Virus record (IMG/VR): IMGVR_UViG_3300006925_000008
Location: 33,369-97,368 of that record
Direction: 5' to 3' (one strand)
DNA length: 64,000 bases
From: a virus
The translations under genes and the position numbers were made by a program. Positions 1 through 64,000 of this stretch are shown here, in pieces. The notes below the pieces were generated by a model that ran no database searches, had not been told where the DNA came from, and saw only the letters and a program-made list of their open reading frames with translations. The number at the start of each line of letters is the position of its first letter. Position 1 is the first letter of the stretch.

Positions 1-608
1 GGTAATGCACCGCCTGCTTGGACGGTAAACTCACCCTTTGGAGGTAAATCAGATGGCCCCGCATTTTGAAATAAATCTCTAAAGTGGATTCTTAGCCTTG
101 AAGTTGTAGGTGCTGAAAATGATTGTCCAATGTATTCACTTTGTCCAGCCATATTGACATATCTAGCCCTCAAATACCTAGACATTCCTCTTTCGCCAAC
201 TTGCCTGACCCGCTGGCTGTTAATTTTAGCCGCAATTACTCTAGCCGCTTCTTCAGAACCGAGGTTATAACCTCCGCCGTTTGCCAAACTATATGCGGCT
301 AGGTCAACAATGATTACATTTGTAGTGTCACTTGTTGGCTGGGCGGGTATTGAAGCAGGGCCAGCATTTGCCATACAGGTTTTGATCAGAACCTGAAGCC
401 CCTGCCGCCATGATTGGGTGTTTATTCCGTATTGCCACCCCCCTGTTCCCGAAGCGGAATGTTCGTCGGTATATTCAGTATCGGGATAGGTGATGTGCAT
501 AGAGAACCACCCTGAAGCGGGGTATCCCGATGGACCGCCGAGCGGTTGAATCGATGCGGGATAGACCTGTTTACGGTCCATGAACCCCCTATCCGCCAAT
601 CCCGCCAT
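1..608 (-). CDS. Tail-region structural protein, 5' part (runs off left edge)
   Basis: An open minus-strand frame begins at an ATG at 608, two bases after the stop of the 1959-aa gene, and stays open to the window edge (about 202 codons). The product starts MAGLADRGFMDRKQ and holds a region rich in Ala, Arg and Gly with no family motif that I recognise. Its position at the end of the tail operon suggests another distal tail or virion protein. There is no clear ribosome site; a second ATG about 10 codons inside, preceded by a G-run, is an alternative start. The C-terminus is missing from the window. Confidence 0.7.
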   Translation of the reverse strand, partial: MAGLADRGFMDRKQVYPASIQPLGGPSGYPASGWFSMHITYPDTEYTDEHSASGTGGWQYGINTQSWRQGLQVLIKTCMANAGPASIPAQPTSDTTNVIIVDLAAYSLANGGGYNLGSEEAARVIAAKINSQRVRQVGERGMSRYLRARYVNMAGQSEYIGQSFSAPTTSRLRIHFRDLFQNAGPSDLPPKGEFTVQAGGAL

Positions 609-610
609 AT

Positions 611-3600
611 TTACCACACTAACCTAGATGCATACAATCCTTGCGCTTCTAAAACCGTAAAAGCACGGTCCCACACGCCAATATGGGCCAGCGAACCATT
701 CTTCAGGAATATCGGACCCACATCGTTATGACCATCGGTGGCCGGAACAACTTGAGGAGTCCCATAAGTCGAGGAGCCAATAACGCTCGGAGCCTGATCG
801 AAATAGTGAGACCCATTATGGGGCGCACCGTGTAAGGCAACGCCAACAGTAGCCATGCAATTCCCCCTGACACCTTTCGTAGGGTCAACTGTCGATGGTT
901 GTCCGTTTTCCAATGGGACATAAGGATGGTCAGCAACTCCCTCGGATGTTGGTGAGCCTTGATGTTCATGCCGAGGGTATTTTGAGCCACCTGATGTTGT
1001 TGTGCGACTATTTGGTGCAGTGCCATCATAGAGAGCATCTTGGTCTGTCACCAAGAACGCCGATAAATCAACTCCGTCGATGATCAATTTACAAGTAGCC
1101 ATTGACAAGCCTGATTGGTTGCCGTCATGAACGAAAACACAGTGATGCCATTCATTATTTGTAATGTATAACGGCGAACCTCCGTGAGCGGCCATATATG
1201 CGGCAACATCAACATATGCGAATCTAGGTTGGCCGCTGGTTAAATCGGCATAGTGCAACGCAAAGTTGTATTCTTGATTCAAAGCCGAGGTATTTGCACC
1301 CCCCATCGAAACCCCCCAAGGTAAACCACTCGCATCAATTCCGTGAATTATTGGCCCTGACATCGCATCCGGTCCACCATTTATTGACATAAAAAAGAAT
1401 GAAACTGTAAATGGCTTCGACGCTGATAGCGGCCTATTCACCTCGGATGAAATCTCGCCTCCAATTCCACTTCTAGGCCCAAGGTGAGGCAGGGATGCAA
1501 AGGCCTCTCCGACACCCGTATTGTCCCAGTCATGACACACCAAGTATGGGTATCCGGTGGTTGGCCATGGCCCCGCACCTGTATGTCCTATGAATTGAAT
1601 AGGCCTAAACTTAGTGTGGCCTGTGGGCGAAGTTGCTGTCAGCGTTGCTTTTCCTGCGGGAACGCTTAACTTTTGATAACGACCATAAATCTCCTCTTTT
1701 AACACAGTTTCATCGTTTTGAGGATATGCCGCAGTGTATTCAGTCGTGTAACTCGCCGCATAGGGCAACGGGTTCTCTTCGACCATTGAAAGGTATAACA
1801 AGCAATCGTCAATAGGTTGACCAGTGGATGGTCTTATTCGTGATTTATGATGCAACCCTATGTATGAGTTTTCATTGATCGTATCGTGGTCTTTAATCAG
1901 CGTAAAGTCGAGGACCGCTGAAGCCTTATTCGTTTCATGTAAGTTTTGCATTCCTGCGAAGCCGGTGGGACCTTTTGAGTAGTGATGCCTGTATGAGTCG
2001 CTATAATCGTTTGAAGAACCATCGCTGACATCGACCATCACCCCCGTATGCCCGCCTCCAAAGAATAGGATTCCTTTTGAGTTGACCAATGGCCAAAGTA
2101 TCTCCACGCTCAATCCTAGAGCGTCTGTTTCAACCCCTAAACTGTCTTTAATGAATAGACTGTCGTAAAACTTCTCAATTTCAACCCATGGGGTGATATT
2201 TCGCAGGAGAACGCCATTTGTAATTCTCAATCCTTTGTTGCTCAACTGACTAATTCCTTCAAACCAAAACATCCTGCCATTTACCCTGCCAATCCCTCTA
2301 TTTGCCGCACTGATCTCCGAGCCAAGCGTCAGAAGGCCTTCATATGCACGATTATCAACAGCGATATAGTCTATCGGGGGGGAGTTGGCGGCATTGAAAC
2401 CTGCCAATGCGTGAAGACTCCCAAACATCGTCTGTCCGGTTGTAGGCCTTCTTGGGACCACCATTTTGATGTAATCGCCTGTTATTGTCGTGTCCTCGTC
2501 ATCATCACTAAGAGTCGGTTGAATCGTTGTTGTTACAATTGTTTGGCCGACCCCTGTATAAGACCGAATCTGCTCGTTATATGGTGAAAGTAAACGCCCA
2601 TGAGACCCGCCGGTAAATGTAGTGATAGGAACAAAGGTTTCACCATCAGAACCGATTGGTAAAGGTGCAGGGAATGAGTTTGCTTGATAATGAAGGCTAT
2701 TTGTCGCCAATAGACCCCCTGAACCAATACACGCAACCGGCTGATAGGGGTATGGGCTTCTGTTATCCAACCATATTGCGAAGTTACGAGCCGTAGCCCC
2801 CGGTATGGTGCTGTGAATTACAATTGTTTTGCCCTTTTCGCCGTTTCGACTTTCAACTTCTTTACCTTCAAAAGCCCTCACATAGCCCATATGAGAGCCG
2901 GTGTTACCCTCTCCAAGGTGGTCGAGGTCGAAATGATTTGGTGCGTCAAAAGCACTGAACCCGATGTCGTTTTTAGCGGCGGGGTGAGCCGCCAAGTTGA
3001 TTTTTCTGATTACTTCATCAAAGCATGAATTGAAGTCCTTCTTTGTAGTTGCTATTCCATTGAAATCTAAATCCATAGGCCTAATGTATTTTGTTGAAAG
3101 TCCATCGCTAGATTTGCCTTGAAGAGACAAAGCCGATGGTTTACAATCGACACCCAAAACCAGCGGGCGATCAGAAAAGGAATACAACGCCTCATCGCAA
3201 TCATAATCAAAAGCCTCCATAGAAGGAACCCCTCTTAGCCAATACTTGTTCACATTTGTCTCGTCACGAGTAATGTCTTGGCCCCCTGTTGCTGAAACTC
3301 CCCGTCCAAACAAAAACCCAATTTTATGTGCAATTGAATAAGCGATGTCCTCCTTTGTATGAGAATTGTGAGCCGAAACCGCTAGATTCCACGAGTCTGT
3401 TGCCAAGGAGGTCATACAAACATAACCGCCTAAGACAACAGTCATCCCCGGAGTAATGTCATTCAAACTCGCCGCCGCAATTGACGATGCCTCCGTTATA
3501 CGGTCTGTTTTTGACATCGACCAAAGTGCGTCAATAGTAAAGGTATTCCCCACTCTTGTAACCTTGGCAACATAACCCATTTTACCTCCAAGTAGCCCCT

Positions 3601-6490
3601 CTCCAATTGTTATGCAATGTATGCCTGTCAATGGCAAGTCGTTTAGTTGTAATCCTAATTCTGATAAAGAGTCCCAGCCATCCGCATTATCCACGGTAAT
3701 CGTGCTAGAAGGTCCATCAACGCTTTCAACAACCGCTGTAACGCTTGGGCGTTGGCATCTGATCAAAGGACGGTGGCGGGCCACTTCAGCCAATGCCCCA
3801 TAAGTCGATACGGTCAAACCGGGCTGACCACCGTCGCCAGTGGGTAAGGAATGCTTGTAAATTGAGTCTGTAACTTCAAAAGAGGACGCATATGCGTCAA
3901 TACCCCAGTCAATAGAAAAACGGCCCTCTTGATTCTTCATTTCAGGCCGGTTCATTGCCGTCATCGTGCAATCAATGGTCATGCCAAATCCTTTTTCTGT
4001 TGGCAATGGTTGATTGTCAGCATCGGGATAAAGAATCTTCTTTGTATCGTAAAACATCGAAGGGAATAGAGGCAATTCAACCAATGCTCTTGTCGATGCA
4101 TAATATGTTGAGGACTGTTTATCGTTTCTTACAGATGCATTCCCCGCCCCAACTATCCTGTCCTTCCATCCGGGGAAAATAGGGTGTTGTATTCGTGAAG
4201 GTTTTACATCAATAGCCCCCTGACCCGGACCTCCTAATGACAATGAAACGGTTGGCGTGCCTAAATCACCAATCTCTTTGAGGGGGGTCCCCTCCGACAA
4301 TTTGAAGTCCCTTTCTGTTTTCTGATCGGACAAATCCATGAGTAAAGAGCGGCCTCTAACTGTTATACCCGCACTCGCAGAAGTGCTAGTCCCCGGTTCA
4401 ATTTCTTCGATTCGTCCTTTCATGAGGGTATATTCCAAATGAACGAGGTGAGACTCGCTAGGGTTTGAAGGTTCAGTTATCAAACCGTCTAAACCGCCTC
4501 CAATCCCTCTTGAAGTCGGATGAACCAAGACTAGCAACTCTTCACTGGTAATGTCGTTATCAATGACATCAAACGCTCTATTTGATGCCGACGAGAACAC
4601 ACTGCTCTCTTTCTTTTTGATGTAATCTGATGACCCCGCACTCGATGACACCCTTAGAAGGTGGTAATCCGCCGAAGTGTCAGGGTCGGGGACCACCGTG
4701 CTGGGTATTGCCTTTGGACGGCCAAATCCTCGGTATGAATATCGATTATTGACAAGACAGTCATCAAGGTTGATAAAGGGTGAAGGAGTTATTTCACCAC
4801 TAGGAGCCGAAGTCAACACATTTGATTTTAGTGGCTTGTTTAGATTTTTAGCGGGTATCGATACAATACCGCCGGGTGCAATAATCTGAAAACCAATTTC
4901 AGATGCGGCTGGTGTTGCCCCTGAAATATCCCAAGGCCTCTTTAGAAGGTCAGCAAGTGGCCTGATTGCCCCTGTTGACATTTCATAGGCTTGACTTCCC
5001 GCTGGGAATGTTTTTCTGACAACTAAATGCCCTTTATGCTGACCGTCTCCTGTAATCCAAGGCTTGGCGTAATCATTTACAACAGTGTGCGGGTTTGCTA
5101 TACCCGTCCCTGCAACAACTTCGCCCGTCAAGTCAATAGCGTCATAATGAACCTCGATGATTGGAGGGACACCATTTGCGACTAAATATGCGGGGGTTGT
5201 GATCAAAGCAACTCTTGTGTTTTTGTCAGGAGTCAGGTGTTTGATATAAGCCTCGTTTGTAGGGATATATTTCACTGTTTCATTTGGGCCAATGTAATTC
5301 CCTGTTTTATGCTCTCTAAATTGAGCGTTATGGTTTATGTCTAATGACTTTAACATGAAAGGCTTGATGTCATCAACTGCAATAGCAATGATGTCATCAC
5401 AGGTGGATGAGGATAAATTGTAACCCCCCGCTCCAACTTGTTGAAACGCTCCTGATGAGTATTCACTAATTACCCTGTTATATGGAGAGGCGGGGGCTAG
5501 ACCCATAGTGCCAACAACAGATGAAGACTTATTCATAACACGATTTACTTCACCTTGATACACCATTTCAGTTACTTTCACCATATCGCTTTCGTTTATG
5601 ATGCTGTTAAGAGAGAGGTCATCTGATTCATAAGTGAAAGTGTCCGATATTCCTTGAACCGTCTTTTTCACATATTGAGCATCAGGCTGGGGCAATGATT
5701 TGAGATAAAACTCACCTTCAACAATTGAATATGATGTTACTCCCCCCATCGCCCCATAGGTCAATTCCGAATCGGGTTCGATCAGGACTCCCGTGTCGTC
5801 GGTTACTTTCATACCAAGGCTTGCGGGCGCACTCGGAGCATAGGGTGGCGGTGAAGGTTCTTCGGGTGGGGGTTCAGGGGGGTCAAACGGTTCTTCGGGG
5901 TCAGGGCCAATAGGGGGTGTTACAGGTGTGGATGTAGGTGGTTCTTCGGGTTCTTCAGGTGGTTCAGGTGGTTCAGGTGGTCCTTCGCCCCCCTCAAAAT
6001 TGTAAGTGCCTGTCATTAACGCCGCCATTATAGCATCAGGGTCCAGCATAAAGAGAGATTCAGCATTAGCAATGTTCCAATTTGATTTATCTTGGGGGTT
6101 CCCTCCAACTGAAGGAACGGCATGTGAAAGGTATGTTTTGTCAGGCGAGGTGGAGTCGGATGAATACCGAACCTCCAACTCCTCTATTGCGAATGCGCTG
6201 TTGCCAATTTGTTCTGAAATCATTCCCGCCGCTTCTGCGGGGGGGACTCCAAGACCTGATTCTTCATCGACCATGTAAGCGGCTAAACTGCCCAAACAAT
6301 GCCCTAGATGTGTGAGGTCAGTGCTGACTATATCTCTAAAAACATCATCATTCAATTCCGCCCAGTTGACCGGCAACTGATGAGGGGCCTCGGCTGACAT
6401 GAAAATACGACTGAAGTATTCCGTGAATATAGTAGGGAACAGCGTAGGTTCAAGTTGTTGGAGTTGTTGTTTTGTAAAAGCAAACGCCAT
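611..6490 (-). CDS. Giant distal tail protein with Pro-rich linker and C-terminal LamG-like domain (1959 aa)
   Basis: Very large protein in the distal-tail position. An N-terminal part of about 160 residues is joined to the rest by a Pro/Glu-rich linker (about residues 165-225, runs of PPEPPEEPEEPP type), then a long beta-rich Gly/Ser/Thr body. About the last 270 residues look like a LamG/concanavalin-like jelly roll: a NEWHHCVFVHDG strand, a KLIIDGVDLS strand and a closing AHIGVWDRAFTVLEAQ motif are typical of that fold. This suggests a receptor- or glycan-binding tail tip or fibre. The upstream gene ends immediately before its ATG. Linker repeats may vary between relatives. Family assignment rests on motifs read by eye. 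Confidence 0.85.
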   Translation of the reverse strand: MAFAFTKQQLQQLEPTLFPTIFTEYFSRIFMSAEAPHQLPVNWAELNDDVFRDIVSTDLTHLGHCLGSLAAYMVDEESGLGVPPAEAAGMISEQIGNSAFAIEELEVRYSSDSTSPDKTYLSHAVPSVGGNPQDKSNWNIANAESLFMLDPDAIMAALMTGTYNFEGGEGPPEPPEPPEEPEEPPTSTPVTPPIGPDPEEPFDPPEPPPEEPSPPPYAPSAPASLGMKVTDDTGVLIEPDSELTYGAMGGVTSYSIVEGEFYLKSLPQPDAQYVKKTVQGISDTFTYESDDLSLNSIINESDMVKVTEMVYQGEVNRVMNKSSSVVGTMGLAPASPYNRVISEYSSGAFQQVGAGGYNLSSSTCDDIIAIAVDDIKPFMLKSLDINHNAQFREHKTGNYIGPNETVKYIPTNEAYIKHLTPDKNTRVALITTPAYLVANGVPPIIEVHYDAIDLTGEVVAGTGIANPHTVVNDYAKPWITGDGQHKGHLVVRKTFPAGSQAYEMSTGAIRPLADLLKRPWDISGATPAASEIGFQIIAPGGIVSIPAKNLNKPLKSNVLTSAPSGEITPSPFINLDDCLVNNRYSYRGFGRPKAIPSTVVPDPDTSADYHLLRVSSSAGSSDYIKKKESSVFSSASNRAFDVIDNDITSEELLVLVHPTSRGIGGGLDGLITEPSNPSESHLVHLEYTLMKGRIEEIEPGTSTSASAGITVRGRSLLMDLSDQKTERDFKLSEGTPLKEIGDLGTPTVSLSLGGPGQGAIDVKPSRIQHPIFPGWKDRIVGAGNASVRNDKQSSTYYASTRALVELPLFPSMFYDTKKILYPDADNQPLPTEKGFGMTIDCTMTAMNRPEMKNQEGRFSIDWGIDAYASSFEVTDSIYKHSLPTGDGGQPGLTVSTYGALAEVARHRPLIRCQRPSVTAVVESVDGPSSTITVDNADGWDSLSELGLQLNDLPLTGIHCITIGEGLLGGKMGYVAKVTRVGNTFTIDALWSMSKTDRITEASSIAAASLNDITPGMTVVLGGYVCMTSLATDSWNLAVSAHNSHTKEDIAYSIAHKIGFLFGRGVSATGGQDITRDETNVNKYWLRGVPSMEAFDYDCDEALYSFSDRPLVLGVDCKPSALSLQGKSSDGLSTKYIRPMDLDFNGIATTKKDFNSCFDEVIRKINLAAHPAAKNDIGFSAFDAPNHFDLDHLGEGNTGSHMGYVRAFEGKEVESRNGEKGKTIVIHSTIPGATARNFAIWLDNRSPYPYQPVACIGSGGLLATNSLHYQANSFPAPLPIGSDGETFVPITTFTGGSHGRLLSPYNEQIRSYTGVGQTIVTTTIQPTLSDDDEDTTITGDYIKMVVPRRPTTGQTMFGSLHALAGFNAANSPPIDYIAVDNRAYEGLLTLGSEISAANRGIGRVNGRMFWFEGISQLSNKGLRITNGVLLRNITPWVEIEKFYDSLFIKDSLGVETDALGLSVEILWPLVNSKGILFFGGGHTGVMVDVSDGSSNDYSDSYRHHYSKGPTGFAGMQNLHETNKASAVLDFTLIKDHDTINENSYIGLHHKSRIRPSTGQPIDDCLLYLSMVEENPLPYAASYTTEYTAAYPQNDETVLKEEIYGRYQKLSVPAGKATLTATSPTGHTKFRPIQFIGHTGAGPWPTTGYPYLVCHDWDNTGVGEAFASLPHLGPRSGIGGEISSEVNRPLSASKPFTVSFFFMSINGGPDAMSGPIIHGIDASGLPWGVSMGGANTSALNQEYNFALHYADLTSGQPRFAYVDVAAYMAAHGGSPLYITNNEWHHCVFVHDGNQSGLSMATCKLIIDGVDLSAFLVTDQDALYDGTAPNSRTTTSGGSKYPRHEHQGSPTSEGVADHPYVPLENGQPSTVDPTKGVRGNCMATVGVALHGAPHNGSHYFDQAPSVIGSSTYGTPQVVPATDGHNDVGPIFLKNGSLAHIGVWDRAFTVLEAQGLYASRLVW

Positions 6491-9034
6491 CTAAATCACT
6501 CCGTATTTTTCAAGGAAATAAGCGTTTACCTCGACCATTTCAGTATCTGATAACGCTTTATCATAAATCATCCATTCGGCTATTCTAAAGTCCGTCACTG
6601 CACCAAAATTAGAGGTTGTAGCAAGACCTGTTGCGGGGTCAACCGCACTTGCATTGCCCAATAAACTGAATATCTGATCGTGAAAGTCAACAGCCGTCGC
6701 AATCGAACCATCACTAATTTGGTTATCCAACTTGACCCCGTGCGTCCATTCCTCGACTTTACTCGTGACTCCCGTTCCACTAATCCGAATACAAAGCAAT
6801 TGTGTTTGATTGGCGGAGGGAATCGGGAGAGCGGGCGGTATAACTCCGGCTGACGCATTTGAAAAGGTTCTGCTATTTGTCGGGAGGAGGTAATCAAGTG
6901 AAGTGAGGTTGGTCCCTCCCTGAACCGAAAAGACACGCAGGTTTGATGTAATGTCGTAAACAGGGTTTATCATCATAAAAATAGTGTATGAATCAGTTGG
7001 CGATGTCGTGAGTTTATTTGTTGTCGATGACCCGCCATTTACTAAGACCTTACCGTTTACGGAGGAACCTTGGACTTTGTAACAGGGTTGCCCATTGAAT
7101 AGGGTGTTACTAGACTCCCACGCCCAATCCCCGCCGTTTGTATCTCCAAAGAAGTCCATCTTGTTGCCTGAAAGGTCTTTGAAATGCCTGCAAAAAACAC
7201 CACTGTAATACAGTTTATGAGCGGCATTATGCCAAAAAATGAGATTCTTTTTTGGGGGGTCCTGACCCGCCGGGTTGTAATTTGTATCCCCCGCAGACAT
7301 CCACATCTGTGGCTGATTAAGGTGCGAGGGTATTACCTTGGGTGATCGACTTTGAATTGAAACCCAAAAAGCCTCGTTCTTATTCCCTGAAACATCCTTA
7401 AAACGCTGGCCCTGTGAAAACACAGCACGAGTATATGCGTCCTTTGGTCGTGTTTTTTGGCCCGGATTTGTGACCAAATCTGTCTTTTTCTCTCCGTCAT
7501 CGAAAACCAAATCTCCATTGCCTAGACAAATCCAAACAGGGGTGTCGTCATCATGGTGATACTTGAAACTAGAAAATCCGGGTCGGTTTTCAACGCCGCC
7601 GATACCGCTTGAACCGTTGGCGGTTTCATCACTAGCGGCATGGGTGGACACGCATAAAACCACATTTTGGGTGAAATCAATACCAATCACCCTGACTCTT
7701 TCAGTTGGGTTCGTCATTGGGTCTAAATCAGTGTCAACCCCCTTCGCTAATACTCTCTCAACCAAATACAATTCACTGCTTGGGGTGGTCGTGGGGTCCA
7801 TGTATGGCATCCGTAGTGAACCCGTTGAACCTTTGTGATATTTAGTGTCAGGGTGAGTCCCTGAATGATTTATGATCAAGTTTAGGTTTGATTGAGGGAT
7901 TCCCTGTAAAGACCCTGCGGGGTCAAGGTAATCAAATACATTAGAATTGCTTTGACCGCCTGTTACAGTAGTCTCGGAGGAGAATAACAGGTTCCCTCCA
8001 ACATACCATGACTGTTCTCTTATTTCTTCTAAAGGAATACCAGTGAATAAGGATGCCAACTTCTCCGTTGCTGAATATATGTCTTCTGTGGTTGAAAGGT
8101 TACGAGGCAATTCCCTCACTCTAAAGGTTCCGAGGCCTGACGGGTTCCCAGCGACACCAATTGTTTTGAAATCGTAACCAATCATTACTAGAGGTATGTC
8201 AAACATACCATCATCGGTTCCGGGTCCATCCCTCCCTTGAGTTGCACTCCCTGACTTTGAATTACTGAAAAACTTGACATCAGGAATCTCTATGTCATCA
8301 TTGAAATCCCAAAAGCCAATGCATTCGTCAATGTTTGTCAAAGGTTCAAGTTTAGGGGCCACTGTTCCACGGCTGATACGAATGCTTTCGATCAGGCCAC
8401 GATATTCTCCTCCTTTGCCTCCAATGAAAAGGTCTGAAGACTTTTGGTCCATTAGTCGTGAGTCCCCCCCAAATGACAATTCAGCGACTAAAGCAGTGTT
8501 CATGAATAGTTTGAGGCCATGGGTATTAAACTGTGCTGTAACCATCATAAGTGGTTGCTTATTGAATGTGTAGTCCTGTGGCTTAAGCCGGTTGTCTCCA
8601 TATTTATGCATGGTTGATGGGAGGAATGTGTCAATTGAAAAACTGGTTTCGACTGTAAAAGAATTGCCACCTGATATAATTGTGAATGAGATAGGCCCCG
8701 CTTGAGTCCCATTTACAGGGTCATATACTCCAAACGGGTTGCCAACTTGTAGTGAAAACTGGCCGTCTTTGGATACCACCATCCCGCCCATGTCAGGAAC
8801 CACATAAGCGTCTATGGTGAAAGCCCCTCTAAGTGTGTTCAATGGATTTGTTTCATTCGGGATATGTTCACGCCCCGTTCTTGTCGAATTACTATATTCG
8901 GTGGTGGGCGAAAACGAATAAGCAGGTCTATTCTTCTTTACACCCCGTTCTTTGAATGCCCCAGTTGGGACGACTAAGCCATCAGTAGTGCCATTCATAC
9001 GAATAGACTTGCCATAAAAACGATGAACACCCAT
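6491..9034 (-). CDS. Tail fibre/adhesin-like protein with two LamG-like domains (847 aa)
   Basis: Predicted virion adhesin. An N-terminal LamG-like unit (about residues 70-225) shows AFTIDAYV, a GLKLFMNTALVAELSFGG strand pair and RGLIESIRISRG. A second unit at the C-terminus ends with FRIAEWMIYDKALSDTEM followed by NAYFLEKYG, a closing helix often seen in LamG_3-type modules. The protein shares this architecture with the 1959-aa gene immediately downstream, and the two probably work together at the tail tip in host binding. No catalytic motif seen. The start is the ATG at 9034, six bases after the preceding gene. Confidence 0.82.
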   Translation of the reverse strand: MGVHRFYGKSIRMNGTTDGLVVPTGAFKERGVKKNRPAYSFSPTTEYSNSTRTGREHIPNETNPLNTLRGAFTIDAYVVPDMGGMVVSKDGQFSLQVGNPFGVYDPVNGTQAGPISFTIISGGNSFTVETSFSIDTFLPSTMHKYGDNRLKPQDYTFNKQPLMMVTAQFNTHGLKLFMNTALVAELSFGGDSRLMDQKSSDLFIGGKGGEYRGLIESIRISRGTVAPKLEPLTNIDECIGFWDFNDDIEIPDVKFFSNSKSGSATQGRDGPGTDDGMFDIPLVMIGYDFKTIGVAGNPSGLGTFRVRELPRNLSTTEDIYSATEKLASLFTGIPLEEIREQSWYVGGNLLFSSETTVTGGQSNSNVFDYLDPAGSLQGIPQSNLNLIINHSGTHPDTKYHKGSTGSLRMPYMDPTTTPSSELYLVERVLAKGVDTDLDPMTNPTERVRVIGIDFTQNVVLCVSTHAASDETANGSSGIGGVENRPGFSSFKYHHDDDTPVWICLGNGDLVFDDGEKKTDLVTNPGQKTRPKDAYTRAVFSQGQRFKDVSGNKNEAFWVSIQSRSPKVIPSHLNQPQMWMSAGDTNYNPAGQDPPKKNLIFWHNAAHKLYYSGVFCRHFKDLSGNKMDFFGDTNGGDWAWESSNTLFNGQPCYKVQGSSVNGKVLVNGGSSTTNKLTTSPTDSYTIFMMINPVYDITSNLRVFSVQGGTNLTSLDYLLPTNSRTFSNASAGVIPPALPIPSANQTQLLCIRISGTGVTSKVEEWTHGVKLDNQISDGSIATAVDFHDQIFSLLGNASAVDPATGLATTSNFGAVTDFRIAEWMIYDKALSDTEMVEVNAYFLEKYGVI

Positions 9035-9039
9035 TCATA

Positions 9040-10299
9040 TCACAGTCCCACAAGTTGCTCAACCGCCGCCATCGAAAGGTCGTAATTCCATACAGAATCA
9101 CCTGCTGAATATGATGGGTCAAATGAGGTTACGATTGCTGGGATAGCAATACCCTGTTGTAAGAAGGGATTTGGCCTGACCGTTTCCCCGTTTACAATGT
9201 CAACTGGGTCATACACGGAGGTGTTGGACTCCGCTGAAAAGTCGGTCCCCGGACCCGCAGGGATTAAGAATTGTCTCAAAACTTGTTGCCCGTTTGGGTC
9301 TGAAATGATCGACTCGTAAGGAATCCTGATTCCTATAATGTATTTTTGAACGGCTTTACTTTCACTTATTCTTAAAAATTGGGCAGTATCAACTGAAGCA
9401 ATGGAGTCAGGTAAATCGATAAGACTCCCCGTCAGAACCTGTGGGCTGATGAGCGCACCGCCGGGACTAGGGTTTGAAATCATATTCATCAGGTCTTGCA
9501 GTTTGTCTCCTTTTGTCATTTTCAATGCGGCCACGCCGCCCGTGAGGTTGGATATGAGGAATGGATTTGGCCAGTCTTGGCCAGCACCGCCAATGGTCGA
9601 ATCTGACTGTTTGATGACAGTATGATTGCTATGTGACCCTGTTTTTACATTTGACAGGGTAATCTTTTCACCTGTCGTGAAATTACCTTCGACGCTGTTC
9701 TGTGCGTGATACGAAATAGCATCAGCCTGCCCTAAACCTTGAGCCACTGTCATTTCAGATGTGAATAAAACCGGAATAGAACCAACATGTATTGATGCGG
9801 CATTTAGTGCCAGTCTGATCGCAGTTGCCACGGTTTCAGTATCGGTGGTCGAAGAGACATCGACATTGATAATCGACTTGTTTGCGATTGTATTAGCCAC
9901 TGCGCCATTAGTGAAGCGGATAGTAAAGTTTTCATTGAGTCCGGCGGCTAATTGGCCAGCCGTTGAAGCGACAACCTCTTTTCCAAACAACAAACCTTTT
10001 GCATAATTCCACGAGGGGGTCCTAAGTGAACCAAACCATGTTGACCCAAGTGAGGACCCACCCGACAGGGACAGGTCAAGCATCATAGAAGAACCAACGC
10101 CAGCAGAACCGTTTGAATCGTCTGATAGAATGCCAGTTACTTTGATTATGATGTTTGTTTGATTTAGGTCAAGAGCGGCACGAGTTGCTAAGACAGGTAA
10201 TGCATGAACAGCAACCATCCTTTGAAAACTGAATGCAATCTCCTCGGCTTCTAACTCAATGACACTGCCGTCTCTCCTAATGAGTTGAATCTTGGGCAT
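9040..10299 (-). CDS. Tail protein downstream of tape measure (419 aa, unknown fold)
   Basis: The start codon overlaps the stop of the tape measure gene (TAATG), so translation is probably coupled. This is the slot usually held by a distal tail or baseplate-hub protein. The product begins MPKIQLIRRDGSVIELEAEEI and is beta-rich with many Gly/Ser/Thr residues; no enzymatic motif is visible. Function is inferred from gene order only. Confidence 0.75.
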   Translation of the reverse strand: MPKIQLIRRDGSVIELEAEEIAFSFQRMVAVHALPVLATRAALDLNQTNIIIKVTGILSDDSNGSAGVGSSMMLDLSLSGGSSLGSTWFGSLRTPSWNYAKGLLFGKEVVASTAGQLAAGLNENFTIRFTNGAVANTIANKSIINVDVSSTTDTETVATAIRLALNAASIHVGSIPVLFTSEMTVAQGLGQADAISYHAQNSVEGNFTTGEKITLSNVKTGSHSNHTVIKQSDSTIGGAGQDWPNPFLISNLTGGVAALKMTKGDKLQDLMNMISNPSPGGALISPQVLTGSLIDLPDSIASVDTAQFLRISESKAVQKYIIGIRIPYESIISDPNGQQVLRQFLIPAGPGTDFSAESNTSVYDPVDIVNGETVRPNPFLQQGIAIPAIVTSFDPSYSAGDSVWNYDLSMAAVEQLVGL

Positions 10300-11786
10300 T
10301 ACATTACACCTCTCCCATATCCGCCTGAACGAGACCTCGTTCTAAATGCTCTTTGAACCTCTTGACTTACTTTGTCGGCTATTTCACGAGCATTGCCCCC
10401 GCCACTGACGGAGATGTTGATGTTGTTGGTGTCACCACCGCCGCCGCCGCCCATACCTTTCACGGTGACTGGGATGCTACTGCCGTCAGGAAGAGGGACA
10501 ACTGCTTCGGTCCCGTGTAGCGTGGCTAAATATCCTGAATCAGGTCCACGGGATACACCGCCCGAATCGAAAAGTCCACCCACAAAGTCTGCCGTTCCAC
10601 CGATGAATCCGCCAACGCCGTCAACAATTCCCTCTATCGTATCAACAATAGGGGATAAGAAGTCCATGATGTCATCAACCCATCCTTCGACATAACTCCA
10701 AAGTGCATCAAAGGTGTCTATGAATATATCACCGAAGCCTACGATCAAGTCCCAAACCTTACCCCAGTCCCCGGTGAAAACCGCTACAATGATTCTGATA
10801 ATGTTGACTATAACTCTCATTACGAACATGAAAAGAGCAACTGCAACTTGAAATGCTAACTTGAAACCAAACCACAGGGGCATAAGGAACGGAATGATAA
10901 ACGCCACGAGATAAACGACAATGGCTATGATAACTCCGATTACCCTGACTACAATAGCCGCCACTTCAAAGAGCATCATACCTATTTCAACTATGAAATC
11001 AATTATGCCACTGGATATGAGGAAGTCAACAAAGCCACTAATTGCCCCTGTAATGAATGATGTTACACTTGCGAAGTCAACACCTACATTGTTTAATGCC
11101 CCGAATACGATGCCAAAGGCGAACATTACCGCCTCCATTAAACCACCAATCGCATCAATCATCCCCTGTAAAGCACCAGTATCCGACAGGTGTTGAAATA
11201 TCATTACAATCGATTCTATTACTGCGGCAACTATGGTGGTCCACATGGTATATGCTTGGATAATACCCGCAAATATGACCATCCCTGCGGCCATCAAAGG
11301 TTCTATTATGGGCATAAAGTCTAGCCCCATGATTATCCCAATCAATTGCCCCACCGAGCCTATTATGCTCATGAAATTATCAATTATCCCCCCTAAAGCG
11401 TCTTGAATACCGGGGAGCATATCGCCAAAGCCGCCCATTCCGCCCCCTAAAAGACCCAACGCCATCATTAAAGCGAGGCCAATACCTATGGCCATAGTGA
11501 ATGTCATTACAATTTTGGTCATCCCCGAACCCAACATGCCAATTGTTTTGGTGATCGGTGCGGCGGCTTCGTCCATGGTTTCAAACGCCTCACTGACATC
11601 AGCCATGACTTCAGTGGCTGTTGCCATTACCTGTTTTGACTTAATCCACAGGTCATAGAATGGGCCGAATGCCTTGTTATACATCTTGGTATAAAGAGCG
11701 GCGGATTGGACATTCTTAGTGAAACCGCCAATAGCAATGCTTGCCGCCGCTATTTCACTTGTTGCCGCCGATGCACCTTCCGCCAT
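10299..11786 (-). CDS. Tail tape measure protein (495 aa)
   Basis: Long helical protein with alternating Gly/Met/Ile/Val-rich hydrophobic stretches through residues 90-380, the usual tape-measure pattern. Near the C-terminus it has DSGYLATLHGTEAVVPLPDG, which matches the 'G.EAVVPL' segment common at tape measure C-termini. It lies directly after two small chaperone-like genes and before distal tail genes, the canonical position. At 495 residues it is short, which would imply a modest tail length. Possible membrane interaction during DNA entry is a family-level expectation, not shown here. Confidence 0.85.
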   Translation of the reverse strand: MAEGASAATSEIAAASIAIGGFTKNVQSAALYTKMYNKAFGPFYDLWIKSKQVMATATEVMADVSEAFETMDEAAAPITKTIGMLGSGMTKIVMTFTMAIGIGLALMMALGLLGGGMGGFGDMLPGIQDALGGIIDNFMSIIGSVGQLIGIIMGLDFMPIIEPLMAAGMVIFAGIIQAYTMWTTIVAAVIESIVMIFQHLSDTGALQGMIDAIGGLMEAVMFAFGIVFGALNNVGVDFASVTSFITGAISGFVDFLISSGIIDFIVEIGMMLFEVAAIVVRVIGVIIAIVVYLVAFIIPFLMPLWFGFKLAFQVAVALFMFVMRVIVNIIRIIVAVFTGDWGKVWDLIVGFGDIFIDTFDALWSYVEGWVDDIMDFLSPIVDTIEGIVDGVGGFIGGTADFVGGLFDSGGVSRGPDSGYLATLHGTEAVVPLPDGSSIPVTVKGMGGGGGGDTNNINISVSGGGNAREIADKVSQEVQRAFRTRSRSGGYGRGVM

Positions 11787-11787
11787 T

Positions 11788-12105
11788 TTATTCCCTCATT
11801 TGCTGATTTACTCGCTCAAAGTAGTCCTCGTCGCTAGTAGTGCGTAGTGGTCGCCCACTTTTATTATTCGCCCCTTTACTCATGTTTTTGTGCATTTTAT
11901 CCATTTCAGACTTGGTTATATCCTGTGCGGCACGCATGAATATAAAATCAAGCATAACGCTCTCATGCGATTGATCGTCCCAAGAATGTGGTGGACATTT
12001 GAAATAAGAACCGAGAGCAAAAGTTACGGTCTTATGAGCCAAAATTGTCTGCTGTGGAGGCGTAAAAGGATTCTTCTCGCCATCAGATGAAATGTAATCT
12101 ATCAA
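11788..12105 (-). CDS. Putative second tail assembly chaperone (105 aa)
   Basis: Small soluble protein (MIDYISSDGEKNPFTPPQQ...) ending two bases upstream of the tape measure start. In tailed viruses this slot normally carries the second tail assembly chaperone. The C-terminal half is charged (SEMDKMHKNMSKGANNKSG). No recognisable domain; the assignment is positional. Confidence 0.62.
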   Translation of the reverse strand: MIDYISSDGEKNPFTPPQQTILAHKTVTFALGSYFKCPPHSWDDQSHESVMLDFIFMRAAQDITKSEMDKMHKNMSKGANNKSGRPLRTTSDEDYFERVNQQMRE

Positions 12106-12116
12106 ATCGGAGAAGG

Positions 12117-12485
12117 TTATACCAAAGGGTCTGCTTCACCGCCGGATGCAAACTGTTGCATGATGTCCGTCAATGAAGGAAGAACCGCTTGGATGGCGTT
12201 GCCAACTTCAGGTTTTAGATTGAATAGGTCTTGTTTGCTCAATGCTGGTTCTGTTCTGTCAACGCATCGTGCTAACACATAACGCCAGTAACCTCCGAGG
12301 TCGATTGAAGGCGATGCCTCACCGTCAATAACCTTGAAGTCAACGAATTGAGACATTGCCTCCTGCTGTTCAATCCATGATAGTGGTTTAACATAGACAA
12401 TCAATGTGCCATCAGGTGTCTCCACCTCATGACGATTGGCACTGCGGCTCAATACAAACCGATGATTATTCTGATCCTGTTGCAT
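12117..12485 (-). CDS. Putative tail assembly chaperone (122 aa)
   Basis: I take the ATG at 12485 (MQQDQNNHRFVLSR) because it overlaps the upstream gene by only 20 nt; the frame stays open to 12578. The segment PLSWIEQQEAMSQFVDF followed by DLGGYWRYVLARCVDR and a helical C-terminus resembles small tail chaperones that precede tape measures. The longer open frame overlapping the previous gene leaves room for a frameshift product. Function inferred from position and general resemblance. Confidence 0.65.
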   Translation of the reverse strand: MQQDQNNHRFVLSRSANRHEVETPDGTLIVYVKPLSWIEQQEAMSQFVDFKVIDGEASPSIDLGGYWRYVLARCVDRTEPALSKQDLFNLKPEVGNAIQAVLPSLTDIMQQFASGGEADPLV

Positions 12486-12864
12486 CGTCTTCCACCTCTT
12501 CAACAGTTTCTTCAGCCGGGGCTTCAGCCGGGGCTTCTGTCGAGTTTCCTTCTGTTTCAGCACTTTCGTAACGCTCAATCAAATCCTTTTTGTTGCCATA
12601 AATAGGCAATCCCTTCTCCTTCAGCATAAGGCGAAGGTCGGTAACAGTCAAATCCCAAAGTCCTCCGGTTGGGTTTTCGACTACATTGGCTTCAGCCATT
12701 ACCGATGTTCCGGTTGAGTTTGTATAATCAGGCAATGACACATGGACCTTTACCTCATCGGCACTTAGTCCGGGGCCAGCATTCACTGATGTCCCTGTAA
12801 TTGTCCAGTCAAGGGGCGTTCTTACCCCGTTTAATGTCACGAATCCTGATAGTCGCATAGCCAT
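12466..12864 (-). CDS. SAP/HeH-domain protein of the tail module (132 aa)
   Basis: The N-terminal 65 residues are beta-rich. Residues 72-101 (LTVTDLRLMLKEKGLP then GNKKDLIERYES) form a SAP/HeH helix-extended-helix motif, a small fold frequent in phage structural genes and elsewhere in nucleic-acid binding. The tail is Glu/Ala-rich repeat (EAPAEAPAEE). It lies between the tail tube and the tape measure, in the chaperone region, and its 3' end overlaps the next gene. A similar C-terminal motif occurs in the gene at 20678-21145. Confidence 0.7.
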   Translation of the reverse strand: MAMRLSGFVTLNGVRTPLDWTITGTSVNAGPGLSADEVKVHVSLPDYTNSTGTSVMAEANVVENPTGGLWDLTVTDLRLMLKEKGLPIYGNKKDLIERYESAETEGNSTEAPAEAPAEETVEEVEDDATGSE

Positions 12865-12898
12865 CCCACTACGGTATAACGCTTAATCATTACGCTTC

Positions 12899-13303
12899 TT
12901 ATTGAAATCTAGGATGGCCTTCAAACTTCATCTGATCGGCAATTGCTTGTAATTCCTTTAGCCGTCGCTGGCTTTCTTCATGACTTTTGACTCTCCCTTG
13001 TATTCTTTCGGTTGCCGCTGTTTCAGGCATATTGCCCAGTGATTCTAAAGGAAAATCGGGGTCGCCTACATTAGCGGCCACAGTCCCTTGCATGTTGGCC
13101 GCATTAGACATGTAATCCTCCGCCCAGCCTTCAGGGTCTCCTTTGTAAGGGGCGGGTATAGGGCTTTGCGAGACCGCCTGTGCGGTTTCTTGACCTCCAA
13201 GCATCTGAAGTTGTTGCATGTCCTGCTCATAATCCCCCTTCAAGAATTGACTCCATGCGGAGTCCAATGCCTGCTTGTGAATCATGGCTTCTGTTTTTGG
13301 CAT
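12899..13303 (-). CDS. Tagged protein with QALDSAWSQFLK N-terminus (134 aa)
   Basis: Start chosen at the ATG at 13303 because AGGTGA lies five bases upstream. The N-terminus MPKTEAMIHKQALDSAW is nearly identical to that of the next gene upstream (13305-13949), while the rest differs, so the two share only a leader. The leader fits the AFDxAWxLLK tag found across the accessory region (here ALDSAWSQFLK). The remainder is polar, probably disordered (QMLGGQETAQAVSQSPIPAP). Function unknown; inferred virion cargo or accessory protein inserted in the tail module. Confidence 0.68.
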   Translation of the reverse strand: MPKTEAMIHKQALDSAWSQFLKGDYEQDMQQLQMLGGQETAQAVSQSPIPAPYKGDPEGWAEDYMSNAANMQGTVAANVGDPDFPLESLGNMPETAATERIQGRVKSHEESQRRLKELQAIADQMKFEGHPRFQ

Positions 13304-13304
13304 T

Positions 13305-13949
13305 TTACTCACCTGAATAGGTCAGTTGTCGGTTGCGGGGCGGGGGGAGTTGTCCTTGTGGCTGTGGCCTCTCTAACTCCATTCCCTTATCAGCAAAACG
13401 GTCATAGAACATGGGATGAATCTCATCCGCTCGTTGTCCGGGGTTTACCAGCCATTCAGGGATGCCCTCCATGGGTGACTCTCCCGTTCCTTCTGTTCTA
13501 ATACTGCTCTCTCCTTCTGCGTGTTCAGGGTTCTTCACCGTGTCTTTAGTTGAAACACGCATTTCACTGTTTTTGTCAGGTAAGGCATAACCCTGCTTCC
13601 TGTCATAATTCGGATGAGACGGGTCTAAAGCACCTCTTTCGTAGTGTTCGGGTCGGGGGGCCATTACTTCTGAATCTCCGGGCCTTCTTTTTCTCCGGTC
13701 ATATAGGTCGGGGTTTCCTGATGTAGCACTTAGCATATTTGCTCTTTCGTCCCTCAAGTTGCTCCTCACTTTTCGCTCATATTCCGTCACTACTGGCTGA
13801 TCAATTTGGTCATCAAGATGTTCTAAATCTCGCCTCAAATTATCAGCGTGCGCTTGATGACCATGCGGTGCATATGAGCCGTAAAACTTCATCAGACTCC
13901 ATGCGGAATCTAGGGCTTGCTTGTGAATCATGTCTTCTGTTTTAGGCAT
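13305..13949 (-). CDS. Tagged protein with QALDSAWSLMK N-terminus (214 aa)
   Basis: Start chosen at the ATG at 13949 so that the leader MPKTEDMIHKQALDSAWSLM aligns with the sister gene downstream. The body is highly charged and low-complexity (LRRDLEHLDDQIDQP, then Arg/Pro/Glu-rich), likely disordered. Leader conservation with a divergent body suggests a shared sorting signal rather than a shared activity. No enzymatic motif. It sits between the tail tube gene and its sister. Confidence 0.68.
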   Translation of the reverse strand: MPKTEDMIHKQALDSAWSLMKFYGSYAPHGHQAHADNLRRDLEHLDDQIDQPVVTEYERKVRSNLRDERANMLSATSGNPDLYDRRKRRPGDSEVMAPRPEHYERGALDPSHPNYDRKQGYALPDKNSEMRVSTKDTVKNPEHAEGESSIRTEGTGESPMEGIPEWLVNPGQRADEIHPMFYDRFADKGMELERPQPQGQLPPPRNRQLTYSGE

Positions 13950-13959
13950 AATAATCAAC

Positions 13960-16407
13960 TCATAGGGTATAATATGGATTAGTTTCTTCAATCTTCAAGT
14001 GTCGGACAATGCATTCAACTTCAGCGGTGACTGGTCCCTTGTCATCAGGCATTGGATGATTTGCTTTGACGATGGTGTAGTCTTCAAGCGTGATTACTGT
14101 GCTTTGTCTTGTAGCCGCTGAACCTGTCTTGTTCATTCTGAACACGATGTCGTTTGAATTAGTGTGATGCTTTCTAGTCCTCATTTCAGTCCAATAGCGG
14201 TCATCCTCGACAATGGCCGAGAAGTTAAACTTGTATTCTCTCATTGCTTCTGTGATGTCAAGTGCCTGATGTGTTCCGCCGTGTTGAACCTGATCACCGT
14301 CAAGCGTTTGACCTTCAAATCCACGAACATACCAGCGAGCGGAATTGTTGTTGGCGAGACTAAACTCAAATTGAGTCCCACGGAGGACAGGTGTGCCAAA
14401 TGCTTCAACGCTCAAGTCTTGGAATAGGTATGGCTTTTCACCATCAACTGCAACACCTGAAACCAATCGGTTGACAAAAGTGTTCGCTGTATTTTCAAAC
14501 ATACGGTGTGGGACAAACTTGTTGACAGTATCCGTGTAGTGGCGTGTTGCCTCATACTCCATTGTCAGTTTGCATTCTCCTTCACTATCAGCCGCTAGTT
14601 TAGCGGATTGCACTTTGCATCCATTGAAGAGTCGTAGCATTTGTTCACGGCCCGGAGTTGCGTTTGTTTGTCTAAAAGACTGTTCGATCATAAATGTCGG
14701 AACATGAGTATGCCCGAATAATGTGTGAGATACACCATGGGCCAAAGCACCACCAGTGCCAATCATTGGGGTCCCTCTTCGACCATCCTTGACAGTCAAA
14801 GCACCAGCCGTTGAATGCACATAGCCCATTCTTTCAATGCCACATGATGCGGCGATGTGGTCAAGTAGCCATGGTTCTTCGATATACAACTCGGTGTTTG
14901 CATTGTTCTTGCCGATAATCCTGCGGATTTCATTCTTGAACACAGTTGGCAGTGTTGAGTCAGCACCCGGAATAGAATGGGTGTCTTTGTCGTAAATCTG
15001 AATATAGTCGCCAGCGGAGTATTTCGCACCTAGGGTCGCACTAACCTTGACAAACACATCGCCTGAAGCAATGCTCGCAGTTGGCGAACCAAGAAGTTGG
15101 ACCGGGACATCGACAAGTTTGACTCGTGCTTGCACACCCGCATCGATGTCGGCAACGGTCTTGTGAGCCGGTGCATCAACAAGGACTGAAGTGGATGCCG
15201 CAAATGAAGCGGAACCAGCACCGCTAGTGACAGTGATTGTCACTGTTGGATAGGAGGTATATCCGCTACCCGGTTCAGTGATTACGATTGCGTCTAATGT
15301 TCCTGTCGCAGTGACAGTCCCAGTGGCTTGAACGCCCCCTGTGAGGTCGGGCGCACCGAAGACTACATCAGCGGAGTTTATCACTCCTGCTTGAGTTACA
15401 TCGCCCATAGCAGGCACGCCAACCGCTGAAATGCCAGCGGCGAATGAACCGATCAAGACTTTACCGTCAGTGCCAAGAGTTTTGATAATTCCGGCAGTTG
15501 GAACCGTAGCATGGGAAGTAGCAAAAGAGCCGACACCCATTACATTCCCGGTGTCCGTAGCAATAGTCCTAGCACCAAGGAGAATGGTCTGACCATCAGC
15601 ACCACCAGTGAGGCTGGCGAGACCAGCCGCCCCTAGTGTCGTTAGGTCTGTGACATTCACTTTATTGGTTGACCCATATGCTTGAACCGCCCAAATGTCA
15701 GTTGCACTGTCTTTGAGGTTCAATGGATTCTCGGTTAATATGGTTGCACCTGAAAGACTGTTAATGCTAGACAATTCGCCATCGCTCTTTGAAACACAGC
15801 CGCCAAGTGCATATTTCATCCACTTCAAGGTGTGTGCGTTTGACTCCATGCTCCCACCGGCCAGTGTTTCACGGCCACTGGTCAATACATTGACATCTCG
15901 ACCCATGCCAATGACATGTTGCTTTCTGACATCAATTTCAGGTTCAGGCAATCCAAATGTGTTTAGCAATCCAATGAAACCATCGCTCTTTACTTGAGAC
16001 GATGAATCCGTGCTTGCCGCATCAATGGTTGGACAGCCAATGCTGTCAAGAGTAAAAATATCTGACGCTTTTGCATTGCCCGTAGTAGCCATTGCAGGTT
16101 GAACATTGATCGTGTTAGTTGAACAGTCATTTGCAGTGATGTAATAGGTGCGGCGTGTTGCTGAATAGTCATCAGACGAATAGACATCTCCACCCGCTAC
16201 ACGAAGGATACAACCCACGAGAACATTGTCAGGAACCGCATTATGGAACCATGCATTGCTACCGTATGTAATCACGGAGGTATTTGGCAATGTAGCGTGT
16301 GCCGCCACTGCCCAACCATCCGCACTGTCGTCGCCTTCTAGTCTCAATCCTGTTTCTTTGCCCCAAGATACTTCTGCTAAGTCGCCCTTGAATACTGTGT
16401 TTACCAT
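13960..16407 (-). CDS. Major tail tube-like protein with extra domains (815 aa)
   Basis: A GAGGTGA site lies six bases before the ATG. The segment FGLPEPEIDVRKQHVIGMGRD and the C-terminal part (FQDLSVEAFGTPVLRGTQFE, then KLTMEYEATRHYTDT) fit a tube protein that builds ring layers. The middle (about residues 230-430) is Ala/Gly/Thr/Val-rich and looks like inserted decoration domains. It follows the neck genes and precedes the chaperones and tape measure, the expected place. No separate sheath gene is visible, so a non-contractile tail is favoured. Confidence 0.75.
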   Translation of the reverse strand: MVNTVFKGDLAEVSWGKETGLRLEGDDSADGWAVAAHATLPNTSVITYGSNAWFHNAVPDNVLVGCILRVAGGDVYSSDDYSATRRTYYITANDCSTNTINVQPAMATTGNAKASDIFTLDSIGCPTIDAASTDSSSQVKSDGFIGLLNTFGLPEPEIDVRKQHVIGMGRDVNVLTSGRETLAGGSMESNAHTLKWMKYALGGCVSKSDGELSSINSLSGATILTENPLNLKDSATDIWAVQAYGSTNKVNVTDLTTLGAAGLASLTGGADGQTILLGARTIATDTGNVMGVGSFATSHATVPTAGIIKTLGTDGKVLIGSFAAGISAVGVPAMGDVTQAGVINSADVVFGAPDLTGGVQATGTVTATGTLDAIVITEPGSGYTSYPTVTITVTSGAGSASFAASTSVLVDAPAHKTVADIDAGVQARVKLVDVPVQLLGSPTASIASGDVFVKVSATLGAKYSAGDYIQIYDKDTHSIPGADSTLPTVFKNEIRRIIGKNNANTELYIEEPWLLDHIAASCGIERMGYVHSTAGALTVKDGRRGTPMIGTGGALAHGVSHTLFGHTHVPTFMIEQSFRQTNATPGREQMLRLFNGCKVQSAKLAADSEGECKLTMEYEATRHYTDTVNKFVPHRMFENTANTFVNRLVSGVAVDGEKPYLFQDLSVEAFGTPVLRGTQFEFSLANNNSARWYVRGFEGQTLDGDQVQHGGTHQALDITEAMREYKFNFSAIVEDDRYWTEMRTRKHHTNSNDIVFRMNKTGSAATRQSTVITLEDYTIVKANHPMPDDKGPVTAEVECIVRHLKIEETNPYYTL

Positions 16408-16418
16408 ATTTCTTCACC

Positions 16419-16850
16419 TCATACTGCCACTAATGGCTTGCTAAATGTAATGACCTCGGCCTGCATAGTGTAGCGGAACATCCTCTTACTACGGTCTGAC
16501 AAGTCGGTTCGGGTTTTGAATATAACCCTGTCAAAGTTGGTCCCATCTCCTTTTCGATGGAGGTGGAGGATACGCCGGACTTCATCACGAATTGCACTTA
16601 AACGCTCCCGGCTCTTTACGGTTCGCACATCGATGGTCAAATTGATATGCTCGTTAATGAAGTCGAAAAGCAATTCAGGCTGTGCTTCGTTGTGTGCTGT
16701 TTCAAACACACGCACTACATCCTTATCCTGCATACGGACTCTTTTACCTTCGCCACGATCAAGAACAGCAATGTCCTCAATGCTTGGTTTAGGGGATAAA
16801 GTCCAGTTTGAGTTGAGTAAATTGACAATTGCTATAATGGCATCAGTCAT
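16419..16850 (-). CDS. Putative tail terminator / neck protein (143 aa)
   Basis: Small alpha/beta protein (MTDAIIAIVNLLNSNW...) containing INLTIDVRTVKSRERLSAIRDEVRRILH, which reads like a tail-completion or terminator protein with one long helix packed on a sheet. It lies immediately upstream of the tail tube gene, the standard position. Assigned from position and size; no diagnostic motif. Confidence 0.68.
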   Translation of the reverse strand: MTDAIIAIVNLLNSNWTLSPKPSIEDIAVLDRGEGKRVRMQDKDVVRVFETAHNEAQPELLFDFINEHINLTIDVRTVKSRERLSAIRDEVRRILHLHRKGDGTNFDRVIFKTRTDLSDRSKRMFRYTMQAEVITFSKPLVAV

Positions 16851-16852
16851 CC

Positions 16853-17122
16853 TTAAATCCCCCTGTATAATTTGTCTTTGAGGTGATTAAACTTCATTCG
16901 GTGAGGGTTTGTCGGCAGTTGAATATCAACAACATGCTCAATTTCGGCCTCGGACATGTCTAGCCCATCCAATTCAGACATAAGAGATTCACGCATGATT
17001 TGACCATCTCGCCAGTCTATCTCATTGGCGGGCAACTCTTTAGCGCATACATCCAACTGTTTGGAGATGGCTGTCAAAGACATCAACCATTCTTCAGTAA
17101 CAGGGAACAGTTTTTCAGCCAT
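16853..17122 (-). CDS. Small neck-region protein (89 aa)
   Basis: Helical, acidic protein (MAEKLFPVTEEWLMSLTAI...). I prefer the ATG at 17122, which starts beside the connector stop; a GTG at 17131 is also possible. It is positioned between the connector and the tail terminator, where head-closure or neck proteins usually lie. No recognised domain. Confidence 0.65.
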   Translation of the reverse strand: MAEKLFPVTEEWLMSLTAISKQLDVCAKELPANEIDWRDGQIMRESLMSELDGLDMSEAEIEHVVDIQLPTNPHRMKFNHLKDKLYRGI

Positions 17123-17123
17123 A

Positions 17124-18764
17124 TCAGCCACCCATGCCCGCTACAATAATTGATTCTTGGAATGGAACCAGCAACTGTTTTGCTTCTGTTTCTAACCTTT
17201 GCACCTTAGCGTTAAGGTCTATTCCTTGAGAGCCTTCAGGGAACATAACGGAGTAATCATCAGCCATCAATATGTCAATGACAACCAATTTGGTGCAAGC
17301 GTCTTCGATCATCTTATCGACATACCTTTCGCCATACACATATGAAATCTTTAGGCTGTGGTTCTCAAAGAACGGGTATTGGTTGTTAAACATGATTGCC
17401 CCGTTGTCCTCCATTGACCACCAATCTGTTTGTCGTTCTTCGGAGGTGGCATCGCTATTGAATCGGTGTTGCGTCAAAGTGTCTGTCGCTAATACATTAT
17501 CGCCAAAAGTCCCTGATAAGTCAGTGACGATAGTGAATGTATTGCCCACACGGGTGCATAATGCCACATGATTCCCTGAACATACAATACCATGGCCCTC
17601 CGTAAAAGTCCCAGCATCATCAACAACAAACCCGGTAATTGGTGAACCACCAGTCACTGATGTGATTGTAGTCGAATGTGTTGCCCCTAAAGTGAATGTG
17701 AATGAATTGGTGTTTGTAACGCCGATGGTGGCATTCTCCCCCTCCTCCGTTGAACGCATACTGCTGATCATAATTTTGCCATCTCCATCGTCGCTGTTTG
17801 CTGTTGCCAAAAACTCATGGCTGACATTCAATGGTTTAGGGACTCCGTTTGGGTCTGTCCCTTCAGTCAAAGAGCCTATCTGTATTGCTGTTTTTTCAGC
17901 GGCGGCATCCATGTTTATCAGATTTGAAATCTGTTGAGCAATGGTTTTTATCCCGAAGTCTTTACTCCATTGGTTATTGCCAACCCCTTGTTCAAGCGTT
18001 GCTGTTGCATTTACTCCACCGGGGCATAGGAAAAACTTGTCAGATGCTTGTATCTGTATGGGGTTTGTAATTGACAGTTTGATACGAGACGCACCTAACT
18101 CTCGATAGTAATCCCCTTGCCAAACCGAAAGCCGTAAAATGCGTTGAACCGCTCTATTCTTCAGATATACCGCACCTACATAATCGGTGTAATATCTCCT
18201 TCGATATGGTTTGAAAGTGGTGAAGTTTTGATACTCGTCAGATACAAGACTTGGCCTCCATGACATACGGGTGGTCCTGTCAATGTAATCCTGTCTTTGC
18301 CTGATCAGGTCCTCAACATGAGACTTGCTCAAGCCTCTTTCTTTGCTGTTGCTTATTGAAGAGTTGGCTTGGACAACAGCACCTTGAGCGGTTGTATATG
18401 CAACTCCGGGGTCTTCAGCAATGAGGTTTACTTTTCCCCCAGTCCCTGCTGATTTGACCAAGGATACGCTTAGAGTTGAACCCATTGATTCAACATCATC
18501 ATACACAGTTATGCTGTCGCCCGCTGAAAAGCCCCAGCGTCGATAGTCAGCCCCCCCAATGGGGATTAGAATGTAATTTGTTAAAGCAGTTAATGAAGCG
18601 TCAATGTTCGCACCAGTATCAACGGTGGTGTCTCCCGCTAAAATCACAGGTTCAGGAAGTGGCAATTGTAGGTATTCGCTTACTTTTTGGACGGTGGTGT
18701 AAACCAAGTCATCAGGATATAACGGCTGACTAGGCCGATGACCCGGATGAAAGACTCTTGGCAT
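17124..18764 (-). CDS. Head-tail connector/adaptor with inserted beta domain (546 aa)
   Basis: The N-terminus (LVYTTVQKVSEYLQLPLPEP) and C-terminus (MIEDACTKLVVIDILMADDYSV) are helical and fit adaptor proteins that bind below the portal. The middle has HVEDLIRQRQDYIDRTTRMSW and YRELGASRIKLS, plus a Gly/Thr-rich beta insertion (about residues 340-415, with THSTTITSVTGGSPITGFVV) that recalls a receptor or Ig-like insert. It follows the capsid genes and precedes the neck genes. Much longer than typical 100-200 aa adaptors because of the inserts. Confidence 0.7.
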   Translation of the reverse strand: MPRVFHPGHRPSQPLYPDDLVYTTVQKVSEYLQLPLPEPVILAGDTTVDTGANIDASLTALTNYILIPIGGADYRRWGFSAGDSITVYDDVESMGSTLSVSLVKSAGTGGKVNLIAEDPGVAYTTAQGAVVQANSSISNSKERGLSKSHVEDLIRQRQDYIDRTTRMSWRPSLVSDEYQNFTTFKPYRRRYYTDYVGAVYLKNRAVQRILRLSVWQGDYYRELGASRIKLSITNPIQIQASDKFFLCPGGVNATATLEQGVGNNQWSKDFGIKTIAQQISNLINMDAAAEKTAIQIGSLTEGTDPNGVPKPLNVSHEFLATANSDDGDGKIMISSMRSTEEGENATIGVTNTNSFTFTLGATHSTTITSVTGGSPITGFVVDDAGTFTEGHGIVCSGNHVALCTRVGNTFTIVTDLSGTFGDNVLATDTLTQHRFNSDATSEERQTDWWSMEDNGAIMFNNQYPFFENHSLKISYVYGERYVDKMIEDACTKLVVIDILMADDYSVMFPEGSQGIDLNAKVQRLETEAKQLLVPFQESIIVAGMGG

Positions 18765-18780
18765 ACATTACCCCCCCTCC

Positions 18781-19332
18781 TCAATAATCGTCTCCGATTT
18801 CAAGATGTCTTACTTTTCCGCCTTGTCTGCGTTGTTGTTTTCCGGCATGTCTCGACTCGGCTCTCCGGCGTGAACATGTTGAAGGGACTTCACCAGCGGC
18901 ACATTGGTCAGGGGAGTCCGTTGACATAGCACCGCACCCTCTTACTGAACATGGCTGTGCTTTGATCAGGGACCAACCGCAGTCACCCGCTTCTTGAATT
19001 GCTTTAGCGAGTTTAGCCTTCTTTGGGTAACAGTTTTCACATGCATTGCCGTCAGTGTCCGTCCCGTCCGAGCAATTCATACAATTCATATTCTTGTATG
19101 CCTTTTCATCACTCTTAGCAACTTTCTTGTTGCCATCCTCATCCATGTCCAATATATTGACGGCATTAGGTGAAGAATCCGTGACCTGCTTAGGAACGCC
19201 ACACTTTTGGTTACATTCGCTTTTCTGTGCTGGTGTGCATTCAGAATAATTGCAGTTGAAATGTTTCTGACAGTATGCGTTCTTTTCATCCATGTCGGCT
19301 CTCGCCTTCAAAATTAACTCATTTAGATTCAT
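18781..19332 (-). CDS. Cys-rich protein with two sorting-like motifs (183 aa)
   Basis: Begins MNLNELILKARADMDEK, the same leader style as the gene at 37559 (MNDLILKAREEQ). It then has several Cys clusters (CQKHFNCNYSEC, CNQKC, CMNC, CENC) likely to bind zinc, and an internal AIQEAGDCGWSLIKAQP that matches the WxLLKA tag. The C-terminus is Arg-rich. The ATG overlaps the preceding stop (ATGA). Role unknown; a small virion cargo or nucleic-acid-binding protein is plausible. Confidence 0.72.
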   Translation of the reverse strand: MNLNELILKARADMDEKNAYCQKHFNCNYSECTPAQKSECNQKCGVPKQVTDSSPNAVNILDMDEDGNKKVAKSDEKAYKNMNCMNCSDGTDTDGNACENCYPKKAKLAKAIQEAGDCGWSLIKAQPCSVRGCGAMSTDSPDQCAAGEVPSTCSRRRAESRHAGKQQRRQGGKVRHLEIGDDY

Positions 19333-19670
19333 GCTATTTGCCTCGCTTTTGAATTATGATGGCTACCTAAATTGTAGTCCATAGGACCGCTACATACAGC
19401 ACAGGAGGGAGTCCAGCAAAAATGTAGCATCCCACAGTCCAAGCATCTAGTGCCTGAACCAATGCTTTGGATGTCCATTCTTTCATTGCCTTTAATCTCC
19501 ATTCGTATATCGGTGGAATTGCGTGCCAGCCACTCTTTGCTGAATGGGGCAATAGATTCGTGAACGGATGAGTTATGAGAGTTTGCTACTTCTAGCATTC
19601 GACTATTGCGCCTCTTCTCAATTTCAAACGCTTCGTCAAGATCGACTGAATCAACAGATAGTCTTGCCAT
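19329..19670 (-). CDS. Zinc-ribbon protein (113 aa)
   Basis: The C-terminal half holds CLDCGMLHFCWTPSCAVC, a four-Cys zinc ribbon of the kind common in archaeal viruses. The N-terminal 65 residues are helical and charged (DEAFEIEKRRNSRMLEV). It lies in the head-connector cluster and overlaps the next gene by 4 nt. Function unknown; structural or nucleic-acid binding. Confidence 0.72.
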   Translation of the reverse strand: MARLSVDSVDLDEAFEIEKRRNSRMLEVANSHNSSVHESIAPFSKEWLARNSTDIRMEIKGNERMDIQSIGSGTRCLDCGMLHFCWTPSCAVCSGPMDYNLGSHHNSKARQIA

Positions 19671-19684
19671 ATTGGACAGCCCCT

Positions 19685-20038
19685 TCAGGCTCGCCCGCCG
19701 GTAATCATGATTCTAATGATGAGGCCTGTTCCTAGGAGAACATCGCCGCTTAGGTCAAGTCCTGTTGCTTCAATAAGTGCAACATTTGCACCGCCACCGT
19801 CAGCGGGGTCGGTTTGAACATACGCCTTGATAGTCTTAGTTGCACGGTCATATTCAAAGACATAACCGCCGGTGTTTTCAATGTGAACCATATCAGGGTT
19901 CGCTACATAGGAGGTTGCATCGAAAGTTGCGCCGCCTGCGTCCCATGAGGTGTCTGCTGTTGATGCACTAAGGGATACAGTCAATCTGTTGCCCGATACA
20001 TTGGTTCGCCCTGCTTGAGTAACTGTAAGAGTCGTCAT
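19685..20038 (-). CDS. Small head-region beta protein (117 aa)
   Basis: Start taken at MTTLTVTQAGRTNVSGN; an upstream TTG would add three residues. The segment VFEYDRATKTIKAYVQTDP is typical of small beta-rich head proteins encoded next to capsid genes in tailed viruses (strand, FxYD turn, KIxAY strand). Probable decoration or head-stabilising protein; no experimental family name assigned. Confidence 0.65.
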   Translation of the reverse strand: MTTLTVTQAGRTNVSGNRLTVSLSASTADTSWDAGGATFDATSYVANPDMVHIENTGGYVFEYDRATKTIKAYVQTDPADGGGANVALIEATGLDLSGDVLLGTGLIIRIMITGGRA

Positions 20039-20087
20039 TGCTATCAATCCGTTCAGTATGTCTTTCCTTATAACAATAACTTACTAT

Positions 20088-20678
20088 TCAAGAATAGTAA
20101 ACTATGACTCGGATTGGCCCTGTGGAAGTATGAAATGTGTTTGCACTTAGGAATTGAAGAACAAACTTGACACTGCCACAGACTCTCCCGGTCCATGGTT
20201 GAACACTGCCGACCACTCTAGGGGTTCCGCCTGCATCAGCGACATTAGGGGCCGCTGGTGTGCTATGCCCTGACAGCCCAGTCCTAACACTCAATGCAAT
20301 ATCCATTGTAGTCCCGTTCTGTGCCGCACCTTCATTGGTTTGAAATTGATAAAAGGTTTCAGGGTTTTGTCCTGTGAAGTCAACGCCTCCAATAGGTGTG
20401 AAGAGGTTTTCTTGACTACCTGACATGGTAAAGAAGTCACCATTGACCATACTGAATTGTCCTTTAGTGGTTTCAACATCAGACTGTGTAGTAGCCAGCG
20501 ACATACCCACATCAAGTTTAATCGTATGGATTTCACCGTTGATCGGAATCTTTGCTGATTCAACCATTGGGTTTGACGCTAAATCAGCCTCATCGAATTG
20601 ATAGACTAGACGATTGACACGAGTCCTAGAAGCGTATCGCCCATCACCATCATCAATGGTGTGTTCAATAATACCCAT
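20088..20678 (-). CDS. Head-region structural protein (196 aa)
   Basis: Start at the ATG 20678, overlapping the previous stop as TGATG. The product is beta-rich (GQFSMVNGDFFTMSGSQ) with a C-terminal segment RVCGSVKFVLQFLSAN. It lies among small genes downstream of the capsid protein. No recognised domain; a virion surface or head protein by position. Confidence 0.65.
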   Translation of the reverse strand: MGIIEHTIDDGDGRYASRTRVNRLVYQFDEADLASNPMVESAKIPINGEIHTIKLDVGMSLATTQSDVETTKGQFSMVNGDFFTMSGSQENLFTPIGGVDFTGQNPETFYQFQTNEGAAQNGTTMDIALSVRTGLSGHSTPAAPNVADAGGTPRVVGSVQPWTGRVCGSVKFVLQFLSANTFHTSTGPIRVIVYYS

Positions 20679-21145
20679 CAAGCATCAACCCCTGCATTGA
20701 ATGCAAGGGCCTTTTCAATCAAAGTGGCTTTGGTATCCTTCGTAACCGTAGGAATGCCTTTACTTCTGCACCATGACATCATTTGCGCTCTTGACATTGA
20801 TTCACTGAATTGAGGTCCTTCTTCGATTGCATCAATCATTGCTTGAGACTGTTCAGTAGTGGCAGGTGGTGTTTCAACCACTGTTTCAACTACTTCTTCG
20901 ACAACTGGGGTTTTATCCTCAACTGCGTCAAGCATTGCTTTTGATTTGTCTTCAGGTTCTGAATCCGATACTGTCCACATTGAAGCACCATTGTCGATCA
21001 TCGGGATGATGACTTCTTTGATGAATGCTTCAGGGACATCTGTTCGGGCCTCGCCACGAGCGAATCCAAACTTAAGTGGATGCAATTTGAAGTGCGTCAA
21101 TTCAGCGTAAGGCCTTGCACCTGTGTAGGTTAAGGTTAGAGTCAT
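20678..21145 (-). CDS. Head-region protein with C-terminal SAP/HeH motif (155 aa)
   Basis: The first 60 residues are compact (LTYTGARPYAELTHFKLHPL). A Thr/Glu/Val-rich linker (ETVVETPPATTEQ) then leads to a C-terminal helix-extended-helix (SRAQMMSWCRSKGIPTVTKD then ATLIEKAL), a SAP/HeH type seen in phage head genes. It follows a small capsid-associated gene. The same kind of motif appears at 12466-12864. Likely a head accessory protein. Confidence 0.68.
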   Translation of the reverse strand: MTLTLTYTGARPYAELTHFKLHPLKFGFARGEARTDVPEAFIKEVIIPMIDNGASMWTVSDSEPEDKSKAMLDAVEDKTPVVEEVVETVVETPPATTEQSQAMIDAIEEGPQFSESMSRAQMMSWCRSKGIPTVTKDTKATLIEKALAFNAGVDA

Positions 21146-21156
21146 AAAGACTCACC

Positions 21157-21546
21157 TCAAGCATACAAGAAGCAAAGTCGGTGCGTATCGCCAGCGGTTC
21201 CTGAACCGGAGGTGAAGTTGATCACAGCGTTGTTTGTTCCTGAAAGGTAAACTGCTGTTGGGACTTCAAAGCCACCGGACATGTTGTTGACTGAAAGAAT
21301 TGCTAGTCCGTGGGTCCCACTGACTCCGACAATTCCTGTTGAGGTCAAGTCGATTGCTGATGCACCTGCGGCTGTGCAGACTACATCAAGAATCATCATC
21401 TTGACTCCGCCTTCCGCTTGTGAATCTGCGGCAACACCTGTAATGCCTGCCAACCATGCGGTTGAATCATTTCGGGTTCCCATCCAAAGACCTTCGTCTA
21501 GGACTACGCTTGCTGTTGTTTCTTCGATATTTGTTACTACTGCCAT
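21157..21546 (-). CDS. Putative capsid decoration protein (129 aa)
   Basis: Small beta-rich protein immediately downstream of the major capsid gene, preceded by a GAGATGA ribosome site. Segments such as KMMILDVVCTAAGASAIDLT and GGFEVPTAVYLSGTNN suggest a beta-sandwich or trimeric decoration protein. Position and size fit a cement protein; no sequence signature proves it. Confidence 0.65.
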   Translation of the reverse strand: MAVVTNIEETTASVVLDEGLWMGTRNDSTAWLAGITGVAADSQAEGGVKMMILDVVCTAAGASAIDLTSTGIVGVSGTHGLAILSVNNMSGGFEVPTAVYLSGTNNAVINFTSGSGTAGDTHRLCFLYA

Positions 21547-21583
21547 CTAAATCATCTCTTTAATTTTCATTTCTCCGTTGAGA

Positions 21584-22753
21584 TCAAGCACTTAGGTCCC
21601 TCACCTTGCCGTGTGCGCCATAGAACAGTTGCCATAGGTTGCCCATCGTGTGGAACATTCCCATTTGACCTAGACGGTTGATACCGAATGGGTCTCCTGT
21701 CTCAATGCCTGATTCGTGATAGAGAGTTGGTTTTGCAGTGCAGAAGTAGGTGTAATCAGTATCCATGTAGTATAGACGGCTGATTCCTGCTCCTCCTTCG
21801 TTGTGAACATCCTTAGAAGGAATAAGAGGCACACCGTTGTATGTAGCAACGATAAACCCTGCCTCCATACCCGGAACACCTTTCACGCCGTTGACACCCG
21901 GAACAACTTTCTTCATTTCAGTGAAGCGTTGTTGAGGTTGTAGCAACTGTTGAATCTTCTCAAGAGTATCGTATCCAGTCATGATGACCTTTGGTTGTCC
22001 ACCACGCTCCCAAATGTTGCGGAACATGCCATCGAGGATGTTCAGTGTAAGTGGGCGTTCATCACCATTGGTTCCCGCATCAACATTTGCATCAGACCAT
22101 TCTTGCGTTGCCGCTTCAGGTCGGCTGATGTTGTATTGGTCGTGGTCGCCTGCCGATACATCGCCAAAGGTTGAAGCCTTCTCGATCTTAGCGGATGAAG
22201 TAATACGGTCAATAGAGTCAAAGTCATTCAATGTGGTGCTACGGTAGGAAATATCCTTTAGAAGCATTTTGTTGATGGTTTCAGCGTGGTGCTTGGCCAT
22301 CTCCATTTTCATGACAGCACGAGCATCACCAAGACCGTCATCCTTGTCAGCAAGGAACATTGCGGTTTCAGTGAGGTCAAAGGTGTGAGCCACTGTGCGT
22401 GGTTTGTCATTGACATGCAAGAAAGTTGGTTTGCTTGTTTCAGGCAGTGTTGCGTTTTCAGGAACGCCGCCACCCTTGCTAGAATCAGGCTTGCCAGTGA
22501 CGACTCGCCATCCACTCTTTTCCCATGGTTTCTTTGGCATGATTGAAAATGCGTTAAACTCTTGGTTCAACTGTGACCAAACCTTACGGCCAAAAATAGC
22601 CTGATAGGTTCCGCTTGTAGTGGACATCAATGGAGAGTCAGCCTTCAATAGGTCTGTTCCGCTGTATGCCCATGCGTTGTTTCCTGCTCCTGCACCGTAA
22701 TACAGTCGCTCCATGTCTTCAATTGTTCGTAGGTATCCTCGTGATCCGCTCAT
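21584..22753 (-). CDS. Major capsid protein, HK97-like (389 aa)
   Basis: Located directly after the protease-scaffold gene with a strong AAAGGAGATG ribosome site. The length fits an HK97-fold protein. Visible parts: an N-terminal arm, TAMFLADKDDGLGDARAVMKM (spine-helix-like), QPKVIMTGYDTLEKIQQLLQ in the P/A-domain region, and a C-terminal GINRLGQMGMFHTMGNLWQL. The N-terminus contains GTDLLKADS (Lys37), which matches the LLKA core of the cargo tags and may be the maturation cleavage site, removing about 37 residues. The fold call rests on gene order and general features. Confidence 0.88.
   Translation of the reverse strand: MSGSRGYLRTIEDMERLYYGAGAGNNAWAYSGTDLLKADSPLMSTTSGTYQAIFGRKVWSQLNQEFNAFSIMPKKPWEKSGWRVVTGKPDSSKGGGVPENATLPETSKPTFLHVNDKPRTVAHTFDLTETAMFLADKDDGLGDARAVMKMEMAKHHAETINKMLLKDISYRSTTLNDFDSIDRITSSAKIEKASTFGDVSAGDHDQYNISRPEAATQEWSDANVDAGTNGDERPLTLNILDGMFRNIWERGGQPKVIMTGYDTLEKIQQLLQPQQRFTEMKKVVPGVNGVKGVPGMEAGFIVATYNGVPLIPSKDVHNEGGAGISRLYYMDTDYTYFCTAKPTLYHESGIETGDPFGINRLGQMGMFHTMGNLWQLFYGAHGKVRDLSA
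22634..22678 (-). other. LLKA motif in the major capsid N-terminal arm
   Basis: Residues 26-40 of the capsid protein read NAWAYSGTDLLKADS. The Trp and the LLKAD core echo the cargo tag (AFDxAWxLLK then A/S/D), although the spacing between Trp and Lys differs (9 residues rather than 4). It may be the site where the prohead protease cuts. Confidence 0.4.
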
Positions 22754-22793
22754 TTCTTTTCATCTCCTTTTTTCAAGTTGTATTTTGAAAGGA

Positions 22794-24122
22794 TTATTCT
22801 CCTCTCAAGGCCCTCCGTGCCAAGTCTTCAGCCGCAAGCCATCCATCGACACCATTGCCCATTGCGTTAAACTCGTCATGGGTTGGCACACGAACAGATG
22901 TTGTTGCAGGTTCAGCAACGACGGACTTCTGCAAGTCAGTGTTTTCTTGCTTCAATGAGGCAATCTCATTTCGCAGGGAGTTGATTTGTCCACCAAAGTC
23001 ATTTTGCTTTTGGATGGCCAATGCATTTTCCGTTTCAGCATTGTAACGGTCTTTCCACTCTTTTTCAACAAGGGATTTGACTGCTTCTTCATCACGAATG
23101 GATGCGTAAGCGTGGTATCCTCGTTCAAGGGATTGAGGTGAAAGGTTCAAGCCGCCTTTGATAACCTGCTTGTTACCTGAAGGTGCATTCATCTTCATCG
23201 AGCCAGTTTGCTTGATGACATTCTGATTGCCGCTTGCTGATGGCAAACTTGGGTAAGATGGTTCAGAAGCGGATTCTCCACTTCCTTCAGCATCTCCTTG
23301 ACCACGGTGACTGTATCCGCCACTGCCTTCTTGGAGGTAAGCCTTCTCAAGACCGAAGTGGTTACGGAGGGAATCAAGGTTGACTCCACTCTCGTGAGCA
23401 AACTTCTCAAGCGTATCGATGTATGCAATTGCACTACTATCGGCATGTTGATCAGTCTTAACAACTGGTTCATTTGCTGGTTCTTCGTCTTCAATGTGCT
23501 TTAACACACGGCTTAGGCTGTCTCGTATTTCGCTCAATGCTTCATTACTCATTTCTTGTTCACTTCCTGTATTGTCCATTTTAAGGATTGTATATCGGGC
23601 TTCCGGGTTGATGCCCTTTTTGCACAAGGTAATCTCGTGCAATTCTAAATCGGTAATCTCCCTGTGTGTCCCATGTTCAGGGGTGGTTTTGGTTACACGG
23701 AATAACGCTTGACCACCGATAGAGAATGCTTTGAGGTCGCCACTGCGAACCTGCTTTTGGACTTCACGAGCCTTTTGGATGTCGTCACGGACACGGCATA
23801 CGACAAAGAGTCCATGCTCGTCCACTTCTGATTTCCAAACTCGTCCTTCCGAATCTGTATAATTGTCAACTACTTCACCGACTTGAATGCCGCTATGTGC
23901 TAGTTGAACATTTCTGAATGCCTTGTTACCCATAAACTTCGTGAATGCCTTTGACAATGCAGATGCTGGGATTCGATCACCCTGCTTGTCAACCATGTCC
24001 ACACTTGCATATCCCGCAATGTATAGGTCACTACCTTCTGACGCTTTCAGAATAAAATCGCTTCCAACAGCCGAGAACCCTGCGGTTCTGACAGTAGGAT
24101 TAGCCATTATACTGGTCGCCAT
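22794..24122 (-). CDS. Prohead protease (S78-like) fused to scaffold domain (442 aa)
   Basis: Residues 33-180 match HK97-type prohead proteases: LYIAGYASVDMVDKQGD, His76 in QLAHSGIQVGEV, Ser134 in LKAFSIGGQA and the closing LELHEITLCKKGINPEA. Residues about 190-442 are polar, helical and coiled-coil (INSLRNEIASLKQENTDLQK), which fits a fused scaffold. SDFILKA (Lys26) and YTILKMD (Lys181) flank the protease domain and match the tag core, so self-cleavage could release it. The gene lacks a ribosome site; a TATA-like box 24-28 nt upstream of ATG 24122 suggests a leaderless transcript. Confidence 0.88.
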   Translation of the reverse strand: MATSIMANPTVRTAGFSAVGSDFILKASEGSDLYIAGYASVDMVDKQGDRIPASALSKAFTKFMGNKAFRNVQLAHSGIQVGEVVDNYTDSEGRVWKSEVDEHGLFVVCRVRDDIQKAREVQKQVRSGDLKAFSIGGQALFRVTKTTPEHGTHREITDLELHEITLCKKGINPEARYTILKMDNTGSEQEMSNEALSEIRDSLSRVLKHIEDEEPANEPVVKTDQHADSSAIAYIDTLEKFAHESGVNLDSLRNHFGLEKAYLQEGSGGYSHRGQGDAEGSGESASEPSYPSLPSASGNQNVIKQTGSMKMNAPSGNKQVIKGGLNLSPQSLERGYHAYASIRDEEAVKSLVEKEWKDRYNAETENALAIQKQNDFGGQINSLRNEIASLKQENTDLQKSVVAEPATTSVRVPTHDEFNAMGNGVDGWLAAEDLARRALRGE

Positions 24123-24144
24123 GAAATCCGAGAATCATGTCTTT

Positions 24145-24151
24145 CTATATG
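24145..24151 (-). promoter_or_regulatory. TATA-like box of the head/tail unit
   Basis: Read on the minus strand the sequence is TTCATATAGAAAG, with TATA at -27 to -24 from the ATG at 24122. That is the archaeal TATA-box distance for a transcript starting at or near the start codon. No Shine-Dalgarno site precedes the ATG, which agrees. Confidence 0.5.
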
Positions 24152-24175
24152 AAGGGTGTGCATTATCAGTTGATC

Positions 24176-24184
24176 TAATATATT
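24176..24184 (+). promoter_or_regulatory. TATA-like box of the plus-strand zinc-ribbon gene
   Basis: CTAATATATTG lies 23-29 nt upstream of the ATG at 24205, back to back with the box of the protease gene. The ATG lacks a clear ribosome site, again suggesting leaderless archaeal transcription. Confidence 0.48.
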
Positions 24185-24204
24185 GAATGTGTATGGGTCT
24201 AAAT

Positions 24205-24417
24205 ATGTCAGACGAGGAACATGAATGCAGTATATGTGGTGGGGAGTTTAATGGTGAAAATGGACGACTGGCGTTCATTGGGGGTGTTTTAATCAAAATA
24301 GGACCGTGGTGCATATCTCCTATCATGGAGATGTTCAAAGACCAAATTATTGGGGATTTCATAGAAGACCTCCCCGATGCACTTAGAATAGAGATTGAAA
24401 AACACTCAAGCGAGTAA
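24205..24417 (+). CDS. Small zinc-binding protein, isolated on the plus strand (70 aa)
   Basis: Starts MSDEEHECSICGG (ATG at 24205, chosen for its TATA distance). A CxxC pair (CSICGGEF) with a later Cys (GPWC) suggests a small zinc-binding fold; the C-terminus is acidic and helical. It is transcribed divergently from the head/tail operon and converges with the 1161-aa gene, overlapping its 3' end by 12 nt. A regulatory role for the divergent pair is possible but not shown. Confidence 0.65.
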   Translation: MSDEEHECSICGGEFNGENGRLAFIGGVLIKIGPWCISPIMEMFKDQIIGDFIEDLPDALRIEIEKHSSE

Positions 24418-27400
24418 TTCATCTTCTTCAAGTTGGTCAGTGGCTTCAACCTTAGTCCTTACTTCTTCTTCAGTTGCCTGTGCTTGAGGAGTCCTCAATG
24501 GATAGGAGAGTTTGGCCCGACCCATTTCAATATCAATACTAGCGGGTCCGTCTTTCTGTGGGTCCATACTAATTTGCAGGTGGTATGGCTGTTCCACCTC
24601 CTCCTCCGGTTCTTCATCATTCAAATTAGACAAAGCACCTATTGTTGTAGCATCATCGTCGGTCAACTCCGTTGGACCTCTTGGTGCGGTAATATCTGCT
24701 TGCATTCCTGACCATGCGCCGCCATCAGGCGAAGCACCATTCATACGAGGATATACGAAGTTTTCAATGATGTCATCATCAATTGCCTCATTTACGGTCC
24801 ACTTATCTCCCTCCTCGGTTCTTTCAACACCGTATTCAGGGCCAAAAACCTCAATCATTTTAGGGGTCAACCCCTTGACAGCAGTGCATAACTCATCTGA
24901 AGTCATTGCTTCTTCAGCATCAGACAACGCCCTGCGTGCGTGAACCATCATGTGAGACTTTTCTTCACGATCACCGCTGTCATCAAGTAATTCAGGCGCA
25001 CGGAGAATCAAATCGTCTTCTGTATTGACACGCTTACGAGGTTTCTTTCTTTTAGAAGGGGCTGAATGTATTGCGGAATGTGTCCCGCCTGTTGTTGACG
25101 ACACCGTGCCAGCACCACCAGCACCAGCACCAGCACCAGCACCACCGCCGCCAGCCGCACCTTCTTTCAATAAGGCAATAGCAACTGGACCCCATAGTTT
25201 CAGTTGAGTCCTCGCATGTTTCACTAGCGTGGTGGTTCCCCTATACAGGTCGATGTCCATAGCATGTCTGCCATTGAATTGACCTTTAACGATAACTGGC
25301 TCTAATAACCCCGGATACTCCAAAATGATGTCCTGTCCTTTCACCATTACTTCAGGCAGTGGTCCATATGGGACTGTCTTAGCAATTTCTTCATCAGCAA
25401 AGTGAACCCATTTAGGGTGCATCTCTTTACCTTTGATAAAAGTCGAGGTGGCATCCCTAATCAACAAACCAGTGCCGCCCAATTCGTCCACTGCCTTTGC
25501 TAAACCATGCTCATCAGTAGTGATACATGAGTTTGGCATTGGGAAGTGAAGGTATTCATCTGAATGATAAAGTGTTCTTAGAGCGTTCAATCTGTCTTCT
25601 AAAGGCTCCATGTGAAGGTCTGTTCCTTTATGGACTAGGAGGTCAACCACATTCAGTTTGTCTCCTTTCACATATGCATCAACCGTAAAGTCACCTTTAC
25701 GCTCTTTCAATGCTTTTTTGACCTTTGATGGCAAGTCGATTGGGTCAACTCTTTTACCCTCTTTCTTAACAAGCATTCTCTTACCTTCAGGCATTTTCTG
25801 AACAACCCACTCACCACTAAATCCTTTGATAGTGGATAGGTCATCTAAATCGTAAACCGTGTGGGCTGGCTTGATCATCGTTTCAAACACACCAGTCGGC
25901 TCATAGTCATCCGCTTTTCGCAATGAACCTGTTTGAAGAGGTGCATACCCGCTTTGGTCAACTGAAGAGATTGCATTGATGTCCTTTGTTTTAGGCGATA
26001 ACTTTGACATTGGACCCATGAGAGCAGGGGATATTGCCCTCACTAAATCAGCATGAGCCGTTCTTTGGAGTATGTTGAAAGGGGCATCAGCAATGTTGTA
26101 TGCGTATCCCTGTTGTTCCGGGTCATAACGCCATGTTAAGGTGGCGGGCATGTCATGCCCCCAAGCGTCAGTATCGCCACTCACATAAGTTGGGGGAACG
26201 ATAGCATGGGAATCAGGGGAGACTGGCCCCACTGAACCCATAGTCGAAGACATTTCCGCATTCGGTGCTAGAGTTTTGTAGGACTCGCCCATTTGCATAC
26301 GAAGTAATGAATGGTTTGCCGCCGCCGCTATTTGTTGAAGGTTGCCTCGACAAATAGTATGCATCATCTCATCATCAGAACCCATTGGATTCAAAACTTG
26401 AGGACCAAATTGAGCAATCACCTTTTGAGCATGTTGTTGCATAACACGAGACATATGACTGTTTGAGGCCCTAAAGTGTTCGTTATGGTGACTCCAATAG
26501 TCATCAGTCGAAAACGGATGCTCCTCTCGCCCATAGCCGGTTCTAGGTCCCCCCATGTCGGTTTGAGCGGCTAATGCACGCCCTAGACTGGACATCATCA
26601 AAGCGTCATCGGGGACATCAATACGACCACCGCTCAATTCTGAAGGGTGTTCATGTAACCTGTTTGATGCCGCTGAATACATTGCGAGCCTCTTTTGATA
26701 ATCATTGTCAGGGTCGAAGGTTGAACCCAATGCGGCCCTGCCGGGGTGGTCCGGCTCCATTTGATTAACAGCACTAGGAAAATGAGTCCCACCTTGATTA
26801 AACGAGCCAGCCTCTTCTAAGTCATGGTTGATCAGATGTTTATTCATCCAACCCCCATTGAATATATCAGGGTAAGACTGACTTAATATGCTATCCAATG
26901 AATCTATACTCCTGCCAACTCCCCCCCAATACTGGTATGGTTCCCAATGATGGTAATTCATTGAAGGCTCGATACCTGACTCACTTGATACCCAAGGAGA
27001 CATGTAATGCTGTAAGTCTCCCCCCGGATGTGGTTCTGTTGGCCCGTGTCTATCAGGGGACCTTTGCCACCAAGACGACATTGGCTTGAATCGTTCTCTC
27101 CAATTTCTCAATGCACGCCCCCAAGAGATGCCTGCCTTTTCTTGAAATTGATTCTCTATTCGTTTTGCATCAGGCGAACCCTCTTCGGTCATTGCCATTT
27201 GTCCCATAAGGTCCATGAAATTACTACGCTGTCCTTCAGTAATCCATTCTAAACCAAACAACTGTGGCAACATGCCAAACGAGGTGGACAACTCCTGTCG
27301 CTTATTGTCGTGATATTCCTCATCGCTAAGGAATGAATTACGATTCCGATCACGAGTATAAAGGTCATGTTGGCTCTCAATAGGCAGGCCTAGATAATTG

Positions 27401-27891
27401 ACAACTGACATCTCACTGGTTGGGACCTTTGCTTTAGCCTTTTCATTTTCAGCCATGATTGGCAGTTGCTCAATAGAACGCATGATGTGATGAACATATT
27501 CAGGGTCTCCATGTGCCGCACCATGCAATAGAGGGTGGCTATTTGATTTCATGCCAAAGGGATGGTGTTCACCAAATGGGTTATCCTCCTTCGCCTGTGG
27601 CCAGTCTTGAGTATAATCGGTTGTAACCTTTGCATGACCTGAAAGGTAATTCTTGAGGTTTTCAGGGATTACCATGCTAGTGGCCGAGACTGGGCTATTC
27701 AAATCACGCATCGAATATGCCGGTGTCGATTCAGCCACGGCTAATGTCGAAGCCAAAGCCTCATCTTCAGGCGTGGGCATACCCCCCTGCATTGCTTCGG
27801 TATAGGAGGGAATGTCAACATCCTTCAACAAAAGTATTGACAGGACGGTATCGGTTCTTTTGAGAATCAACTCTTCCTGTTCTTTAGACAT
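24406..27891 (-). CDS. Large head-region protein with DNA-ligase-like domain (1161 aa)
   Basis: Residues about 665-830 read like an ATP-dependent DNA ligase nucleotidyltransferase domain: VVQKMPEGKRML at the motif I place (Lys699; usual KxDGxR, here with one extra residue), DFTVDAYV (motif III), LNVVDLLVHKGTDLHMEPL, then GTGLLIRDATSTFIKG (motif IV) and HPKWVHF (motif V place). The rest is low-complexity and probably structural, with an Ala/Gly run near residue 910. The N-terminus has two hydrophobic-Lys motifs, ELILKR and SILLLKD. It lies between the portal group and the protease. The altered motif I could mean an inactive domain. A packaged end-joining activity is inference. Confidence 0.75.
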   Translation of the reverse strand: MSKEQEELILKRTDTVLSILLLKDVDIPSYTEAMQGGMPTPEDEALASTLAVAESTPAYSMRDLNSPVSATSMVIPENLKNYLSGHAKVTTDYTQDWPQAKEDNPFGEHHPFGMKSNSHPLLHGAAHGDPEYVHHIMRSIEQLPIMAENEKAKAKVPTSEMSVVNYLGLPIESQHDLYTRDRNRNSFLSDEEYHDNKRQELSTSFGMLPQLFGLEWITEGQRSNFMDLMGQMAMTEEGSPDAKRIENQFQEKAGISWGRALRNWRERFKPMSSWWQRSPDRHGPTEPHPGGDLQHYMSPWVSSESGIEPSMNYHHWEPYQYWGGVGRSIDSLDSILSQSYPDIFNGGWMNKHLINHDLEEAGSFNQGGTHFPSAVNQMEPDHPGRAALGSTFDPDNDYQKRLAMYSAASNRLHEHPSELSGGRIDVPDDALMMSSLGRALAAQTDMGGPRTGYGREEHPFSTDDYWSHHNEHFRASNSHMSRVMQQHAQKVIAQFGPQVLNPMGSDDEMMHTICRGNLQQIAAAANHSLLRMQMGESYKTLAPNAEMSSTMGSVGPVSPDSHAIVPPTYVSGDTDAWGHDMPATLTWRYDPEQQGYAYNIADAPFNILQRTAHADLVRAISPALMGPMSKLSPKTKDINAISSVDQSGYAPLQTGSLRKADDYEPTGVFETMIKPAHTVYDLDDLSTIKGFSGEWVVQKMPEGKRMLVKKEGKRVDPIDLPSKVKKALKERKGDFTVDAYVKGDKLNVVDLLVHKGTDLHMEPLEDRLNALRTLYHSDEYLHFPMPNSCITTDEHGLAKAVDELGGTGLLIRDATSTFIKGKEMHPKWVHFADEEIAKTVPYGPLPEVMVKGQDIILEYPGLLEPVIVKGQFNGRHAMDIDLYRGTTTLVKHARTQLKLWGPVAIALLKEGAAGGGGAGAGAGAGGAGTVSSTTGGTHSAIHSAPSKRKKPRKRVNTEDDLILRAPELLDDSGDREEKSHMMVHARRALSDAEEAMTSDELCTAVKGLTPKMIEVFGPEYGVERTEEGDKWTVNEAIDDDIIENFVYPRMNGASPDGGAWSGMQADITAPRGPTELTDDDATTIGALSNLNDEEPEEEVEQPYHLQISMDPQKDGPASIDIEMGRAKLSYPLRTPQAQATEEEVRTKVEATDQLEEDELLA
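25104..25160. repeat. GCACCA-type microsatellite in the 1161-aa gene
   Basis: Tandem 6-nt units (ccagca/ccagca type) encode an Ala-Gly run (GAGAGAG) that separates the ligase-like domain from the acidic C-terminal part. Likely a flexible linker prone to length change. Confidence 0.6.
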
Positions 27892-27905
27892 TCAAAAACC
27901 CCCTT

Positions 27906-28361
27906 TCACAGGCGGTTCTCAATTTGTTTGAGCAATGCCTCTATTTCATTGATGACTTGAATATCTCCGGCATCAGCGTTTTTCTTGATCATTGTCAACT
28001 TAGACATTTTATCCTCAACAGAATCTCGATACATCCCTTTGGTGGTTCCGCCATCATTCATGTGCATGTGCAATGATGAGCCTTTTACATCGTATCCGGT
28101 TTGATATGATGCGGGCATTGAATATACCTCGCTAATTGGTTTTGATGCCGGTGCTGAATCTGAAAAATGTGGGTAAACTTGGTTGGTTGTATAACCCGCC
28201 GCCGCTTGAACGGGAACGCCACCAGCGTGGTCCATAAAAGTAGGAACAGCATTATCGCCGGTTGGGTCCTGCTGATATTTCAAAAGGTCTAACTCCATGG
28301 TTAGGATGTCTTTCAATAAACTGCCTTCGGGGGTATTGGAGGGGTCGTGCCATTCAATCAT
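27906..28361 (-). CDS. Head-region protein (151 aa)
   Basis: Start at ATG 28361, overlapping the upstream stop (ATGA). Near the N-terminus GSLLKDILTMELDLLKY carries two LLK motifs. The rest is polar with a C-terminal helix (VINEIEALLKQIENRL). It lies between the coiled-coil gene and the ligase-like gene. No family recognised; a head-internal or scaffold-like protein by context. Confidence 0.65.
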   Translation of the reverse strand: MIEWHDPSNTPEGSLLKDILTMELDLLKYQQDPTGDNAVPTFMDHAGGVPVQAAAGYTTNQVYPHFSDSAPASKPISEVYSMPASYQTGYDVKGSSLHMHMNDGGTTKGMYRDSVEDKMSKLTMIKKNADAGDIQVINEIEALLKQIENRL

Positions 28362-28696
28362 TGTCGCATCACCGTCTGTTCTGCTTGCTTCCACTCTTCT
28401 AATTCATCGTGTCTCGATTGCTTTTGAAAAGTGTCCCCAGTCCCATTAAATGGTCCTGAAAAGGATTGAGAATTGTCAGATACATCCCTTTGTAGGGGGT
28501 CGTAGGCCTCATCAGCCATTGGAGTTATTACTTTCAACCACCCTGCTTTCTTCATCATGGTTTCAGGGTCATCGAGAGATTTGGTTAGCATGGTGTTCTG
28601 TGTTTCTAATGAGACCACACGCTGGCGCAATTCCTTGATTTCAGTGACCATCTCTTTCATCAGGTCGATCTTGGCTTGCTCCTGTTCGTCACTCAT
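28358..28696 (-). CDS. Coiled-coil head-region protein (112 aa)
   Basis: The N-terminal 45 residues form a heptad-like helix (KEMVTEIKELRQRVVSLETQ), probably a short coiled coil. The rest is polar. Context (portal upstream, protease-scaffold downstream) suggests an assembly or scaffold accessory protein. No enzymatic motif. Confidence 0.65.
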   Translation of the reverse strand: MSDEQEQAKIDLMKEMVTEIKELRQRVVSLETQNTMLTKSLDDPETMMKKAGWLKVITPMADEAYDPLQRDVSDNSQSFSGPFNGTGDTFQKQSRHDELEEWKQAEQTVMRQ

Positions 28697-28702
28697 TTCA
28701 AA

Positions 28703-29224
28703 TCACATCGCTTGAGAGGGGTTCATAGTTGCCGCATCTTGTGGTGGCATTGGTTGAGGCATATTCATTGGGTCTTGTTGCATTGATGCCGCCGCCATTG
28801 GGTCATTTACAGGTGGTCCGTGTTGACCTAGTGATGCGTGCATCTCCTTTATCATGGCTAAATCCTGCAATAGGCTCAATTGCTTTTGCCTCATTTTTTC
28901 AACATCACCCTGCATTGCTAAAGTGGGTTCAGGGGCAATGCCTGTTGCTCGACTTTGTGAAAGTAATTGTCCAACACTAGCAAACATGTCAGCGAGGCCT
29001 TGAATGCCCGAATCCATTTCATCAAGCATACTTCCTATTGCCGATTTAGGAGGTGCGGGTGGCATACCCATTCCCGGCATACCCGCTTCCATTCCCGGCA
29101 TTTGACCGGCTGGTGAAGGCATTGGAGGCATCATAGCCTGCTTGATGATCAAGCCGTTGTATGCTTCGCCTTCATGACGGAATCTAGGAGATACCGCTTT
29201 ACTGTTGCCTTCATCCCAATACAT
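28703..29224 (-). CDS. Met/Pro-rich head-region protein (173 aa)
   Basis: Begins MYWDEGNSKAVSPRF; NGLIIKQAMMPP at residues 22-33 fits the hydrophobic-Lys core. A Met/Pro/Gly-rich stretch (PGMEAGMPGMGMPPAPP) follows, then a helical part and a Met/Gln/Pro-rich tail. Likely disordered internal head protein. Function unknown. Confidence 0.65.
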   Translation of the reverse strand: MYWDEGNSKAVSPRFRHEGEAYNGLIIKQAMMPPMPSPAGQMPGMEAGMPGMGMPPAPPKSAIGSMLDEMDSGIQGLADMFASVGQLLSQSRATGIAPEPTLAMQGDVEKMRQKQLSLLQDLAMIKEMHASLGQHGPPVNDPMAAASMQQDPMNMPQPMPPQDAATMNPSQAM

Positions 29225-29234
29225 TCTAAACGCC

Positions 29235-29600
29235 TCAAAATACTCGGTGTGGTCGCATTATTGTTGTTGAGCGGCCTTTGCGTGAAACACCAGTCACTTG
29301 TTGGTCTTGGGTTCCATCGTAATCTGAATCTGTTGCTTTGAATTGGTATAGATTGCCAGCCGACTTTTGAAGTTGGCTAGAATCTGTTGCCGAGGTAAAG
29401 GATTTGGCGAGTCGGTCATGTAGGTCGAGGTCAGATTTCAATTGCGAAAGTGCGTTTTGAGCCGCCTCTAAATGCTTGGCAATATCATCACGATTGTTGT
29501 GCTGTATTGCTGTTTGCATTGCTTCTAGTTGCGCTTGCGCTCGACGGGCCATAGGGTCCATCTTCGTAATAATTCCAAAATCTCCAATCGTTTCGCTCAT
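29235..29600 (-). CDS. Head-region helical protein (121 aa)
   Basis: I chose the ATG at 29600 (MSETIGDFG); an upstream GTG adds three residues. Residues 15-65 form one long amphipathic helix (ARRAQAQLEAMQTAIQHNN), followed by a Ser/Thr/Gly tail ending KGRSTTIMRPHRVF. It lies just after the portal. Function unknown, likely an assembly partner. Confidence 0.62.
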   Translation of the reverse strand: MSETIGDFGIITKMDPMARRAQAQLEAMQTAIQHNNRDDIAKHLEAAQNALSQLKSDLDLHDRLAKSFTSATDSSQLQKSAGNLYQFKATDSDYDGTQDQQVTGVSRKGRSTTIMRPHRVF

Positions 29601-29633
29601 CTCGACCACTCCATCCCATGCATAGGTTGCGTA

Positions 29634-31466
29634 TTATCGTTGCCCCTTTGAACCGGCTCTCCGCTCGATTTGTTTGATTCTATCGTCAACCGCCCTCTCG
29701 CTCGATGACTTCATGTCTCTTTTGTCTCCCTTAGTGGATGACAAAGCCGCCTCACCGTCAACTCGTTTGATGTGGTCGGGGGATTGACCGCCGCCTGCTC
29801 TATCGCCCATTTGACTGTCGCCAATGGTTCTCAAAGAAGGGAGGTCATTCGCCGCATTTACCGCCGCTGATTCAGGGATTACCATTGAACCCCCTCTATT
29901 CGGTGTAAACTCGGTTCGCTTGAATAACATTTCAGGGGTAATCTCCAACTGTTCAACACTGGTCTGAACCGGACCTCCACCCTGCTGTCCACCCTGCTGT
30001 CCACCCTGCTGTTCAGCCGCCGCCGCTTGTTGAGCCGCCGCTACTTCTTGAGGGTCAGGTTGCTTGTAATCAAACTCTAGCATTTGGTTGTCCGTGCCGT
30101 CTCTTAGGTTAGCATCGAAACCTGCCTGCTTCATTTGCATCATGTTTCTAATCGCCATTTCATCTCGGCGTAGCGTCATGATTTCATCCTCTTCTTCGTG
30201 TGGACTCAAAGTCAAGGTCCACTCGCTGATCGTAAATGCCTCCATCAATGCGGGGAATAGAACCGTATTGTAAATGGATTGCGAATAAGCAACTGACCTG
30301 TTACTGACCACGATTTGCATACCTTCATTGTTTAAGCCTCCACCTGAAACATCGTTCATGAATACATTTGAAACACCAAAGAATGCGGCTATTCGCTGAC
30401 GGATGTCATCCTTGATTGGGATATACTGCAACTCTTCTAAAGTGTCCATCATACGGACATATTCAAGACCGCCTCTTCCTGATTCGGTTTCAACACCAAC
30501 AGTCGGAATGTAATTTGGGTCTCTTTCAAGATGCTCTTGGATATTGCGTGCTGTTCTCTCAACTGTTTCAAGGTTCGATGATTTGATGACCATCACACCA
30601 CGAGGCATCCTTCGCTTCTGATATGCGGAATAGACATAGTTGTCCATTGCGATTAAGGTGTTTACCTGCCTCCACATTGTAGCAATTGGGCTACGGCCAT
30701 AGAGTTTAGAAGGAGACCATTTACTTACATGAATGATTTCGTCATCAGTGTAAACTTGACCTGAACCGACTCCTGCTAGGTTCATGTAATGAATCGGGAC
30801 AACGGCCATTCCTGTTTTAGGACACTTCGCATCTTTGTCAGTGGTTCTAAAGGACCGATCAACAAGACTGGTGAATTGACGGCCACCACGAACACCACGC
30901 TTATCTGAAACAATACGCATGAAAATAGGGTCGGCACGAGTAACCTCTTTGATTCGATAAAATTGAGGTTTCTTAGTCGCAGGGTCAATGAAGTATTCCT
31001 TTGTCAAAACAATATATGCGTCATCAACAATGTTCAAATCCATTTCGATTTCACGAAGGACTTCAATGAATGACTGCTTCATTCGGTTACTATCGTTAAG
31101 AATCAAGTCGGCGTATTCAAGTTGCTCTTTATCGGGGGGCCTGACCTCGCCCCCGCACATTTCACAGGACTCAACCTGTTGCTGATATTGTTCATCACAT
31201 TCCCTGCATTTAACAACAAACTTTGGCTTCCATGCCCAGCCTTTTCTGAATGTTTCAACATTCAAATGATTTAGAATTGAGCGAAGGACTACACACTCGT
31301 ATGCCGCCGCATAGAGAGCGGGGATTGTAATTCCTTGAAGCAAAGGTGGTTCCTGAACACCACTTGTAAACAGCGGCATGGCAGGGACCGGCGTGGTATG
31401 GCGTTCCATGTCAACGCCAATAGCCGAGAATAACCTTTGCATACGCTTTGAGTTTTCATTGGCCAT
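29634..31466 (-). CDS. Portal protein with zinc-ribbon insertion (610 aa)
   Basis: Start at ATG 31466 with AGGAGG nine bases upstream. Typical portal features: YADLILNDSNRMKQSFIEVLRE, the stem-region SKWSPSKLYGRSPIATMWR, a helix ALMEAFTISEWTL, and a Gln/Ala-rich C-terminus. Unusual is a four-Cys cluster near residue 85-110 (KCRECDEQY, then ESCEMCGGE), consistent with a small zinc ribbon in the wing. It follows the terminase group by one gene. The C-terminal Gln/Gly repeats (QQGGQQGG) are encoded by a 12-nt tandem repeat. Confidence 0.86.
   Translation of the reverse strand: MANENSKRMQRLFSAIGVDMERHTTPVPAMPLFTSGVQEPPLLQGITIPALYAAAYECVVLRSILNHLNVETFRKGWAWKPKFVVKCRECDEQYQQQVESCEMCGGEVRPPDKEQLEYADLILNDSNRMKQSFIEVLREIEMDLNIVDDAYIVLTKEYFIDPATKKPQFYRIKEVTRADPIFMRIVSDKRGVRGGRQFTSLVDRSFRTTDKDAKCPKTGMAVVPIHYMNLAGVGSGQVYTDDEIIHVSKWSPSKLYGRSPIATMWRQVNTLIAMDNYVYSAYQKRRMPRGVMVIKSSNLETVERTARNIQEHLERDPNYIPTVGVETESGRGGLEYVRMMDTLEELQYIPIKDDIRQRIAAFFGVSNVFMNDVSGGGLNNEGMQIVVSNRSVAYSQSIYNTVLFPALMEAFTISEWTLTLSPHEEEDEIMTLRRDEMAIRNMMQMKQAGFDANLRDGTDNQMLEFDYKQPDPQEVAAAQQAAAAEQQGGQQGGQQGGGPVQTSVEQLEITPEMLFKRTEFTPNRGGSMVIPESAAVNAANDLPSLRTIGDSQMGDRAGGGQSPDHIKRVDGEAALSSTKGDKRDMKSSSERAVDDRIKQIERRAGSKGQR
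29981..30016. repeat. 12-nt tandem repeat in the portal gene
   Basis: Three copies of a ccaccctgctgt unit encode the (QQGG)n run of the portal C-terminus. Possible length-variable linker. Confidence 0.65.
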
Positions 31467-32886
31467 CAGCAACAACCTCCTTTAGAACCTGATCGAATGT
31501 CTCAATGGACCAATTCCATGCTTTCATCATTTCCATTTGTTTCGTGGGCAATGCGTAATTGAATGCTAAAACTTTCTGTGCGTTTTCATCGCCGTCTAAG
31601 GATTTCTTCATAATGACCGCATCCTGCTTCTTTTCGTTCATCGAAGGTATTGCCCATTCTAAGGCTTTACGGACAGCAAAGTCCCCCTCAATAATCAAAG
31701 ATGAACCCTCCGCCCTAACATTCCTGACACCCATCTCACTCTTAACAGCGTTGGCATAGGACGGGGCGTTCAGACTAGAAAATTGCATTGTAAGCCGTGG
31801 TTCACCACGAGGTCCAATGCCTAATTCTCCGCTAGTGTCTAGCAATGAACCGACGAGCCTGCCAACATTCTTGATTAGAATATCAGGACGGTCTATGTCA
31901 TAAAACAAACTTCTTTCATCGGCTCTTGTTCCTTGGCCCGCCGTGATTATATCAAACAAAAAACCATGAGATTTGATGAGTTTTGCTATTTCTTTAGAAG
32001 GAGATGATACTCCATATGACTGTAAGGTTTGAGCATTCATCGGACCTCTTTCATACATCACACTCGCACACCGCTCTAAAACTGCATTTTCACGAGATGA
32101 AAGCCTTGATGATTTATCAATTCGATTCCGCCATATGTTATGCGCTCGTTCCTTTTGAGCGTCATCGCTAGAAGATGTCCAAGCCTTGACTAATTGTAAA
32201 AACGGTATTTTTAGACGGTCAAGGTTCTTGTTTAACTGTTCATAGTCCTTATCATTCAATGGCAATTCATTTACAATATCGGGGTTTACTCCCTCGTAAT
32301 ACTTGACAATGGCTTTTCGTTCTTCGATAATTAGTGGTTGCATTGACTCTAGTGCGTCAAACCTCTCGGCTTTGATCAGAATATCTGTAACCTTTGCACT
32401 ACTCATGCCAAAGTTATCCTGAAAGTAAGAGCGTGTTATTGGCACTTCGGCTTGAAGAGGAGGAGGTGCTTCAACCCCGTCCGACTCTCCCGGTGCAGAC
32501 CCGCTCAAATTATTTTTCATACCCCTTACTCCGACATCGGTCCGAGGACCGCCTAGATTCTCCGGTTCTATTGAATCCAATAATGCTTGTCCATCATCAA
32601 CCGGCTCACCCGGCATTTCAGGTTCAGGCGTTGGGATGTCATCAATGACTGGCTGTTCAACCGTTGCTTCTTGTTCCTCGGCGGTTGCTAATTCCTCTTC
32701 GGCTTGTCGCTGTTCAGAAGAAGTGTCCTTGACTTTTTTTCTTGCTTCATTCAGCAATGCGCTACCCATACCCGCCACCTGTTGACCACGGCCATAGGGG
32801 TTATCCTGTCGCTGATTAGGATTAAACTTCAATATAGAATCAACAATACATTCGACTCCGATTACTGCTTCTATTCGATCACGCAC
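31456..32886 (-). CDS. Protein between terminase and portal (476 aa)
   Basis: Start taken as GTG 32886, which overlaps the terminase stop by only 8 nt and has GGGGTGG upstream; ATG 32925 would overlap by 47 nt. The N-terminal third is Glu/Gln/Pro-rich. Then come VTDILIKAERFDALESMQPL (an ILIKA motif) and a folded helical part with HNIWRNRIDKSSRLSSRENAV and RPDILIKNVGRL. Possibly a virion or packaging accessory protein. Not recognised. Confidence 0.65.
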   Translation of the reverse strand: MRDRIEAVIGVECIVDSILKFNPNQRQDNPYGRGQQVAGMGSALLNEARKKVKDTSSEQRQAEEELATAEEQEATVEQPVIDDIPTPEPEMPGEPVDDGQALLDSIEPENLGGPRTDVGVRGMKNNLSGSAPGESDGVEAPPPLQAEVPITRSYFQDNFGMSSAKVTDILIKAERFDALESMQPLIIEERKAIVKYYEGVNPDIVNELPLNDKDYEQLNKNLDRLKIPFLQLVKAWTSSSDDAQKERAHNIWRNRIDKSSRLSSRENAVLERCASVMYERGPMNAQTLQSYGVSSPSKEIAKLIKSHGFLFDIITAGQGTRADERSLFYDIDRPDILIKNVGRLVGSLLDTSGELGIGPRGEPRLTMQFSSLNAPSYANAVKSEMGVRNVRAEGSSLIIEGDFAVRKALEWAIPSMNEKKQDAVIMKKSLDGDENAQKVLAFNYALPTKQMEMMKAWNWSIETFDQVLKEVVADGQ

Positions 32887-34294
32887 TTTGCCACCCCAGT
32901 CTCTTACTCCATGTGTCGGCATCAAGGATTACAATGTTATCCCTATACTCTTTTGTTGCTTGAACAGACAAAGCGAGCGCAATGACCATATCGTCGTGTG
33001 CGCCTAAACTCTCCATCCTGCCATTCTCAAGCATGGTAAATGTTGACAATTCAGTGATAAGGTTGTTCATGTGCCTCAATGTCGAGCCTTGGTCCTTGTA
33101 AGGAATCGCTAAATGCCCTTGTTCAAAGTGTAACTGCAATGTATGAATTAACGCTTCTTTCTTCATACGGCTCATATTGAACGGTTTGATTGGTAAATCG
33201 CTAATCTCTTTTAATACTTGATTGAATGCTACTGCAAAGTTGTTTGTCTCTAATTCGATAATAACTGGGTTAAATCGTGCATTCAATTCAATGATTTTAT
33301 CAATCTGACTACTGAAGTCCATCCCCTTTTCATGATGGGTGTGAATCACTCTCTTATGCCTGTTCTCATCCATGGCGATGACCATCATGCAGGTGTAATC
33401 CGCTTTTCTGTTTGCACTGATAGCAGGGTCCCAGCCAATGTAGTAATTGAAATGTTCATCGGGGTCGGGGTAATATGAGAGGGATAATGAATCGTCCTTT
33501 GCGTTTGCGATCATCTCTTCAGGGAATAGGCTCTCTTCACTGGATAGTGGTTGACATAGGTATTCACGGGTAAATGCAATAGAAGTCATCTCATTGCGTC
33601 TTGAGTTTAATGCGTCTATGTTCCACCGTTCAGGCCATAGGGGGTCGCCAGTCTTTTCGTTGATTGCCGGATACTCCCTGACTTCATACCCCTTGAGTCC
33701 TTTCAATTCAGCATAAAGGTCTGTGAAAGAGAACGGAGTCCCAACTATGCACAACTGTGCGGTGTGGTGAAGAACAGGCAATAGTGCGGTGTAAAACCAT
33801 TGAGCGACGGACTTCAATTGAGTTGCCGCTTCACTGGATAAAATATCGTCAAGCACTACAATATCAGGGTGCGCTCCACGAACCGCTTTGCCAACAGACA
33901 TTGCCCGAATAGAAGACTTGTTTGTCATTTTGAACAATTGCTTCGCCCATCCACGCTTCGGTTTTAGGTGCTGTAAAGCGGGGGTCATCATAATCAATTC
34001 ATCCATTTTCGCCATGTGGTCAATGGATTGATGTTGACTGTGTGAAAAGAATAGGACTTCTGTTCCGGGGTTGTATGCCATTTTCCAAAGAAGGTAAACA
34101 CGATAGAACACAGACTTGCCGTGGTCTCGTGATGCAATAACGCAGGTTTTGTTATGTCCCTCCGACATCTCATACCATTCTTTGTGAAAGTGTGCTAACT
34201 GAAATCCGCATATGTCTTCAAAGAAGTATTTGAAATCACGGCGACCCATCTCATAATCGACTTTTCCGGTTAAGTCGAGCAGGGGGTTACTCAT
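32879..34294 (-). CDS. terL: Terminase large subunit (471 aa)
   Basis: ATPase-nuclease packaging motor. A deviant Walker A ASRDHGKS (54-61), Walker B DIVVLDDI (144-151) and the coupling motif IVGTPFSF are present. The nuclease half begins NYYIGWDPAISANRKADYT with the first acidic ligand, and has a later acidic cluster (LGAHDDMVIALAL). Its ATG overlaps the previous stop (ATGA). The tag core is absent, as expected for a motor that is not part of the virion. Confidence 0.92.
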   Translation of the reverse strand: MSNPLLDLTGKVDYEMGRRDFKYFFEDICGFQLAHFHKEWYEMSEGHNKTCVIASRDHGKSVFYRVYLLWKMAYNPGTEVLFFSHSQHQSIDHMAKMDELIMMTPALQHLKPKRGWAKQLFKMTNKSSIRAMSVGKAVRGAHPDIVVLDDILSSEAATQLKSVAQWFYTALLPVLHHTAQLCIVGTPFSFTDLYAELKGLKGYEVREYPAINEKTGDPLWPERWNIDALNSRRNEMTSIAFTREYLCQPLSSEESLFPEEMIANAKDDSLSLSYYPDPDEHFNYYIGWDPAISANRKADYTCMMVIAMDENRHKRVIHTHHEKGMDFSSQIDKIIELNARFNPVIIELETNNFAVAFNQVLKEISDLPIKPFNMSRMKKEALIHTLQLHFEQGHLAIPYKDQGSTLRHMNNLITELSTFTMLENGRMESLGAHDDMVIALALSVQATKEYRDNIVILDADTWSKRLGWQSA

Positions 34295-37200
34295 TGGTCA
34301 TCACCCCAGCCCGCAGGCAATAGGCTCATGTTATCCTGAACCGCCATTTGTTTCTGTGGACCCTGATCAAAGAATGATGAAGGTAATAGGGAATAATTGT
34401 CATTAGAGTTTTCTGATTTTAGCATTCGTCGGGGTGGCGTTCCATCTTCGCTTATTGTCCTTGGTGCAATATGCATACTCATCGGAATGCCTTCACCCAG
34501 TTGACTTGAGACCGACATCGGCCCCACGCCATCCTTCATACCTTCGCCCGGATAACGGACCGCCATATCCTTGGTTGGCCAATGATTCAAAGCCGCCAAT
34601 AAACTAGCACTAAACGACTGGTTGCCAATCATTCTCTCTCCTTCTTTTCCTGCTAACAATTCTTTGAAATCATTTGGGCCGGTCTCATGTAAAGTGGCGT
34701 TGACATCATCAATAGGCATTCGGCGGGAGACTTCACTACGCATTTGTCTATCAGGCAGGGCGTGCATCTCCGGGTTGAGGTCATCAAATCCAAATTGTCC
34801 TTTCATGCCGGGGACCATTTTACCGGATTTTGGCGTGCCTTGTCCTTGGCCAAACATGATTCTAGTCTCCGAGTCGTCAGGGCGAGCGGAGCGATTCTTC
34901 GGTCTGAACCCTTTTTTCTTCAAAGCGTTGATGATCGAGAATGGCATCCCCGCTACTTTTTTTCTTGGCAACCCGCTCATCCCTTGTCCAGTCCTAGTGG
35001 CGAAGTCATACTGCGGCAGTTTCATCCCATCGAGACCTGTATGTCCTTCAGGATTAAATGGATGAATCAACTCCCCCGCTTCGTTTGTTGCCGTTGGGTC
35101 GGGGAACATTGATGGAGTTGTAATTTTCTTTGGTGAGTCTTTGTATTTACGCTCTAAAGCCCTTTGTAATGAGGAGAGATATATGTCTCGTTTCAAGTAA
35201 TTACCATGTTCGTCTTTTTCGTCCAATCCGGGGACATCATCAATGTGTGAAAAACTGGGACCTTCAAAAGTCCGGTATTTGCTTTTTCCTGATGAGGACC
35301 CAATTGGTCCAATGGCCTTCACAGCCTCCGCTATTTTATCGGGGTCAACTTGAGTCACCCTGTATTTTTGGTTAGCATAGACATCTCTTGATTCATCCTT
35401 GAATCGCTGTCGGTCTTCAGGTGAAACAAAATTAGGGTCGTCCTTGTCTAATTCGCTTTCAAAAAACATGTTGTCATAGGTCTCCATTGGTTTACTCATG
35501 CCGGGGAGTTGAGTCGCCCCCACATTTAACATTCGACCAGTGTATCTGTCAATCGCTCTCATTCCAACCGGCTCCCCTGCGTCATTCCAATACACATAGG
35601 TATTTGGGGGGTTTCGTTGTTTACCTGTCCCTATTGTAAGTTTTCTTGCATAAGAGATTGCGGCGATCAACTCATCAGGAGATAGAGTTGGCGGTTCGGA
35701 CTCTAACTCGTCAAAGTCGTAATGAGTCCCAAACTCATCCGGTTTCATATATCTCCTCATATTAGGGTCCCGGTCATTACCATAAGTGTATTTTTTTGCA
35801 TAGCCTTCTTCACCTAGAGCCTCCCTTTCGCTTAGGATGCTCGGTGACTTTTGGTCTCCTTCAATAGAGGCAATGAGGTCGTTTAAGTCATCATACATGT
35901 CGTCATAATTCTCACCAAGAGCATTAGCCAAGTCTTCATCAAGACTATTCTTCAAATGTTTAGCGGCGGCGAGATTCCCTCCCTCGGCCTCCTCCATATA
36001 CATCGGCCAATACTCCTCGGCATTTGAAGCGTATATCATAGGGAAGTCCTCCGGCTTATCCGGCTCATCCTTTGGCTTATCTAGGATGTCAGGCATCTCC
36101 ATCATACCGCCCATAGTCTCGCCGTCCTCCGGTCCGAGGTCGGGGTTATCGAGGTCTCCGGGTGTTGCCCCTTCTATATCGGTTCTGATTGCATCCATGA
36201 CATCAGTTTCAAACTCATGTCCGATGATGTCCTCTTCAGTAAGAGTCGGTTCTTCAAAGTCCTCTCCTTCATCAGCATCCTCCCATTCCTCATCATTAGG
36301 AGGCTCAACCTTTGCGTCTTCGACTAAATCATCGACTACTTCAATAGGAACAGATTGACCTTTTTCATTGTCCCACCTTGATGATGCCATTTGCTTTTCT
36401 TTGTCAGTGGGCGGTCTATTCAACTGCAACACTTTACCGTCGAATGTGGCTTCGCCTCCGATCAACTTCTCGGCCTTCTTTTTAGTGATTTTACTGCCGA
36501 TGATAGTGCCATCATCCGCCACTTGATACATACGCTTAGGCATTTCAACCTGCATTGTCTCCTCGGCAATGTCTTCAGTTGATTCCTTTTTGCCACCAAC
36601 TGGGACAAGGTTCAACAAGTCTAGCAACTTATCATTGTCAACTTTATTAGACAGGGGGATTACTTCAAGTAAACTATCGGAGTTTGGAGGCTTAGTTTCT
36701 TCAATAATCTCTTCTTGAATACGCCGGTTTACCCCCCCAATATCAGGATTCGTCTCGCTTTCAGCGGAGTCCAAATCGTTATTTGACATCATTTCGTCAA
36801 AGCCTGCTAGAGCCGCTTTATCCTCAACGGTCTGTTCAGTTTCCTCCACCTTTTCTTTTTTGGACGGAGAGCCTGACCAATTCACCACCCTTGTTGGGTT
36901 TTCCTCTTCCTCTTCAGATTCAGGGGTCGAATCAGCAGGAGGATTTGGGACCACATCAGCAACTTCTGTATTTGTTGCACTAGGGACTTCGGACACTAAG
37001 TCCTCTTTCGCATCATCCTTGTTTGACTTATTTTGTCTTTTAATCGATGCCCGCACCGCCGCCAGTTGTTCTTTCAACTCCTTTATTTCGACTTCCCGTG
37101 CTTTGACCTGTGCGGCTCGTTTTTTTGAGGCGGATATTTCCTTTGTTCTCGCCGCTGATTGGGCTTTGCTTTGATTGACTTTGTTGTTGATGTCATCAGG

Positions 37201-37581
37201 CTTCCCCAACTTTGAGCCGGGGGGTGCGCTTACTACTTCTTCAACAGGAGTTGCTGGGGGGGTATTGTCAGGAACAATGTCAGCAGGAACATATTCAGTT
37301 GTTGTATTTTGCACTACACCGGGGTCGGCAGGTGCTTCTGTGTCCTCACTGATCGTGCGAACCGATGGTGCGGCGGCGGCTTCACGCCTCTCCGTCATTC
37401 TCTCCATTGCACCCGGTATTCGTCTTGCTCTTTCTTGGGCTTGTCGTTTTGCACGACCAAAGGACTCAAAGAATCCCTTTTCTAAATCATCCCAAACTAA
37501 ATCAAATGCTTCATCATGCCTATCGGACTGCTTACCCTCGGCCTTCAATAGCAAGACATCAAACTTGTCTTCGCCTTCCAT
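34291..37581 (-). CDS. Large acidic head-region protein (1096 aa)
   Basis: The N-terminus EDKFDVLLLKAEGKQSD carries the VLLLKA motif and is followed by DEAFDLVWDDLEKGFF, which resembles the AFDxAWxLLK tag. Residues about 60-550 are extremely acidic and Glu/Asp/Pro-rich with a basic helical patch (SKKRAAQVKAREVEIKEL), probably disordered. The last third is more folded (RRYMKPDEFGTHYDFDELES; TSFSLAGK-like loops absent). It precedes the terminase. A DNA-mimic-like or internal head protein is possible; function unknown. Confidence 0.7.
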   Translation of the reverse strand: MEGEDKFDVLLLKAEGKQSDRHDEAFDLVWDDLEKGFFESFGRAKRQAQERARRIPGAMERMTERREAAAAPSVRTISEDTEAPADPGVVQNTTTEYVPADIVPDNTPPATPVEEVVSAPPGSKLGKPDDINNKVNQSKAQSAARTKEISASKKRAAQVKAREVEIKELKEQLAAVRASIKRQNKSNKDDAKEDLVSEVPSATNTEVADVVPNPPADSTPESEEEEENPTRVVNWSGSPSKKEKVEETEQTVEDKAALAGFDEMMSNNDLDSAESETNPDIGGVNRRIQEEIIEETKPPNSDSLLEVIPLSNKVDNDKLLDLLNLVPVGGKKESTEDIAEETMQVEMPKRMYQVADDGTIIGSKITKKKAEKLIGGEATFDGKVLQLNRPPTDKEKQMASSRWDNEKGQSVPIEVVDDLVEDAKVEPPNDEEWEDADEGEDFEEPTLTEEDIIGHEFETDVMDAIRTDIEGATPGDLDNPDLGPEDGETMGGMMEMPDILDKPKDEPDKPEDFPMIYASNAEEYWPMYMEEAEGGNLAAAKHLKNSLDEDLANALGENYDDMYDDLNDLIASIEGDQKSPSILSEREALGEEGYAKKYTYGNDRDPNMRRYMKPDEFGTHYDFDELESEPPTLSPDELIAAISYARKLTIGTGKQRNPPNTYVYWNDAGEPVGMRAIDRYTGRMLNVGATQLPGMSKPMETYDNMFFESELDKDDPNFVSPEDRQRFKDESRDVYANQKYRVTQVDPDKIAEAVKAIGPIGSSSGKSKYRTFEGPSFSHIDDVPGLDEKDEHGNYLKRDIYLSSLQRALERKYKDSPKKITTPSMFPDPTATNEAGELIHPFNPEGHTGLDGMKLPQYDFATRTGQGMSGLPRKKVAGMPFSIINALKKKGFRPKNRSARPDDSETRIMFGQGQGTPKSGKMVPGMKGQFGFDDLNPEMHALPDRQMRSEVSRRMPIDDVNATLHETGPNDFKELLAGKEGERMIGNQSFSASLLAALNHWPTKDMAVRYPGEGMKDGVGPMSVSSQLGEGIPMSMHIAPRTISEDGTPPRRMLKSENSNDNYSLLPSSFFDQGPQKQMAVQDNMSLLPAGWGDDQ

Positions 37582-38590
37582 TGCGTAGCATCTCCGTTGT
37601 ATTTCTTGCTTGATAGCCTTTTCTCAATTCAATGGTTTGATACGCATTGCTGATTTGATTTTGAAAATGAATGGATTTGCTAAAGTCGCCTCGACCATAT
37701 GAATTAAGACGCTGACGGCCTTGGTTCCGTTGGTATGCATTGTATGCACCACGAGCCATACCTGACGCTCCTAATGTTAAGAGGTTGGACATAAAGCCGG
37801 TTCCAATACCGCCCTTTGTTCTCGCTTGTGCTTGAGCGTCTTGGATTTGAGCCGCTTGAGCCATTGCCTGCGGGCTACCTTGAGGTGCGCCGCCTTGTTG
37901 TTGCTGACCACCTTGTTGTTGTTGCTGGTTGACATTTTGCACTTTCTGATCCATTGTCGGATTTTGTTGTGCGGTCAATGCATCTAAGTCAGGTGCGCCG
38001 GGAACAGTCGTTGCATTTATGTCTTGATTGGCGGCTTCGGCATTTGCTGATGCTTGAGCGACGGTTTCCCCCTTAGAAGCATCAGGTGCGACCTTTCCTG
38101 CGTTATACGCATCGGTTTGTAACTTGGATTTCGCATTGTTTTTTAGTGCTTGTCCTTGGCCCATTGAAATGTCTGATTGCTCATTTGGCCTGATATGTGT
38201 GTTCGCCTGTTGACCGGCAATAGCCGCCGTTTCAAGTCCCGCACCAATTGTGTTTCCAAGTTTGCCAGCGGCCCTGATTGGAGCCATTGCTGTTTGACCG
38301 AACCTGCGAGCAAGACCCTTTGCTTTTCCTTTAACTCCTTGTGCCGAAATTGGCCCTTCGCCACCGTAAAAGCCTTTATCGGCCCAATTTGCCGCTCCAC
38401 CCATCAGGCCTGCCCCGATGTCTTTAGCCTTTTGACCGGGAGTGGTTGCGACATAATTCTTAATCAGCAAATGATTATCTGAACACCATTGAGCGGAAAC
38501 ACCATGGTCTGACATCAAATACGATTTGACCAAAGTGGTCTTGTCTTCGATCATCTGTTCTTCTCTTGCTTTTAGGATTAAGTCATTCAT
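37559..38590 (-). CDS. Ala/Gln/Gly-rich protein with LILKA leader (343 aa)
   Basis: Begins MNDLILKAREEQMIEDKTTL and later has LVKSYLMSD and LLIKNYVA, all in the first 50 residues. The middle is Gln/Ala/Gly-rich (NQQQQQGGQQQQGGAPQG) with several Gly/Ala helices (GKLGNTIGAGLETAAIAGQQ). The C-terminus is basic. It overlaps the next gene by 23 nt. Likely an internal head or membrane-interacting protein; an ejection role would be speculation. Confidence 0.68.
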   Translation of the reverse strand: MNDLILKAREEQMIEDKTTLVKSYLMSDHGVSAQWCSDNHLLIKNYVATTPGQKAKDIGAGLMGGAANWADKGFYGGEGPISAQGVKGKAKGLARRFGQTAMAPIRAAGKLGNTIGAGLETAAIAGQQANTHIRPNEQSDISMGQGQALKNNAKSKLQTDAYNAGKVAPDASKGETVAQASANAEAANQDINATTVPGAPDLDALTAQQNPTMDQKVQNVNQQQQQGGQQQQGGAPQGSPQAMAQAAQIQDAQAQARTKGGIGTGFMSNLLTLGASGMARGAYNAYQRNQGRQRLNSYGRGDFSKSIHFQNQISNAYQTIELRKGYQARNTTEMLRNGRRRQV

Positions 38591-40481
38591 TGAATATCAC
38601 CTTTACTTCTTGGACCGCTTCATGAGGGACATTGAATGATTTAGCAATATCCCGCCAGTCACCACGGCTGTGAATAATTGCAGTAATGTCGCTTGATGTC
38701 TTTTTCAAGCGGCCTGCTACAATTGAAATATCGACGGGAGACTCCGGGTTCATTGGTGTCGCACTTATGGTCAATTCGGACTTTGCTATATCAATTTGAA
38801 CCTGTTCTAGGTATTGTTCGATTTGCTGTTTTTCGCCGTCAGACTTGCCAAAGATGCCACCGGGAAATCTGTTCCCGTATAAGCGTCCTAATGCGCCTCC
38901 AAGTGAATCCATAACGCCTCGCCGTGTCGAGGGAGGAGATGCCGCCCCTAAAGCATTGTTCATGCCGAGCGAGGGAGGGGGTGCGATTTGAGTATCAACT
39001 TTTGGAGGAGGGGGAGCCACCGCACCAGCACCTAAGCCGGGGGGTGACGAAAGGACATCTGTTGGAGGAGGTGCAACAGTTGGGGGACCCGAATGCATTG
39101 TCATTCCACCGTGTTTAGTATCCATGCCGGGGGCTGTCACTTTACTAGGGGTAGCCTGTTGAGGGGTGTCAGAATCAGGGGCAGGAGGGGGGGGTGATGC
39201 TGACAAAGGTTGTTGAGGCATTGGCATGTGCGTTCCTTGAGCAACCCAATTTGGGGCTACGCCTCCACTGTTGGCCAATGTCGCATGAGCCAATGCAGTA
39301 TTCCAACGCTGTCTAAAGTTGCCTTCTTTTCTAGTCCCTGCGTGAGCGGTTTGCCAAACACCTCTAGCCTGTTCCTCGGTCAACCCCTGAAGGGCCATTA
39401 GGTCCTTTACGCCCGCTTCCATACCTCCGCCCGCTTGTGAATGACCGTTCTTACCGCCAATGTGGAGATTTTTATGCCAGCCTTTTTCCTGTAATTCAGG
39501 ATGCGTCCAGCCCGACAAATCAGTGCCTAATGGCATTTGGGCTAATTCGCTACTGACTGTTGGGTCGCCCATCGAATCAGTTTGCATTTCATTAGGAATG
39601 TTTTGATTTTCAGGAGTAAACATTGCGGCGTTATCAGCGTATTGCCCATATGACTCCTCAAAGGAACGGTGATGAATACCACCAGTTACTTTCTTGAATG
39701 TTTTATTTTGCATCAATGCCTGATGTGCGGCTTGAGCGGGGTCGGCCCCAGTTTGTTGAGCCGTTGCCTGTGCCTCTTTGACAGTGTTCCATAATTCAAC
39801 CAATGCTCGCCTGTCCGGTATTCTGATCGTGTTCCTATGAACCAAACCGGGGTGAATTGTATCATTAGTCTTTTTTCTGTGCTGTGGGCCTCCTTGACCT
39901 CTCCTCTCCTCCAATGCTTCTGAATAAGGTCTAAGCCATCCCTCTCCTTGTAAATTGATTTCACTTTTGATATTAGTGACCAACTTTCTTGTTTGAGGGT
40001 CCCAAGGGTCAATAAATCGACCATTGCTGTTCCTTTTTACATCCTTCATTGACAATGCATGAGGCTTATGTCCCCATTGCCCATCGACTTGGTAATCCTT
40101 GCCCATCACATTTGAAAAGGGTTTATTCATTGCATGTATGCCTCTCGACGCATTGATTACATTCTGTCTTTCAACTAAACTGTTAATCAAGGGTGCGCCC
40201 GCTAAAGCCGCCCTTCTAAAGGCCTCCATGTATTTGGGGTTGCTCGGACCCTCGTGGTATATGCGTGCGGTTTCTTCATCAATCAACCCTTTGCGATATG
40301 CCTCGTGTGCGGCATCACCTTCAACACCAGTGATTTCTGAATGCTGGATGTCGTGATGTGAATTGGCTAAAGCCGCCGTTGTCAGTTGGGGGTTATCCGT
40401 TTGTAATGCCGCATTGATGAAATCCCAAAGGTCGTGGACTCCTTCACCTTTGATGATCAAGAATCTATCGAGGTGCAACAT
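38583..40481 (-). CDS. Head-region protein with RFLIIKGEG leader (632 aa)
   Basis: Residues 5-13 (DRFLIIKGE) match the hydrophobic-Lys leader. The body has helical segments (EAYRKGLIDEETARIYHEGP), a Pro/Ala-rich linker (about 415-495), then a C-terminal domain with a helix-turn-helix-like segment DWRDIAKSFNVPHEAVQEVK. It might bind DNA. It overlaps the 343-aa gene by 8 nt. Function unknown. Confidence 0.68.
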   Translation of the reverse strand: MLHLDRFLIIKGEGVHDLWDFINAALQTDNPQLTTAALANSHHDIQHSEITGVEGDAAHEAYRKGLIDEETARIYHEGPSNPKYMEAFRRAALAGAPLINSLVERQNVINASRGIHAMNKPFSNVMGKDYQVDGQWGHKPHALSMKDVKRNSNGRFIDPWDPQTRKLVTNIKSEINLQGEGWLRPYSEALEERRGQGGPQHRKKTNDTIHPGLVHRNTIRIPDRRALVELWNTVKEAQATAQQTGADPAQAAHQALMQNKTFKKVTGGIHHRSFEESYGQYADNAAMFTPENQNIPNEMQTDSMGDPTVSSELAQMPLGTDLSGWTHPELQEKGWHKNLHIGGKNGHSQAGGGMEAGVKDLMALQGLTEEQARGVWQTAHAGTRKEGNFRQRWNTALAHATLANSGGVAPNWVAQGTHMPMPQQPLSASPPPPAPDSDTPQQATPSKVTAPGMDTKHGGMTMHSGPPTVAPPPTDVLSSPPGLGAGAVAPPPPKVDTQIAPPPSLGMNNALGAASPPSTRRGVMDSLGGALGRLYGNRFPGGIFGKSDGEKQQIEQYLEQVQIDIAKSELTISATPMNPESPVDISIVAGRLKKTSSDITAIIHSRGDWRDIAKSFNVPHEAVQEVKVIFNE

Positions 40482-40487
40482 TGATAA

Positions 40488-41798
40488 TCACCGCTTACTA
40501 ACAATGTGTTCAACCAGTGAAGTATCATCAAACATTCTGTAAGCCTCTTTATCCTCATCAAGTGTCGTCATTCCTTGGGGGGCGGAGGCTTTGTCCTTGC
40601 CCGCTTGGTTTCCAATTTTGGCTTCTTGACCGTGTTCAGGAGTTGACTTTTTCATCCTATTGAGTTTGTTTAGCATCTGTTCGATTTTACGGAGGAGGGA
40701 TTTGACCTCGGCACGGTTCAATGATGCGAGACCGCCGCCCGACTTTGCTAGAGAAGGCAATGCGTCTGATGTCCCTAATGGGTCTCCAACTCCTCCGGGG
40801 CTAATGCGCTCCCTTCTTGATGCTGATGCTGATGTGGGGTTTGTCCCCATTTTGGGACTAGAAGGCATTTTTGTTGAGGTTCCTTTGGTTCCTCCAATTG
40901 TTCCCCCTCGTCCACCTGATGCTGAAGTATCATAGTGGTGAGACATCCCACGAGGCATTGCCCCTTGCTTTCTTCGCTCACGCTCATATGCCTTTTTCCT
41001 CTCCCATGCAACAGGGTCTCGGAGTCGGAGAGGGATACCCTCCGCTCTAGTAGCACCAAGCATTCTCAACGGCAGGCTCTTTGTATTCGGATTGAACGCT
41101 TGACGCTTTGAATATCGGTTGAGGTTTCTTTCTGCTGAAGCGGCACGCCTTTTCGTAGCGGATTTGATTTCACGACCACCACGGGCTGTTTTCTTGCCTT
41201 TTCCTTTTCGTTTCTTCTCACGCTTGCGCTTGAGTTTTCCTTTACGCTCGTCTTCATGAGACTCGTCGTCCTCTTCGTATTTGCGACCTTTGTATCTTCG
41301 CTTTGCTTTTTGAAGGACATCAGTCATTGAAAATGGGACATACCCAATGTGAAGTGCTATTGATTTACCTATGTCGGATTGATATGAGATTTGGCCTGTT
41401 GGACTTCTGATCGGACCAACATTCGCACCAACTGCTTGAGATATACCTCGGCCCGCTAAACCCATGTCAACGCCCAAAGCACTTTCTAGTAATTCGCTTG
41501 AACCTTCACCTTGAGGACTTCTTGAAATCTCCTCATCAATTTTAGCAGGCTTCATTGAGATATGCGGCAATGCTGGTTCTAATTCAGCCAATGCACGCTT
41601 TCGTCTTTTCTTAGCATCGGCTTGGTCCGTGCTTTCATAGTCTTCAGGACTTTGACGGCTATGGTGCGACAACCCCTCATTGTCCTCATTTGGATTGACA
41701 TCGTAGTCGCCCAGCATCTCCCTTGGGTTATGACCTCCGGTAAACTCTTGGGTTCTAGGTGTCCAAAGAGCAGGGTCACGAGGGTTAGACATTACCAC
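40488..41798 (-). CDS. Strongly basic protein, possible DNA-condensing head protein (436 aa)
   Basis: GTG start at 41798 chosen because AGGAGG lies seven bases upstream; ATG 41792 is possible. Residues about 165-245 are packed with Lys/Arg (KRRYKGRKYEEDDE then GKLKRKREKKRKGKGKK), fit for nucleic-acid binding, after a TDVLQKAK motif. The rest is Ser/Gly/Thr-rich and disordered. Position among internal head candidates suggests a packaged DNA-binding protein. Confidence 0.68.
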   Translation of the reverse strand: MVMSNPRDPALWTPRTQEFTGGHNPREMLGDYDVNPNEDNEGLSHHSRQSPEDYESTDQADAKKRRKRALAELEPALPHISMKPAKIDEEISRSPQGEGSSELLESALGVDMGLAGRGISQAVGANVGPIRSPTGQISYQSDIGKSIALHIGYVPFSMTDVLQKAKRRYKGRKYEEDDESHEDERKGKLKRKREKKRKGKGKKTARGGREIKSATKRRAASAERNLNRYSKRQAFNPNTKSLPLRMLGATRAEGIPLRLRDPVAWERKKAYERERRKQGAMPRGMSHHYDTSASGGRGGTIGGTKGTSTKMPSSPKMGTNPTSASASRRERISPGGVGDPLGTSDALPSLAKSGGGLASLNRAEVKSLLRKIEQMLNKLNRMKKSTPEHGQEAKIGNQAGKDKASAPQGMTTLDEDKEAYRMFDDTSLVEHIVSKR

Positions 41799-42204
41799 GG
41801 GCTTCCCTCCTCATTGTGTTGTAATAATTCTGAACCTTTACTGGCAGGGATAGATACCAGTGTGCTAAAGAAGGTGTTCTAGCGTATGACTTCGCCATGG
41901 TGATCATCGATTGCTTCAAGCAATTTAGCACCTTGACGGCTTCGGTGAAAGGGATTTTAGGACCGCCGGTCTCCATCAAATCGACAAAGAGCATACGGAC
42001 TTGTAACAAATCACCATAAATGGTCATTGCTACATCCTCCTGTCCTTCAATATCAAAAGAATCCATTGCTTCATTCCATTCTTTAACCACGAAGTCCAAT
42101 GCATTCAAAAAACAAACCGCATCAGTTGGATTATCAACAATACCCTCGTGCAAGATGTCCTCAAGGTCTGTATCCTTAAGCATCAACTCGTGTATTGTCT
42201 TCAT
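41785..42204 (-). CDS. Helical protein with LMLKD leader (139 aa)
   Basis: ATG 42204 chosen with AAGGAG nine bases upstream. Starts MKTIHELMLKDTDLEDILHE (hydrophobic-Lys leader), then an all-helical body (LNALDFVVKEWNEAMDSFD; AVKVLNCLKQSMITMAKSYA). Overlaps the next gene. No family recognised; could be a small structural or chaperone-like protein. Confidence 0.68.
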   Translation of the reverse strand: MKTIHELMLKDTDLEDILHEGIVDNPTDAVCFLNALDFVVKEWNEAMDSFDIEGQEDVAMTIYGDLLQVRMLFVDLMETGGPKIPFTEAVKVLNCLKQSMITMAKSYARTPSLAHWYLSLPVKVQNYYNTMRREARGNV

Positions 42205-42221
42205 GTTAAACAACTCCTTTT

Positions 42222-42524
42222 TCAGCGGCATCCGGGTAACTCTTTTGCACAGTTACCATTCTTAGGACCATCAGGGGCATAATATGGATGTTCCGGTGTT
42301 TTCTGTCCACCACATGCTTCACATGTATCGTCATCAGGGTTGAAATCAGACTTGACAATACTCCACCCGATTGTAAACGCTTTACTAATTGTTTCAACCG
42401 TAGCATTGCCGGGTGCATGGTCAGCACACGGGCCACAGCATCTCATCTCCGTTTCTTCATTTTGAACGGTATGCGTTGCCTCACCCGTGCAATCCTTATC
42501 TTTTCCCGATTCACACCTAGCCAT
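42222..42524 (-). CDS. Cys-rich protein with internal tag (100 aa)
   Basis: ATG 42524 follows GGTGAT by five bases. Two Cys clusters (RCESGKDKDC, RCCGPCADH and CEACGG) suggest zinc binding. Between them lies KAFTIGWSIVKSDF, which fits the AFxxxWxLLK tag. The next upstream gene (63 aa) carries a related C-terminal copy, so the two may be duplicated modules. Function unknown. Confidence 0.7.
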   Translation of the reverse strand: MARCESGKDKDCTGEATHTVQNEETEMRCCGPCADHAPGNATVETISKAFTIGWSIVKSDFNPDDDTCEACGGQKTPEHPYYAPDGPKNGNCAKELPGCR

Positions 42525-42529
42525 TTTAA

Positions 42530-42721
42530 TCACCAAATTGAAATCTCCCACGCTGTATCAAAAGCCTTCTTCAAATCCGCTGGATGTTTACCTTCTTTTT
42601 TGAGGTCTTTGTAGCAAGCACACATAGGTTCTTTCTGTGAACATTTCATATTGCCCTTCTTCATGCAAGCGCATGGTTTACTCTTTGTTGCACCACAGCA
42701 ACAACCATCATTATCAGCCAT
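42530..42721 (-). CDS. Small Cys-rich protein with C-terminal tag (63 aa)
   Basis: About nine Cys in the first 40 residues (DGCCCGATKSKPCAC then MCACY) suggest a metal cluster. The last 12 residues KAFDTAWEISIW match the first half of the AFDxAW tag but lack the LLK core. It directly precedes the 100-aa Cys protein. A C-terminal position is unusual for this motif here. Confidence 0.7.
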   Translation of the reverse strand: MADNDGCCCGATKSKPCACMKKGNMKCSQKEPMCACYKDLKKEGKHPADLKKAFDTAWEISIW

Positions 42722-43427
42722 CTTCTAAAACCCCCGCTTCAGCCAAAGACTGTCTCAATTCACGCCATTCGGCGGGAGACTTTTCAGCAAAGTGAGCCTG
42801 TATTACTGTGAGGACAGACATCGAATGACCCTGTTCAATGGTTTCAGCCTTGTCCATCCACTTAGCCAAATCAGTCAGGGTCTCCCTAACTTCTTTATGC
42901 ATTTTGATTGCGATTTGTAAATCAGCCGCTGTCGCCTGTTCCTCTTCATCCCTCATTGCATTCTCAACATGATCGAGATGTAAAGACAAAAGCCGGTCCA
43001 TGCGGTTCATGTTATTTTCAACACGCTTCAATGAATCTGTTACTGATGACATTGCCGATGGTAACACCTCAATCTCGACTTGTTTTTGAACAAGAGGTTT
43101 CGTGTGCTTCTCCATGTGGTCAAAAAGAGTCCCCTCTTCAATACCTAATTCAACTGCAAAGTCTTCGACAGTCGCTCGGCCTTCAAGAATTGCTTCTTCT
43201 ATTACCGCCCTGTCACCGTTGGTGCATACTGGGCAATCTGAATTACTGTTGTTATGATACTCGCCGGAATGCCGCCTCATGTGGCGGTGTGCGGTTCCTT
43301 CAGCCCAGCCTTGGTCTTTATCGAGAGTCTTGACATCCAACATTCCGACTCGGATTTGATGTTCAAAGTCATCCCTTTCAGGGTGCTGACAAAAGTGGCA
43401 ATTCGCCCTTGTCTTACGCCCCGCCAT
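42714..43427 (-). CDS. Duplicated zinc/helix DNA-binding-like protein, possible small terminase (237 aa)
   Basis: Two similar units: CHFCQHPERDDFEHQIRVG...HRHMRRH and CPVCTNGDRAVIEEAILEG...LFDHMEKH. Each has a CxxC start, a helix with an acidic patch, a helix-turn-helix-like step and a final HxxxH. Such repeats are seen in phage DNA-recognition proteins. The C-terminal half is coiled-coil (VTDSLKRVENNMNRMDRL). It could be the small terminase, although the large subunit lies 8 kb downstream in the same unit. Confidence 0.62.
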   Translation of the reverse strand: MAGRKTRANCHFCQHPERDDFEHQIRVGMLDVKTLDKDQGWAEGTAHRHMRRHSGEYHNNSNSDCPVCTNGDRAVIEEAILEGRATVEDFAVELGIEEGTLFDHMEKHTKPLVQKQVEIEVLPSAMSSVTDSLKRVENNMNRMDRLLSLHLDHVENAMRDEEEQATAADLQIAIKMHKEVRETLTDLAKWMDKAETIEQGHSMSVLTVIQAHFAEKSPAEWRELRQSLAEAGVLEDG

Positions 43428-43448
43428 GTATGGCCCATGTCAAGTGCC

Positions 43449-43628
43449 TCAATTAGCCTTTTCATTCAACTTACCATGAATTGTGCAATATCCTTCGTAT
43501 TTAGGAGATGCCAAACGCTTACACGGGTTCCCCGTTTTTGTCAATGCCTTACACTTCATTGAAGTGTCTTCCTTCGGCTTCTCTTGAACGGGCGGAGCCT
43601 CGATTATTGCTTCTCGATACTCCATCAT
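43449..43628 (-). CDS. Small Cys/His protein (59 aa)
   Basis: Start at the first of two ATGs near 43628 (MMEYREAII), clear of the upstream stop. The C-terminal CKALTKTGNPCKRLASPKYE followed by GYCTIHGK is a short C-x8-C-x10-C-x2-H motif seen in many small phage proteins. Probably a zinc-binding protein. Function unknown. Confidence 0.65.
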   Translation of the reverse strand: MMEYREAIIEAPPVQEKPKEDTSMKCKALTKTGNPCKRLASPKYEGYCTIHGKLNEKAN

Positions 43629-43647
43629 TGGCGACAGGCGATACCTG

Positions 43648-43920
43648 TCAATACCGAAAGGATGCGAATTGTTTGATCGCAACCGACATGGTGAAAATAA
43701 GGCCAAAGAATCCAAGCATCATTTGGGTGGCTGTCAAGTCCTGACCCCGCCAAATCAATGTCACCAAAGAGAATAACAGGAACGCAATTATGAATATCAT
43801 TGTCGCACTTTCGACTAGCATTTTATTTGGAGATACGAAAGCGTCAAGCGTATTTGCCCAACTCACCGTATTCATGTGTTCGTCCTGTAACTGCGTTTCC
43901 GACTTTTTTCCTTCATTCAT
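43648..43920 (-). CDS. Small membrane protein with two TM helices (90 aa)
   Basis: Segments ATMIFIIAFLLFSLVTLIW and TQMMLGFFGLIFTMSVAI are two hydrophobic helices with a short polar turn, preceded by a polar N-terminus. It could be a holin-like or membrane-anchor protein. It belongs to the membrane-rich cluster that also holds the GTPase. No lysis enzyme is visible nearby. Confidence 0.68.
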   Translation of the reverse strand: MNEGKKSETQLQDEHMNTVSWANTLDAFVSPNKMLVESATMIFIIAFLLFSLVTLIWRGQDLTATQMMLGFFGLIFTMSVAIKQFASFRY

Positions 43921-43930
43921 TTAATTCACC

Positions 43931-44572
43931 TCAAAGGCCCATAGGGGACATTACCGCCCCTGCTTTTGCCACATTGCCCATGGCATTACCCATGCCGCCT
44001 TGTTGTTGCATTTGGTTGCCTAGCATACCGCCGAGTAAACTGCCAAAGAATCCGGGTTGTTGTTGGTTCATAGCCATTGGATTATGAGCCATTAGGAACA
44101 TCTGTTGTTGTTGCATTCTTTGCTGGATTCCCATGTTGATGTTGTTTTGCACTTGTTGTAGTGTGAGTTGTAAGTTTTCAGGGGACATTGTTGCCAAGGT
44201 TGCTGGCATTGAAGAAGTATCGATAACAAAGTTTTCTTCAGCGTCTTGCTTAAACTTCACAGACTGGAAAAACTCTTTGACGGCCAAAGTAACAACTCCA
44301 CCCATCAACTCGATCAGCATTGCGAAGTTTTGCGAGACAATGAAATCAGACACGGGGTCATTGAAATCAAGAAGGCGAGCGGTTGCAGTAATGGGGTCAT
44401 TAGCCATTTGTTGCATCATTGGATTTTGAGCCTGTTGACCCATCATCATAGCACCCATACCTCCTTGATTCATTCCGTTCATTCCGTTCATTCCTCCTGC
44501 ATTGGGTTGCCCAAAAGAGGGGGTCCCAAATTGAGAGGTTGGTGTTGCACTATCTTTTGAAAACCAGCCCAT
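43931..44572 (-). CDS. Gln/Met/Asn-rich protein (213 aa)
   Basis: Starts with MGWFSKDSATP, then Met/Asn/Gly repeats (NGMNGMNQGGMGAMMMG). A compact central helical part follows (VSDFIVSQNFAMLIELMGGV), then a Gln/Met-rich tail. The low-complexity repeats are encoded by short tandem repeats near 44475-44500. Function unknown; it travels with the GTPase and membrane genes. Confidence 0.66.
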   Translation of the reverse strand: MGWFSKDSATPTSQFGTPSFGQPNAGGMNGMNGMNQGGMGAMMMGQQAQNPMMQQMANDPITATARLLDFNDPVSDFIVSQNFAMLIELMGGVVTLAVKEFFQSVKFKQDAEENFVIDTSSMPATLATMSPENLQLTLQQVQNNINMGIQQRMQQQQMFLMAHNPMAMNQQQPGFFGSLLGGMLGNQMQQQGGMGNAMGNVAKAGAVMSPMGL

Positions 44573-44576
44573 TGTT

Positions 44577-45533
44577 TCATTCTCCTGTTATCGGTTGTAG
44601 CGTTGCCGCCTGTGGTGATGGCACAGCAACCTGATTCATCATACTTGCGCTACCTGCTACTCCGAGATATTGATTTTGCATTTGCTGGCTTTCTAACTGC
44701 AATGCACGAAGGTCGAATGTGACCATGACTATATCCGCCACGCCACTTATTGGATTTGGATGCTGGACCATGGTTATGCCTTTGCTATGTGCGGCATCAC
44801 GGTGAATCATTTCAAAAAAAGGCTCATACTTCTGAAGAGACTCCAATGTTGATCGGTTTTGTTTTTTACCTTGCATACCCTTCATCATTGCCCCAACTCC
44901 GGGTATTTTTTGAAATCTAGTCCCTTTGCTGACCTTTTTCCCAAAACCTTCGCTTTCTAATTCATGTTCCTGCGTGAGAGAGGTGAGGGTGTGCTTAATG
45001 TGAAGGTGAGCGGGACAAAGCGTGCTATTCATTTCATCTCCGTGGTCGCCGTGGGTTCTAGCATGTGGCTTCTTTGCCTGTCCAGTGTCCTCGTCAAACC
45101 AATAAATATCCGCCAAAGATAAGCCCACTCGCTCATCAACAATGTGTGCATAGGCGTTATCCCCTTCTAGGAACCTTCTGACATCAACCCCACAACACGC
45201 ACACTCATATGCGGCATTGTAACGATATATTTTGAAAAGTCCAAGATTGTAATTAGGCGGGCGTAACGCTTTACGAAGCATTTTGATATTCTTTTTACGA
45301 GCCTTTTTGGGGTTTTTAGGATTCTGTTTTAATTGAATCTCAACAGTTGGGATTAGCATCTCTTGTTTGTCATCAACTCCGCCGGATGAGCCGGAAGAGG
45401 CCATTTCAGCCCTTTGCTGTGCCTTGATTAAATCAAAACTGATACCGCTTTGGGCCGACAAAACACGCAACTGTTCGTCATTCAATGAAGTAAGCGAGGG
45501 GGTTCCTCCCCCCATAAACGGCATCCACGCCAT
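44577..45533 (-). CDS. Cys/His protein with LIKA leader (318 aa)
   Basis: The N-terminus contains SGISFDLIKAQQRAEM (LIKA motif at about residues 34-37). A basic helical segment follows (KKARKKNIKMLRKAL), then ECACCGVDVRRFLEG and a later TLCPAHLHIKH that may form a split zinc site. The C-terminus is Gln/Ala-rich. It lies directly downstream of the GTPase gene and may be functionally linked. Function unknown. Confidence 0.66.
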   Translation of the reverse strand: MAWMPFMGGGTPSLTSLNDEQLRVLSAQSGISFDLIKAQQRAEMASSGSSGGVDDKQEMLIPTVEIQLKQNPKNPKKARKKNIKMLRKALRPPNYNLGLFKIYRYNAAYECACCGVDVRRFLEGDNAYAHIVDERVGLSLADIYWFDEDTGQAKKPHARTHGDHGDEMNSTLCPAHLHIKHTLTSLTQEHELESEGFGKKVSKGTRFQKIPGVGAMMKGMQGKKQNRSTLESLQKYEPFFEMIHRDAAHSKGITMVQHPNPISGVADIVMVTFDLRALQLESQQMQNQYLGVAGSASMMNQVAVPSPQAATLQPITGE

Positions 45534-45574
45534 ATACCTGCCAGTCCTGACAGGCTGATAAGGGTGGCGGTAAT

Positions 45575-46306
45575 TTACATCCCTTCTATCAATTTAACCA
45601 AAACGCTTTCAACATTCAAACCATGTTGGGCTGAAATCGCTTCAACTTCAGCCCTTATCCCTGCTTTTCTTAGTCTCTTGAGTCCATCTCTAAAGGGATA
45701 TACAATAGGATGTTCTCGCTTCATGTTCATATCCCAAAGGGCTTTGGCGTTATGGTCATACCAAATGTCCATCTTGTTGATCAGAAGACAAAAAAGTTTA
45801 GGCTCATACTTGTTTGCTTTACGCTTCATCCGACGATTAAAGGTCGAAGGATACCGTTTTTTGAGCAAAGCATCCACTACATATTCAAAACCAGCGACGG
45901 CATCCATCCTGCATTGGAGATTTGTTAATACTCGATGATCAACCATGTAAATGACAACCTCAACCTTTCGACCTATCATGTCCTCAATCCAAAGGTTACG
46001 AAACTGGGCCTGACCGCCTATGTCATTGTTGACAACAGACTTCTTGTCTTTTTTCCATCGCAACAATTTTCTTTTTGCTTTTGGCATTCTGTATTTTTTT
46101 GTATCCGTTTCATAAGCGTGAGTCGTTCTAAACTCAAGAGGGATAGGGTCTATATCTCCGGGGACTGTCAAGTATTGGTCAAGAGTTGTTTTACCCGCCA
46201 TCGAAGGGCCATATATGCCAAAGCGGTAAGGTTTGAGTATTCGATATATCTGATGGGCGACTGTTATCGAACCTAGGATAAAATGTCCTGCGACAAGCGC
46301 ACTCAA
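45575..46306 (-). CDS. Arf/Ras-like small GTPase with N-terminal hydrophobic helix (243 aa)
   Basis: All main GTPase motifs are visible: P-loop GPSMAGKTT (33-41), switch II NDIGGQAQFRNLW (94-106, Arf-like DxGGQ), NKMD (177-180) and the SAQ loop (225-227). The first 25 residues are hydrophobic and may anchor it in membrane. TTG start at 46306 with GAGGGGG eight bases upstream. Insertions between switch I and II are basic (KKYRMPKAKRKLLRWKK). Neighbours are membrane proteins, suggesting a membrane-located switch. Such GTPases are unusual in tailed viruses. Confidence 0.85.
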   Translation of the reverse strand: MSALVAGHFILGSITVAHQIYRILKPYRFGIYGPSMAGKTTLDQYLTVPGDIDPIPLEFRTTHAYETDTKKYRMPKAKRKLLRWKKDKKSVVNNDIGGQAQFRNLWIEDMIGRKVEVVIYMVDHRVLTNLQCRMDAVAGFEYVVDALLKKRYPSTFNRRMKRKANKYEPKLFCLLINKMDIWYDHNAKALWDMNMKREHPIVYPFRDGLKRLRKAGIRAEVEAISAQHGLNVESVLVKLIEGM

Positions 46307-46319
46307 ATTGAGGTCCCCC

Positions 46320-46541
46320 TCATCGGTTGACTATGTAGTCCCAAACATCGGACGGAGTATATCCTAAAACATCCAAACCAAAAAGTAATGCGAAGGTGAG
46401 ACCAACCCCGGCAATCATCGCTATAATTGTTCTTACCCATCCTGCCATCCTCTCCATTTTTCGTTCATATGAGTTTTCAGCAAGAATCATAGACATCGCT
46501 TCCGCTTGTCTTTCCTGCTTGTTGGTGAACGGCCATACCAT
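46320..46541 (-). CDS. Small single-TM protein (73 aa)
   Basis: A polar N-terminus (MVWPFTNKQERQAEAMS) precedes a hydrophobic helix TIIAMIAGVGLTFALLFGLDVL and a short polar end. It lies immediately upstream of the GTPase and is presumably translated with it. Possible membrane partner or holin-like protein. Confidence 0.68.
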   Translation of the reverse strand: MVWPFTNKQERQAEAMSMILAENSYERKMERMAGWVRTIIAMIAGVGLTFALLFGLDVLGYTPSDVWDYIVNR

Positions 46542-46557
46542 GAATAGACCTCCTTAA

Positions 46558-47043
46558 TCAGTCATTTTCATTGTTTTCACTGGTTTCTTCATCAGTCGAT
46601 GAACCCTGCATCTGTTGCCATGGATAACCAAACACCTGCCCCTGTGACTGTTGCTGGTTGTTTTGATAGTAATTTTGTTTTTGGTTCCTGCGTTGCATTA
46701 AACGCATTTGGCTTCTTTGCCATTTGTCATAACGATGCTCTTGGGATAATTCCGCCCTGATCGCCAAAGAGTCTCGGATGCCACCCACATGAAACAAAAC
46801 CATTGCGGTGCATAAGAAACCGAATGCAATTAGTCCATATTGTAGTCCCATTTCACCGGGGGTCGCATTTGGTAAATACCACCCTAAATGAGAAACTGCA
46901 ACTGCGCTTCCTGTAAGCAATGCCTGCCATAGCAACATGGCTATCAGATTTACATCGATTCGTTGGTTGTCTTGCGCCCAAGGAGGAACCCCTCCGTTTG
47001 GCGAATGCGGTCCTTGTGGCCGAATTGGTCCATTTTGTTTCAT
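46558..47043 (-). CDS. Two-TM membrane protein (161 aa)
   Basis: Two hydrophobic helices, NLIAMLLWQALLTGSAVAV and LIAFGFLCTAMVLFHV, are followed by a long polar Gln/Asn-rich C-terminus (KQNYYQNNQQQSQGQ). Its ATG overlaps the stop of the ribbon-helix-helix gene (ATGA). It is the second gene of unit B, next to the GTPase module. Confidence 0.7.
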   Translation of the reverse strand: MKQNGPIRPQGPHSPNGGVPPWAQDNQRIDVNLIAMLLWQALLTGSAVAVSHLGWYLPNATPGEMGLQYGLIAFGFLCTAMVLFHVGGIRDSLAIRAELSQEHRYDKWQRSQMRLMQRRNQKQNYYQNNQQQSQGQVFGYPWQQMQGSSTDEETSENNEND

Positions 47044-47189
47044 TTTCCTTCACCCGATTTGGTTTTTTCGTTCTTGAAATACTGTTCAAGAACAAAATTG
47101 ATGAACGACGACTTAGATTCCCTGCCTCTTTCAGACTCCATTTTTACATACAAATGGTCCTGCATTACAACTGAAACATGTCGGCTCAT
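47040..47189 (-). CDS. Ribbon-helix-helix-like regulator (49 aa)
   Basis: Short frame starting MSRHVSVVMQDHLYVKM: a strand followed by two helices (ESKSSFINFVLEQYFK) and a basic tail, the layout of a CopG-like ribbon-helix-helix DNA-binding protein. It is the first gene of unit B and stands opposite the plus-strand gene at 47258, so it may autoregulate the divergent region. No ribosome site is clear; a weak CATAA box sits near -27. Confidence 0.62.
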   Translation of the reverse strand: MSRHVSVVMQDHLYVKMESERGRESKSSFINFVLEQYFKNEKTKSGEGK

Positions 47190-47257
47190 CGTATAATGCC
47201 AACCCTGACAGCCTTATGAGCATTATGATGAAGTAGTGAGACCGTTTGGGGTATATC

Positions 47258-47755
47258 ATGCCGAACCTGATCGAAGCCGTAAATGCAATGAGGTCATACA
47301 ATAATACAATTGAAGCAACCTCTCTCGACACTTCAGCATTAGCGTCATGGATTGACAGAAACGCAAACACGAATGTGCAACGCCAACAACAATTCTCAAC
47401 AGATGCGGCGATAGGAGTCTTAAGTTACTACGGGCATCCTCTATTCACCAGTGCAAATCTAAACCAGTCTCAAATGGACTGGACGGCTTTAATGGCATCC
47501 GCAGAACAGATTCTTCAACAAGAAGTAACTTGGAGTAACCAACAGGTGTCAATAGCAAACTTGACTATGTTCGCTCGTTTGTTTGGTTCTGATGTTAGTT
47601 GGCTAAACACTTGGGCCAATGGACGAATGGCTCCGAATACAAGCATCGAGTTTATTGTAAACGAATTGATTTCCGATTTTAGAACCTGTCAAGGTCAAAG
47701 CGGTGCGGGTTCGATCAACCACCAGTCTCATACGCCGGTTTCACCAATACCCTGA
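47258..47755 (+). CDS. Plus-strand protein of unknown function (165 aa)
   Basis: ATG at 47258 (MPNLIEAVNAMRSYNNT) preceded by GGGGT; a TTG at 47246 is possible. The product is helical and polar, with a Trp/Asp-containing centre (QMDWTALMASAEQILQQEV; GSDVSWLNTWANGRM). It converges with the 430-aa gene and overlaps its 3' end by 28 nt. It is one of only two plus-strand genes. Function unknown. Confidence 0.65.
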   Translation: MPNLIEAVNAMRSYNNTIEATSLDTSALASWIDRNANTNVQRQQQFSTDAAIGVLSYYGHPLFTSANLNQSQMDWTALMASAEQILQQEVTWSNQQVSIANLTMFARLFGSDVSWLNTWANGRMAPNTSIEFIVNELISDFRTCQGQSGAGSINHQSHTPVSPIP

Positions 47756-49020
47756 AGATTGAATTGCGAGAGGTCAACCCCATCCATTGGGACCTGAACC
47801 TGCTGTCTTTCAGCGAGTCTCATGTTTGTGTTTTGAACCGCTTGGTCGTGAGAAGCCTGTTCTAATGGGTTTCTGCTCATCATAGCGGCTTTAGTCGTAT
47901 GCCCTGAATAGTCAATATGTTTGATGCTTGGGTCCCAGCAGGCATTGCACCCGTGCGACTCGCACTTACCCATGTCGTCTTTTTGGCCTGCCGATGGACA
48001 CACCCACACGCTGTCAGGTGCTAGATGTGACGCATTCATTGTCGATACGCTGACTTGAGGGTGTTGAGACATGTATTCCTCGATTAGACCCTGCGCCAAT
48101 TGATTACCTTTGGGTGTGGACATACGCAATGCGAGGTTTTTAGGAATATCCGCATTAGCCACGCCGCCATTGGCATCCATCCAAGTCCCAACATGGTTGT
48201 ATTCACGAGTCGGCAACCAAAACTGCTTTTCAGGATGCGCTCGTGCTATGTCCATTAACATGGACAAATGTTCGGGGGACTGTAAATCTCCTGCGGAAAA
48301 CAGCCGGATGTGGTCTCCCGCTTGATGGTTTTCGATTTGATATGACAAAGCGGCGGCATAGAGCATAGGGTTGGCCATGCCTAGCATGTTCCTCCATTGA
48401 ATACGCTGGGGGTGTTCTTGATTTTGTCTGCTGTAATCAGCATAACAGCCATTGCACGCTGAACCCTCCACATTTCTCAATTTTCCTCCTACATTACAAG
48501 CCGCTGTTGGGAGGTCTTCAGCACCGCCCCACATTTTACCGGGGGATGAAAGCCCCCCGTATCCATCGTATGAGTTTGAATTGACTCCTTTTATCCCGCT
48601 TTTCTTAATCCATTCAAGTATTTGCCTCGGAGTCTGTGCGGGCATACCTGTTTGATTTTGATAAATGTCTTTCATGACATGACCGCCCTGACCGTTCCTA
48701 AATTGAACGCCTGCGCCTGTGATCGGATAAGTTGCTAGTCCCGCTCTTGATTCGTCTATTGCTTGTTGCCATGTCGGGTGTATTGGCAGTTTTGTTGCCT
48801 CAATCATCGAACCGGCTCCACCGGGACCCTCGTAGCCTCTCGACGCACGGAATACATCGAGACCTGTTCCCAACTGCGGCAATAACTCATTCACCTCTTT
48901 GATACTGCGGAGGAGGATGTCCTTCACTAGAGAGTCATGCATAGGACCTCCGCATGAATGACAAATCAGGTGATGGGTGTCATCATGGAGGATTGCATTT
49001 TCAGGGTTGCCTCGACTCAT
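47728..49020 (-). CDS. GP88-like Fe-S/radical-type protein (430 aa)
   Basis: ATG 49020 overlaps the methyltransferase stop (ATGA) with GGGGGAG nine bases upstream. The N-terminus has a CHSCGG zinc motif and an SLVKD segment. The centre has TAACNVGGKLRNVEGSACNG followed by CYADY, like the Cys pattern of mycobacteriophage gp88-type proteins, then IRLFSAGDLQSPEHL and a Cys-rich C-terminus (CESHGCNACWD). A related but shorter protein lies at 51500-52309. Likely binds an iron-sulfur cluster; the reaction is unknown. Confidence 0.7.
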   Translation of the reverse strand: MSRGNPENAILHDDTHHLICHSCGGPMHDSLVKDILLRSIKEVNELLPQLGTGLDVFRASRGYEGPGGAGSMIEATKLPIHPTWQQAIDESRAGLATYPITGAGVQFRNGQGGHVMKDIYQNQTGMPAQTPRQILEWIKKSGIKGVNSNSYDGYGGLSSPGKMWGGAEDLPTAACNVGGKLRNVEGSACNGCYADYSRQNQEHPQRIQWRNMLGMANPMLYAAALSYQIENHQAGDHIRLFSAGDLQSPEHLSMLMDIARAHPEKQFWLPTREYNHVGTWMDANGGVANADIPKNLALRMSTPKGNQLAQGLIEEYMSQHPQVSVSTMNASHLAPDSVWVCPSAGQKDDMGKCESHGCNACWDPSIKHIDYSGHTTKAAMMSRNPLEQASHDQAVQNTNMRLAERQQVQVPMDGVDLSQFNLQGIGETGV

Positions 49021-51350
49021 GGTGTCCAACTCCCCCTTGAGTTTTTCCAACTGGCTATCTCATCGGCTCCCATATCAGACAACCATGGCATGTTCGCATA
49101 TGCAAACATTTCGGGAACCTTCTTTGCATCCGACTTTACATTGCCCTCCCACCTATCGGCGGTGGCAAACTCCCCACCCTCGGACTCATCAACAAACTTG
49201 GTGTTTTCAGGATGAGGCGTGTCATGCCATGTCACGGGTATGCCCCGCTTGGCCAATGTTTGAAACAATTGACCAATGATGTCTGAATCCTCACTACGCC
49301 ATCCAGTGTGCTGGCCTTCTTGACCTCGATAAGGAGGGTCCAAAGCAACTGCGAAGTTTTCCGGCATTCGCTTTTGGTTGATCAGGTCTTTTACACCCAT
49401 ATTCAGAATGTTTGAATTGCGAAGGGTTCTATGATAATCGCCAAAGTCTGTCTCATCCTCGGTGATTCCGTAAGGCATTGTTCCACCCGCATAATATGCT
49501 GGTTGCCTTAGACCACCTTTACCCATCCATTCAGGTTTAGCCGCATCTGATTTAGCCCATTCAGGTCTAACCTTGCCAAAGTTGCCCTTTGCATCCGAAG
49601 TCCATATGTCCTCATCATCTTCACTCAATCCAAAGCGGTCCCGGTTTATTTTCCCCGAATTGATGATTGACTCCACTGATGAACCAAAGCCTCGCCCCGC
49701 ACTTGCTCTTGGTCTAGGTCCGGGCATATTCATGTGGCCACCTTTATTGTAGCGGAATGATTGCGAATAGGCGTTCTTAGAGAGGAACCATGTGAGCCTC
49801 AATAACTCAATCTCTTCATCAGGAGTAAGTCCGGCTACTTTTCGTTTGTCAGTCAAACGATTGAAACGGTCTTGTTGCTTGTAATAGTTGATTCCATAGA
49901 AGACACCTTCTAGGTCAGGCATACCAAATTGGTCAATCTCGTCTTGTGTGACGGGTCCACCGACTGGCATTTCAGGCGAACCCTCCTTGCCTTTGTATGA
50001 TGAAAAGGTCGGTGTTTCGCCAACACGAGTCAAAACCATATCCTGCAAAGCCTTTGCATCAAAGATTTCAGGGCGGTATTTGACAGCATTATGCAGGCTT
50101 GCCATCTCACGGCTTAAATCCGAACCTATGTGTGAGGGGGGTTGTAAACCATATGTGATTCCGCCACCACCCATGAATGGTTCAACAAGAGTTGTCCCCT
50201 CCTCCATAAGAGGGGCATACGCTGATTGATATTGCCTCCTGTAAGGTTTTTTCAAATCAGCCATATTCTTCACGCCCATGATCGATGCTAAGGGTTTCAA
50301 TGGTGCAGGCCTGTCCCATTTGACAACAGACCACGCATCTTCAAATATCGCTGATGATTCATCTGAACGGATAATGTCTCCCGACAATGCCTGCTCATAC
50401 ACCCTGCGTCCTTGGGGGGTCAAATCGTCAGGGTTGAAGTAAAGCCCATAACGACCAGTAGCCAAACCTTGGTTAATGCCATGCTTGCCTTCTGTTGCTG
50501 ACATAGTTGGAGGGACAGGAACACCTGCTTTTCCTTCATGCTCAACATATCCACTAGCATAGCCCGCACTAGGAATCATCAAAAGAGGGTCCACTGAACC
50601 TGTGACCTGATAATCTCTAGCCTCACGCCATGGCCTGCCTTCGTCCTCTCGATATTCACGCCTGCCTTCTTTGTCTTGGGAGAATACACTGTAACCTAAC
50701 CGAGGCATTTCATACCCCTCTTCATTGAATAAAGCAATGTCTCCTTGATATGTGCGGCCCACATTGAAACCTAAATCGCCTAGGTTTTTTCGCCCCTGCA
50801 TTAAATCAAGCATCAACTGCTGATCAAGATTACCTTGAGTCCACAAATGCCGAGACCTAACGCCGCTAAATGGTTTTTTGAACCTATCTGAATGAGACCC
50901 CTGCATTGGTCTTCCTTCTGAATCTCTATGCATTGTCCCGTGAAATGCCTGCCTTTGCTGTCCTTCATCAACGGCAATACGAGGTTTCTGAAGTGGCATT
51001 GCATTGGCAACGGCTACGACTGACGGAGAGCCAGTGCCAAACTTGCGTTCAAGGCTCAACATTGCTGAAGACTTGTCATTGACGGGGTTGGGGGAATGAA
51101 ACTTTGATTGAGAGATGTTTCTGAACATCCTTGCGTCGGCTGGTTCGCCTAGAGGGTCTTTTGACTTGAATTGCTTAGGCGGTTGCATAAACCGTGTGTC
51201 ATCAATGTTTTTTTGGTCAGCCACTGGATACATTGTCAAGCCAGTTTGACTAACCACTCCTTGGCCCGGTCTGCCTCTTTTGTTACCCGGCCATTCTTTC
51301 AATATACTGATGCCCGCTGTGGCGGCTTGGGTATGGCTGTCGCCGGACAT
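49017..51350 (-). CDS. DNA adenine methyltransferase (D12-like) with N-terminal region and internal tag (777 aa)
   Basis: The C-terminal half is a D12-class N6-adenine methyltransferase: LVEPFMGGGGITYG (SAM loop, 389-400) and ALDPPYRG (DPPY at about 671-674). The N-terminal 330 residues are a separate region of unknown role, with a QAFHGT motif. Between them lies SSAIFEDAWSVVKWDRP (about 333-347), the same signal that other cargo genes carry at the N-terminus. A TATA-like CATATC lies about 27 nt upstream of the ATG. It may protect or mark DNA after entry. Confidence 0.8.
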   Translation of the reverse strand: MSGDSHTQAATAGISILKEWPGNKRGRPGQGVVSQTGLTMYPVADQKNIDDTRFMQPPKQFKSKDPLGEPADARMFRNISQSKFHSPNPVNDKSSAMLSLERKFGTGSPSVVAVANAMPLQKPRIAVDEGQQRQAFHGTMHRDSEGRPMQGSHSDRFKKPFSGVRSRHLWTQGNLDQQLMLDLMQGRKNLGDLGFNVGRTYQGDIALFNEEGYEMPRLGYSVFSQDKEGRREYREDEGRPWREARDYQVTGSVDPLLMIPSAGYASGYVEHEGKAGVPVPPTMSATEGKHGINQGLATGRYGLYFNPDDLTPQGRRVYEQALSGDIIRSDESSAIFEDAWSVVKWDRPAPLKPLASIMGVKNMADLKKPYRRQYQSAYAPLMEEGTTLVEPFMGGGGITYGLQPPSHIGSDLSREMASLHNAVKYRPEIFDAKALQDMVLTRVGETPTFSSYKGKEGSPEMPVGGPVTQDEIDQFGMPDLEGVFYGINYYKQQDRFNRLTDKRKVAGLTPDEEIELLRLTWFLSKNAYSQSFRYNKGGHMNMPGPRPRASAGRGFGSSVESIINSGKINRDRFGLSEDDEDIWTSDAKGNFGKVRPEWAKSDAAKPEWMGKGGLRQPAYYAGGTMPYGITEDETDFGDYHRTLRNSNILNMGVKDLINQKRMPENFAVALDPPYRGQEGQHTGWRSEDSDIIGQLFQTLAKRGIPVTWHDTPHPENTKFVDESEGGEFATADRWEGNVKSDAKKVPEMFAYANMPWLSDMGADEIASWKNSRGSWTP
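50316..50351 (-). other. Internal copy of the cargo tag in the methyltransferase
   Basis: Residues about 334-345 read AIFEDAWSVVKW. The Trp and Lys are spaced as in the N-terminal tags (WxxxK). It separates the N-terminal region from the methyltransferase domain. Confidence 0.55.
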
Positions 51351-51373
51351 CAGTTATCGGATCAACAGGGAGA

Positions 51374-51381
51374 TGATATGC
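51374..51381 (-). promoter_or_regulatory. Possible TATA box for the methyltransferase gene
   Basis: Minus-strand AAAGCATATCATC lies with ATAT at -29 to -26 from the ATG at 51350, in a 149-bp gene-free stretch (51351-51499). No ribosome site precedes the ATG. Weak evidence on its own. Confidence 0.35.
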
Positions 51382-51499
51382 TTTTTCAATGAATAAGACA
51401 ATAAATCGGTTTTTTATGGTTAGATATGAACAGCCGGGGCAATTGTTAATTTCCTTCAACGATTTCAAACCTACCTCCGAATGGGTTGCCCTTGGTTGT

Positions 51500-52309
51500 T
51501 CACCTTACATTGGACCCGTCGAAGCAACGCTTGCAGTCTCCGCAGGTTCCCTCAATACTTTGATCGTGCGCTTTTCGTATATTCAATGGACATAGTGCTT
51601 TGTATCTATCGCCCTTCTCGTTTAACAATTCTGAATAAAGCAATGCTGGGGGGGAGTAATTGTCGTAAAAAAACAAAGAAACACCATGGTCATCCATTAT
51701 TTGTTGCATGTCAGGGTATTCGCCTTTGTCGCACTGATATGAAAAGAATATACGGTCTTTCATAGGAATGTCTAATGAAAGCACCTTTTCCCTACGCTTT
51801 AGGGATTCTTTATCGAGACTAAAGTGTAAATGGAGATTCGGATAATTCTTTACAAGTTTTGCCATTTTTGGTATTCTTGTCACAATCCATATGACCACAT
51901 CGGGATGATTTTCACCTATGTGGTTCAATGCTTCAACAGATTCAGGGAATAGGTCGCCTCCGCCGTTCCACCGCAGGTAAGTAAGTGAACGCTTACGATA
52001 TTCTTTAATGACTTCTTCAGCGAACCAAATGGGGTCTTTGACACAGTTTTCGTAGCACCAAACCTGTTTTCTTAGAGAATTGGTCCACGCCGTCATCCCA
52101 TTGGCATAATAGCAGGTCTTGACGCACAATTTAGATGGATTGCATGTCCCCTGTATAGGAAAATTAAGCGACCATCCTGATACCTTGTTTGCGCTTAATA
52201 TGTCAGTTGGCCTCTTCAATTCAGGCATTTCGTCGTTTTGGTCAAGTATTTTGAGCCTTATGTCCTTTGTTTTCTTGATAACTCTCGTTACACGGGCTTG
52301 GTCGGCCAT
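51500..52309 (-). CDS. GP88-like Cys-rich protein (269 aa)
   Basis: Core motifs: GTCNPSKLCVKTCYYANG (three Cys), LRWNGGGDLFPESVEAL, IWIVTRIPKMAKLV, and a C-terminal CPLNIRK...GTCGDCKRC cluster. The layout fits gp88-type proteins with a TIM-barrel, radical-SAM-like look and probable Fe-S binding. It is the shorter relative of the gene at 47728. No cargo tag is seen. Possible role in modification of DNA, RNA or protein; not provable here. Confidence 0.72.
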   Translation of the reverse strand: MADQARVTRVIKKTKDIRLKILDQNDEMPELKRPTDILSANKVSGWSLNFPIQGTCNPSKLCVKTCYYANGMTAWTNSLRKQVWCYENCVKDPIWFAEEVIKEYRKRSLTYLRWNGGGDLFPESVEALNHIGENHPDVVIWIVTRIPKMAKLVKNYPNLHLHFSLDKESLKRREKVLSLDIPMKDRIFFSYQCDKGEYPDMQQIMDDHGVSLFFYDNYSPPALLYSELLNEKGDRYKALCPLNIRKAHDQSIEGTCGDCKRCFDGSNVR

Positions 52310-52346
52310 GATACTCCCACTCCTGTCAACTCTATTAACTGATCAT

Positions 52347-52736
52347 TCAAATCTCACGAGCGATATAGCCTCTTGAATGAATCTCTTTTGGCTTCGTCCG
52401 TTCAACATCGGTCAATGGATACCCAACCGATTTGCCTTCTTTATCCTCTTTTGACCCCTTTGGGACTCTATGTTGTTTTCTATCCCGGTCAAACTCCTGT
52501 GAATTGTTGTATTGCTTTGGCTTTTCAATATCCATAAAGCCGACTAATTCAGCGGGACCTTTGCCCGTCCTGATAATACCGACCTCCTCACCCACATACG
52601 GGTCGAGACTATTGGTCCTTCTAGTTTCAATGGTCTTCTCACCATCAAGTATCATTTCAGTATATGGGGCTTCACTATCATTGATGTTAATCCCCATCTG
52701 TTTAACCAATGCCCACGCTCGGTCAAAGGCCGTCAT
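52347..52736 (-). CDS. Tagged ASCH-domain protein (129 aa)
   Basis: Starts MTAFDRAWALVKQMGI (tag), then an ASCH/PUA-like part: PYTEMILDGEKTIETRR (24-40), VGEEVGIIRTGKGPAELVGF and a final charged tail. ASCH domains bind RNA or modified bases. Start at 52736, five codons after a GTG. One of the consecutive tagged cargo genes. Confidence 0.78.
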   Translation of the reverse strand: MTAFDRAWALVKQMGININDSEAPYTEMILDGEKTIETRRTNSLDPYVGEEVGIIRTGKGPAELVGFMDIEKPKQYNNSQEFDRDRKQHRVPKGSKEDKEGKSVGYPLTDVERTKPKEIHSRGYIAREI

Positions 52737-52760
52737 GGTAATGGGACGCACCGATCATAC

Positions 52761-53180
52761 TTAGGCGATCTGTTTGGTTATAGCCCAAGCATCAACAAAT
52801 GCTTTGTCAGATGATGCAGTGAAGTAATCGGCCAAACGACTCCCGCCTTTATTCCAGTCAGGGTCTTCAGGGTCAATTTCTAAACCGTGAGTATCCTCTT
52901 CAACATCTCTCGGATTAAATCTAGGTTGGGGGTTGGAGGGGTTCATACCCTGCGGGTCCGTGGGGTCCGGCTTGTATCCCCTGAATGGGTTAGGCTTTTC
53001 ATTTTCCCTGCCGGTGTATGCTCGTGGGATAAAACCTGATTGCCTTCTCCCCTCTTTTTCATAATCCTCTAGGGGTATTCCTGTTGTTCGTGGGTCGGTG
53101 TCGTCCCAGTCTTCCTCCTCGTCATCAGCAGGAGCCATTGCCGACTTTAGAACATTCCATGCCCGATCAAAGGCCGACAT
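52761..53180 (-). CDS. Tagged acidic/Pro-rich protein (139 aa)
   Basis: Starts MSAFDRAWNVLKSAMAPAD (tag), then acidic Asp/Glu and Pro/Gly/Arg-rich low-complexity sequence, with C-terminal FVDAWAITKQIA, possibly a second, diverged copy of the tag. The ATG shares one base with the previous stop (TGATG). Probably disordered; function unknown. Confidence 0.7.
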   Translation of the reverse strand: MSAFDRAWNVLKSAMAPADDEEEDWDDTDPRTTGIPLEDYEKEGRRQSGFIPRAYTGRENEKPNPFRGYKPDPTDPQGMNPSNPQPRFNPRDVEEDTHGLEIDPEDPDWNKGGSRLADYFTASSDKAFVDAWAITKQIA

Positions 53181-53665
53181 CAACAATTCCACCGTTTTAA
53201 TGAAGCACCCTTTGGGGTAAGTTTGCCGCCTTTACTGGTTGGTCCCTTGACACCGCCCATTCTTGCACAGAACGATTTACGGCGTTTTGCTTTTTTAGAG
53301 CCGGGTTTGAGGGATGATGGCTTTTCAGTTACAGGTGGCTTCAGATTCGCCCCTTCTTCTCTTTTTGCTTTGGCTCGGCCTTTAGCATTTAATCCACCCT
53401 TTTTGCTGTGTTTGTTTGGATTGTAACCATGAAATGGCTTTGACTTAGCCTTTGTTAAAAGAGATGCAACAAGCACATTGCATGTGCCGCAGTCACAAGC
53501 CGACTTCTTTGTCGATGATGGGACGCAGTTTGGGACTTTACGACCTCCCTTTTCTTTCATACCAACCTGCTTGTATCCGTCCCAGCAAGGGTCTTCCTTC
53601 TCCTCTTTGTATGTCTTTTCCTCGTTTTTCAACAGGGACCATCCATTAGCAAAAGCAGATGACAT
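53180..53665 (-). CDS. Tagged basic protein, widespread phage Lys-rich family (161 aa)
   Basis: Starts MSSAFANGWSLLKNEEKTY (tag; ATG 53665 six bases after GAGGA). Then DPCWDGYKQVGMKEKGGRKV...PNCVP, and C-terminal KGGLNAKGRAKAKREEGANL with KRRKSFCARMGGVKGPT...LKRWNC. These two blocks recur together in many phage and virus hypothetical proteins. Strongly basic, probably nucleic-acid binding. Function unproven. Confidence 0.78.
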   Translation of the reverse strand: MSSAFANGWSLLKNEEKTYKEEKEDPCWDGYKQVGMKEKGGRKVPNCVPSSTKKSACDCGTCNVLVASLLTKAKSKPFHGYNPNKHSKKGGLNAKGRAKAKREEGANLKPPVTEKPSSLKPGSKKAKRRKSFCARMGGVKGPTSKGGKLTPKGASLKRWNC

Positions 53666-53667
53666 AA

Positions 53668-54312
53668 TCATTCCTCGTTTTTAGAGTCCTTTTTATCGCT
53701 TGGTTTCTTAAACTTTGAAGAACCCGGCATAGTGTGAGTATTCTTTCTTGCACGGTCAATTAGACCCTGCCCTAGTTTAGGTGGCTTTGCGGGGTTCTCC
53801 ATGTCAGGAGATTTACCTTTTCTGTCGCCGCCAGCGGTTCGTCTTTTTTCCTCACTACGCTTCTGTTCGTAGTTTTTAGGAGACATTTCACGCATTGGAC
53901 CTTCGCCTTGTCCACCATACGGCTCGCCCGTATCACCTTTGCCGGGGTAGTCTTTTGGATTCGCCATCATTCTTTTTTGGCGTTCCGGGTCCATTTGGCC
54001 CATTGCATCAGGAGGAGTAATGTCTCCCCTATCAAACATTCTTGTTCTTGGAGGCGGTGAGTCGTATTCAGAAGGTGGTCCCGTTGGGTTCATTCCTCCC
54101 ATTGGGTTTTGATGCATTGGAGGGATTTTTTGGCCCTCTTCAACTCTCATGTTGATCAGCGCATCTAGTAAACGGGGGTTCATTCGACGCATGGCATCAG
54201 CATGGGAGCCTTGCCCCAGTGGACCATTGATGGTATTACCATCCATTGGGTCATCACCATACATATTTGGCATTTTAAGCACGCTCCATGCACGCTCAAA
54301 GGAATCGGACAT
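53668..54312 (-). CDS. Tagged Met/Pro/Gly-rich protein (214 aa)
   Basis: Starts MSDSFERAWSVLKMPNMYG (tag), followed by low-complexity Met/Pro/Gly-rich and Lys-rich sequence with no folded domain visible. The tag is the only conserved part. Might be a disordered cargo or spacer protein. Next to the 56-aa zinc protein. Confidence 0.7.
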   Translation of the reverse strand: MSDSFERAWSVLKMPNMYGDDPMDGNTINGPLGQGSHADAMRRMNPRLLDALINMRVEEGQKIPPMHQNPMGGMNPTGPPSEYDSPPPRTRMFDRGDITPPDAMGQMDPERQKRMMANPKDYPGKGDTGEPYGGQGEGPMREMSPKNYEQKRSEEKRRTAGGDRKGKSPDMENPAKPPKLGQGLIDRARKNTHTMPGSSKFKKPSDKKDSKNEE

Positions 54313-54335
54313 GGTTTTGCGAGGGTGTTTAATAC

Positions 54336-54506
54336 CTAAACACTTTCTATAAGACCGGCTTCTTTTATCTCATCCTGCGTCATTTCACGCATCCGCCGCT
54401 GGCATTTACTGCAATTGGGCCTTTTGGCTATTGAATACAACCGATGGATTGATTTTGTGTCAACATTGTAACATCCCCTGCGACATTCGCACCATCTATA
54501 CGGCAT
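54336..54506 (-). CDS. Very small zinc-binding-like protein (56 aa)
   Basis: Too short for usual ORF cut-offs. MPYRWCECRRGCYNVDTK, then PNCSKCQRRMREM: a CxC...C and a CxxC pair that could bind zinc. The rest is basic and helical. It lies between two tagged genes, in a gap that would otherwise be empty. Convincing composition but no ribosome site is clear. Confidence 0.55.
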   Translation of the reverse strand: MPYRWCECRRGCYNVDTKSIHRLYSIAKRPNCSKCQRRMREMTQDEIKEAGLIESV

Positions 54507-54561
54507 AGATTTCAAGAGATGGGCTGTTGGTTTTTGAATGTTTACTTCGGGTCAAAGGGTT

Positions 54562-55275
54562 TTATTGTCCCCTCTCTCTCAAACGCCTTACAAAGTCATG
54601 TGGTTTTGAACCACCAATCAACATATCATTTGTTGTGATTTTATCCCAAAGTGGTTGTTCACCGTATAACTCTTCAAGGGCTTCATACAATTCCCCTGAA
54701 TGCACTTCATCGCCTCGTAAATCGGGATAAATAGATTCCCAGTGGCCACGCCCTCCTTTTCGGGGCGGGAGGAATATATTATCCCATGCCTCATCCTCAT
54801 CACCATCATCGGAGTAATGTTCTTCCTCAAAGTCATCCATTTCTTCGTCATACAAATCCGAGTCAATGATATTTTGAATGATTTGGGCTATGTGTTCATC
54901 CGGCAATTTTTTTGAATGAGGCGGGACAACCCCTTCTTGATCATGAAAAGCCACACGGCCTCTTTCAATTGCGCTTGAAATACCATTACCCATGTATTCT
55001 TCATCCCTCGGAACATCAATGTATTCATCCTTTGGCGCAGTTGCCATGTGTAATTCGGGATAATGCACATTTGCATCAACAAAAGGCGAACCCTCGTAAT
55101 CGTTGCGTGGACCAAACATTGCGTAAGCCAAAGCCTTTGATTTGTGCGGTGTCCAATATCCTGTGTCTTCGTCACCAGTCCTTCGACCTTGGTATAAATA
55201 ATCAGTCTGCAAACCGCCGTCCTCGACGACAAAAGGCATTTTGAGAAGACTCCAAGCCTGATCGAATGCGGTCAT
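54562..55275 (-). CDS. Tagged ADP-ribosyltransferase-like protein (237 aa)
   Basis: Starts MTAFDQAWSLLKMPFVVED (tag). Residues 24-55 read TDYLYQGRRT...TGYWTPHKSKALAYAMFG: an LYxGR strand, a YWT step and an ALAYA helix, as in ADP-ribosyltransferase-like folds. A downstream acidic stretch could hold the catalytic Glu, but I cannot place it. The second ART-like gene is at 57378. Adjacent to the next gene with no gap. If active it would modify host proteins or nucleic acids. Confidence 0.62.
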   Translation of the reverse strand: MTAFDQAWSLLKMPFVVEDGGLQTDYLYQGRRTGDEDTGYWTPHKSKALAYAMFGPRNDYEGSPFVDANVHYPELHMATAPKDEYIDVPRDEEYMGNGISSAIERGRVAFHDQEGVVPPHSKKLPDEHIAQIIQNIIDSDLYDEEMDDFEEEHYSDDGDEDEAWDNIFLPPRKGGRGHWESIYPDLRGDEVHSGELYEALEELYGEQPLWDKITTNDMLIGGSKPHDFVRRLRERGQ

Positions 55276-55782
55276 TCAATAATCACCTACTTCTGTGTGC
55301 CATCTCATTTTTTCCCGCCAATCACGGTCATTTGGGTCTTGGAGAATATGCGCCAACGACTCCCAACCATATTTCAAATCTCGCTTCCTGTTTTGTAATT
55401 TCCAACTAATCACATCATCTAAGGTAAGAGCATGACCGTATTCATGGTTGTAATTTTTAATAAAATCCCTGATAAATCGTTCCTCAAAAAGTGGATGGCT
55501 CGCATCCTTTGATGCCGCAAGCATTTCCTCAAAGCCTTTCATGTCTTCTATTTTGTCAGCATCATCTATCATATTAAAACTGGTTCCCATCGCAATGTTA
55601 GGGAGGTGCAAAAGAATGTTGCCTTCATTTGGTTGGTCGGAGATAAACAGGCCTTCAGGTATGGTCGCCCTATTGCTTTCTTCACCCGTAATGTCTTGAT
55701 AGCGTTTATGCCAATTGCTTTCGCTTGTTGTCAAATCAGGAGATATTTTGATTAAACCCCATGCGGTGTCGAAGGCGGTCAT
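55276..55782 (-). CDS. Tagged HExxH metallopeptidase-like protein (168 aa)
   Basis: Starts MTAFDTAWGLIKISPDL (tag). Zinc-site motif HEYGH (113-117) with a downstream Glu in YGWESLAHILQDP (Glu141), as in gluzincins. ILLHLPNIAMG and the ESLA...DW.EK end resemble the gene at 58681-59751 (LISLPNI; QESLASIYEDP; DWKQK), so the two are paralogues. ATG overlaps the previous stop by 4 nt. Probably processes host or virion proteins. Confidence 0.75.
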   Translation of the reverse strand: MTAFDTAWGLIKISPDLTTSESNWHKRYQDITGEESNRATIPEGLFISDQPNEGNILLHLPNIAMGTSFNMIDDADKIEDMKGFEEMLAASKDASHPLFEERFIRDFIKNYNHEYGHALTLDDVISWKLQNRKRDLKYGWESLAHILQDPNDRDWREKMRWHTEVGDY

Positions 55783-56552
55783 TCATACCCCTCCAACCAT
55801 TTTGGTTTACCGTCAATAGTGAGGGTGTTTGGGTTGTCAGAATAAGGCTCAAGGAGCCGCATCAAATCATTAAATCTCTTAAATCTGCCTTCATCTCTAT
55901 CGTTAAAGAAGTCCAATACCTTTGAAGTCGGATGTTGAATGCCGTAAGGGTTCAATGCTTCCGTTTGATATTTCTCCGGGTTATCAGCCTGAAGAGACCT
56001 ATCAAACTCTATTCCAATACCATCAAGGTCAAAATTGCGTAAGTGTCCCGCACTGTCGGTCCCATAATTTCCTTTATGCCTGTCTTGAATAAGATGTGCA
56101 AGCGCACGATCAGCCACCTCAAATTGTTGATTGACATCCATGTTGCCGCCCCCTCGCATTACATTGGCGTTCAATTTAGGCTGAATTGTATGCTCCCATT
56201 CGGAACCCGGCATTTCAGGGGCTAAAGGATAACCAAGTTGCTCAAGGAATTGAAGAGTTTCTGCTTCATCAGGTTTCATGCGACGGGTCTTGAAACTATC
56301 ACGATAATAATCGTCATCGTGCGGGACCTTAACAACAAAGTCTTCGCTCCATGGGTGTTCAAACACATGAGTTTTTGACCCGCTATTTAGAAAACCCTCT
56401 ATGTCCTCTTTATATTCGTCATCATCAGTGTCCCACTGTTCAATGAAAGGCATTTCATCCTCTTCAACAGGCCCTATGTCTCTAACTTCATCACGCCAAT
56501 TTGGTGTGTAATTTTTGAGAAGGCTCCAAGCCTGATCGAATGCGTCAACCAA
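55779..56552 (-). CDS. Tagged kinase-like protein (257 aa)
   Basis: TTG start at 56552, with AAGGAGG seven bases upstream. Starts MVDAFDQAWSLLKNYT (tag). Later DFVVKVPHD (Lys75 in a VVKV strand), EAETLQFLEQLGYPL (helix C-like), LIQDRHKGNYG (Asp157...Asn162, catalytic-loop pattern) and NFDLDG (174-178, metal-binding pattern) make a protein-kinase-like fold likely. An upstream in-frame extension is not needed. Could phosphorylate host targets. Confidence 0.68.
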   Translation of the reverse strand: MVDAFDQAWSLLKNYTPNWRDEVRDIGPVEEDEMPFIEQWDTDDDEYKEDIEGFLNSGSKTHVFEHPWSEDFVVKVPHDDDYYRDSFKTRRMKPDEAETLQFLEQLGYPLAPEMPGSEWEHTIQPKLNANVMRGGGNMDVNQQFEVADRALAHLIQDRHKGNYGTDSAGHLRNFDLDGIGIEFDRSLQADNPEKYQTEALNPYGIQHPTSKVLDFFNDRDEGRFKRFNDLMRLLEPYSDNPNTLTIDGKPKWLEGYE

Positions 56553-57381
56553 AGAACCGCCTCCTTCGTAATTCATCCATGATACCCTGATGCTCCATGC
56601 CTTCGACAAGCATTGCACCATACTCTTGTTGAGTATTGGGGGGATTGCTTTCTGAATAATACATTGGCTCATATCCCTCGTCTTCAAACTCCATCTCTCG
56701 GTTTTCCTTTAGTGGGCTGAATACCGCCTGATGTCCTTCTTCATGAGCAATGCTGTCAATGATTCTTCTGATCGTGTCCTCTTCATTCATTCCATGATAC
56801 CATGGGTGAGATAAATTAACACCAGTGTAATAATCACGCTCTTTAGAGTCATAATGCGGGTCTAGTCTCATAGAATCCCACCTTCCGGCTGACCCGTCCG
56901 GGTCATCGGTCCCATAATAGAAGTTTGACTTGAGCAAAGTCCAAGCGGTGTCGAAGGCGGTCATAGGTTCACCTGCTAATTTTTCTTGCCAATCATCACT
57001 ATGGGCTTCATCAATATGAAAATCGCCTATTTCGTCTATTTTTGATTCGGGATTGGGGATGAAAATGCGAGCGTGTTTTGGGTCTTTTGGATTCTTTCTT
57101 TTTCTTGATAGGTTTTGTAAATCCTCTTGATAATCAGCCATAGCCTGTTTAGCACCGACATATTCCCCCTTTTCATCGGCTAAACGGTTTGTGCCAATGT
57201 GTGTCCTCTCCATCGATTGTGGTTTGTCGCTATTCGGCATTAAAACCTCAATCGGTTCAGCAACATGAAACCAACGCTGAAATCTATTGAAATCACCATC
57301 TCCCTGATCGTATGCTTCTTGAAGTGTTTTTGCGGTGGCATCCTCTTCGCCTTTGCGCCAAGCGGTGTCAAAGTCGGTCAT
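56545..57381 (-). CDS. Two tagged modules in one frame; second is HExxH metallopeptidase-like (278 aa)
   Basis: First module starts MTDFDTAWRKGEEDA (degenerate tag, ATG 57381 overlapping the previous stop). At residue 140 a full tag restarts: MTAFDTAWTLLKSNFYYG. The second module has HEEGH (213-217) and EYGAMLVEGMEH, a gluzincin-like pattern. The junction ATG at 56964 has GGTGA four bases upstream, so the second part may also be translated separately. A lost stop codon between two genes would explain this. Confidence 0.75.
   Translation of the reverse strand: MTDFDTAWRKGEEDATAKTLQEAYDQGDGDFNRFQRWFHVAEPIEVLMPNSDKPQSMERTHIGTNRLADEKGEYVGAKQAMADYQEDLQNLSRKRKNPKDPKHARIFIPNPESKIDEIGDFHIDEAHSDDWQEKLAGEPMTAFDTAWTLLKSNFYYGTDDPDGSAGRWDSMRLDPHYDSKERDYYTGVNLSHPWYHGMNEEDTIRRIIDSIAHEEGHQAVFSPLKENREMEFEDEGYEPMYYSESNPPNTQQEYGAMLVEGMEHQGIMDELRRRRFFG
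56560..56566 (-). promoter_or_regulatory. Ribosome site deciding the TTG start of the kinase-like gene
   Basis: Minus-strand AAGGAGG lies seven bases before TTG 56552. It places the start so that the product begins with the same tag as its neighbours, instead of at an upstream ATG 45 codons earlier. Confidence 0.7.
56929..56964 (-). other. Internal cargo tag with own start codon
   Basis: Residues 140-151 read MTAFDTAWTLLK, identical in style to N-terminal tags. It marks the junction of two modules within one open frame. Confidence 0.65.
56969..56973 (-). promoter_or_regulatory. Ribosome site for the internal start
   Basis: Minus-strand GGTGA four bases before the ATG at 56964. It is consistent with a second translation product starting at the internal tag. 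Confidence 0.55.
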
Positions 57382-58127
57382 ATCCAATCATCCTCCGAAT
57401 ATCCAGCCTCAATAGCGGCCTCTCGTTGCCAATCCTCTAAATCATTCCATTCGCCAAGCATATCAGCCATGCTATCATCATAACCGAGCGTTTCTATAAA
57501 ATCGTCATATTCAGCCGTTCTAAACACATCTCCATCCATCTCATAACTCGGTGGTTTTGGGTTGAACCTCTCAAGTGATTCATTATTCCTGTAAGCAATC
57601 AAGCGGCTTAGAGCGTCTTTTGCGTGTTGCCCTCTTTGTTCACCGCTAAACATTTCGCCTGTTGTTCCACCCAAAGACCCAACTCCTCCAACCCTGTATC
57701 GGCCCTCATCAATGTATTCTTGAAGTAATTCAATAACTCGGTCATGCGATAACCGATCACCCATGTTATCATCATCCATAACACCAATACCGGGGCTAAA
57801 CGGGTCTTCTTGCATTATACCGACTTCGGGTTCTTGAAAATCTCTTGGGTCAATAATGCTGATACTTGGTATTGTTCTCCGCATTGGCGGGGTGGTTTTA
57901 CCTTCTGTATCTCTTCTCCCTCCCTTATCAGCATAAGGAACGGCTGAACCATACAAAGCATAATGCAAAGCAATATCAGGGTCGTTTGAATAATAGCGTG
58001 GGTCATCTCTAAAATCGCCACCGCTATACAACATCTCATCATCACCAATCTGTCTTATTCGGCCACGGTCCGAATAAACATCAATAGGGGCTTTCACCAA
58101 AGACCAAGCGGTATCGAAGGCGGTCAT
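57378..58127 (-). CDS. Tagged ADP-ribosyltransferase-like protein (249 aa)
   Basis: Starts MTAFDTAWSLVKAPIDVY (tag). Residues 30-60 read DDEMLYSGG...PRYYSNDPDIALHYALYG, matching the LYxG / YYS / ALxYA layout of the gene at 54562. A C-terminal acidic segment (YDDFIETLGYDD) is present but its catalytic role is unclear. ATG overlaps the previous stop by 4 nt. Likely ART fold. Confidence 0.6.
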   Translation of the reverse strand: MTAFDTAWSLVKAPIDVYSDRGRIRQIGDDEMLYSGGDFRDDPRYYSNDPDIALHYALYGSAVPYADKGGRRDTEGKTTPPMRRTIPSISIIDPRDFQEPEVGIMQEDPFSPGIGVMDDDNMGDRLSHDRVIELLQEYIDEGRYRVGGVGSLGGTTGEMFSGEQRGQHAKDALSRLIAYRNNESLERFNPKPPSYEMDGDVFRTAEYDDFIETLGYDDSMADMLGEWNDLEDWQREAAIEAGYSEDDWI

Positions 58128-58681
58128 GGTGGTGTTCTCCTAACCATGTATTCTCCTTTGTCATTATCCATTCTTTTTCCTTGATGAGAATACGGTGCTA
58201 TCCCCGCATCCATGTATTGAAACGCTTGGTCGGCTATCCGGTCAAGGGATTGCAGGTCAAATATCCCCGCATCGTTTAATGCGTTGATTAACGAAGCCCT
58301 CTCCAATTCCCCCATAAGCACTTCTGTTCCCATGTCGGACGGGCGTTTGAATGCGGGTATTTCATCGCTTCCATAGCGAAAGGACTTATCCTCTATACCG
58401 TCTTTCATATTTTCACCAAAGTCCCCCATCTCATAATCAATCACAGGGGGATTATCCATGCGCTCACCCCTCCTTCGTTGTAATTCGTGAGCGACACTCT
58501 CCATAAATTGTCCATCGGGAACATCTTGGTTATTCCCCGCATCAAAAGCCCTAAAATCGGGAATGCGAGAACCTCTAAATGCTAAGTTAGCGTGTGCGTC
58601 TGTAAATTGTGGGCGGTCCAAAGGTGTCGGCAACCGCATATCGGTCTTAAGTAAATCCCAAGCGGTGTCAAATGCGGTCAT
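58124..58681 (-). CDS. Tagged protein of unknown fold (185 aa)
   Basis: Starts MTAFDTAWDLLKTDMRLP (tag). Contains MESVAHELQRRRGERM, which looks like a metallopeptidase helix but lacks the second His. The rest is polar with a C-terminal part LINALNDAGIFDLQSLDRI. Function unknown; could be an inactive relative of the HExxH group. Confidence 0.68.
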   Translation of the reverse strand: MTAFDTAWDLLKTDMRLPTPLDRPQFTDAHANLAFRGSRIPDFRAFDAGNNQDVPDGQFMESVAHELQRRRGERMDNPPVIDYEMGDFGENMKDGIEDKSFRYGSDEIPAFKRPSDMGTEVLMGELERASLINALNDAGIFDLQSLDRIADQAFQYMDAGIAPYSHQGKRMDNDKGEYMVRRTPP

Positions 58682-59751
58682 CAGTCATCGCCCCCGTAAA
58701 TCAAGCGATGTAGTCTTTCTTTATCCTTTTTTACCTTTTCAGGTGATCGATAAAAGTCGGGGTTTTCTTCATAAAACTTACCCATGCTGTGAGATACTTC
58801 TCTTTGCATGTCATGATGGTCATCAAGGGAGTTACTGCTATACTCGGCAACTTTCTGTTTCCAGTCTGAATCCTCATTATGAGGGTCTTCATAAATAGAC
58901 GCTAAAGACTCCTGCATCAGTATCCGGCGCATAATGCCGCTTATGTCATCATCAACACTGCCACCTCTCCTTTGGTCGCCAACATAATGCTCTCCCCCTC
59001 TTTCTGCATATTTGTTGGTCCATTCGTGTTCTTCTTCAGGTTGAGTTGTATGACCTAATTCATGGTTAATGATGCTGATAATCCTGTCCATAATGGGAAT
59101 GTCCTCATTATCTCTTAGGTATGACTCTCTTTGAGAGTTATAAGCGTCTTGACTTCGCCTATGCCTCCTCTCGGCAATCTTGTTGTTTGCTCTTAAACGG
59201 TCTTGTTCTTTAGATTGCTCTCGCCAGTTATCGGAGTCATAATCAATACTAGGCATGTCCATCCAATGAGTATATCCCGGTGTTCTTGTCAAAGAGGGGG
59301 GACTTGGATTGTTTTTGCTATATTCCTCCTCCATGTCAAATCGAACATTTTGGGTGATGTTGGGAAGGCTGATCAACATTCGGCCATCACCAAAAAGTGG
59401 TTTGTTATAGTCATTTGATGTCTCACCTCGCCAATTAGTTTTCTGTTCGTAGCCTTCGTCACTATTGGCTTGACCGCTCGGAGTAAAACGACCATACTCA
59501 TCTAAGTAGCGTTCTCGATGTGTTTGATTCTCTTCACCGCCATGTGCGTCTTCACGGTCAGGTTTATCCCAATGAGGGACTTCATCCCAGCCACCATCCT
59601 TATCATACTTGTTTGGGTTTTCTTCGGGGGTATCCTTTAAGCGGTTATACAACCACATCCGCTTGTAAGCAATTTCTTGAGGGGTTTCATTACCCTCAAT
59701 AAAATCAAAATCAGCCTTAAGGAAAAGCCATACTTCATCGAATGCGGTCAA
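58681..59751 (-). CDS. Tagged HExxH metallopeptidase-like protein (356 aa)
   Basis: TTG start at 59751 with GGTGA five bases upstream; the GTG at 59760 is the alternative. Starts with the tag (M)TAFDEVWLFLKADF. HELGH at 230-234 and a downstream QESLASIYEDP (281-) match the 168-aa paralogue. The N-terminal 200 residues are polar. It overlaps the end of the lyase gene by 17 nt. Gluzincin-like zinc peptidase predicted. Confidence 0.76.
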   Translation of the reverse strand: MTAFDEVWLFLKADFDFIEGNETPQEIAYKRMWLYNRLKDTPEENPNKYDKDGGWDEVPHWDKPDREDAHGGEENQTHRERYLDEYGRFTPSGQANSDEGYEQKTNWRGETSNDYNKPLFGDGRMLISLPNITQNVRFDMEEEYSKNNPSPPSLTRTPGYTHWMDMPSIDYDSDNWREQSKEQDRLRANNKIAERRHRRSQDAYNSQRESYLRDNEDIPIMDRIISIINHELGHTTQPEEEHEWTNKYAERGGEHYVGDQRRGGSVDDDISGIMRRILMQESLASIYEDPHNEDSDWKQKVAEYSSNSLDDHHDMQREVSHSMGKFYEENPDFYRSPEKVKKDKERLHRLIYGGDD

Positions 59752-60622
59752 TGACTTCACCGCCTTTATTCTTGATCGCTCTTACTGCACGGCGCATTTT
59801 CATGCCACGAGGCTTATTTTTTATCCAATTAGCCAGTCGCACAGCATCTTTCAGGTCCTTTGACTTAACACCACAGTCGATGTCTCTAGCCTCGCACCAA
59901 TCCACGAATACTTCAGTCGCTAGGTTTGCACCTGAACCGGGAATGAATGGGCAACCACCTAAGCCGCCAATGCTAGTATCAAACTCGGTTATCCCTAAAT
60001 CAACAGCAATATCGACATTTTGATACAAATAAGGGCCATGATGCAGGTGTAATGCGATGTTTTCAGTAATTGCACTGGTAATGTCGTATGCTTTCTTGAT
60101 CATCACCGGAGTGGCAATACCATCGGTGTCGCATAGCACTACGCCGTTGCCGAATTGCATTCCTATTTCGACAGCATTCTTCAAGTCTTCATCGGGACAA
60201 TCGAATGCCATTGAGATATAGACACGCACTTTGCTAGGTTCTATACCCTCCAATGCCAATTTGTATTCTTCAACGATAGAATCTAAGGTCCTGCCATAGT
60301 TTGACATGTTGAATACTTCATTGGGTGAGTAAAATATGTTGAATAAGTCAGCACCTACTAACTTAGCACGGTCAACACCACGCTTATTCGGCACTAAAAC
60401 CGACATATTAGCATCTAAACCGGCAACTGCGGCATATACGCTGTCGCTTTCAGCCATATTTGGGACTAATTTGGGATGAACAAATGCACCGACTTCTATG
60501 TCAGTAAGTCCTGACTTAGCCAACGCCTCCACTAATTCCACCTTTTCATCAAATGAAATGCTATGAGGAAGTGCTTGAAGGCCATCTCTAGGCCCAACTT
60601 CAAAGATGGAGACTTTCTTCAT
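59735..60622 (-). CDS. HMG-CoA lyase-like enzyme (295 aa)
   Basis: TIM-barrel lyase of the HMGL family. EVGPRDGLQ (8-16, with Arg12/Asp13), HLHHGPY (His192, His194), and the G-loop GLGGCPFIPGSGANLATE (220-237) with Cys224 and Asn233 line up with the catalytic Cys, metal His and Asn of HMG-CoA lyase; the usual HxHDTxG is changed to HLHHGPY. Start at ATG 60622 (GGTGG six bases upstream). It would split HMG-CoA to acetoacetate and acetyl-CoA, touching the mevalonate/archaeal lipid branch. It has no tag, so it probably acts in the infected cell, not in the virion. Confidence 0.82.
   Translation of the reverse strand: MKKVSIFEVGPRDGLQALPHSISFDEKVELVEALAKSGLTDIEVGAFVHPKLVPNMAESDSVYAAVAGLDANMSVLVPNKRGVDRAKLVGADLFNIFYSPNEVFNMSNYGRTLDSIVEEYKLALEGIEPSKVRVYISMAFDCPDEDLKNAVEIGMQFGNGVVLCDTDGIATPVMIKKAYDITSAITENIALHLHHGPYLYQNVDIAVDLGITEFDTSIGGLGGCPFIPGSGANLATEVFVDWCEARDIDCGVKSKDLKDAVRLANWIKNKPRGMKMRRAVRAIKNKGGEVIDRIR
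59757..59761 (-). promoter_or_regulatory. Ribosome site for the TTG start at 59751
   Basis: Minus-strand GGTGA five bases before TTG. It makes the product begin at the tag, like the neighbouring ATG-starting genes. Confidence 0.6.
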
Positions 60623-61794
60623 ACCCATCCACCTTCAGTATCACGGAAGAAGTCTTCTCCAAGCAATTGGGCAATGCGAGAGTCGGGGTTCTTTTCACTG
60701 AAATCCATCAGGCGTTTCAATGGGACAGCGTTTTCATGAAAGAACCCGTGGACACCCGACGAACCCATTGGGGTGACATATGTCTTCAGGTCGGAGATCG
60801 GATTGCGTTCTTTGCCTTCATACCTTAATTCCAGCGGATATGTATCATGTAATTCAGGGTTGGTCTTATCGCCCCTTCTCCTGTAAATCTGTTCAAACTT
60901 GTATGGATGTGGGCTTGGCGCACCCCACTTGGTCCCTTTCAACTGCCATTTACTTGGTTCCTCATAATAACTGCCGCCCATCACGGGGCGTTGATAAATC
61001 ATATCTCCCTCTTGGTTCTTCCTTCGGATTACATGGTCTGTGTTCCACTTCCCGCCATCTCTCCAAGGCTTTCTGTTAATTGCCATCCTCCGGCCATATC
61101 CGCCCTCGGTCATTTGCCGACCAAGTTTATTCCACATGCCATAGGCTTCAGGAGAATATGAGTCATCGCCTGCCCGACCATAGGTTTGAGCCATGGTCCC
61201 CAGCATATGAGAGCCAATTCCTTGGCCACCCATTCCGGGCAATACGCTCATCTGTGCTACATTGCCATCCAGCGTTGGTGCGCCGTGTCCGACAGTCATC
61301 CATTCTTTAGAATCGGTATCCGCCTCATGGCGTATTGCCGCTTCAAGGACTTCGGGGGCTAATGCCTGTTGCCACGGAGTCCATGCCACCGGCCTCCCGC
61401 TTCCATGTCTAGCAATACGGCGTTGCTCAAGGTGTTGAGGAAACTCGGCTAGACCTAATGGACTTGAATAGCGGTCATGTTTCATTTCACGAAGGGTTGA
61501 TTCAACAGTATCTCGTCCACTTCGACTGTCCTGATAGGGTTCGTCCTCCCATTCGGCATATACATCGGGCCATTGGTCGTATCTCCTATTGCGAAGTTTA
61601 CCTAAACGGTCAATGTTCTCCTCCAAAATTGGGATAACCTTGCCAACAGGCATTTTATACTCGTGCTGAAGCACGCCAGCATCTGAATAACCCATGCTCA
61701 TGTTGGGTCTGATGAGTTGTATCAGGCTTTCAGGGGTCTGTTGAAGAATCGGGTCAGCCTTAATGAGGTCCCATAACTGGTCGAAAGTTATCAT
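60619..61794 (-). CDS. Tagged protein with GNAT-like segment (391 aa)
   Basis: Starts MITFDQLWDLIKADPILQ (tag). Residues 178-200 (NVAQMSVLPGMGGQGIGSHM) resemble GNAT motif A with its Q/RxxGxG/A acetyl-CoA loop. The C-terminal half has basic and Tyr-rich segments (MIYQRPVMGGSYYEEPSKW). ATG overlaps the previous stop by 4 nt. An acetyltransferase is plausible, not certain. Confidence 0.6.
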   Translation of the reverse strand: MITFDQLWDLIKADPILQQTPESLIQLIRPNMSMGYSDAGVLQHEYKMPVGKVIPILEENIDRLGKLRNRRYDQWPDVYAEWEDEPYQDSRSGRDTVESTLREMKHDRYSSPLGLAEFPQHLEQRRIARHGSGRPVAWTPWQQALAPEVLEAAIRHEADTDSKEWMTVGHGAPTLDGNVAQMSVLPGMGGQGIGSHMLGTMAQTYGRAGDDSYSPEAYGMWNKLGRQMTEGGYGRRMAINRKPWRDGGKWNTDHVIRRKNQEGDMIYQRPVMGGSYYEEPSKWQLKGTKWGAPSPHPYKFEQIYRRRGDKTNPELHDTYPLELRYEGKERNPISDLKTYVTPMGSSGVHGFFHENAVPLKRLMDFSEKNPDSRIAQLLGEDFFRDTEGGWV

Positions 61795-63437
61795 AGGCCC
61801 CGGTTCTCCATAAATTGACTAATATCAAAGTCTTTCCCCATAAGTTTGGCCGCATTAGCAACCGCACGGAGTCCCATTGCTTTTCGACTATCAGGGACTA
61901 CGCCAGCCTGATCGTTCACTGAACCAACCATCCGCTGGTCTTTGAGATGATGTCCAAGGTGGCTTATCTCACTTTTAGCATCATTTTGATAACTGTTGTA
62001 TTTGGGTGACAATCGCCTGTAATCTCTAAACAATGCGTCTTCAGACCCCGGTTCCATAGGAATAGAGTCATAATCAGGGTAATAGTCATCAGGGTCGATG
62101 TATTCATCCCACTTGTCCTCATACCAGCGGTTCCCTTCAGCCCCTGTTCTTACCCGGTATCCTCCGCCATATACCTCACTTCTTGGTTCAGCAAAAGCGT
62201 ATTCGTCGGAAAAGTCTGACAGTTTAGGAGGGAATGGGATGCCGGTCAACCTAGCGGTGTGAATCTCATCACCCATTGACATGCTTTCAGGAGACAGGTT
62301 GGTTCCGGGGTGAGCGGCATAATCCGCCCATGCATCCTCGTGCCTGCGATGAACACGGTTCCTTGGACCGTCTTGTCTTCGTCCAAAGGTCTTATTTGCA
62401 TTATTCAGCCCCGTTTCTTGACCTAAATGGGCCGCATACTCGTGCGCCCTGAAGAAGTTATCATCAACAAAGGCCTGCAATGCCGCCCGCTGTTCAGGGT
62501 TTGGCTTGTCATCATTTACTAAGCCATAGTCATCCTTCGCTTTCTGATCAACAGCCGCTTGATAGTGAGCCATCAATTCATCATTAACAGCGGCGTGCAT
62601 TGCTTCGTGGTGTAATGTTTGCTCAACACCCTCCTCTAATCGGTTCGATTCCTCTAAACCACGACCATAGACTCCGTAATTCATCCACCACGCTGGTGAT
62701 GACAGGTCAACGCCATAGAATCCTTTTTGCTGTTGAGGCAATACCTCACGCTTAGGCAACTGCTCCATATAGCGTTCAGGGGTTCCATCCTCGCCGTATC
62801 TCCAACGAGGCATTTCTGTTCGTGAATAGTTTTCAGCACGCCCTGCTTTGGTTCGCAGGTCATGGTTTTTACCGACTGGGACAAAATGCCCCAATGTATC
62901 TCCACCCATTGCACCCTGCATCATTCGCTTGCCATTATCCCTGACAGGCGTTCCAAAGAAGAAGTCCTTAGTGAGCATGTCCCACATGAAATCGAATGGG
63001 TCATCAAATGAAGTCGTGAAGTCTAAATCGGACCAAGGAGAGTCAGGCGGCATGTTCTCACCGCTGATCGGAATCCCATGGTCATCTTCTCTCGGACTCC
63101 ATTTGAAACCGCATTCAGTGCAATGGTCCCAGTTGTCAATGGAGGGACAGGGACATTCACCGCCTAGATAGGTCGGCATCAATGGCTTGTCAGTCATGGC
63201 CTCCTCTTCAGCAATAGCCCTAGCCTCTTCAATAGTTTCAGCATGACCCATTGCTATTGCCTCATCACCTAATTCATACAACTCATTATGGTATTCCATT
63301 GCATCCTCCGGCCATTCCTCACCGTGATTCTGTTCACCACCCATACGCCTGTCCAAAAACTGCTTTGGGTCATCGTTTTCAGCGTCAGAATCTTTCAAAA
63401 AAAGAAAACCAGCAGAAAATGCATTACCGCCGGTCAT
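61791..63437 (-). CDS. Composite tagged HExxH metallopeptidase-like protein (548 aa)
   Basis: I start at ATG 63437 (MTGGNAFSAGFLFLKDSD, a loose tag). An upstream ATG at 63500 would add 21 residues in A-rich sequence. A zinc ribbon follows (CPCPS...HCTECGFKW, 95-112), then a second tag-like segment FDDPFDFMWDMLTKDFFF (144-161), then a zinc peptidase with HEAMH (277-281) and AHEYAAHLGQE (331-341) for the third ligand. It is the first gene of the visible unit, 3' of the repeat region. Confidence 0.72.
   Translation of the reverse strand: MTGGNAFSAGFLFLKDSDAENDDPKQFLDRRMGGEQNHGEEWPEDAMEYHNELYELGDEAIAMGHAETIEEARAIAEEEAMTDKPLMPTYLGGECPCPSIDNWDHCTECGFKWSPREDDHGIPISGENMPPDSPWSDLDFTTSFDDPFDFMWDMLTKDFFFGTPVRDNGKRMMQGAMGGDTLGHFVPVGKNHDLRTKAGRAENYSRTEMPRWRYGEDGTPERYMEQLPKREVLPQQQKGFYGVDLSSPAWWMNYGVYGRGLEESNRLEEGVEQTLHHEAMHAAVNDELMAHYQAAVDQKAKDDYGLVNDDKPNPEQRAALQAFVDDNFFRAHEYAAHLGQETGLNNANKTFGRRQDGPRNRVHRRHEDAWADYAAHPGTNLSPESMSMGDEIHTARLTGIPFPPKLSDFSDEYAFAEPRSEVYGGGYRVRTGAEGNRWYEDKWDEYIDPDDYYPDYDSIPMEPGSEDALFRDYRRLSPKYNSYQNDAKSEISHLGHHLKDQRMVGSVNDQAGVVPDSRKAMGLRAVANAAKLMGKDFDISQFMENRGL
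62964..62999 (-). other. Internal tag-like segment in the composite peptidase
   Basis: Residues about 147-158 read PFDFMWDMLTKD. The Trp-to-Lys spacing is 5 instead of 4, so it is a degenerate copy. It separates the zinc ribbon part from the peptidase part. Confidence 0.4.
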
Positions 63438-63599
63438 AGTTTCCCCGAAGGGGACCCAAAAGAAAAACATTGGGGAGATCGCACGCCAAAAACAGCCCAT
63501 TGCACCCTGTTAGGGCTGACAGCCGTTACCAAAAAAAATTGGGCGTAGCGTATGCGGTCAGCCGCCGCCCCGAAAAGAAAAAAAAAACATCTCCAAAGG

Positions 63600-63641
63600 C
63601 ACGCCAAAAGAAAAAGGGGACAGCCCAGCCGCAGGCTGGGC
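63600..63641 (-). terminator. Hairpin followed by T-rich tract
   Basis: Perfect 8-bp inverted repeat GCCCAGCC/GGCTGGGC (63623-63630 and 63634-63641, 3-nt loop). On the minus strand it is followed by CCCCTTTTTCTTTT, a terminator-like arrangement for transcripts arriving from the right. Confidence 0.45.
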
Positions 63642-63734
63642 ATCCAATCGTGGCACTGGTCGGCTGGTCCAATGGCTGAACGCATTACTGCGCCCCATTG
63701 ACTCGATCATCTAGGCTGAACCCAGCAATGGACT

Positions 63735-63755
63735 GGTCCAGCATCCTGCTGGACC
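63735..63755. repeat. Perfect 9-bp palindrome with 3-nt loop
   Basis: GGTCCAGCA / TGCTGGACC around a TCC loop. It can form a strong hairpin on either strand. Function unknown (possible protein site or origin element). Confidence 0.6.
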
Positions 63756-63796
63756 TGAATGCGGGCTGGTTTTGGGTGGTTCTCGGCCTGCATTGG

Positions 63797-63960
63797 CCCA
63801 GCCCAGCCACATTGGGCCTGTCCAGCGGTTTCAATGCGTTCTAGGCCCAGCCATTGCCCATTCTGTCCCCATTGCCCAGCCCAGCCTCCTCAATGCATTC
63901 CCAGCCCAGCCAATACCCTAGTTTCAGCACCCAGTCCAGTCAATGCATTGCCAGTTTCAA
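63797..63960. repeat. Iteron-like repeats (CCCAGCCCAGCC and CAATGCRTT)
   Basis: Three exact 12-mers CCCAGCCCAGCC start at 63797, 63875 and 63900. CAATGCRTT occurs at 63832, 63891 and 63941. CATTGCCCA occurs at 63852 and 63870. The spacing is irregular. Repeated short words in a gene-free region recall iterons or a regulatory array. Confidence 0.5.
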
Positions 63961-64000
63961 TGCCATTGGCCGAAAACCAACAGGCCAAGCCTCCCCCAGC

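Follow-up and report, generated by a model that had tools for sequence, protein, structure and literature searches.

What would a tailed virus do with a small GTPase that it encodes among membrane proteins? The question is raised by a window of 64,000 nucleotides, corresponding to bases 33369-97368 of a virus record that is 97,368 bases long. The initial annotation of the window placed an Arf/Ras-like GTPase and neighbouring one- and two-transmembrane (TM) proteins in the interval 45575-47043, and proposed for them a role in host membrane remodelling, assembly or release. This interval spans just three genes, and the conserved unit to which they belong extends to 43648 (Table 1).

Table 1. Features of the six-gene unit and its surroundings, in positions of the window
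Feature	Position	Strand	Description	Basis
Spacer upstream of the unit	47044..47245		Probable promoter region; divergent from the (+) ORF 47246-47755	
TM2a	46558..47043	(-)	First gene; 161 aa, two TM, charged/Q-rich cytosolic tail	Hydropathy
FGYP in TM2a tail	46621..46632	(-)	Residues 138-141	FGxP count vs shuffles
TM1	46320..46541	(-)	73 aa, basic N-terminal helix (ERQAEAMS..LAEN.YERR.ER), then one TM	Hydropathy
Small GTPase gene	45575-46306	(-)	243 aa, TTG start	Motifs, AF2, Foldseek, relatives
GTPase N-terminal hydrophobic helix	46235..46303	(-)	Residues 2-24	AF2 helix, KD19 maximum 1.30
G1 / P-loop GPSMAGKTT	46184..46210	(-)	Residues 33-41	G33, G38, K39, T40, T41 invariant 63/63
Switch I signature RTTH	46118..46129	(-)	Residues 60-63	R60, T61, H63 invariant 63/63
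G3 DIGGQ	46010..46024	(-)	Residues 95-99	D95 and G98 invariant; position 99 varies
G4 NKMD	45767..45778	(-)	Residues 177-180	NK[AMI]D in 63/63
G5 SAQ	45626..45634	(-)	Residues 225-227	[SA][ATS] in 63/63
P318, zinc-type	44577..45533	(-)	318 aa, helical core 62-200, disordered ends	
MQ	43931..44572	(-)	213 aa, M/Q/G/N-rich tails, conserved helical-looking core	Alignment
FGTP in MQ N-tail	44519..44530	(-)	Residues 15-18	FGxP count vs shuffles
TM2b	43648..43920	(-)	Last gene; 90 aa, TM segments of KD 2.54 (strong) and 1.68 (borderline)	Hydropathy
TerS-like	42714..43427	(-)	Zinc/HTH-type protein at small-terminase position	Weak PHROG match, E = 0.049
Large terminase (TerL)	32879..34294	(-)		Terminase_6C, E = 1.8e-10

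By its motifs and predicted fold, the product of the ORF at 45575-46306 is a divergent GTPase of the Ras superfamily. The P-loop, DxGGQ, NKxD and SAx motifs reported initially were all recovered, as GPSMAGKTT, DIGGQ, NKMD and SAQ. All 63 diverse relatives that we aligned share GxxxxGKTT, RTxH, Dx[GA]G and NKxD without exception. The site of the 'catalytic' glutamine, position 99, is occupied by Q in 42 relatives, by E in 15, by D in 5 and by H in one. Invariant binding motifs next to a variable Gln99 suggest, at the level of sequence, that the family strictly keeps nucleotide binding and does not keep the canonical glutamine mechanism. The invariant Arg60, which lies beside the switch-I Thr61, could act as an arginine finger in cis. 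The AlphaFold2 (AF2) model, built on an alignment of 42 relatives (pLDDT 86, pTM 0.84), has a Ras-like alpha/beta fold, and a Foldseek search against the PDB returned Rab, Ras and Rap, with E-values down to 2.5e-8 and target TM-scores of about 0.5-0.69 among the matches listed. Together with the G1, G3 and G4 motifs, this fold places the protein among the Ras-superfamily (TRAFAC) small GTPases. The invariance of the motifs, the confident fold and a dN/dS of 0.037 against the 92%-identical locus L003 put the ORF far beyond chance. In one relative (L146:9989-10711), the gene is split into two ORFs, 9989-10555 and 10571-10711, probably by a frameshift or an assembly error.

The hydrophobic N-terminus that had been described corresponds to a helix in the model, with low AF2 confidence over its first residues. 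Its hydropathy lies below the usual TM cut-off, with a KD19 maximum of 1.30 in the window protein and of 0.5-1.55 in nearly all relatives. This segment is likely a membrane helix of moderate hydrophobicity.

We compared the GTPase with profiles of known families. Arf, Roc, Ras, MMR_HSR1, EF-Tu, Rag and SRPRB all gave weak matches, and none of them reached its curated cut-off on the window protein. The best Pfam match is Arf (PF00025, E = 2e-4), which scores 21.3 bits against a cut-off of 22.3; SRbeta (PF09439) scores 12.5 bits against a cut-off of 25 (E = 0.094). Since both scores fall below the cut-offs, membership in either family is unsupported. The best match among PDB sequences is 8oun, a 'GTP-binding protein' of the Arl8 type (profile E = 4.7e-6), and NCBIfam recognizes the general small_GTP domain alone, in 9 of 63 relatives. 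Like Arf/Arl proteins, the viral GTPase has a DxGGQ G3 motif followed by FRNLW and a hydrophobic helix ahead of the G domain. Unlike them, it has a long switch-I region with RTxH, a variable catalytic glutamine, a score below the Arf cut-off and a weakly amphipathic N-terminal helix: in most members the helix is hydrophobic and of low moment (muH 0.03-0.35), not amphipathic as in Arf. The beta subunit of the SRP receptor also combines an N-terminal membrane-type helix with a small GTPase. The viral protein shares this architecture with SRbeta, but it has five partners of its own and no link to an SRP gene. When viral structures were searched, the named matches among the top 50 were all giant-virus proteins, mostly small GTPases. 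Those of Pithovirus and Klosneuvirus (Ras/Rab) are likewise encoded by viruses and share the Ras-superfamily fold, but they are 10-20% identical to the GTPase described here and their hosts are eukaryotic. Two scans of genome contigs, for the GTPase and the thermosome, found no cellular relatives with exact peptide patterns, which are a weak test. On these comparisons, the GTPase is a new, divergent family within a known superfamily. The original label thus holds as far as a Ras/Arf-type small GTPase is concerned, whereas 'Arf' is nothing but the nearest name, given the weak profile matches.

Relatives of the GTPase are present in at least 236 IMG/VR contigs. A tblastn search detected none in 50,697 phage records, in agreement with the rarity in tailed viruses that had been claimed, and none was found in 72,556 plasmids. 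The relatives form two deep clades, with clade 2 GTPases about 37-44% identical to that of the window and the corresponding TerL proteins 45-47% identical. Among 80 close TerL loci, all 24 that reach 10 kb upstream of TerL contain the GTPase. When 30 whole records were searched, 22 were positive, each with a single copy (22/22), and the eight negative records are short or break off within about 8 kb of TerL on its upstream side. Pairwise distances between GTPases follow those between TerL proteins (r = 0.886; permutation maximum 0.09), and the other unit proteins tested behave in the same way (r 0.89-0.95). Across the six unit genes and the TerS-like gene, dN/dS against L003 ranges from 0.02 to 0.08. 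The presence in 24 of 24 loci, the single copy and the distances that track TerL indicate a core gene, inherited vertically with the terminase and, as judged from the substitution rates, under strong constraint. We discarded HCTV-1 as an outgroup because its TerL is just 12-24% identical and, by annotation, no such block precedes it.

These data bear on two ways in which the initial annotation could have been wrong. One was absence from related viruses, among which the gene proved to be universal. The other was that a housekeeping GTPase of the translation or SRP type had been captured by recombination. The EF-Tu and SRPRB profiles do give weak scores, but the window protein stays below the curated cut-offs, and at least two deep virus clades carry the gene universally, together with conserved partners. 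A recent capture is refuted by this universal, vertical and partner-conserving distribution, and we regard housekeeping capture as highly improbable. The GTPase may have an ancient origin in a translation- or SRP-type family.

The GTPase is the third of six genes arranged in the fixed order TM2a, TM1, GTPase, P318, MQ and TM2b, followed by the TerS-like gene and, further downstream, by TerL. The same gene order is found in both deep clades. We examined 134 mutually related sources, the window's own virus among them. The GTPase, P318, MQ and the TerS-like gene occur in all of them, TM2a in 126 (most of the other cases being due to contig ends or to ORF calls that overlap) and TM2b in 124; TM1 has a homologue at the same place in clade 2 (hhalign probability 92, E = 5e-7). 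Hydropathy bore out the one-TM protein at 46320 and the two-TM protein at 46558, and of the two segments ascribed to the protein at 43648 it supported the first strongly, the second being borderline. In P318, an alignment of 66 sequences revealed an invariant Cys/His set (C111, C173, H176, H178, H181). Its AF2 model (pLDDT 78.6, pTM 0.50) had no significant fold match, and the protein had no profile match in Pfam or PDB sequences. An HNH nuclease or an ArfGAP-like zinc protein, both considered on account of the Cys/His pattern, were rejected because these searches returned nothing significant.

In clade 1, the median gaps inside the unit are 13, 6, 19, 7 and -0.5 bp, compared with 190 bp ahead of the unit and about 240 bp between it and TerS. 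These tight internal gaps and wide flanking gaps mark out a unit of its own, and the six genes read as a single transcription unit with its own predicted promoter. The genes upstream vary, being GP88/methylase, FDxAW-tagged genes or a protein of 2-3 kaa, while the unit is constant; the TerS-like gene comes after it in all sources. A lone plus-strand gene (47246-47755) within the minus-strand block is divergent from the unit, with which it has a common probable promoter region, and is kept in 26 sources. In three loci, TM2b and the TerS-like gene are separated by a small ORF with an EF-hand-like stretch (L004:8941-9342, with LDVNEDGKVDLTDAMAALEQW; L005:6209-6574; L006:6753-7196). As a module, the unit matched no Pfam, PHROG or PADLOC system, and a defence system was rejected for lack of a PADLOC match. 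No RNA families were found in positions 42000-50000 of the window.

The tails of TM2a and MQ carry the same short motif, which differs between the clades. In clade 1, FGxP is found in 36 of 45 C-terminal tails of TM2a (0.3 in shuffled sequences) and in 35 of 52 N-tails of MQ (0.5 shuffled). In clade 2, [LMI][NDST]LG is found in 45 of 81 TM2a tails (0.3 shuffled) and in 68 of 82 MQ tails (1.5 shuffled). The FGxP and LxLG motifs almost never cross between clades. When whole proteins are considered, FGxP is prominent only in TM2a (37/48) and MQ (39/55); the next-highest family is a methylase-type protein (11/40), and most families have none. LxLG is less specific: some w38583, w40488 and TM2b proteins contain it as well, in part within TM segments. 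The joint swap of one motif by two unrelated proteins suggests that both tails dock on a common partner whose pocket changed, with P318 as a candidate. Because the swap is one evolutionary event, we take it as a lead and not as proof.

To which hosts do these viruses belong? The window's virus encodes an archaeal thermosome, an S78 protease, a portal and a large terminase, and the best relatives of its major capsid protein are those of the haloarchaeal viruses HCTV-1/HVTV-1. Among 22 GTPase-bearing records of 86-118 kb, 19 encode a Cpn60/TCP1 chaperonin and 15 encode PolB; four more chaperonins that we examined are of the archaeal type too. The window's own record has the thermosome and no PolB. 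A PolB match is missing from the window's virus (G000) and its nearest relatives, in contrast to G011, G013, G023, G026 and G031-G041, and most records have the chaperonin. The thermosome, the presence of PolB in many records and the HVTV-1/HCTV-1-like capsid point to archaeal hosts, probably Poseidoniales. A similar gene set has been reported for the viruses of MGII/Poseidoniales known as 'magroviruses' (PMC5332604; PMC10768690). Magroviruses (order Magrovirales) are recognised as tailed viruses of about 90-100+ kb with PolB and a chaperonin.

A further feature of these genomes is the tag (M)TAFDxAWxxVK, short and in most cases N-terminal, which is carried by consecutive and otherwise unlike proteins on the minus strand at 52347-58681 (genes at 52347, 52761, 53668, 54562, 55276, 55779, 56545, 57378 and 58124). 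It is internal in 49017-51350 and 42222-42551, and is present in many genes of L003-L006, L019 and L021. We counted 219 matches in 1,328 ORFs compared with 1.2 in shuffled proteins, 136 of them within 10 residues of a terminus. The tag looks like a sorting or encapsidation signal, perhaps one cleaved by the S78 protease.

We measured hydropathy over the ORFs of the 97-kb record. TM-strength segments occur only in the tape measure, in a marginal 815-aa protein and in TM2a, TM1 and TM2b, so that the unit accounts for each of the small TM proteins seen in the window's virus. This census makes it likely that a small membrane-acting protein of this virus, if there is one, comes from the unit. The 107-kb relative G001 gave a similar result, except for a 3,528-aa protein with several TM-strength segments (C1:27284-37870, plus strand) and a few short ORFs. 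TM candidates are more numerous in G023 and G034, where many of them are probably spurious ORFs.

Our preferred explanation is that the GTPase is the switch subunit of a six-protein membrane complex that acts late, most likely in egress, and we give it somewhat less than an even chance. TM2a, TM1 and TM2b would sit in the host cytoplasmic membrane, where the GTPase would be held through its N-terminal helix, while TM2a and MQ would dock on one partner, possibly P318, via the same tail motif. GTP loading or hydrolysis would switch the state of the complex. In favour of such a complex are the motifs and fold of the GTPase, the invariant gene order in both deep clades, the compact spacing, the core status with distances that track TerL, and the tail motif common to TM2a and MQ. 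Expressed late with the packaging genes, the complex would open or remodel the host membrane and let virions exit, thereby doing the timing and membrane-breaking job of bacteriophage holin cassettes. Many phages keep their lysis genes at this position, upstream of the terminase genes, as lambda-type phages do with their lysis cassette, and an archaeal host has no murein to digest. Egress is favoured by the location of the unit at the usual lysis-gene position of phages, by the TM census and by the fact that murein-free archaea need only membrane opening. It is also favoured because isolated archaeal viruses had yielded no identified holin gene by 2015 (PMC4456609), and the candidates from later work are only putative (PMC12596118). 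Phage holin and lysis cassettes place small proteins with one or two TM segments at the start of a late unit just ahead of TerS/TerL, and TM2a, TM1 and TM2b similarly lie directly upstream of the TerS-like gene. Unlike such cassettes, the unit contains a GTPase along with two soluble proteins that are conserved, and it has neither an endolysin nor a sequence match to holins. PVAP / STIV C92, used in archaeal virus release (PMC4456609), is comparable as a small TM protein of an archaeal virus, but it is a single self-assembling protein with no NTPase partner and has no Pfam or PHROG match to the unit.

Several observations argue against egress. No holin, spanin or PVAP-like match to the unit was detected in Pfam or PHROGs, the GTPase helix is below TM strength, the motif swap is a single event, and G023 and G034 have further possible TM ORFs. 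Moreover, conservation beside the terminase fits assembly equally well. In the main rival explanation, the unit is a platform tethered to the cytoplasmic membrane that gathers procapsids, terminase and DNA, with the GTPase timing docking and release and the low-complexity MQ tails helping condensation. This would account for the position of the unit, which immediately precedes the TerS-like gene in all sources, the co-inheritance with TerL, the M/Q/G-rich tails of MQ and the docking motif common to TM2a and MQ. To our knowledge, however, tailed viruses generally package their DNA without membrane proteins, and HCTV-1, whose capsid is related, has by annotation no such block before its terminase. 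We consider such a platform unlikely, though deserving serious attention.

The proximity to head and packaging genes could also mean that the TM proteins, which may be virion parts, and the GTPase are packaged or ejected and aid the genome in crossing the membrane. Such an entry component is improbable, since a nucleotide switch inside a virion would be unusual and gaps of its own set the unit apart from the genes downstream. Finally, the Ras/Arf-type fold and the highly conserved switch I, a region that usually contacts effectors, would suit a protein that early in infection competes with a small GTPase or a membrane pathway of the host, or mimics it, for host takeover or superinfection control. 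Genes for host interaction usually vary among related viruses, whereas the unit is universal and conserved in order, and there was no defence-system match; we judge this role quite improbable. Overall, the membrane role in release or assembly put forward by the initial annotation is strengthened by gene position, TM census and operon structure, and is still best read as a proposal.

Tailed viruses that infect marine archaea of the Poseidoniales type are found widely and have not been cultured, and the exit route of tailed archaeal viruses is an open question. A core, single-copy membrane module of six genes with a molecular switch offers a defined set of proteins with which to approach it. The unit also adds a Ras/Arf-type GTPase to the core genes of prokaryotic tailed viruses. 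This GTPase family has a signature RTxH switch I and a variable catalytic glutamine, and TM2a and MQ form a pair of motif-sharing partners. The part of the magrovirus literature that we covered holds no mention of the GTPase, and an earlier mention elsewhere is possible. A GTPase-driven egress machine unrelated to holins, spanins and PVAP would be the conserved means of release in a large group of tailed viruses that infect marine archaea, a possibility that we put forward tentatively and with some doubt. If it were true, these would be, as far as we know, the first tailed viruses with a small GTPase of their own as a switch. The unit is a strong candidate for the means by which these viruses act on, and perhaps exit through, the archaeal cell membrane.
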